A DNA stretch of 23,721 bases from a virus. Position 1 is the stretch's first letter; each line of letters starts with the position of its first letter. The notes under the pieces were generated by a model, which was not told the origin of the DNA, did no database searches, and was given only the letters and a program-made list of their open reading frames with translations. The DNA is taken from positions 1 to 23,721 of IMG/VR virus record IMGVR_UViG_3300043331_001109. One strand, written 5' to 3'. This document shows positions 1 through 23,721 of the stretch, piece after piece. Position numbers and translations under genes: made by a program.

Positions 1-23
1 GCCAGGCGATTGCAGCGCCTGGC
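1..23 (+). other. 8-bp perfect hairpin upstream of the first gene
   Basis: Bases 1-8 are the exact reverse complement of 16-23, leaving a 7-nt loop. No T-tract follows, so this is either the stem of a weak terminator of a gene left of the window or a leader structure of the gene at 60. The window edge prevents a decision. Confidence 0.4.
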
Positions 24-59
24 CGTCTCTCATATCTCCCCGAAAGGAGAAACAAACCC

Positions 60-908
60 ATGAAATATAAAGTACCACAAAGTTCCGGCTTGCGCAAGAC
101 CAGGTTGTTCGACCGGGTGGTGGGCCAGGCAGTGGCCCTGGTCGTGCCCGACGGCTACCGCGAGATGCAAGCCAAGCTCAACGCCCCGGCCCCGGCCATC
201 CAACTGACCATCACCCTGGACGCCGCCGGCCTGGTCCGCAAGCTCCGGCTGCCCGGCGACGAGGCCGAGCGGGAGCCACGCCAGGAAATGACGCTCGACC
301 ACCCGGTTTTGCAGCGTAAGCTGGCCGGCCTGGAAGTCTATGACACCTATCGCAACCACGCCGGCCTGACCGTCTACCGCTACATCGCCGCATCTGGCGA
401 AAACCGCCAGATGCCCCCCTTAACCCCCCAGAGGGGGGATAGGGGGGGTATCGTCGAGACCGGCGAGGGCACGGCCCTGGTCGTGGAGCGCCTTTCGCCG
501 GCGGCCCAGATCGCCCAAATTCTGGCCACGGAATACCCGGAGCACGAGAAGCGCATCGGCCTGGCCCTGGCCCTGGTCGAGGCCGGACAATTAAAGTCCG
601 AATACAAGACCACTTACGACCCGGCGACCTATTATGGCCGCTACGAGTGCAATTGCCCTGACAGCCGCCACCGCCGGCCACGGGCCAAGTTCGGCGCGGC
701 CTGCAAGCACTGCTTTGCGCTGGAAATCGCCCGCCTGGTCGAGGCGGAACGCAAGGCGGTGGCTTACCGCAAACTGGCCGACGATATCGAGCGCAGCCGG
801 GCGCGGCAGGCGGCAGCTCAACGCGGCCTGAAAGTGGCGCTGTCGCCCGGCGGCGGCGGGCCGCTGCACAGGCCAAAGTACCAGCAGCAGCCCCGGAAAG
901 GCTACTAG
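60..908 (+). CDS. SWIM zinc-finger domain protein
   Basis: The 282-residue protein carries a SWIM-type zinc-binding pattern near residues 198-222: CxC, a basic spacer, then CxxH in the order C-N-C...C-K-H followed by a hydrophobic helix. SWIM domains bind DNA or protein and occur in phage and mobile-element accessory genes. The N-terminal half (about residues 1-115) is beta-rich and unrecognised. Residues 118-130 are encoded by a palindromic poly-C/poly-G repeat inserted in frame, so the ancestral protein was probably about 12 residues shorter. The C-terminal 40 residues are basic and low in complexity. A purine-rich AAGGAG lies about 11 nt before the ATG. It is followed at once by the 57-residue gene at 914, suggesting one transcript. 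The zinc site is visible in the sequence; the role is unknown. Confidence 0.7.
   Translation: MKYKVPQSSGLRKTRLFDRVVGQAVALVVPDGYREMQAKLNAPAPAIQLTITLDAAGLVRKLRLPGDEAEREPRQEMTLDHPVLQRKLAGLEVYDTYRNHAGLTVYRYIAASGENRQMPPLTPQRGDRGGIVETGEGTALVVERLSPAAQIAQILATEYPEHEKRIGLALALVEAGQLKSEYKTTYDPATYYGRYECNCPDSRHRRPRAKFGAACKHCFALEIARLVEAERKAVAYRKLADDIERSRARQAAAQRGLKVALSPGGGGPLHRPKYQQQPRKGY
414..448. repeat. Palindromic C6/G6 repeat inserted in a coding region
   Basis: Two blocks of six C (414-419, 424-429) separated by TTAA are mirrored by two G blocks (433-438, 442-448). Together they form a near-perfect hairpin around AGA. Dispersed repeats of this C-run/G-run design are common in Chloroflexota and cyanobacterial chromosomes. 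Here the element sits in frame inside the SWIM gene and is translated as a Pro/Arg/Gly-rich insert. Confidence 0.75.
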
Positions 909-913
909 GGGCG

Positions 914-1087
914 ATGAGTAAGCTAGAGATCATCGCGACCCTGGAAGGCCGCCTGGTGCAGGTGTTGGGCGGCCAATGGTATCAGGTGCAGGGGGGTCAA
1001 ATCCAGACCCCCTTCACCAAAGTCAATATCAGAAATTATGAAATCGGACAACTGGAACTAATGCTGAGAACAGCAAGAAAGGATTAA
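914..1087 (+). CDS. Small hypothetical protein (57 aa)
   Basis: An open frame of 57 codons starts with ATG 5 nt after the upstream stop and ends immediately before the next gene, fitting the tight packing of the operon. The product begins MSKLEIIATLEGRLVQVLGG and reads like a short beta-strand-rich protein followed by an amphipathic helix. No Cys motif, signal peptide or membrane segment is visible. A weak GGGG lies just before the ATG. The evidence is position, perfect abutment with both neighbours and codon use similar to theirs. Function is unknown. Confidence 0.6.
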   Translation: MSKLEIIATLEGRLVQVLGGQWYQVQGGQIQTPFTKVNIRNYEIGQLELMLRTARKD

Positions 1088-1090
1088 GTG

Positions 1091-1459
1091 ATGTCATATC
1101 AGGATGAAGTATTGCAGCAATTAAAGGCCCAAACCGAGCTAATGCGGTCCATTTCGCAGCAACTCCGGGCCAACGCCCCGGTCTCCCCCGGCTATCGCCG
1201 GCCACTGGCCGAGTATCGCGCATTCGATTGGACCACCATCGGCGCGGTGGTCACCAAGAACGACGGCCACGGCCCGACCGAGGTTGAATGGATGGGCCAT
1301 CGCTTCTTTCGTCGCTCGGTCAAAAACAAGTTCGAGCCGGCGATCTGGTTCAGCCGGGCCATCGGCCAGAGTGACGAGGGTACAACCTACGCCATGCTGA
1401 TCAAGTTCAGTGGCAAGGGGACCGAAGTTGAGCCGGTGCCGGCAGGGATACTCAAGTAA
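1091..1459 (+). CDS. Hypothetical phage protein (122 aa)
   Basis: Residues 1-25 form a predicted amphipathic helix or short coiled coil (DEVLQQLKAQTELMRSISQQ). A compact aromatic-rich globular domain follows, with repeated W, F and G positions (WMGHRFFRR, AIWFSRAIG) around residues 45-110. I do not recognise the family. The helix-plus-small-beta-domain layout would suit a nucleic-acid-binding protein, but no diagnostic motif is present. Start choice: GTG 1088 and ATG 1091 are adjacent. The AAAGGA at 1078-1083 is 7 nt from the ATG but only 4 nt from the GTG, so ATG is preferred. It directly follows the 57-residue gene with no spacer. Confidence 0.65.
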   Translation: MSYQDEVLQQLKAQTELMRSISQQLRANAPVSPGYRRPLAEYRAFDWTTIGAVVTKNDGHGPTEVEWMGHRFFRRSVKNKFEPAIWFSRAIGQSDEGTTYAMLIKFSGKGTEVEPVPAGILK

Positions 1460-1467
1460 ATCGAATA

Positions 1468-1496
1468 GGCGGGTTGTGCTACGAACACAACCCGCC
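1468..1496 (+). terminator. 11-bp perfect hairpin between genes
   Basis: GGCGGGTTGTG at 1468-1478 pairs perfectly with 1486-1496 around a 7-nt loop, just after the stop of the 122-residue gene. No T-tract follows on either strand. It may be a weak or factor-dependent terminator, or an mRNA-stabilising stem in front of the nucleotidase gene. Confidence 0.45.
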
Positions 1497-1532
1497 CGAA
1501 ACCCATAAACTCCACCCGCAAAGGAAAAGAAT

Positions 1533-2150
1533 ATGAGCAGCCAACAGAATACTACAATTTCAAAAAATCAGCACTTCTCCGGCCCCGATCTGGCCGCCCG
1601 CGCGGCCGGTTTTGACCTGGCTTTTGTGGCCCCGATCCTATCAATAGATATGGACAACGTGATCCGCGACCAGGTCGGCAGCATCATCCAGGCTGCCCGC
1701 CGGCGCTGGGGCGTCGAGCTGGAACGGGCCGACTTCGACCGCTGGGATCCGCCGCTAGGCCACAGGGTTGGCATCAGCGAGGATGAATTCACGGCCTGGG
1801 CCTGGGGCGACGCCGGCATTTTCAATGCGGCCATGCCCCTGCCTGGCGTGCAAGTAGCCCTGGGCTGCCTGGCCCGGCGCTACCAGATCGTGATCAATAC
1901 CTCGACCCGCTACCCGGCCCTGACCCGGCCCTGGCTGGAGCGCTGGAACATCCCCTACCACCTGATCATCCAGACCAATGACAAGAGCAGTGTTGCTTTT
2001 AACTGGCATATTGACGACAACCCGGCCACGCTGCTGGCCCTGGCCGCGGCGGGCCGGCGGGTGATCCGCTGGGCGCTGCCCTGGAACACGCACCTGGTGC
2101 AGTATCCGGCCGTTTGCAACTGGGCCGAGGCCGAGGGGGTGTTGCGATGA
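1533..2150 (+). CDS. HAD-superfamily 5'(3')-deoxyribonucleotidase-like protein
   Basis: The 205-residue protein shows the HAD phosphatase motifs in order. Motif I is SIDMDNVIRD with the two catalytic aspartates at D39 and D41. Motif II is INTST around residues 121-125, and motif III is K151. Motif IV is HIDDNP with D161/D162. The spacing and the DMDxV form fit the NT5C-type deoxyribonucleotidase family, which dephosphorylates deoxynucleoside monophosphates in the cytoplasm. Phages use such enzymes to adjust dNTP pools. The first 33 residues precede the HAD core and are unassigned. AAGGAA lies 7 nt before the ATG. The stop overlaps the next start (ATGA). Superfamily assignment is firm; substrate is inferred. 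Confidence 0.78.
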   Translation: MSSQQNTTISKNQHFSGPDLAARAAGFDLAFVAPILSIDMDNVIRDQVGSIIQAARRRWGVELERADFDRWDPPLGHRVGISEDEFTAWAWGDAGIFNAAMPLPGVQVALGCLARRYQIVINTSTRYPALTRPWLERWNIPYHLIIQTNDKSSVAFNWHIDDNPATLLALAAAGRRVIRWALPWNTHLVQYPAVCNWAEAEGVLR

Positions 2151-2362
2151 GCAAGGCCAACTATCTCCTGACCACGCTGTCCGCCGAAGTCGCCGAGCGC
2201 GAGGGCCGGCGGCTGTTCAGGGCCGGCCAGATTGACGCCGGCGAGTTGAACCGAATTTTACAGGACTGCCGGCTGCTCGAACGGCAGGCTAACCAGGCGC
2301 TGGCCGCCTATGCCCCGACCCCGCGCAAGCTGGGCGGGAGCTACGACTCGAGGCGGCTATGA
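2147..2362 (+). CDS. Small helical hypothetical protein (71 aa)
   Basis: The start ATG overlaps the nucleotidase stop as ATGA, a translational-coupling arrangement, which argues against the longer frame opening at 2114. The product is almost entirely helical and charged (SAEVAEREGRRLFRAGQIDAGELNRILQD in short segments), with no Cys, signal or membrane segment. It ends in another ATGA overlap with the gene at 2359. This chain of coupled starts suggests one polycistronic early mRNA. Function is unknown. Confidence 0.6.
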   Translation: MSKANYLLTTLSAEVAEREGRRLFRAGQIDAGELNRILQDCRLLERQANQALAAYAPTPRKLGGSYDSRRL

Positions 2363-2640
2363 AGAGCGAGGAGATCATCAGCCGGCAGGAGACACATGCG
2401 GTCAAGTGGGCGCTGGCCTGGGCTATGCTCCAGGTGGGCCAGGTGGATGGTTACAGTTGGCTTTCATCCCGGCGGGGCGGGCCGGCCCCGGACCTGGCCC
2501 TGGTCTGCGGCGGCTCTGGCTGGTTTGGCGCGCCGCCGGGCGCGCCCTGCGACATTTGCGCTGCGCCGGCCACGGTGCGACAGGGCGACCTGGCGCTGTG
2601 CGACAGGTGCTATGAAGGGGTCGAGGGACCAACGCCTTAA
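2359..2640 (+). CDS. Small protein with C-terminal zinc-knuckle (93 aa)
   Basis: The first half is helical (residues 1-40) and the middle is Gly/Pro-rich. The C-terminal part carries a four-cysteine pattern, CDIC near residues 70-73 and CDRC near 84-87, consistent with a single Zn-ribbon or treble-clef-like site. The start overlaps the preceding stop (ATGA). It is the last gene before the promoter/terminator unit at 2643-2762, so it probably ends the early operon. No family is recognised; zinc binding is inferred from the CxxC pair only. Confidence 0.6.
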   Translation: MKSEEIISRQETHAVKWALAWAMLQVGQVDGYSWLSSRRGGPAPDLALVCGGSGWFGAPPGAPCDICAAPATVRQGDLALCDRCYEGVEGPTP

Positions 2641-2642
2641 CG

Positions 2643-2671
2643 TTGACAGGTTCGCACAAATGTGCTACGAT
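2643..2671 (+). promoter_or_regulatory. Strong sigma70-type promoter
   Basis: The perfect -35 hexamer TTGACA (2643-2648) is separated by exactly 17 nt from TACGAT (2666-2671), a good -10, preceded by TG at the extended -10 position. It lies 2 nt after the stop of the early operon and points at the lysis/late genes. Transcription should start near 2678-2681. It is the best promoter match on the + strand of this window. Confidence 0.8.
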
Positions 2672-2677
2672 ACTGGT

Positions 2678-2762
2678 AATATGAACCGCTGTCGGCGATG
2701 CCGCTTCAGCGATTCCCATAGACAGCCCAGGTCGCCGACAGCGGAGACCTGGGCTGTTTTTT
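2678..2762 (+). ncRNA. Short attenuated leader RNA with competing hairpins
   Basis: The predicted transcript from the promoter at 2643 to the terminator U-tract is about 85 nt. CCGCTGTCGGC at 2686-2696 is an exact 11-nt reverse complement of 2734-2744, which is nearly the whole loop of the terminator hairpin (2722-2733 with 2746-2757). Only one nucleotide links the two downstream strands, so the full helices cannot coexist as a pseudoknot. They should be alternative folds, one terminating and one potentially antiterminating. A 32-codon frame (ATG 2681) starts within a few bases of the predicted 5' end and overlaps the holin start as ATGA. It has no ribosome-binding site and could only be read leaderless. 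Whether the RNA acts as a leader, a small RNA or both is inference. Confidence 0.6.
2722..2762 (+). terminator. Intrinsic terminator before the lysis genes
   Basis: A perfect 12-bp GC-rich stem (2722-2733 / 2746-2757) with a 12-nt loop is followed by TTTTTT (2757-2762). The tail continues with a U-rich ATTT. This is a textbook rho-independent terminator, placed only about 45 nt after the promoter start and 14 nt before the holin-like gene. Confidence 0.9.
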
Positions 2763-2775
2763 ATTTGGAGGCGAG

Positions 2776-2979
2776 ATGAACGATTCTAACCGAAGCCCCT
2801 CGGCGGCGCCCGTGCCGAAGGTGGCTGTTGGCGGCGCGGTCGGCGCGGCGGTGGCCGTGCTGGTCTGGATTCTCAAGCAATATGGCGGTATCGAGCTGCC
2901 GGCCGAAGTGGCCGCGGCCCTGACCGTCATTTTTTCTTTTGCGGCGGGTTACCTGACCCCGCCCGGCGGAATGAAGTAA
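2776..2979 (+). CDS. Holin-like small membrane protein
   Basis: The 67-residue product has a short polar Ser/Pro-rich N terminus and two hydrophobic helices, about residues 15-34 (AVGGAVGAAVAVLVWILKQY) and 43-60. A short Pro/Gly tail ending in Lys follows. Size and two-helix topology fit a class II holin or a small phage membrane protein of the lysis cassette. GGAGG lies 5 nt before the ATG. It follows the strong terminator, so expression probably needs read-through, and the next membrane protein gene is 3 nt downstream. No endolysin gene is visible next to it, which weakens the holin call. Confidence 0.55.
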   Translation: MNDSNRSPSAAPVPKVAVGGAVGAAVAVLVWILKQYGGIELPAEVAAALTVIFSFAAGYLTPPGGMK

Positions 2980-2982
2980 GGT

Positions 2983-3396
2983 GTGTCGTTTGAACAATGG
3001 ATTCTGCTGATCTTATCAGCCGCCGGCTCGGTCGGCGGCGCGATCTGGGCCGTGGCCCGGTTCATCATTCCGCGCATCGTTGAGGCCCGGATCAAGGCAG
3101 CCGACGACGAGCGGGAGTACCGGCAGCAGCGGGAGCGCGAGGAGCGGGCCGAGCGCAAGCGGCAGACCGAAACGCGCGAGCTAGAGGTGACCAGGGACAA
3201 GGCCGAAGCCCTGAGCATTGCCCGCGAAATGATCGAGTGGGGGCGGGGTGATTTTTCGGTAATGCAGCACACGATGGAGCAGCAGGTGCGAATTCTAGAG
3301 CAAATACGCGAGAATATCAGGATTTTGGCCGGCGAGGTTGCGCGCCTGGCCGATGGATTGAAGCGAGGGGAACGTGAAAACGATCCTGATTATTGA
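2983..3396 (+). CDS. Membrane-anchored coiled-coil protein of the lysis region
   Basis: This 137-residue protein starts with GTG and has one N-terminal transmembrane helix (about residues 5-30). A long, highly charged coiled coil rich in Glu and Arg follows (residues 38-80, e.g. REYRQQREREERAERKR), then a second helical stretch. The layout resembles spanin inner-membrane subunits or holin-associated DUF proteins, but it lacks a partner lipoprotein gene. It lies 3 nt after the holin-like gene and its 3' end overlaps the receiver gene by 23 nt. Membrane anchoring is visible; a role in lysis is inferred from position. Confidence 0.55.
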   Translation: MSFEQWILLILSAAGSVGGAIWAVARFIIPRIVEARIKAADDEREYRQQREREERAERKRQTETRELEVTRDKAEALSIAREMIEWGRGDFSVMQHTMEQQVRILEQIRENIRILAGEVARLADGLKRGERENDPDY

Positions 3397-3760
3397 GGAC
3401 GAACAATCAGTTGCCGAGCTGCTGCAAACCCTCCTGAATATCGAATACTTTACGATTGCTCAGGCGAGCGGCGAGGAAGCGATCATGACCATTCACTACA
3501 TCCTGCCCGACCTGATCATCCTTGACATGTTTTTGGGCGAGCACAGGCTGAGCGGCCTGGACACCTTGCGGGCACTGCGCGAGATGGAGCATGTCAAAGA
3601 CAAACCGATTCTGGTGATGTCCGGCAGATCTGACGCCCAGGACATTGACCACGCTCTGTGGCTTGGTGCAAGCTCTTTTATCAGCAAGCCCTACAGCCCC
3701 ATGCAGCTTCTAATGGTGGTGTCTGACCTGTTGAAACAATCCGGGGAGTCTGAATGCTAA
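3374..3760 (+). CDS. Stand-alone CheY-like response-regulator receiver
   Basis: The 128 residues correspond to one receiver domain and nothing else. The acidic pair is E8/D9 (IIEDE), the phospho-acceptor is D51 (LIILD), the switch Ser is S83 (VMSG) and the conserved Lys is K105 followed by Pro (SKP). All catalytic positions are intact, so it should be phosphorylatable by a host histidine kinase. The GTG start is preceded by GAGGGG and overlaps the preceding gene by 23 nt, so it is embedded in the phage operon rather than a chance host flank. The next gene encodes a putative DNA-binding domain, suggesting a split regulator. A receiver is unusual in a phage late region. Confidence 0.88.
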   Translation: MKTILIIEDEQSVAELLQTLLNIEYFTIAQASGEEAIMTIHYILPDLIILDMFLGEHRLSGLDTLRALREMEHVKDKPILVMSGRSDAQDIDHALWLGASSFISKPYSPMQLLMVVSDLLKQSGESEC

Positions 3761-3848
3761 CCCCGGCCCCGATTCTATCTGATATTCACGACCTGTTTGC
3801 CTGGCCGGGCATGGAGCTGTGGTGGGAGGAAGAGGCATTGTCGCAACC

Positions 3849-4193
3849 ATGCATAAACAGGCTATTCCCTACGTTAAGGGCGGCTTGCTGCACACGCCCG
3901 GCGGCGCGCCAATTTGCGCCGTTGGCGAGCGGACCGGCTGGTCCGATTGGCTGGAGGGGCATACGTCCTTTCGCTACATCAGCGGCAGCGGGGCGACCTG
4001 CACCCTGATCCGTGAACTGCGGGCCGGGCGGAGCGGGATCCGGCGGGCCTATTGGTACGCGCACCGGCACATGTTGGGAAAACTCAGGCGGGTTTATCTG
4101 GGCAAGGCCGAGCGTTTGACCTTAGTGAGACTCGAGGCGGCGGCGGTTCAGTTGGCACAATTGGAACTGGACGACGCGGGGCACGGCCAGTAG
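3849..4193 (+). CDS. Stand-alone domain like the N terminus of Chloroflexota LuxR-type regulators
   Basis: The product (114 aa from ATG 3849) contains a characteristic run. A GGxLHTPGG turn near residues 10-18 is followed by a tryptophan-containing helix and FRYISGSG. The pattern W-Y-A-H-R...GKLRRVYLG then appears, ending with LTLVRLEAAA. I recognise this as the small domain that heads many Chloroflexota LuxR/MalT-like transcription factors and some integrase-like proteins, with a fold related to arm-type DNA-binding domains. Here it is free-standing, directly behind the receiver gene. A longer frame from 3819 is possible, but MHKQ is the natural family start. GGGAGGAAGAGG lies upstream at a long distance. 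DNA binding is inferred. Confidence 0.6.
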   Translation: MHKQAIPYVKGGLLHTPGGAPICAVGERTGWSDWLEGHTSFRYISGSGATCTLIRELRAGRSGIRRAYWYAHRHMLGKLRRVYLGKAERLTLVRLEAAAVQLAQLELDDAGHGQ

Positions 4194-4230
4194 GGGGCGC
4201 TACGTTGTGAGACAGAGAGGGACAGGGAAT

Positions 4231-4266
4231 AAAAAAGGCGACGGGCCGGCTGATTAGGCCGGGCGC
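4231..4266 (-). terminator. Minus-strand intrinsic terminator
   Basis: On the minus strand a GC-rich stem follows: GGCG...CGCC outer pairs plus GCCGG/CCGGC inner pairs around a TAATC-type loop. It is followed directly by TTTTTT (4236-4231). Together with the promoter at 4347-4318 it would delimit an RNA of about 80 nt. That RNA opens with an 18-codon ATG frame at 4310 that ends in the loop. Confidence 0.55.
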
Positions 4267-4317
4267 GCCGTTTGGGGGAAATAGAGCGGGGTGATCGGCT
4301 GGGCTACCATAGTCCCG

Positions 4318-4347
4318 ACTCTATCATTAATTGTGGGAGTCTGTCAA
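4318..4347 (-). promoter_or_regulatory. Minus-strand promoter in the pre-terminase gap
   Basis: Read on the minus strand, TTGACA (4347-4342) is followed after 18 nt by TAGAGT (4323-4318), matching four of six -10 positions. Transcription would start near 4311 and run away from the terminase genes. The perfect -35 supports it; the -10 is only moderate. Confidence 0.45.
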
Positions 4348-4431
4348 GCAACGATTACTCTACGCTGTCTCACAATGGGACACGGGGCGGCGGGGTGGAT
4401 GGCCAGGAGATTAGTAAAGGTTTTCTAAGTT

Positions 4432-4962
4432 TTGAGTGACCGTGAAGAATTAACTCCCATCGAATGGGCCGCCAGCGGCACGCCCGACCCGGATCAGCCC
4501 GACCAACCACCTGCCGGGGCCTGGCTCGATTCGTACCACGACCTGAAGGCGACCGGGTTACACTGGAAAAAAGCCGCCTTCGCCGCCTGGTTTAACGCGC
4601 CAAAAGCGGCCCGGCAGCCCAAGACGATGCGTGAGTTGGCTATGTTACTCAATTACGCCAGTGAGCAGGTTTTTTATAAATGGCAGCGGCAGCCCTGGTT
4701 TGCCGCTGCCGGCATAGACAAATTACGCCAGGCCATTTTTCAGCGCTTCATCGGCGACGTGGACCGCAAGACCATCGCCGGGGCGTTGACCGAATCTGGT
4801 ACGCCAGGCGTGGCAGCGCGGCGATTGTTTTATGAGCAGGCGAAGCTGGCTATGCCAATCGAGCTTGATTTGTCGGTAGATTCTACGTTTGAACAGGCCC
4901 TGAGACGGGCTTACGGGAAAGATGACAACGGCGACGATAGCGAAACTCAATCCGATCCTTGA
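4432..4962 (+). CDS. terS: Terminase small subunit
   Basis: The 176-residue protein has a central helix-turn-helix-like segment (about residues 66-86, MRELAMLLNYASEQVFYKWQR). Helical oligomerisation segments follow and the C-terminal tail is acidic. This is the build of small terminase subunits that recognise the packaging site and feed DNA to TerL. It immediately precedes and overlaps the large subunit gene by 41 nt. The start is TTG, because an in-frame TAA lies two codons upstream and no ATG is available nearby. AAAGG lies 11 nt away. Identity rests on the fold pattern and position rather than on a strict signature. Confidence 0.75.
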   Translation: MSDREELTPIEWAASGTPDPDQPDQPPAGAWLDSYHDLKATGLHWKKAAFAAWFNAPKAARQPKTMRELAMLLNYASEQVFYKWQRQPWFAAAGIDKLRQAIFQRFIGDVDRKTIAGALTESGTPGVAARRLFYEQAKLAMPIELDLSVDSTFEQALRRAYGKDDNGDDSETQSDP

Positions 4963-6436
4963 TACCTACCTGGCTACGGCCCGGCAATCCGGCTGCCCGC
5001 CGGACCAGTTGATCAATTTCCGGCGCGGCGGTTACTGCGCCCTGCCGCATCAGCTGGCGTTCAGCGCGGCGGCCCGTGAGTGCGACCTTCCCGGCGGGCC
5101 GACCCGGATCGGACTGGGCGGGGCGCGCGGGCCGGGCAAATCGCACGGGGCTTTTGCTCAGATCGCGCTCGACGATTGCCAGCGCGTGCCCGGCCTGAAA
5201 TTTCTCTACCTACGCAAAATAGGCAAGCAGGCCCGCGAGCAATTTGAGGATTTGCGGCGGGCGGTGCTGCTGTATATGCCCCACCGGTACAATCGCTCCG
5301 AGGGGGTGATCTATTTCCCCAACGGCTCGCGTATCCTGGTCGGGCATTTCCATAACGAAAGCGATATCGATAATTATCTGGGGATTCAGTATGACGGGGC
5401 GGTGATTGAAGAGGCCACGTCGTTGACCCTGACCAAACGCCGGGCGGTGCGCGATTCGGTCCGTACCTCGATTCCTGGCTGGCGACCACGCGAGTACGAA
5501 ACGACCAACCCTGGCGGGGTGGGACACGCCTGGTTTAAGGCGGCCTACATAATCCCGGCCCGCAGTGGACAGGAGGGCGATACCCGCTTCTTTTTTGCCA
5601 CAGTTGAGGATAACCCCTACATTGATCCCGATTACCGTCGCCGACTAGAGGAAAACACCGGCTGGCGCTTGCGAGCGTACCGCTACGGCGATTGGGATAT
5701 TGTGGCCGGGCAATTTTTCTCTAATTTTCAGCACGAGACCCACATGTTGCCGCCGGCGCGCTGGCCGTTCCAGAAAATCCCCAAAAATTGGCCGGTGTGG
5801 GGCAGCCTGGACTACGGCCACGCCCACCCGACCAGCGCTCATCTACACACAATGGGCGAGGGGGTGATTTACACCGTGGCTGAGCATTGGGCGCAGCGCT
5901 GGCCGATCAAGCGCCATGCGGCGGCCCTGCGGGAAATGGGCCAGCAGTGGGACGCTGTACCACGCTATTGGTACGCCGGACAAGACTGCTTTGCCCGGCG
6001 CGAGGCCGAAGAGGACGGCCCGACAATTGCCGAAAAATACAGGACCGAGGGCATTACCCTTAAACCAGCCAACGCCAACCGGATCAACGGCGCGGCGGAA
6101 ATGTTGGACCGGCTGGGCGACGCGGCCCAGGGTATCGCCCCGCGCTGGTATATTTTTTCGACCTGCCCGCGCCTGGCCGAGTGCATCCCGGCAATGGAGC
6201 ACGACCCCAACCGGCCGGAGGATGTGCTAAAAATTGACGTAGACGAGGAGGGCCAGGGCGGTGATGACGCCTATGACGACGCCCGCTATGGGTTGATGGT
6301 GGCCTGGAAGAAAAAGACTCTCAAATCGGCCCAGGTGGATTGGTACGCGGAAGCGGCCGGCGAACAGACGACAACCAGGCCGACCCACAGCGCCGCCGAG
6401 ATCGAGCAAATCCTGGAGAATTATGGCGCAGACTGA
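4922..6436 (+). CDS. terL: Terminase large subunit
   Basis: The 504-residue packaging motor has both expected domains. The ATPase domain has Walker A GGARGPGKS (residues 66-74), Walker B ending in IEE (162-164) and the coupling motif TTNP (194-197). The C-terminal RNase H-like nuclease has the acidic residues D297 (SLDYG), D355 (GQDC) and the DDAYDD cluster near 448-453. TerL cleaves concatemeric DNA and pumps it into the prohead through the portal. Full length for the family. It overlaps TerS by 41 nt and the portal gene by 14 nt, indicating translational coupling through the packaging genes. Confidence 0.95.
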   Translation: MTTATIAKLNPILDTYLATARQSGCPPDQLINFRRGGYCALPHQLAFSAAARECDLPGGPTRIGLGGARGPGKSHGAFAQIALDDCQRVPGLKFLYLRKIGKQAREQFEDLRRAVLLYMPHRYNRSEGVIYFPNGSRILVGHFHNESDIDNYLGIQYDGAVIEEATSLTLTKRRAVRDSVRTSIPGWRPREYETTNPGGVGHAWFKAAYIIPARSGQEGDTRFFFATVEDNPYIDPDYRRRLEENTGWRLRAYRYGDWDIVAGQFFSNFQHETHMLPPARWPFQKIPKNWPVWGSLDYGHAHPTSAHLHTMGEGVIYTVAEHWAQRWPIKRHAAALREMGQQWDAVPRYWYAGQDCFARREAEEDGPTIAEKYRTEGITLKPANANRINGAAEMLDRLGDAAQGIAPRWYIFSTCPRLAECIPAMEHDPNRPEDVLKIDVDEEGQGGDDAYDDARYGLMVAWKKKTLKSAQVDWYAEAAGEQTTTRPTHSAAEIEQILENYGAD

Positions 6437-7715
6437 CCGCGTTAAAAGCATCTTCGACCTACCGGAATACAAGCCCTTTCGGGCGCGGTGGGATACCCGG
6501 CGCAAGGAGTTGGCCCGGCGCAAGAGCTACTACGATGGCTCGATTTATACGGACGTGCGCCGTAAATTGGGCTGGCTGGCTCCCCGGCTCTACAGGGGCA
6601 TTAAGCCCCTCTATTTACCCCTGTCCAGGGCGGTGGACGTAGACGCCGGCATCATTCCGGGCGGCTGGACGCTGCCGGAAGACGAACCAAGGCGGGATGC
6701 GTGGCAGGTGGCGATTGATACCATCTTCGATTGGTCGGATTGGGATATAGACGGGGTATTATACGTCCACTATGGGGCAATGTACGGCGTCACAGCGCTA
6801 AAAATGGCCGACCTGCGCGACCAAAAGCGGGTCATTGTCAAGCCGATCAACCCGGCCTGCGTGCTGTTGGTTGAGACTATGGAGTACGACCTGACGCCCA
6901 CGCTGGCTTTTTGGGCAGAAACACGAGCCGACAAAAAGACCGGCGAGGAGTTTGAGTATGCCGAGGTGGTGACATCAGAGACGATTCGGACGTTCGCTAA
7001 TGGCAAGCCGGCAAAGTTCGACGGGCGCGAGCCGGAATACGCCAACGAGCTAAAATTCGTGCCCTTTGTTGAGGTGGACCATATCCGCACCGGTGAGGCC
7101 CTGGGCGAGGCCACTTACCAAAAGGCGATGCCGCTCCTCGACGAGGTCAACGAACTCGCCTCCTACCTGGCCGATATTATTAGGAAACACGCCGAGCCGC
7201 AGTGGGCCATCAGCGGTGCGGAGCCGGGGGAATTGACAAAATCCGGGGATAACGTTTGGTTTTTGCCGGGCGACTCGAAGGCCACGCCCATGGTCGCCGG
7301 GATTGACATCCCCGGCGTGCTGGATTTTATCCGCGAGATCAGGGACCAGGTACACGGGGCGCTGCCGGAATTGGCATTCACGGCGCTGCTGGAAAAAACG
7401 CAAATTGCCACAGCGACGCTTGAGCTGCAGCTGATGGAGCTAGTTCTCAAGACGAAACGCACCCGGCCCAATTACGACCACGGCCTGGCCGATGCACTGC
7501 GGATGGCGGGCCGGGCGGCGGCCACAATGGGGCTGGGCGACGTGGCGGTATTGGACGATGAGGGGCTGCGCCTCGACGAGAAGCGGCCAGTTTTGCCGCT
7601 GGACCCGGAGACGGCCAACCGGCTAGAGATGCAGGCCCTGGCATTGGAGCGCGAGCGGGCACTGGCCGGGCCGGGAGAGGGAGCCGGGGGGCAGGGGAGC
7701 GGGGGAGATGCCTGA
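6423..7715 (+). CDS. Portal protein (SPP1 gp6-like)
   Basis: The 430-residue product follows TerL and has the typical portal layout. An N-terminal helical/wing region is rich in aromatic and basic residues, a beta-rich clip section lies around residues 130-240, and a long C-terminal stem/crown helix region follows (LLEKTQIATATLELQLMEL). Family resemblance is to SPP1 gp6-like portals, which form a dodecameric ring at one capsid vertex for DNA entry and tail attachment. The extreme C terminus is Gly/Glu-rich and low in complexity. ATG 6423 lies inside the TerL 3' end, and the stop overlaps the following gene by 8 nt. Confidence 0.9.
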   Translation: MAQTDRVKSIFDLPEYKPFRARWDTRRKELARRKSYYDGSIYTDVRRKLGWLAPRLYRGIKPLYLPLSRAVDVDAGIIPGGWTLPEDEPRRDAWQVAIDTIFDWSDWDIDGVLYVHYGAMYGVTALKMADLRDQKRVIVKPINPACVLLVETMEYDLTPTLAFWAETRADKKTGEEFEYAEVVTSETIRTFANGKPAKFDGREPEYANELKFVPFVEVDHIRTGEALGEATYQKAMPLLDEVNELASYLADIIRKHAEPQWAISGAEPGELTKSGDNVWFLPGDSKATPMVAGIDIPGVLDFIREIRDQVHGALPELAFTALLEKTQIATATLELQLMELVLKTKRTRPNYDHGLADALRMAGRAAATMGLGDVAVLDDEGLRLDEKRPVLPLDPETANRLEMQALALERERALAGPGEGAGGQGSGGDA

Positions 7716-8562
7716 CCCCCGCCCGGCTCAGCGATTTGAGAAAGCGATGATTCGCCTGGAGCGTGAATATGTCCGGCGGGCCAACGAGTCCCGCGCCGAG
7801 ACGCGGTTGGCGCTGATCGAGGCGCTGAGCCGGCTGGGGTTAAACAGCTCGACCCTGCCAGGCGTGATCCGGGCTGAAATGAATGCCCTGGCCCGACAAG
7901 TGGCCGCCATCGGGCGAGACCAGATCGAGCCAGTGCAGGTGGCCGCAGCCAGTTTGGCCCGCAGCCAGTTTGAGGCCCTGGGGCGATTTGAGGCCGTGCC
8001 CGATTTTGACCTGATCCAGACGACGACCGTGGACCGGCGGCAAGCCCTGGCCAGGGCGCTGGAGTCGGCGGCCTGGGTGGAGATGCTGGCGGCCCGATTG
8101 GTATCTGAGGTCGAACAGCTCCGGTCGGCCCAGGAATCACCGGAGGCGGCCCAGGCGCGATTATTGGCCAATGACCTGGCGGCGGGCCGGGTCAGCGTAT
8201 GGCGCGAGGGAGCCAATGCACTGGAGCTACAGAGCCAGCGCAATATCGGCACGGTGGCCCTGGGCGTGGCGGCGATCTACTACCTGGCCGGCCAGGCCCG
8301 CAGCGAACGGCAGTGGCTGAAACAGGCAGTGGCGCAAATTGACTCGAGTACAACCGACTGCTGCCTGCGGGTGCATGGCCAGGTGCAGCCGCTGGAGAAA
8401 CCATTTGAGCTGCGGGGCACACCGCGTTTTGCCGACGAAATGATGCACCCGCGCTTTCATTGGCGCTGCCGGACCGACGAGCTACTATGGTCGGAGGATT
8501 TGGACGCCGTAGGCGAGAGCCGGGTGGAGATGAGAAAAGCGGCGGGGGAGTTGATGAAATAG
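7708..8562 (+). CDS. Head morphogenesis protein (Mu gpF-like)
   Basis: The 284-residue protein is mostly helical over its first 200 residues. It ends with the hallmark C-terminal motif of Mu gpF/SPP1 gp7-like minor head proteins: DCCLRVHG (residues 217-224) and then HPRFHWRC (247-254), with conserved Cys and His residues that may bind metal. These proteins sit inside or at the portal vertex and are needed for head assembly or DNA ejection. It starts 8 nt before the portal stop. Position between portal and scaffold is the conserved order. Confidence 0.88.
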   Translation: MPDPRPAQRFEKAMIRLEREYVRRANESRAETRLALIEALSRLGLNSSTLPGVIRAEMNALARQVAAIGRDQIEPVQVAAASLARSQFEALGRFEAVPDFDLIQTTTVDRRQALARALESAAWVEMLAARLVSEVEQLRSAQESPEAAQARLLANDLAAGRVSVWREGANALELQSQRNIGTVALGVAAIYYLAGQARSERQWLKQAVAQIDSSTTDCCLRVHGQVQPLEKPFELRGTPRFADEMMHPRFHWRCRTDELLWSEDLDAVGESRVEMRKAAGELMK

Positions 8563-8576
8563 AGAGTGGGAAGTAT

Positions 8577-8630
8577 ATGAGCAATGATACCGGGCCGTTG
8601 CCCGTTAAACTCGAAGGAGCATTATGTTAA
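8577..8630 (+). CDS. Possible 17-codon leader peptide before the scaffold gene
   Basis: A short frame (ATG 8577, product MSNDTGPLPVKLEGALC) ends at 8630, overlapping the scaffold start at 8624 by 7 nt. GGGAAG precedes the ATG. The scaffold gene also has its own GAAGGAG 5-6 nt upstream, so coupling is possible but not required. It may be chance. Confidence 0.25.
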   Translation: MSNDTGPLPVKLEGALC

Positions 8631-9169
8631 AAATTAAGCCAAGATTTCTCTATTTACCCGACCCACCCGCGCCGGCGGGCGATCCGCCGCCGCCTGCACC
8701 ACCTGCGCCCGCGCCTGATCCCGCGCCGGGGCCGGTGCCCTATGAACGATTCAGGGAGGTTAACGAGGCTCTAAAAGCGGCTGAAAAACGGCTGTCCAAA
8801 ATTGAGGCCGATCAAAAGGCCGCCGCCGAAAAACAGGCCGCCGAGCAGGGAAAATGGCAGCAATTGGCCGAGCAGCGCGAGGCAGAGCTGAAGGCGGAGA
8901 AGCTAGGCCGGCTGCGGCTGGAAGTGGCCGCCAAAAAGGGCATCCCGGTGGATTTGGTGGACCGGATCAATGGCGAATCGGCGGAGGAAATGGAAAAGGA
9001 CGCCGACTCGCTGCTGGGCTTCTTGAAGCCCAAAGAGGGGCCGGGCGTGCCTCCGCCGTTGGGCAAGGGCGGCGGGCCGACGGCGCTGGATTTTAAAAAG
9101 ATGACGCCGGAGGAAATCAGGAAGGCGACCAAAGGGAAACCTTTGGGGCAGTTCGCTAATAGTAAGTAG
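8624..9169 (+). CDS. Capsid scaffolding protein
   Basis: The 181-residue protein opens with a strongly proline-rich linker (residues 13-42). It continues with a highly charged Lys/Glu/Ala coiled coil (about 45-105) and ends with a short basic segment. This composition, and its place directly before the major capsid gene, are characteristic of GP20/DUF4355-type scaffolds. These guide prohead assembly and are later removed. A clear GAAGGAG precedes the ATG. No protease gene is seen nearby, so removal without cleavage, or by an unrecognised protease, is possible. Confidence 0.82.
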   Translation: MLKIKPRFLYLPDPPAPAGDPPPPAPPAPAPDPAPGPVPYERFREVNEALKAAEKRLSKIEADQKAAAEKQAAEQGKWQQLAEQREAELKAEKLGRLRLEVAAKKGIPVDLVDRINGESAEEMEKDADSLLGFLKPKEGPGVPPPLGKGGGPTALDFKKMTPEEIRKATKGKPLGQFANSK

Positions 9170-9183
9170 CCAGCCTACTGGCT
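9168..9183 (+). terminator. Weak hairpin after the scaffold gene
   Basis: AGCCAG (9168-9173) pairs with CTGGCT (9178-9183) around CCTA, right at the scaffold stop, followed by the moderately U-rich GTTAATTTTAT. It could act as a partial terminator, adjusting scaffold-to-capsid ratios. Confidence 0.35.
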
Positions 9184-9219
9184 GTTAATTTTATCAATCG
9201 CTCGGTCGTGCCGTTGCAC

Positions 9220-9263
9220 GTAAATCTCGAAACCGTAGCTCCAAAAACCTACAGGAGATTTAC
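9220..9263 (+). promoter_or_regulatory. Hairpin covering the major capsid ribosome-binding site
   Basis: GTAAATCTC (9220-9228) pairs perfectly with GAGATTTAC (9255-9263), with an inner GTAG/CTAC pair (9235-9238 / 9249-9252). The Shine-Dalgarno AGGAG (9253-9257) lies at the base of the 3' arm and the ATG is 2 nt beyond the stem. The structure would limit ribosome access or protect the 5' end of a processed mRNA. Confidence 0.6.
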
Positions 9264-9265
9264 AT

Positions 9266-10162
9266 ATGGCAAACATCACCACGACCGAGCTTTCGGTCAA
9301 CATCGCCACCATTGTGGCGGCCCAGGCCCTGGGGTATCTCAAGGCCAACACGGTACTAGCCCGGCTGATCAATCGGGATTTTGAAAACGAGGTAGCCACC
9401 TACGGCCAAACGGTGGATATTCCATTTTCGGCGGCGCTAAGCGCCAACGATAAGGCGGTCAATACAGTAATTACCTTACAAACCCCAACGGCGACAAAAA
9501 GCAGCCTGACCCTGAACAAACACAAAGAGGTGTCGTTCCTGATCGAGGACACCGCCCGGGCATTTAGCCGGTCGGACTGGTTGACGCAGTACGCCAGCGA
9601 TGGGATGGCCGTGCTGGCCGAGCAGATCGATTCGGATATCGCCGCGCTCTATTCCGGCTTCAGCCAGACGATTGACGCCACATCCGGCCTGGCCGAGGAC
9701 GATTTCCGGGGGGCGCGGCGGCTACTCAACTCGGCCAAAGCCCCGCTGGGGCAGCGGTCGGCGGTTCTGCACGAAGATGCCGAGTATGAAATGTTGGGCA
9801 TCGAGAAGGTGACCAACCGGGACTATGCCGAGGCCCTGGGTCAGGCGGCAATGGACGCGATGGTGGGGCGTTTTATGGGCTTCGATGTGTTTATGGACCA
9901 GAAGATCGCCGTGGCGACGGCCCAGGCCAAAAACCTGTTTTTCCACCGCAACGCGATGTGCATGGCCACCCGGCCGCTGCCACCCGCGCCTGATAACGCC
10001 GGTGTCCTGCAAGTCGTGATGGACGAGGACGGGATCGGCCTGCGGGTAACGTTGAGCTACGATGCGGATTACCTGGGAATCAAGACGACTATTGACGTGC
10101 TCTATGGCGTGGCCGAGCTGCGCGATAGTCACGGCGTCGTGGTCAGTACACAGGAAATCTAG
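9266..10162 (+). CDS. Major capsid protein (P22 coat-like)
   Basis: The 298-residue protein shows the pattern of P22 coat-like HK97-fold capsid proteins. A short N-arm is followed by VATYGQTVDIPF (about residues 45-58), EVSFLIEDTARAFSR, a long spine helix with LAEQIDSDIAAL (around residue 120), and a C-terminal A-domain including RVTLSYDADY. No cleavable delta domain or signal is apparent, in line with a separate scaffold gene. It follows the scaffold and has its own leader hairpin and strong AGGAG, as expected for the most abundant virion protein. Confidence 0.88.
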   Translation: MANITTTELSVNIATIVAAQALGYLKANTVLARLINRDFENEVATYGQTVDIPFSAALSANDKAVNTVITLQTPTATKSSLTLNKHKEVSFLIEDTARAFSRSDWLTQYASDGMAVLAEQIDSDIAALYSGFSQTIDATSGLAEDDFRGARRLLNSAKAPLGQRSAVLHEDAEYEMLGIEKVTNRDYAEALGQAAMDAMVGRFMGFDVFMDQKIAVATAQAKNLFFHRNAMCMATRPLPPAPDNAGVLQVVMDEDGIGLRVTLSYDADYLGIKTTIDVLYGVAELRDSHGVVVSTQEI

Positions 10163-10164
10163 CG

Positions 10165-10614
10165 GTGATTAAAAACTTTTTCGCGGCGGCCGGCCTGGCG
10201 CTGGCCCTGCTGGCGCTGGCCCTGCTGCCGCTTTACTACTGGCAGCCGGTTCAGGCTGCGCCGGCGGGCCGGGCGGTCGAGGCGATCACACTCAACACGG
10301 CGGCGGTCGCCACTTCGACCACCTGGTCCGGCGGGCGCTGGTCGGCCCTGGGCAGCGATGACCCGGCGATGACGGCGGAGATCTGGCTATTCGTGGATGT
10401 CGGGACGGTCAACACGACGACCTTTGGACTCCAGGTGTCGCCGGATAATTCGACCTGGGTGGACCACAGCACGGCCGGAACGCTGGCCGCCGATGTGGCC
10501 GCCGACACCAATCAATTCACCGTGGCCGCAGTCCAGGGCGTTTACTACCGGATCGTAGCCACAATGACCAATACCAACACCCTCACGCCGACGATCAAGG
10601 TGGTGCTGAGGTAG
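10165..10614 (+). CDS. Signal-peptide-bearing protein next to the capsid gene
   Basis: This 149-residue protein starts with GTG 2 nt after the capsid stop. Residues 1-33 form a classic signal peptide: basic MIKN, a long Leu/Ala core, and a VQA-A cleavage context. The mature part is Thr-rich and beta-rich, with the segment SPDNSTWVDHS and a C-terminal YYRIV strand, like a small Ig-like or discoidin-like beta sandwich. It shares the signal peptide plus S-x-D-x-S-x-W-V design with the next gene, so the two are probably paralogues. Position would suit a capsid decoration or adhesion protein, yet a secretion signal is odd for a protein assembled in the cytoplasm. Confidence 0.6.
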   Translation: MIKNFFAAAGLALALLALALLPLYYWQPVQAAPAGRAVEAITLNTAAVATSTTWSGGRWSALGSDDPAMTAEIWLFVDVGTVNTTTFGLQVSPDNSTWVDHSTAGTLAADVAADTNQFTVAAVQGVYYRIVATMTNTNTLTPTIKVVLR

Positions 10615-10629
10615 ACAAAGGAGAATGTT

Positions 10630-11106
10630 ATGAAATCCAAATTTGAACGAGCTTTAACGGCATCCCTGGCGGGGATCGGGCTGGTTGTCGTCCTGTTTTT
10701 GGTATTTATGGCCCTGTCTCTTGGCCGGCCAGCCCAGGCCGCGCCGCCGGCAGCGCCGACGCCGGTAGCCAACATTGTGACCGGCGGCGATGGGCAATTT
10801 TTTGTCCTTCAGCCGGCGACGGCGATCGCGGTGGATACGAACACCAATGGACCCGACGTGCTGCGCTTTGATTCACTGGATGTGCAGTACGTGATTGACC
10901 ATGGCACAACCAACACCACGACCCTGACCATCCAATATAGCAATGACGGCTCCAATTGGGTCAATGGGGTGGCCCTGGTAACGGACAGCGCGGTGGATGG
11001 CAGCGATATCACCCGGGTGCCGGTTTTTGGCCGTTACATGCGGGTCAATCAAAATGTGAGCACGCCCGACATGGTCACGATCACCGTGAACGCGGTCGGG
11101 CGGTAG
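10630..11106 (+). CDS. Second signal-peptide-bearing beta-sandwich protein
   Basis: The 158-residue product has an N-terminal hydrophobic segment (about residues 10-33, GIGLVVVLFLVFMALSLG) ending in AQA-A, again a signal-peptidase-like site. A Pro/Ala linker and a beta-rich domain follow, containing TIQYSNDGSNWVNG and GRYMRVN. The Y-S-x-D-G-x-x-W motif links it to the preceding gene and to discoidin/F5-8-like sandwiches. AAAGGAG lies 6 nt before the ATG, and 15 nt separate it from its paralogue. A terminator-like hairpin follows. Likely surface-exposed or secreted; precise role unknown. Confidence 0.6.
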   Translation: MKSKFERALTASLAGIGLVVVLFLVFMALSLGRPAQAAPPAAPTPVANIVTGGDGQFFVLQPATAIAVDTNTNGPDVLRFDSLDVQYVIDHGTTNTTTLTIQYSNDGSNWVNGVALVTDSAVDGSDITRVPVFGRYMRVNQNVSTPDMVTITVNAVGR

Positions 11107-11110
11107 CCGG

Positions 11111-11148
11111 CGGCCGCCGGGATCAACGGGGTTTGAGACCGGCGGCCG
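11111..11148 (+). terminator. GC-rich hairpin after the capsid block
   Basis: CGGCCGCCGG (11111-11120) pairs perfectly with 11139-11148, followed by TTTAGT. The stem is strong and the U-tract short. It probably marks partial termination between the capsid block and the connector/tail genes. Confidence 0.55.
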
Positions 11149-11153
11149 TTTAG

Positions 11154-11181
11154 TCAGTGGTCAGTGGTCAGTAATCAGTTG
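11154..11181 (+). repeat. Heptamer tandem repeat (TCAGTGG)
   Basis: Four successive 7-bp units starting TCAGT (TCAGTGG, TCAGTGG, TCAGTAA, TCAGTTG) run straight into the GGAGG of the next gene. Heptanucleotide tandem repeats of this kind are a known feature of some cyanobacterial and Chloroflexota genomes. Confidence 0.8.
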
Positions 11182-11189
11182 GAGGTTTT

Positions 11190-11477
11190 ATGGCCAAGCA
11201 GGCGAGTAAGCCTAAAGAGGAGCGGGATTATTTTATTGTCAATCCCGCGGGGGCGATCCACTCGGTTAGTTACGAGCACGCCAAGGCGCGGCTGGCGCTG
11301 CCCGGCTGGCGCATGGCGACGGCGGAGGAGGTCGCGAAGCTAAAGGCGCGGGGTGGCAACCAGGTGCACAATAAGCCAATTTGCCAGCCGTGGAGCCCGG
11401 AGCCGCAAGAGATCGAGCTGCCGGACGAGGTAGCAGAGGCGCAGGAGGGCGGGGGCGCAGGAGAGAAAGGTAAATGA
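11190..11477 (+). CDS. Small hypothetical head-tail region protein (95 aa)
   Basis: The N terminus is basic. A compact region around residues 12-60 follows (DYFIVNPAGAIHSVSYEHAK in part, then GWRMATAEEVAKL), and the tail is acidic and Gly-rich. The central domain looks like the short phage protein often found between capsid and connector genes, but I cannot name its family. GGAGG lies 6-7 nt before the ATG, immediately after the heptamer repeat. Its stop overlaps the next gene (ATGA). Probably a virion or assembly component. Confidence 0.6.
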   Translation: MAKQASKPKEERDYFIVNPAGAIHSVSYEHAKARLALPGWRMATAEEVAKLKARGGNQVHNKPICQPWSPEPQEIELPDEVAEAQEGGGAGEKGK

Positions 11478-12319
11478 GCGACCAGCGCAACCGGCTGAAC
11501 AACGGCCGTTTTTTGACCGGCCTCGACAACTGGACGGCCAGCAATGCGGCTTACAGCGCCGGCGACGGCGACGAGCATTACGGGGTGGCGGTGCTGGCGA
11601 CGGGCGGGGGCTACGTCGAGCAGCAGTTCAGCGTACCCCACAGCCGGGGGTACACGTTCCATATTGCGGTCAAGGCGGTGGGCGCGCCGCTGGGCGCGGG
11701 CGAGGCGACGGCGCGGGTGCGGGACGGCGACGGCAATACGCTGTTCACGGTCAACCTGGTCGAGGCTACCGGCGACGCCTGGGAAGAAACAACTTACACC
11801 TGGGGGCTGCCGGCCGGCGAGACGCTGACCCTGCGCCTGACCAATGTCACGGCGGCGGGGGACGTGCGGCTTGACGACGTGTGGTTGTGGTGGGTTCCGG
11901 TTGACCGGGCCGGGCTGGCGGCGCGGGTACACGCCAAATTGGGCTCACTGGCCACGGCGCAGAGCCTGAGCACCACGCCCAGCGGGACGCTGACCGAGGG
12001 CGATTATACCTACGCGGTAGACGCCGGCCTGCGCGCAGCCGGGGCGATTGATCCGGAGACGGACCTGCCCGATGTGCGCTGGCTGGACAGCTCCCTATTG
12101 GACACAGCGCTCGACGCCATCGAAAAAGAGATGCTGGAAATGTTGCAGCGGACTTACGCGGTCAAGGTGGATACCCAGGTGGGCAGCCGGCGCGAATCAT
12201 ATAGCCAGGTGGCCAAGGCCCTGGGCGAATTGACGGGGGCCGGGGGCCAGGGGGCAGGGGCCGGTAAGGTAGTAGTACGCAAGCTGCACCACAAGGCGGA
12301 GGATTTTGAGTTTGATTGA
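11474..12319 (+). CDS. Jelly-roll domain fused to a head-tail connector-like domain
   Basis: Two parts are visible in 281 residues. Residues 1-142 look like a carbohydrate-binding jelly roll of CBM4/9 type: NGRFLTGLDNWTAS at the start, a central YVEQQFSVP, and the closing strand DVRLDDVWLWW. Residues 150-281 are helical and resemble head-tail connector/adaptor proteins (LAARVHAKLGSL ... LDTALDAIEKEMLEML ... YAVKVDTQVGSRRESYSQVAKAL). The fusion would display a glycan-binding module at the neck. It starts in an ATGA overlap with the preceding gene. Domain boundaries are estimated by eye. Confidence 0.65.
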   Translation: MSDQRNRLNNGRFLTGLDNWTASNAAYSAGDGDEHYGVAVLATGGGYVEQQFSVPHSRGYTFHIAVKAVGAPLGAGEATARVRDGDGNTLFTVNLVEATGDAWEETTYTWGLPAGETLTLRLTNVTAAGDVRLDDVWLWWVPVDRAGLAARVHAKLGSLATAQSLSTTPSGTLTEGDYTYAVDAGLRAAGAIDPETDLPDVRWLDSSLLDTALDAIEKEMLEMLQRTYAVKVDTQVGSRRESYSQVAKALGELTGAGGQGAGAGKVVVRKLHHKAEDFEFD

Positions 12320-12324
12320 GCCGC

Positions 12325-12367
12325 GTCCTGAGCCGTGTCCTGAGCTTATCGAGGGGCCTGCCGAAGG
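12325..12367 (+). repeat. GTCCTGAGC repeat element
   Basis: GTCCTGAGC occurs twice (12325-12333, 12337-12345), followed by TTATCGAGGGGCCTGCCGAAGGG. This is the widespread bacterial dispersed repeat whose usual form is CCTGAGC-TTGTCGAAGGG. It occupies the gap between the connector fusion and the small zinc-ribbon gene. Confidence 0.65.
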
Positions 12368-12419
12368 GTTTTCCCAGGAAAAGACGTGCTACAAGTAGCC
12401 CTACGGCCGGGCTGAGGTG

Positions 12420-12554
12420 ATGCTGACCCTAGCTCGCCGCCGGCGGCACAAACGCCGGCGGCGGAGCGAGCGTGGGGCGTATTACTGCCAGGAGTGCCAG
12501 GCGTGGCACCTGACCAGTATCCGGCAAGTCAGGCAGGGGCGGCGACGTGGATAA
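12420..12554 (+). CDS. Small basic zinc-ribbon-like protein (44 aa)
   Basis: A short frame starting MLTLARRRRHKRRRRSERG has 18 basic residues in its first half, then YYCQECQAWHLTS. The C-x-x-C plus W-H-L arrangement is the signature of very small phage/plasmid zinc-ribbon proteins, here probably using C-C-H ligands. GTG 12417 precedes the ATG and GAGG lies immediately upstream. Its 3' end overlaps the following gene by 8 nt. It fits snugly between two structural genes and was probably missed by length cut-offs in typical annotation. DNA or RNA binding is inferred from charge. Confidence 0.6.
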   Translation: MLTLARRRRHKRRRRSERGAYYCQECQAWHLTSIRQVRQGRRRG

Positions 12555-12858
12555 TTTCTTGACTGCAACTTGTGACCATAAAAACAACCCGACCGGGGCG
12601 GCGACGTTGAGCACGGTGGCGACGGGGATCGCCTGCACGCCGCTCGATCCGGCCAGCCGGACGCCAAGCCAGGATTACCCGGTTGAAAAACTCTACCTAC
12701 TCAGGGAGTGCTTTACCAAGTACAGCGCCTTTGTGACCGGCGATTTCCTGGTTTCGGGGGGCGTGACCTACGCGGTGCGGGCGGCCTGGCCCTGGGCGGC
12801 GCAGGGGGCAATGGATGCCTATTATCACCTGATTTTGGAGCAGCAGGTGGGAGGGTAG
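12547..12858 (+). CDS. Head-closure/stopper-like protein (103 aa)
   Basis: The GTG-initiated 103-residue product is beta-rich (ATCDHKNNPTGAATLSTVATG, then EKLYLLRECFTKYSAF and VTYAVRAAWPW), with a pattern typical of SPP1 gp16/HK97 gp7-like head-closure proteins. These plug the portal after packaging and receive the tail. The call depends largely on gene order: connector, stopper, gp10-like, tail terminator, major tail. It overlaps the small zinc-ribbon gene by 8 nt and is followed by a large inverted repeat. Confidence 0.5.
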   Translation: MDNFLTATCDHKNNPTGAATLSTVATGIACTPLDPASRTPSQDYPVEKLYLLRECFTKYSAFVTGDFLVSGGVTYAVRAAWPWAAQGAMDAYYHLILEQQVGG

Positions 12859-12860
12859 CA

Positions 12861-12935
12861 GAAGGATGAAGGCGGAAGGATGAAATAAAGAATGTTTTTC
12901 TTCCCTTCATCCTTCATCCTTCATCCTTCCGCCTT
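12861..12935. repeat. GGATGAA/TTCATCC inverted heptamer repeat, copy 1
   Basis: A 16-bp segment (12869-12884) is perfectly inverted at 12920-12935. The arms are built from GGATGAA units and three TTCATCC units, the latter starting at 12906. The 26 bp at 12861-12886 recur identically at 16557-16582. The hairpin could act as a transcription or translation barrier between the stopper-like and gp10-like genes. Confidence 0.85.
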
Positions 12936-12952
12936 TCTGTAAGGGGTAGTAG

Positions 12953-13258
12953 ATGGCGGCGAAAGTGGTGGTGATTGGGGCGGCGCAGTTGGGGGCGGAC
13001 CTGGAGACGGTGGCGGCTCTGCTGACCAAGCCGGAGTTGATTACCTGGCAGTTGGCGCTGAATATGAGCCGGGTGGTCCACCGGCGCACCGGCTACCTGC
13101 AATCTACGATATATCATAAGGCCCACGAGGCCGGGGCGACGGCGCCTTACGCCGGATTTGAAGAGGAGCGGGGCGGCAGCCACGCTTACGCGACGCGGGC
13201 TATCGAGGATTTTAATATGGAGCGGTACGCGGACAATGTGTGGGAGCCGCTGGAGTAG
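12953..13258 (+). CDS. HK97 gp10-like neck/tail-completion protein
   Basis: The 101-residue protein carries the family pattern RRTGYLQSTI (residues 45-54), then a beta strand, APYAGFEEER and AYATRAIE. It corresponds to the 'TGxLxxSI ... YxxxxExG ... PA' pattern of HK97 gp10 proteins, which sit at the head-tail joint. GTAAGGGG lies 7 nt before the ATG, just after the inverted heptamer repeat. Size and location between stopper and tail terminator support the call. Confidence 0.8.
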   Translation: MAAKVVVIGAAQLGADLETVAALLTKPELITWQLALNMSRVVHRRTGYLQSTIYHKAHEAGATAPYAGFEEERGGSHAYATRAIEDFNMERYADNVWEPLE

Positions 13259-13261
13259 GGA

Positions 13262-13666
13262 ATGGGGACACGTAAGGAGTGCAGAGAGACCCTGGCCGGG
13301 CTGTTTAGCGCCCTGACATTTACCGGCGGGGTCTATGAGTACCTGCCGATGAACCTGAACGGGGCGACGAAGGTGCTGGCGGTTTACAGCGACACCAGTC
13401 GGCACGAGATAATTTCCGGCGGTTTTGGTAACAATTTTTATCGTTTTAACCTGGACGTGCTGGTCAAGCGGGCCGGGGCGGGGGTGCAGGATGACCTGGA
13501 CGATCTGCACGAAAACGTGCGGAGCGTGATCCGGGCGGCGGTGGGTAATGCGGCCTGGAACGAGATCACTATCGAAGAGGACTCGGAGGGGCTATTTGCC
13601 GAGATCGCCGGGATTCCTTATCGAGTCGAGCAGCACAAGGTTTTGATCAAGGTCAGTAGCACATAA
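13262..13666 (+). CDS. Tail terminator-like protein (134 aa)
   Basis: Starting 3 nt after the gp10-like stop, this protein has an alpha/beta pattern: an N-terminal helix, VLAVYSDTSRHE, FNLDVLVKR, a long helix DDLDDLHENVRSVIRAAV, and final strands. This is characteristic of the gpU/DUF3168-like tail terminator or tail-completion family, which caps the tail tube and joins it to the head. It lies directly before the major tail gene, the conserved position. Sequence-level family signatures are weak, so the assignment rests on pattern and order. Confidence 0.6.
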   Translation: MGTRKECRETLAGLFSALTFTGGVYEYLPMNLNGATKVLAVYSDTSRHEIISGGFGNNFYRFNLDVLVKRAGAGVQDDLDDLHENVRSVIRAAVGNAAWNEITIEEDSEGLFAEIAGIPYRVEQHKVLIKVSST

Positions 13667-13675
13667 GGAGCTTTT

Positions 13676-14641
13676 ATGTCTAGTAAAGCACAGAGACAGG
13701 TTTTAATCGGGCTGCAATCCGCAGCCGGGACGGGGGTCAATGTGGACGTGGCGCTGCGGGCGACGTGCAGCTTGGCCCCTGACCCAGATAAAAAAAATCC
13801 GGACGAGAATATCGGCTCGTTTGCGCCGGCCCGGCATTACATCGGTAGCATCAAACCAAAAGGCGATTTGAGCTGTGATGCCTATTATGAGCATCTGCCC
13901 TACATGCTGAGCATGGGCCTGGGCGCCGGCGTGGTGAACGCGCAGGCGTCGCCGCTGCCGGATATCTGGACCTTTAGCCTGCCGGATGACGCAGCCGACG
14001 ATTTTGCGCTGTATACCGTCGAGTACAGCGATGGGGCCAATCACATCGTGCGGGCTGAGGATGTTTTTGCCAGCGCGATGGAGATCAGCGGCGAGGCAGG
14101 GCAATCGTGGCTGATCAAAAACACGCTGGCCGGGGGCGAAGTGACCAAGCCGGCGGCGCTGTCGGCCACGCCGTCACCGCCGGCAGGGGTAGTAGCGGTG
14201 AGGATGGCCGAAACGCTGCTGTACATCGATGACACCTTTGCCGGTATTGGGACGACCAATGTGGCAGAATTGATCAGCTTTTCCTGGAAAATCGAGGAAC
14301 TACAGCATACCAAACAATTTGCCGGCAGCCTGTATCCCAACGGGCGGGGCTCCAATATCTGGAAAGTGACCCTGGAGTTAGTGGTCGAGGTGGAGACGGC
14401 GGAGATCGAGGCGGAACTGGATAAGGTGCTGACGACCGATCAATCGGCGATCCGGATTGCCGCGACCAGCAGCAGCACTCGGAGCTGCGTGATCGACGGG
14501 ATGTACATGCTGAAGGAAATCGACAGCCTGGATGACCGGGACGGCAACAATACGATCAAGTTGACCTACACCGGCGAAAAGGACGCCAGCGACAATACCG
14601 GCTCGATTGTGGCCACCGTGCCAGAACTGGCGGCGCTATGA
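13676..14641 (+). CDS. Major tail (tube) protein
   Basis: The 321-residue beta-rich protein begins SSKAQRQVLIGLQSAAG, typical of siphophage tail-tube proteins. It then has repeated strands around DLSCDAYYEHLPYML (residues 58-72) and ends with NTIKLTYTGEKD plus a flexible Thr/Val tail. It follows the tail terminator gene, has AAGGAGC 6 nt before the ATG, and is followed by the frameshifting chaperone genes. Its 321 residues exceed the minimal tube protein (about 200), so an inserted or C-terminal extra domain is likely. Confidence 0.82.
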   Translation: MSSKAQRQVLIGLQSAAGTGVNVDVALRATCSLAPDPDKKNPDENIGSFAPARHYIGSIKPKGDLSCDAYYEHLPYMLSMGLGAGVVNAQASPLPDIWTFSLPDDAADDFALYTVEYSDGANHIVRAEDVFASAMEISGEAGQSWLIKNTLAGGEVTKPAALSATPSPPAGVVAVRMAETLLYIDDTFAGIGTTNVAELISFSWKIEELQHTKQFAGSLYPNGRGSNIWKVTLELVVEVETAEIEAELDKVLTTDQSAIRIAATSSSTRSCVIDGMYMLKEIDSLDDRDGNNTIKLTYTGEKDASDNTGSIVATVPELAAL

Positions 14642-14994
14642 TCGAATTCAAGGTACTCAAGCGCAAGCACTGGCTGAAGGCGCAGGAGATTTACGAGAAG
14701 ATCGAGGCGGGGACGGCGGGAGAAAACGAGATATTGCTATTTGTTGTCAGCCTGGTCAAGACGTGGGATTTTATAGACGAGGAGACCGGGAAGCCGCTTG
14801 GGCCGGATGACCCCAAATGTATTTATGAGCTTTCGATGTCGCAGTATGTAGAGCTGATGGGGTGTTTTAACGAGCGGATGGGGGTAACGGTCCCAAAAGT
14901 GAACGCCGAAAGCTCGTCCTCTGGTTTGACGCCCTCAAAGCCGGCAAAGAGAAACTCCCGCAGCCGCCGGACTGGCTACTCGACTACGCAATAG
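14638..14994 (+). CDS. Tail assembly chaperone, unshifted product (gpG-like)
   Basis: The 118-residue frame starts in an ATGA overlap with the major tail gene. The first 87 residues look like a helical gpG-type chaperone with an acidic/hydrophobic core (AGENEILLFVVSLVKTW, KCIYELSMSQYVELMGCFNERMG). Residues 88-118 form a Ser/Arg-rich, structureless tail. That contrast is expected if most function lies upstream of a frameshift site. Chaperones of this type coat the tape measure during tail assembly. See the fusion product for the alternate reading. Confidence 0.82.
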   Translation: MIEFKVLKRKHWLKAQEIYEKIEAGTAGENEILLFVVSLVKTWDFIDEETGKPLGPDDPKCIYELSMSQYVELMGCFNERMGVTVPKVNAESSSSGLTPSKPAKRNSRSRRTGYSTTQ

Positions 14995-15116
14995 CCCGGC
15001 AGTTTAGCCGCTGGCCATGGGAACTGGACGAAGGGCCAGTAGAGTGGGTGAGTAGGCTGTACGAAATCCATTATCACATCAACAAACGGGGTATAGACCC
15101 CTGGGCTAGTCAATGA
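14638..15116 (+). CDS. Tail assembly chaperone fusion made by -1 frameshift (gpG-T-like)
   Basis: Between the gpG-like frame and the tape measure a second open frame, -1 relative to it, runs from a TAA at 14868-14870 to TGA at 15114-15116 without any start codon. The two frames overlap at C CCA AAA (CCCAAAA, 14892-14898), in register for P- and A-site slippage. The fusion would have 159 residues: 87 shared, then SERRKLVLWFDALKAG ... WELDEGPVEWVSRLYEIH ... INKRGIDPW. The T part has the aromatic-rich helical look of phage T-type chaperones, and its stop overlaps the tape-measure start (ATGA), as in lambda-like phages. Slippage is predicted from sequence; efficiency is unknown. Confidence 0.85.
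14892..14898 (+). other. Slippery heptamer for -1 frameshifting
   Basis: CCCAAAA follows the X XXY YYZ rule in the frame of the upstream chaperone (codons CCA AAA). Re-pairing one base back reads CCC AAA. It lies 22 nt after the last stop of the target frame. No strong downstream pseudoknot is obvious by eye. Confidence 0.85.
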
Positions 15117-16558
15117 CCACACGCAGACTCAAGATCATCGTGGACCAGGCCGGCGACGCCAGGGCCGGCCTGGGTAACTTGGCCAGCGGCCTGGGCAAGC
15201 TGGCCGGGCCGGCCGGGATTGCGGCGACGGCCATCGGGACGCTGGCCGCGGCGACGGTGGGGGCCGGGGCGCTGCTGGTGGGCCTGGGTAGTGATGCTCA
15301 GGAGATGCAAGGCAAGTTTGATATCGTCTTTGGGACATCTGCGCCGGAGGCGGCGGCGGCTCTGGACGAGTTTGGAAACGCGGTTGGGCGTAACAAGTTT
15401 AGCTTGATGGGGATGGCGGCCGCCCTACAGGACACCTTTGTACCGCTGGGCTTTGCCAGGGACGAGGCGGCCAAAATGTCGGTCGAGGTATCCAAGCTGG
15501 CTGTTGACCTCGGCTCGTTTAATAATGTATCCGAGGAGGCGGTGGCGGCCGATCTACAATCGGCACTGACTGGCCAGGCCGACGTAATGAAAAAGTACGG
15601 CGTGGTCATCAACCAGGCGGCGATTGAGAACGAGGCCCTGGCCCTGGGATTGATCGCTTCCAAGGGCGAACTGAACGCACAGAGCCAGGCGGCGGCGACA
15701 CTGAGCCTGATCATGAAAGGCACCAGCGACGCCCAGGGCGACGCGGCGCGCACCTCCGGCAGTTGGGCCAACCAGATGCGGGCGCTAAAGGCGGAGCTGG
15801 CCGAAGCAGCTACGACGATGGGCGTTGAGTTGCTGCCGGTAGTGACGCCACTACTGGCCGACTTTACGGCCTGGGTCAAGGACGTTTTACCCAAAGGCGT
15901 GGTTGTGTTTAAGGAGTTTGCGATCAATCTCAAGGGGACGGTGCAGCCGGCGATGCTGCTGATCAATGACGCCCTGACCCGGATCGCCAAGGCGTTTGGG
16001 GTGCAGACGGACAAGGTGACGGCGGGCGACGTGGCGCTGCGGGCGTTCAAGGCGATATTGAGCACGGTGATCACGGCCATTCAATTGGGGGCGATTGCGT
16101 TGCAGGGCCTGGCCGCGGCGGTAGAGGGCGCCAGGGCCGTCTGGCAGGGGTTTCAGGGGGTCCTGGACAGCGCCAGGGGCGGGATCAATAGCATCAAGGG
16201 AGCCATTGACGGCCTGGTACGCAAGATGCGCGATCTGGCCAATGCGGCCAGGGCGGCGCTGTCGGCGATGTCGAGCCTGGTGCCGCACTCGCCGGTGGTA
16301 TATGAACAGGGCCTGATGCAGATCAATCAGGCAGCCAATAAACTACAAAAAACGTTCGAGGTGGGCTTCAATGTGCAGGGGGCGGGCCTAGCCGGCTCAC
16401 CCGGCCTGGCCGCGGCGGGCGGGGGCGGCGGCTTGGTGCAGTTGGTGGTGCAGTACCAGCCGATTGTCAGCACGGCCAGCCAGATCGAGGTCGAGCAGAC
16501 GCTGATCCCGCTGATCGTCGAGGGGTTGCGTAAGCGGGGAGTAGCGGTTAAAGGATGA
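15113..16558 (+). CDS. Tape measure protein
   Basis: The 481-residue protein follows the chaperones and has the layout of tape measures. A Gly/Ala-rich amphipathic N terminus is followed by the segment SAPEAAAALDEFGNAVG ... MGMAAALQDTFVPLGF, shared by many siphophage tape measures. Long helices and hydrophobic stretches lie around residues 300-345 (TVITAIQLGAIALQGLAAAVEG), and the C-terminal domain is compact. Length sets tail length, so a short-to-medium tail (roughly 70 nm by the usual 0.15 nm per residue) is expected. The stop codon lies inside a dispersed GGATGAA repeat, so the original C terminus may have been altered. A diverged copy of the segment 16173-16313 occurs at 20792-20932. Confidence 0.9.
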   Translation: MTTRRLKIIVDQAGDARAGLGNLASGLGKLAGPAGIAATAIGTLAAATVGAGALLVGLGSDAQEMQGKFDIVFGTSAPEAAAALDEFGNAVGRNKFSLMGMAAALQDTFVPLGFARDEAAKMSVEVSKLAVDLGSFNNVSEEAVAADLQSALTGQADVMKKYGVVINQAAIENEALALGLIASKGELNAQSQAAATLSLIMKGTSDAQGDAARTSGSWANQMRALKAELAEAATTMGVELLPVVTPLLADFTAWVKDVLPKGVVVFKEFAINLKGTVQPAMLLINDALTRIAKAFGVQTDKVTAGDVALRAFKAILSTVITAIQLGAIALQGLAAAVEGARAVWQGFQGVLDSARGGINSIKGAIDGLVRKMRDLANAARAALSAMSSLVPHSPVVYEQGLMQINQAANKLQKTFEVGFNVQGAGLAGSPGLAAAGGGGGLVQLVVQYQPIVSTASQIEVEQTLIPLIVEGLRKRGVAVKG

Positions 16559-16582
16559 AGGATGAAGGCGGAAGGATGAAAT
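16557..16582 (+). repeat. GGATGAA repeat, copy 2, at a gene junction
   Basis: These 26 bp are identical to 12861-12886. The copy (with flanking GGATGAA from 16553) contributes the tape-measure stop TGA (16556-16558) and the AAGGA that serves the TTG start at 16583. Confidence 0.85.
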
Positions 16583-18763
16583 TTGGCTCGATATAACACT
16601 TTTCAGTATGGCGATGGGACGCTGTACGGGGCGGAGGCTGCGCCGGGTGTAACCGAGGTGCATCTGCTGTGGTCGGTGCTGGTGGATTGGGACGCTGACG
16701 GTTTCTTCTCCGGAGAGAATGAGGCGGCCTACCTGGTCGGCTTCAGCCTGGCGCGGGGGCGGGATCACTACGTTGACCCGCAGGGCCAGGGCTTCGAGCG
16801 TTACGGCACGGGCCGGGCGACGCTGATCCTGGACAATGACGACGGCAGGTTCAATCCGTTTAATACCTCCTCGCCGCTCTATCCCTATGTGACGCCGGGT
16901 AAGCGGGTGCGGATCAACGTGTTGGACCGGGACACCGGCACGGACCACGAGCTGATGCGGGGCATGATCGCCGACATTCAGCCCTACAACCAGGGCAACC
17001 GTAAAATGGTGCGCATCGAGGCTGTGGACGGCCAGGAATGGCTGCGAGGCCGGACAGTCAGGGTAGGCTACCATAGGGGCACACCCTACGAGGCCGGCGT
17101 GTCCGGCGCCGATTGGACGACCGGCAAGTGGGTCGATCTGATTTTGCAGCGGGCCGGCTGGCCGAGCACTGAATGGCCCAGGGAGTACAATTACTTCATA
17201 GACCTGTCGGGCAACCAAGTGGCCGGGTTTACCGAAAACTTTTACCGCTGGGCCCAGCACGCCTGGTTTTGGGTGCGCGACGCCTACGAGGCGGTGCAGG
17301 AGATGGCCGACGTGGAGATGGGGACGTTCCTGCACGCCAGGGACGGCCGGGCGCGTTTCCTGAGTTCGCACTTTACATACGACAAGGTAGTCCAGTTAGA
17401 CGAAAGCGAGTTACTGCGGGACATCACGACGCCACAGCCATGGGAGACGCTGCGCAACCGGATCGAGGTGCGGGTGCATTACATCCGCAACGCCGGAGCG
17501 GTGACGACGCTGTGGGCTGTGGGCGGGACCGGTAACGACGCCATCCCGCTGCCAGCCGGCAGCTCCAAGACGTTTGACGCCCAGTTTCGGTACGGCAATT
17601 TTCACGCCGTACCGGTGGGCGGCAGTGGCTACGGGATATCGTTCACGGTCAATTCGCTACGGAGCGGAGCGGGGATGAACCTGACCGCGCAGTGTGTGGC
17701 CAGCATTAGCGAGGTAGGCGACGGGGCGACGATCAGCCTCCAGAATAACAGCGGGACCAATGGCTACATCATCAATTTGAGTCTGACGGCCGACCCGCTG
17801 TACCGGCCACATTCAACGATTGTCAGCGCTGAGGATGGGACGAGCCAGGGGGTTTACGGGACGCGGGTTTTGGGCCTGGACTCGCCCTGGATGCAAGAGT
17901 TTGAGTGGGCGGACACGTTGAAGGCGATGCTGGTCAACGTGTTGAGCAAACCGACGCAATACCCGGTGGTGCGGATCGAAAAGCGGGCGGATAAGCAGTT
18001 TGGGCTGGATTTGTACGTGGACGCCATCCACCTGACCAGCGCCACGCTAGGGATCAACGCACTGTACCGGATCGGCAAGATCGAGCATTTGTGGCTAGGG
18101 GAGACCGGCGATGCGATATTGACGACGCTGCGGCTGGAGCCGTATTTTGCGCTGGATGCGCCGGCGGAGCTGGACTATGAGATTTACAATCCATTTGACA
18201 GCAATAATCCGGGGGCCGGAACGTCCGATGAAATTGATGTGGGCTGTGAAGGCGACGCAGTTGCGGATGGTTTTTTTACCTGGTGCAATGATGAGCCGGT
18301 TGTGGATTTTGTTTATATCAAATTTGTGGATGGACAGGACGACCACACCTATGGGGATTACAGCGGCGGAAACAACGGATTTGTGTTGGCCGCGTTTGAC
18401 GGAGCGGACGTGGCCGATTTTATTTCTGTTCTCTCTACACCTGTCGGGATCGGGGAAAATTATCGGATCGCCTTTTGGTATCAATGGCAGGACACCAACT
18501 TGTTAAGCCCATCGGATGAGCCGATCCAGATAATAGTCGGTACAACCGAAAGCGGCAGTTCTGCCATTACCGAAAGCGTACCCCTCGAAATCATATCCGG
18601 GGCAGGAGAGTGGCAGCAATACCTGGTAGATCTATCCGATTTTGCCGGCGAGCACCTGACCAGGATTGTTTTTCATAAAGGTTCGTTTGACGGCGGTTCC
18701 GGGCCGCTATTCAGAATGGACGACCTGGCCTTTGGGAAGTTCATTTACGCGGGAGACAACTAA
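16583..18763 (+). CDS. Large baseplate/tail protein with C-terminal jelly roll
   Basis: At 726 residues this is the largest protein here. Residues 15-180 contain the pattern SVLVDWDADGFFSGENEAAYLVGFSLARGRD ... TLILDNDDGRFNPFN ... GKRVRINV (quoted in parts), characteristic of phage tail proteins in the distal-tail/hub position. The middle (180-510) is beta-rich with Trp/Tyr. The last 170 residues, after a Gly/Thr linker, form a jelly-roll-like module ending FRMDDLAFG. The initiator is TTG, with AAGGA supplied by the repeat at 16557. Bases from about 18230 to 18740 are visibly richer in A/T than the neighbours, hinting that the C-terminal module came from elsewhere. It overlaps the next gene by 1 nt. 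Confidence 0.75.
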   Translation: MARYNTFQYGDGTLYGAEAAPGVTEVHLLWSVLVDWDADGFFSGENEAAYLVGFSLARGRDHYVDPQGQGFERYGTGRATLILDNDDGRFNPFNTSSPLYPYVTPGKRVRINVLDRDTGTDHELMRGMIADIQPYNQGNRKMVRIEAVDGQEWLRGRTVRVGYHRGTPYEAGVSGADWTTGKWVDLILQRAGWPSTEWPREYNYFIDLSGNQVAGFTENFYRWAQHAWFWVRDAYEAVQEMADVEMGTFLHARDGRARFLSSHFTYDKVVQLDESELLRDITTPQPWETLRNRIEVRVHYIRNAGAVTTLWAVGGTGNDAIPLPAGSSKTFDAQFRYGNFHAVPVGGSGYGISFTVNSLRSGAGMNLTAQCVASISEVGDGATISLQNNSGTNGYIINLSLTADPLYRPHSTIVSAEDGTSQGVYGTRVLGLDSPWMQEFEWADTLKAMLVNVLSKPTQYPVVRIEKRADKQFGLDLYVDAIHLTSATLGINALYRIGKIEHLWLGETGDAILTTLRLEPYFALDAPAELDYEIYNPFDSNNPGAGTSDEIDVGCEGDAVADGFFTWCNDEPVVDFVYIKFVDGQDDHTYGDYSGGNNGFVLAAFDGADVADFISVLSTPVGIGENYRIAFWYQWQDTNLLSPSDEPIQIIVGTTESGSSAITESVPLEIISGAGEWQQYLVDLSDFAGEHLTRIVFHKGSFDGGSGPLFRMDDLAFGKFIYAGDN

Positions 18764-19917
18764 TGACAACCGTTTTTCCGGGCGCGATTGATTTCTACAC
18801 GACCAAGGTTGATAGTGTGACCCAGGTGCTAGCCAGCCACGTGAATGATTTGCAGGATGCGGTGGTGGCGATTGAGACCGTGGTCATTGCCCAGTCGCCA
18901 AATCCTAACCTGCTCTATCACACGCTGACGCACGATATTTGGATGACCGGGACAACGTTTAACGACGTGAGCGACGACAGCTATGTAGCTACGCTGTGGA
19001 ATGCGCTGTGGAATGGTAACGCCCCGGATGTATCAGGCGTGGCGGTGGCGACGCCGTTTTTTGGGGCGGGCCGCCATCTGAAGTGCTTATTTGACACCAA
19101 CGGTAGCCAGGCCGGGTTTGCGCAGTTTTTGACGGCCCAGGATACTTATGCCCTGCGAGGTAAGACTGTCACCTTTAGCATCGATGCGGTCGGGGCGAAT
19201 GTGGCGAATTTGCGCTGTGCGATCATCGGATGGGCGGGCACGGCGGACAGCCTGACCAGCGACGTGGTCGGAACGTGGAGCACTGGCAACCCGACACTGG
19301 CAACCAATTGGAGCTATTTGAGCGACAGTGGGACGCCGCAGGACCAGGCATTAAGCGGCGGCTCGACGGTGGACCGGCTGGAGTGTACGGCGACGATCCC
19401 GTATGACAACACAGTTAATAACCTGGCCGTGTTTGTCTGGACGCCGGACCAGGAGGACAACGGGGATTATTTTCTACTGGCCAGGGCCAAGCTGGAGATT
19501 GCTTCGAGCGCGACGGGTTTTGTGAACTGGGACATGGCAATTGAGCAAGCACTGCTGGTGTCGTTTTACAATAAATCGTACCTCATGAATATTACTCCCG
19601 GCAGTGCGTCAGATCCGGGGGCTATCGGATGGCAGACCCGTGTGGCCATCGCGGCCAGCACGGCGGGCACGCTCCGGCCCCAAACCCCGAAATATCCACG
19701 TATGAGGGTAGCGCCCAGCATTGTAATCTACTCTCCGGCCACCGGAACGTCTGGGGCGGTCCGTAACGACATCGCCGCAAACGACCGGACAGGCTGCACA
19801 GCTGTCAATATTAGCGACACCGGATTTCAGGCCATAAGCGTGAGTAATGCTAGCGCAAACGCCATCGCTCTCGATGAGGCTTTGCGCCTGCATTTTGTAG
19901 CAGACGCGAGGTTATGA
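18763..19917 (+). CDS. Tail fibre-like protein
   Basis: The 384-residue protein begins with a tail-attachment segment, FPGAIDFYTTKVDSVTQVLASHVNDLQDAVVAIE in essence. Its 'SHVNDLQ.A' helix is typical of phage fibre and baseplate-attached proteins in Gram-positive and Chloroflexota phages. Residues 45-250 form a jelly-roll-like module (LYHTLTHDIWMTG ... GRHLKCLFDTNGSQ ... YFLLARAKLEI). Residues 255-384 form a beta-rich tip ending near EALRLHFVADARL. This design suits a receptor-binding protein. It starts where the preceding stop ends and overlaps the next start (ATGA). Confidence 0.72.
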   Translation: MTTVFPGAIDFYTTKVDSVTQVLASHVNDLQDAVVAIETVVIAQSPNPNLLYHTLTHDIWMTGTTFNDVSDDSYVATLWNALWNGNAPDVSGVAVATPFFGAGRHLKCLFDTNGSQAGFAQFLTAQDTYALRGKTVTFSIDAVGANVANLRCAIIGWAGTADSLTSDVVGTWSTGNPTLATNWSYLSDSGTPQDQALSGGSTVDRLECTATIPYDNTVNNLAVFVWTPDQEDNGDYFLLARAKLEIASSATGFVNWDMAIEQALLVSFYNKSYLMNITPGSASDPGAIGWQTRVAIAASTAGTLRPQTPKYPRMRVAPSIVIYSPATGTSGAVRNDIAANDRTGCTAVNISDTGFQAISVSNASANAIALDEALRLHFVADARL

Positions 19918-20186
19918 TGATTGGTTATAAATTTACGACAGGTGGTGTTTTGAAATTGGACAACGGGGCTGTGGTCATTTCGATCCCGGACGACCCGGGC
20001 AATCGTGATTGGCAAGAGTTTGAGACGTGGCTGCTATTGGGTAACACACCGGAGCCGGCGGATATTGCCTGGCCGGAACCGACCACGCCGGCGCTGGTCA
20101 AGCGGGCCGAGTTGGCCGCCAAGCGCCCGGCGCTGGTGGCAGACGCAATTTTAATCGAAGACTCAATTATTTTGGAGGAATGGTGA
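19914..20186 (+). CDS. Small tail-end protein (90 aa)
   Basis: Two adjacent ATGs (19914, 19917) overlap the fibre stop. The product has an N-terminal beta hairpin (IGYKFTTGGVLKLDNGAVVISIP), a DWQEFETWL segment with Pro-rich linker EPADIAWPEPTTP, and a C-terminal helix. Short proteins with a 'W..Y/F..WL..GN.P.PAD' pattern follow fibre genes in many phages and act as fibre-assembly chaperones or tip components. The function is inferred only from this resemblance and position. Confidence 0.6.
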   Translation: MMIGYKFTTGGVLKLDNGAVVISIPDDPGNRDWQEFETWLLLGNTPEPADIAWPEPTTPALVKRAELAAKRPALVADAILIEDSIILEEW

Positions 20187-20473
20187 GCAAAAAAGCTGAT
20201 TTTGTGGTAGCGGCGCAGGAGGTCAGTACTATCCTGGCTAAACTTGCGCCGAAGATGCAGGCGCTTTTCGAGGCGTACTTTGACCGGGGCTACAATGGCG
20301 GCGGGGCTGATCCGTTGGTAGATGGCGACATCCCGGCGGAGCTAGAGGCGACGGCGGCCAATGTGGCGGCGTTCATCACCCTGGCTGAAAATGTGGGTAT
20401 TTTTCTGAACAACGGCGCGCCGTTCCAGTCGGATTACCAGAGTACGGTCAATAAGCTGCGGACGGATTTATAA
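20183..20473 (+). CDS. Small helical tail-end protein (96 aa)
   Basis: GGAGG (20174-20178) is only 1 nt from ATG 20180 but 4 nt from GTG 20183, so the GTG start is preferred. The protein is mostly helical: SKKADFVVAAQEVSTIL, an EAYFDRGYNGGGADPL turn, then EATAANVAAFITLAENV and a final helix. This pattern recurs in proteins at the end of tail modules in Chloroflexota phages. The role is unknown, possibly assembly. It is the last + strand phage gene, and its stop lies 35 nt from the truncated attC remnant. Confidence 0.62.
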   Translation: MSKKADFVVAAQEVSTILAKLAPKMQALFEAYFDRGYNGGGADPLVDGDIPAELEATAANVAAFITLAENVGIFLNNGAPFQSDYQSTVNKLRTDL

Positions 20474-20677
20474 GCGAGGCCTGGTAATATAGCGCGTTTT
20501 TAGCGTTGGTTGTCCGGTCGGCTCAACCGGCTTGTTAGGTGGCGCTTCCGCCACAAAATAATGACCACAATCATCACACCGATACTCGCAAAAATTATCT
20601 TCGTCATCCGGGTCGGGTTGCAATGTTACCGTCACCGCATAACTGCCACACTCCGGGCAACTGGCTCGATTATCCAT
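20468..20677 (-). CDS. Zinc-ribbon protein in a cassette (69 aa)
   Basis: Residues 7-10 (CPEC) and 34-37 (CDDC) plus C30 form a four-cysteine zinc ribbon of the type CPxCG ... CDDCGHYF. AAGGAGG lies 10 nt before the ATG and the cassette boundary GTTAGGC (20706-20700) lies just upstream, the usual spacing for an integron cassette gene. The last 23 residues are encoded by the attC arm and continue past it into sequence bordering the phage gene, ending in a convergent overlap of 6 nt with the tail-end gene. The native stop was probably lost when the attC site was truncated. Confidence 0.7.
   Translation of the reverse strand: MDNRASCPECGSYAVTVTLQPDPDDEDNFCEYRCDDCGHYFVAEAPPNKPVEPTGQPTLKTRYITRPRL
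20508..20540 (-). other. Truncated attC site (one arm)
   Basis: Read on the minus strand, CCTAACAAGCCGG and AGCCGACCGG match the 1L and 2L side of the two complete attC sites (core GTTAGGT at 20534-20540 on the plus strand). The matching second arm is not recognisable to the left, where phage sequence begins. The site marks the cassette/phage junction. Confidence 0.7.
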
Positions 20678-20699
20678 TTTTTCGCGGCCTCCTTCAGCC

Positions 20700-20706
20700 G
20701 CCTAAC
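20700..20706 (-). other. Cassette boundary core site GTTAGGC
   Basis: On the minus strand GTTAGGCGGC precedes the zinc-ribbon gene and is complementary, with one mismatch, to the start of its attC remnant (GCCACCTAAC). That is the relation expected for the two ends of one cassette. The attC of the preceding cassette is degenerate; only GTCCAAC (20724-20730 region) resembles a second core. Confidence 0.55.
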
Positions 20707-20791
20707 TAATTTTACGGGTTGGACGTATCCGTTGGGACTTAACGTGGGCCAGTGGGTCGAGCGTGTCCCAAGGGGACTATTCCGGCACAAA

Positions 20792-20932
20792 CCAGGCGCG
20801 GCATCAATAGTATCAAGGGGGCGATTGACGGCCTGGTGCGCAAAATGCGCGACCTGGCCAACGCGGCCCGGGCGGCGCTGTCGGCGATGTCGAGCCTGGT
20901 ACCACATTCGCCGACGGTATACGAGCAGGGTT
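20792..20932 (+). pseudogene. Diverged fragment of a tape-measure gene
   Basis: This 141-bp stretch aligns without gaps to 16173-16313 of the tape-measure gene, offset 4619, with about 17 differences (near 88% identity). Nearly all differences are synonymous, so NSIKGAIDGLVRKMRDLA and LSAMSSLVPHSP are unchanged. It has no start of its own and no tape-measure context. It is a relic of a related phage's tape measure rather than a recent internal copy. Confidence 0.88.
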
Positions 20933-20972
20933 TGGAGAGGACTTTTCCTCCTTCGCTTAAAGTGCGGTCGCT

Positions 20973-20998
20973 CCCGTCCCGGCTTCTAGCCGGGCGGG
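20973..20998. other. Strong GC hairpin after a cassette gene
   Basis: CCCG-T-CCCGGC pairs with GCCGGG-CGGG around TTCTA with a single bulged T. It lies 3 nt beyond the stop of the minus-strand gene at 21002. No U-tract follows on the minus strand, so termination, if any, would be weak. Confidence 0.5.
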
Positions 20999-21001
20999 AA
21001 A

Positions 21002-21253
21002 TTAAGGTAGATGCACAAACGAGTCCCTTAACGGCGTTTTGGCAGCCATCATGACGTAATGTGGAAGCAGAGGAAATTTGCCATCTATCTGTTGTCCATC
21101 CTTTTTACTGTAGGTTAAAAGATGGTAGGTGTGATAGCCTGGACATTTGATAGTTACGGTGTCTGGTGTTTCGTTAACCACTTCCGCGTCACAACTGTGA
21201 AAAATTTTACCATCCCTGTCGAACAAAATCATCGGTACGGTTTTAGTGTACAT
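21002..21253 (-). CDS. Hypothetical cassette protein (83 aa)
   Basis: The beta-rich 83-residue protein has a VPMILFDRDGKIFHSCDAE hairpin, DTVTIKCPGYHTYHLLTY and a short helical end. The two Cys and several His are not in a recognised metal motif. AGGAG sits 7 nt before the ATG and the start overlaps the upstream gene by 11 nt, so the pair is translationally coupled. It has no known family. Composition is less G+C-rich than the phage genes to the left, consistent with foreign cassette DNA. Confidence 0.68.
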   Translation of the reverse strand: MYTKTVPMILFDRDGKIFHSCDAEVVNETPDTVTIKCPGYHTYHLLTYSKKDGQQIDGKFPLLPHYVMMAAKTPLRDSFVHLP

Positions 21254-21503
21254 CGCTTGCTCCTAAAGTTTGTTGGGCGGAAACCCCTGACATCTTGTCA
21301 GGGGAGGATGTCATTTCACCTTCTCCAACGTCACCACCATCCCCCCAAAAATCAAACCGCTTCCATTCGCTACTCGACGCCAACCACGCTTCAAGCTCAG
21401 CGCGGACCGGGGGCGGGCAGGCCATAAAGCAGGCGCGAATCACGTCGCAGTTGTCAACCTCGGTTAGCGGGCGTTTGCCGGTTTGGGTGTAGCGGATACG
21501 CAT
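21243..21503 (-). CDS. Hypothetical cassette protein (86 aa)
   Basis: The product starts MRIRYTQTGKRPLTEVDNCD and contains a helix CPPPVRAELEAWLASSSEWKRF. The C-terminal half is acidic and probably disordered. GGAGG lies 7 nt before the ATG. The 5' end overlaps the small zinc-finger gene by 40 nt and the 3' end overlaps the 83-residue gene by 11 nt. This forms a tight minus-strand operon of four short genes. The family is not recognised. Confidence 0.65.
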   Translation of the reverse strand: MRIRYTQTGKRPLTEVDNCDVIRACFMACPPPVRAELEAWLASSSEWKRFDFWGDGGDVGEGEMTSSPDKMSGVSAQQTLGASDVH

Positions 21504-21634
21504 TGGTTAGCCTCCATCGTCTGTATTTTAACACACCGCCCGCACTCCCGGCGTTCGTTGCGCCCCGATGGGCTATCCGCGCTGTGGGTGTAGGATTCGC
21601 CGGGTAGGATTATGTTACCGCACGTGGAACACAT
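21464..21634 (-). CDS. Small zinc-finger protein (56 aa)
   Basis: A short frame begins MCSTCGNIILPGESY and has a second pair at CGRC (residues 31-34), giving CxxC ... CxxC, the shape of a minimal zinc-binding module like those in HNH-associated or transcription-factor-like small proteins. It overlaps the preceding gene by 20 nt and the next by 40 nt on the same strand. A weak AAAGG lies 14 nt upstream of the start. The cysteine spacing is the main support; the long overlaps make it less certain than its neighbours. Confidence 0.5.
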   Translation of the reverse strand: MCSTCGNIILPGESYTHSADSPSGRNERRECGRCVKIQTMEANQCVSATPKPANAR

Positions 21635-21836
21635 CCCTGATTGCCTTTGTTGAATAGTCTTTTATAGTTAAAGTCTGTGGCTCAAAATGGATAGGCCAAA
21701 TCCCTGAACCGGAATCGAATCGCTGCTTGAGCAATTTGATGACAAGCAGCCCCTCGTCAACCAGGTATTCATGGCCGTTGATTTCTATGTATTCTCCTGG
21801 GTTAAGAGCCTTGAGTCCAGCTAACGAGCCGGGCAA
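21615..21836 (-). CDS. Hypothetical first gene of a cassette (up to 73 aa)
   Basis: The frame opens at TTG 21836 inside the attC site, runs across the recombination core and continues as LNPGEYIEINGHEYLVDEG ... LVIKLLKQRFDSGSG ... DVFHVR. That is a small beta-plus-helix protein with a lysine-rich helix. No ATG or GTG is in frame early on. AGGAG occurs just before an in-frame ATA (21788 region), so the true initiation point is uncertain. The cassette could depend on translation entering from attC. Function is unknown. Confidence 0.5.
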   Translation of the reverse strand: MPGSLAGLKALNPGEYIEINGHEYLVDEGLLVIKLLKQRFDSGSGIWPIHFEPQTLTIKDYSTKAIRDVFHVR

Positions 21837-21940
21837 TCAGCCGCGCCCGCGCTCACCTGGATAAAGCACCGGCTGAAAGTGCATAAAGTGACCTCAAGAA
21901 AAATCAGGGTTGTGGCGTCGGCTGCATTGCCTTGTTAGGC
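21819..21940 (-). other. Integron attC recombination site B (122 bp)
   Basis: On the minus strand the site runs from GCCTAAC (21940-21934) to GTTAGCT (21825-21819), with imperfectly inverted inner boxes: GGCAAT-G-CAGCCG-A-CGCC on the left arm against GGCGCGGCTGATTGCC on the right. The unpaired extra bases in the left (L) boxes and the order of boxes are the hallmarks of attC and set its orientation with the minus-strand genes. The left outer box ATCCGCCTAAC is exactly complementary to the start of the same cassette at 22438-22448. Confidence 0.88.
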
Positions 21941-21978
21941 GGATTTTTGTGATATAATATTTTCGGGGGTTGCCATAA

Positions 21979-22197
21979 CTAACTCCCATTCCCATAATCG
22001 GGGCGGTTACTGCGAATAATCGCCCCTTTTTGTTTTTGTTTGACCTCATATTCGTATGTGCCGAGGCAAAAATTACCCTGACCGTCATCATGTCCCAGTT
22101 TAATATATTCGGCCACCTGGTTGAGTAACTCGATGATGCTATCGGCATCATCAGCCTCAATCCTGATGGTTAATAGTAAATCCCAGTTATTTTGCAT
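21979..22197 (-). CDS. Hypothetical cassette protein, second of a pair (72 aa)
   Basis: The product begins MQNNWDLLLTIRIEADDADS, followed by a helix IIELLNQVAEYIKLG and a beta hairpin NFCLGTYEYEVKQKQ with a basic end. The alternating beta-alpha-beta look would suit a small binding or immunity-type protein. Its ATG overlaps the stop of the preceding gene by 11 nt, so the two are coupled. The cassette contains only these two genes. Composition is A+T-richer than the phage region. No family is recognised. Confidence 0.65.
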   Translation of the reverse strand: MQNNWDLLLTIRIEADDADSIIELLNQVAEYIKLGHDDGQGNFCLGTYEYEVKQKQKGAIIRSNRPDYGNGS

Positions 22198-22426
22198 CTA
22201 AATACGCCTGCCGACTAAATAGCCATCTCGCCATTTCATCAATCGTGAAAGCGACATAATCGGGCGTATCTGGCGCAAACGCACTTCGATATGTCGCCTC
22301 AAATTGCTCGCCGTATTTTGCAACTTCCCAACCCGGCGAGTGAGGTGCTCGAAATTTCATTATTTCCATTTTTTCCAACGGAGACCAATCAATTGATTGA
22401 AAAAATTCTAAAAACGTGATAAGCAT
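22187..22426 (-). CDS. Hypothetical cassette protein, first of a pair (79 aa)
   Basis: The ATG at 22426 is preceded by GGAG 6 nt upstream and lies 16 nt after the cassette core GTTAGGC, the usual geometry for an integron cassette gene. A longer frame from 22516 starts inside attC and has no ribosome site, so it is not preferred. The protein starts MLITFLEFFQSIDWSPLEK and continues with WEVAKYGEQFEATYRSAF and a final helix MARWLFSRQAYLDAK. It is aromatic-rich and probably compact. Family unknown. The bicistronic layout with the 72-residue gene resembles toxin-antitoxin or defence pairs, but nothing in the sequences proves it. Confidence 0.65.
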   Translation of the reverse strand: MLITFLEFFQSIDWSPLEKMEIMKFRAPHSPGWEVAKYGEQFEATYRSAFAPDTPDYVAFTIDEMARWLFSRQAYLDAK

Positions 22427-22441
22427 AACCGTCTCCAATCC

Positions 22442-22562
22442 GCCTAACGAGCCAGGGCATAAGCCGCGCCCATGCAGCCCTGGAAATAATTTTAGCTTAA
22501 AGTGGCGCGTAACCATCTATAAAAGCCGAGGTTGTGGCGTCGGCTTGATGCCCTTGTTAGCT
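22442..22562 (-). other. Integron attC recombination site A (121 bp)
   Basis: On the minus strand AGCTAAC (22562-22556) opens the site and GTTAGGC (22448-22442) closes it. Inner boxes GGGCAT-C-AAGCCG-A-CGCC and GGCGCGGCTTATGCCC are inverted repeats with the extra bases on the left arm only, the same AAGCCGACGCC box found in aadA-type attC sites. The outer box GTCCAGCTAAC exactly complements the cassette's own start at 23166-23176. The methyltransferase stop lies within this site. Confidence 0.9.
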
Positions 22563-23159
22563 GGACGTAAAACCAACCCCGTTTTAATATCCTCGACTTC
22601 ATTACCAAAACTTGTCCAGCCGGGCATGGAGCGCCGGGCAAACAATTCAAGATATGGCCCTGGCAATGCTTGAGCTAACTCATGGATGCTGTCTGGTTTC
22701 CGGCTATGCTGGAAGTTTGGGGACATTAACCCTAAAAACCCCTCCATTCTTGGGGCTGAAACATCGCCCCGTTTGCCGATAAAGACAAACTCAGAGCAAC
22801 CACGCACCCAATACCCAACCCCATAATAAACACCATGCCCGTTTTTGTTTAGCTTTATCCAGGGAAAGCCGGTTACATACTCAAAGCCCCATGCCTGCAT
22901 CGTTTGCAGGGCTTCCGGCAATTTCGGCCACGTTCCCCAAAGGAGCAAAACGCTATCGGATTTAGCAAGCTGGCCCACCGGCATGGCGTAAATCTCTTTA
23001 TCTGTCATCAATTCATATTGATCTTTTGCCGTTCCCTGACCCCTTGCCACCCGATAAGGCCAGGGGGGGATCAGCGACGATCACGCCGTAACGATACGGG
23101 AACTGAGCTAGTTCTATTTGCCGGGCATCACCGGTTATGATTACACTTTCAAGTGGCAT
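22517..23159 (-). pseudogene. MT-A70-family DNA adenine methyltransferase, frameshifted in a C7 run
   Basis: If one base is removed from the run at 23063-23069, a single 213-residue protein results with the MT-A70 layout. It starts MPLESVIITGDARQ, has catalytic DPPW at residues 30-33 (ADPPWPY), DSVLLLWGTWP, GFPWIKLNKNG, the conserved RPK-like HSRKPDSIHEL segment, and LELFARR..PGWTSFGNEV at the C terminus. MT-A70 enzymes transfer a methyl group from SAM to N6 of adenine. As written, the seven C (minus strand) shift the frame after DPP and give a 48-residue truncated peptide. The downstream 177-codon frame remains open. The gene fills one cassette, with its start 11 nt after GTTAGCT and its stop inside attC A. 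It is either a phase-variable gene caught OFF, a recent null allele, or a sequencing indel. Confidence 0.85.
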
Positions 23160-23165
23160 CTCTTA

Positions 23166-23176
23166 GTCCAGCTAAC
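23166..23176 (-). other. 5' boundary of the cassette array (GTTAGCTGGAC)
   Basis: The minus-strand core GTTAGCT (23176-23170) and following GGAC start the methyltransferase cassette and exactly complement the outer box of its attC A. The upstream gene stops only 6 nt before it, so no complete attC fits here. The cassette therefore joined an attI-like or secondary site. Confidence 0.65.
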
Positions 23177-23181
23177 TATGA

Positions 23182-23412
23182 TTATACGGACTGTCCAGAT
23201 TTAGACATCGCCCGGTGGTAATTCTGATGCCCCGCCGGGTCCCAAAATCGCTCCTCAACTACAATTTCCACCGTCGTCATCCGTATCCGCCGCCGGCCAT
23301 CACCGCGATAGCGCACCGCCAGTAAGCGCGAGCCGTACCGCCGTAGCCACCGGCGCGAACCGGGCCGACCCGGTTTGATTGATTTTAGCACAATTCCCGT
23401 CTTTTTAATCAT
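23182..23412 (-). CDS. Small basic hypothetical protein (76 aa)
   Basis: Residues 1-45 are strongly basic and contain SIKPGRPGSRRWLRRYGSRLLAVRYRGD, then a strand TTVEIVVEERFWDP. I recognise the 'GxPGxxxxxxxYGxxLxxVRYRYD...KTVEIIVEExxW' pattern as a family of short hypothetical proteins widespread on proteobacterial plasmids and genomic islands, of unknown role. The charge suggests nucleic-acid binding. The start overlaps the preceding gene by 8 nt and GGAGACA precedes the ATG. It lies just outside the first cassette boundary. Confidence 0.7.
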   Translation of the reverse strand: MIKKTGIVLKSIKPGRPGSRRWLRRYGSRLLAVRYRGDGRRRIRMTTVEIVVEERFWDPAGHQNYHRAMSKSGQSV

Positions 23413-23668
23413 TGTCTCCCTCCAGCCAATAGCTCAGGTCAAAAGGCGGCTCCGGCCGGCCAACGCAGACGATGCCGATCATCGCGCCGCCGTTGTTGCT
23501 ATAGACCCGGAAGCCGTGACTGTTGACGGCCTCGATGCGGGGCGTGAGCAGGCACAGGCGGCCCGGCTCCTCGCGGTTGGCCTCCCGGATGATCTTCAGG
23601 TCGCCGGGGGCGACGTGGTCGGGAAAGGTCAGTTCAAAGTATTGGGTTTGTTCTTCGTTCGGGTTCAT
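23405..23668 (-). CDS. Hypothetical protein (87 aa)
   Basis: The 87-residue acidic protein starts MNPNEEQTQYFELTFPDH, contains GDLKIIREANREEPGRLCLLTPR and a beta-rich second half (GFRVYSNNGGAMIGIVCVG). It may be a small alpha/beta partner of the basic protein encoded next to it, with which it overlaps by 8 nt. An acidic-basic pair in tandem is suggestive but not diagnostic of a complex. AAAGGAGC lies 6 nt before the ATG, preceded by a heptamer tandem repeat. Base composition resembles the phage rather than the A+T-richer cassettes. Family not recognised. Confidence 0.65.
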   Translation of the reverse strand: MNPNEEQTQYFELTFPDHVAPGDLKIIREANREEPGRLCLLTPRIEAVNSHGFRVYSNNGGAMIGIVCVGRPEPPFDLSYWLEGDND

Positions 23669-23683
23669 TGTAGCTCCTTTATT

Positions 23684-23717
23684 GATTTTGGATTTTGGAT
23701 TTTAGATTTTGGATTTA
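23684..23717. repeat. Heptamer tandem repeat (GATTTTG)
   Basis: Four 7-bp units (GATTTTG, GATTTTG, GATTTTA, GATTTTG) and a partial fifth lie upstream of the minus-strand operon. This is the third heptamer family in the window, and like the others it sits close to a ribosome-binding site. Confidence 0.82.
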
Positions 23718-23721
23718 GGTC

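Follow-up and report, generated by a model that had tools for sequence, protein, structure and literature searches.

Organization of the Locus

The window, by which we denote the whole analyzed stretch of 23,721 nt (positions 1-23,721 of IMGVR_UViG_3300043331_001109, an IMG/VR viral contig from a metagenome), contains a phage head and tail module on the plus strand (4922..20473). Its terminase, portal, head, tape measure, and tail genes match PHROGs, and homologous genes occur both in related phages and in prophages of Anaerolineae. Next to the last tail gene lies a set of gene cassettes on the minus strand. Cassette 1 (22448..23175) extends from TTAGCTGGAC to the G of the R' box of attC1 (22442..22562) and carries an MT-A70 adenine methyltransferase gene (22517..23159). 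Cassette 2 (21825..22447), delimited by its R boxes and closed by attC2 (21819..21940), contains two small overlapping ORFs (22426-22187 and 22197-21979) without a match in Pfam, PHROG, or PADLOC. The minus-strand stretch after attC2 (20940..21824) comprises the overlapping small ORFs 21836-21615, 21503-21243, and 21253-21002 as well as an attC remnant (21282-21258). It is followed by a 139-nt fragment of a tape-measure gene (20792..20930) in plus orientation, the same as that of the tail genes, which is 88% identical to 16173-16311. A truncated cassette (20508..20706, minus strand; start GTTAGGCGGC, end GCCACCTAAC) is the last one, with an ORF (20677-20468, minus strand) that gave weak, below-cutoff zinc-ribbon matches and overruns the tail gene end. 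At this distal end a half attC is located (20508..20540, minus strand), of which only the R'' and L'' arm is present.

The half site starts 34 nt past position 20473, where the last tail gene stops; the sequence-only reading had the array begin about 35 nt after this gene. The minus-strand orientation of all cassettes was recovered. Upstream of cassette 1 two further ORFs are situated (23182..23668, minus strand). For the first, relatives of 40-50% identity occur in 13 of 346 Anaerolineae genomes; phage records gave no match to either of them, and this part may thus be host DNA.

Within the phage part, a near-perfect hairpin of GGATGAAGG repeats lies between phage genes (12851-12939), and a third copy, inverted, follows the tape-measure gene (16550-16580). 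By eye, the product of ORF 3374-3760, upstream of the terminase gene, presumably has a response-regulator receiver domain.

Identification of the attC Sites

Two covariance models were derived from the related phage G001 (see below): R2, built from six of its attC sites with full loops and zero window sequence, and R1, a smaller model of the same sites with the loops cut. R2 matched both full sites on the minus strand, attC1 with 63.3 bits (E 1.6e-14; 22566-22438) and attC2 with 60.4 bits (E 8e-14; 21944-21816). The next best match (20544-20432, minus strand; 16 bits, E 0.014) is the half site, a truncated attC with 71-74% identity to the two full ones. The remnant at 21282-21258 reached 12.9 bits with R2, and an Rfam search returned nothing relevant. 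R1 gave only 12-13 bits on the window sites because the real loops are about 60 nt long, a problem which was resolved by the full loops of R2. As a positive control, the attC of aadA7, a genuine plasmid-borne site, was recovered by R1 with 35 bits (E 8.5e-9), and R2 also matches attC close to some bacterial IntI genes; the models therefore recognize attC sites in general.

In an arm-pairing scan both full sites scored about -16 to -17 kcal/mol, with 0.1 comparable sites expected per shuffled window. When folded as the bottom strand, each shows an R stem, a spacer that is left unpaired, and one arm with two extrahelical bases, i.e., the paired R''/R' and L''/L' arms, the extrahelical asymmetry, and the folded bottom strand by which attC sites are defined. 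Due to the long loops, the whole-site folds are only weakly better than those of shuffled sequences (z -2.2 and -0.8). Hairpins are formed by attC sites and by terminators alike, so that terminators or other palindromes had to be considered as the source of these structures. This identity was ruled out already by the covariance model scores, and the combined presence of R and L boxes, extrahelical bases, and matching cassette ends likewise speaks against it, rendering it highly improbable. By sequence and predicted fold, attC1 and attC2 are genuine attC sites. Thus the two full sites, the half site, and their minus orientation stand as claimed by the sequence-only reading, and two of the checks which it had named, an attC covariance-model search (E about 1e-14 for both full sites) and bottom-strand folding (R stem, unpaired spacer, and asymmetry seen), were passed.

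Cassette Boundaries and Decay of the Array

The start of cassette 1, GTTAGCTGGAC (23176), is the exact complement of GTCCAGCTAAC, and the start of cassette 2, GTTAGGCGGATT (22448), that of AATCCGCCTAAC; the complementarity to R'' is exact over 11 and 12 nt, respectively. The cassette with the half site starts at about 20707 and matches its own attC end in 9 of 10 positions. For the stretch 21824-20708 neither a closing attC (R2 scan) nor a start-to-R'' complement was found. The earlier statement that each cassette start complements its own attC is therefore exact for cassettes 1 and 2 and nearly so for the half-site cassette, but does not extend to this stretch. Given the missing closing attC, the small ORFs, the attC remnant, and the tape-measure piece, we regard the array as real and its distal end as decayed; the insertion of the tape-measure fragment and a frameshift in the methyltransferase gene are signs of this partial decay. 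The fragment would stem either from another related phage or from an old duplication, and its position within the array region ties this region to phage DNA.

No IntI match was obtained in the window, as the sequence-only reading had noted. Since only 0.55 kb of sequence separate the first cassette from the contig end, an integrase may lie farther out. Complete integrons combine intI, attI, and attC, whereas the window has no functional IntI; a CALIN requires two or more attC sites of the same orientation, and here two full and one half site were found. As far as visible, the array is probably of the CALIN type.

The MT-A70 Methyltransferase of Cassette 1

The methyltransferase gene matches PF05063 (E 8e-23) and phrog_359 (E 1e-48), and its last residues are encoded by attC1 sequence. 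In the window it is frameshifted at a homopolymer near 23064-23070, due to decay or a sequencing error; an intact homologue is present in G001. Between the two genes 53 synonymous and 6 replacement codons were counted (dN 0.03, dS 1.04, dN/dS about 0.03), which shows strong purifying selection, and therefore the product mattered. The dS value is below that of the head genes (1.5-2.8) but close to saturation, and a recent transfer of cassette 1 is not claimed. The cassette genes belong to the phage families phrog_359, phrog_9298, and phrog_1384 (Mom). The methyltransferase probably protects phage DNA from host restriction. The cassette genes had been proposed as accessory or defence genes; phage DNA modification in the sense of anti-restriction is the better reading.

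A Related Phage with the Same Cassette

G001 (IMGVR_UViG_3300037851_000800, 33 kb) shares homologous terminase (60% amino acid identity), portal, and head protein genes with the window, and its MT-A70 cassette is 87% identical to cassette 1 at the nucleotide level. Upstream, the homology between both breaks exactly at the cassette boundary TAG|TTAGC, i.e., at the G|TT point; downstream, it stops inside attC, just past the L'' box. The G001 array contains seven attC sites, with the methyltransferase cassette as the first, and codes for the MT-A70 methyltransferase, a radical SAM protein, small ORFs, and a Mom-like protein. It is located between the early genes and the terminase gene with phage genes on either side, whereas the window array is flanked by them on the tail side alone. 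Relative to the head genes, its orientation is opposite to that in the window. Both arrays have a GC content of 0.45-0.48, compared to 0.57-0.61 in the phage parts. Since the same cassette resides inside G001, phages of this lineage are able to carry cassette arrays in their genomes.

A comparison of window 22540-22460 with L121:8512-8600 revealed one methyltransferase cassette with differing attC bodies in the two phages, and the attC sites of each phage tend to resemble one another. The attC halves may have been exchanged or locally homogenized.

IntI-Like Recombinases

Immediately ahead of the first cassette of G001, and reading toward the array, a degenerate IntI-like recombinase of 180 aa is encoded. 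Its best family match is the integron integrase TIGR02249 with 79 bits, which is below the curated cut-off; among solved structures, IntI4 scored 58 bits versus 36 for the next. The N-terminal part is shorter by about 100 residues. R280 and Y312 are kept, but R146, K171, H277, and H303, which all 58 IntI compared possess, are not. Judged from these lost catalytic residues, the protein is most likely inactive, and a role as working integron integrase was rejected. Its placement in the tree is unsure (branch 6.9). About 80 IMG/VR contigs carry IntI-like recombinases, with attC detected by R2 in only three of the stretches examined (L306-L384). An ORF of the Anaerolineae genome G294 picked for the IntI comparison matched no IntI and was dropped. 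Tyrosine recombinases consisting of the catalytic domain only (179-192 aa) were seen shortly before the terminase gene in two related phages (G005, 27510-28088, minus strand; L404:15415-15954).

Distribution and Host

With a two-row terminase alignment, relatives of the terminase were retrieved from about 40 IMG/VR contigs (identity 38-58%). Neither the terminase nor the last tail gene produced matches in exact-peptide scans, and terminase patterns applied to genome contigs yielded no confirmed relative. A related terminase occurs in 9 of 396 genomes of the class of an Anaerolineae MAG. The prophage of G251 has a major head protein and a last tail gene product of 70% and 71% identity, respectively; the latter gene is followed by another large gene in G251, and by the array in the window. 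Two Anaerolineae genomes with related prophages contain attC, namely G251 (55 bits) and G294 (44 bits, together with an IntI of 470 bits). Due to these related prophages, Anaerolineae are the best guess for the host, and the window virus probably infects bacteria of this group of the Chloroflexota.

Cassette 1 was not detected in the 386 Anaerolineae genomes searched, which thus gave no donor candidate. No further IMG/VR record contained its start, and attC sites were detected in 0 of 30 other related phage records. Taken together, cassette carriage is sporadic. The 15-mer GCCGACGCCACAACC is present in at least 119 stretches of viral contigs, mostly by chance.

Origin of the Array

We consider it likely that the locus represents a short, partly decayed CALIN, with no integrase visible, carried by a tailed phage of Anaerolineae (Chloroflexota). 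In the window itself the array is probably part of the phage genome, the junction between both being taken from the assembly. The strongest evidence is the related phage with the same cassette inside its genome, which makes such carriage, as put forward from the sequence, credible. During lysogeny, an active host integron integrase would presumably act in trans on the prophage and join the folded attC bottom strand to a prophage site at G|TT, so that cassettes would be captured from the host. The insertion point may be an attI beside a captured intI, as in G001, or a secondary site; according to Loot et al. 2024, as cited in PMC12901181, cassettes insert at non-classical attG sites of bacterial genomes. 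Once integrated in the prophage, the cassettes would be inside the phage and therefore be replicated and packaged along with it. The phage would thereby carry cassettes without an integrase of its own, and cassette 1 would be its source of a phage-type MT-A70 adenine methyltransferase.

The half attC at the junction would also be expected if a prophage had ended or recombined within an attC site of a neighboring host integron, in which case both the array and its right flank would be chromosomal. The relatives of the flanking ORF in Anaerolineae genomes, with none in phages, point in this direction, and a Vibrio anguillarum prophage is known to excise at attC sites (PMC9892861). However, the tape-measure fragment lies within the array region, the cassette was not found in any of the 386 Anaerolineae genomes, and in G001 its counterpart is enclosed by early genes on one side and the terminase gene on the other. 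For the window we hold a host-integron flank to be unlikely, and it does not fit G001. Even less probable, in our view, is a chimeric assembly in which a phage contig was fused to an unrelated integron contig. The contig is metagenomic, the junction falls inside the half site, and a duplicated tape-measure segment could cause misassembly; but the duplicate is just 88% identical and situated away from the junction, and an independent contig shows this cassette in a phage of the same type.

Relation to Known Phage Cassettes

In a screen of 10,705 phages, 21 with integrons or integron components were identified, among them CALINs with methyltransferase cassettes, and five of six phage attC sites tested recombined (Qi et al. 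2023; PMC9892861). As phage CALINs were published in 2023 (PMC9892861), the window array adds to a known class. Of the earlier remark that phage cassette arrays are rarely documented, the rarity holds, but CALINs including methyltransferase cassettes and recombining attC sites had already been described (PMC9892861). With Tetrasphaera phage TJE1 and Polaribacter phage P12002L (PMC9892861) the window shares an integrase-less attC array in a tailed phage, and in addition same-direction cassettes with the former and DNA methyltransferase cassettes with the latter. Unlike the published phage CALINs, it belongs to a Chloroflexota phage, MT-A70 and (in G001) Mom cassettes are present, the window array is decayed, and the same cassette occurs in two phages in differing place and orientation. 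Similar to the complete integrons of the temperate phages Vibrio anguillarum p16 and Shewanella M16-3 (PMC9892861), G001 has an IntI-related gene adjoining attC cassettes, but its IntI is devoid of four catalytic residues and of the larger part of the N-terminal domain; in the window none is visible. New here are the Chloroflexota phage lineage, which joins the few phages known with integron cassettes, a cassette shared by two phages, and the degenerate IntI.

The same modification cassette at different places in two related phages, with a break at the recombination point, fits a cassette-wise exchange among phages. Such cassettes could help phages to escape restriction, and phages could carry them from host to host. 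It is tempting to speculate, though we give this rather low credence, that Anaerolineae phages keep a circulating pool of anti-restriction cassettes (MT-A70, Mom, radical SAM) moving singly from phage to phage, with the IntI provided by the host or, once, by a phage.

In chromosomal integrons of the Chloroflexota, attC sites were found by the same model R2 (G251, G294), but these reside in bacterial genomes and not in phages. In one Anaerolineae genome (L426:9241-10398), a region of attC cassettes adjoins a truncated IntI; by eye, we take the products of this region to be a RusA-like resolvase and a pair of the YefM/YoeB type.
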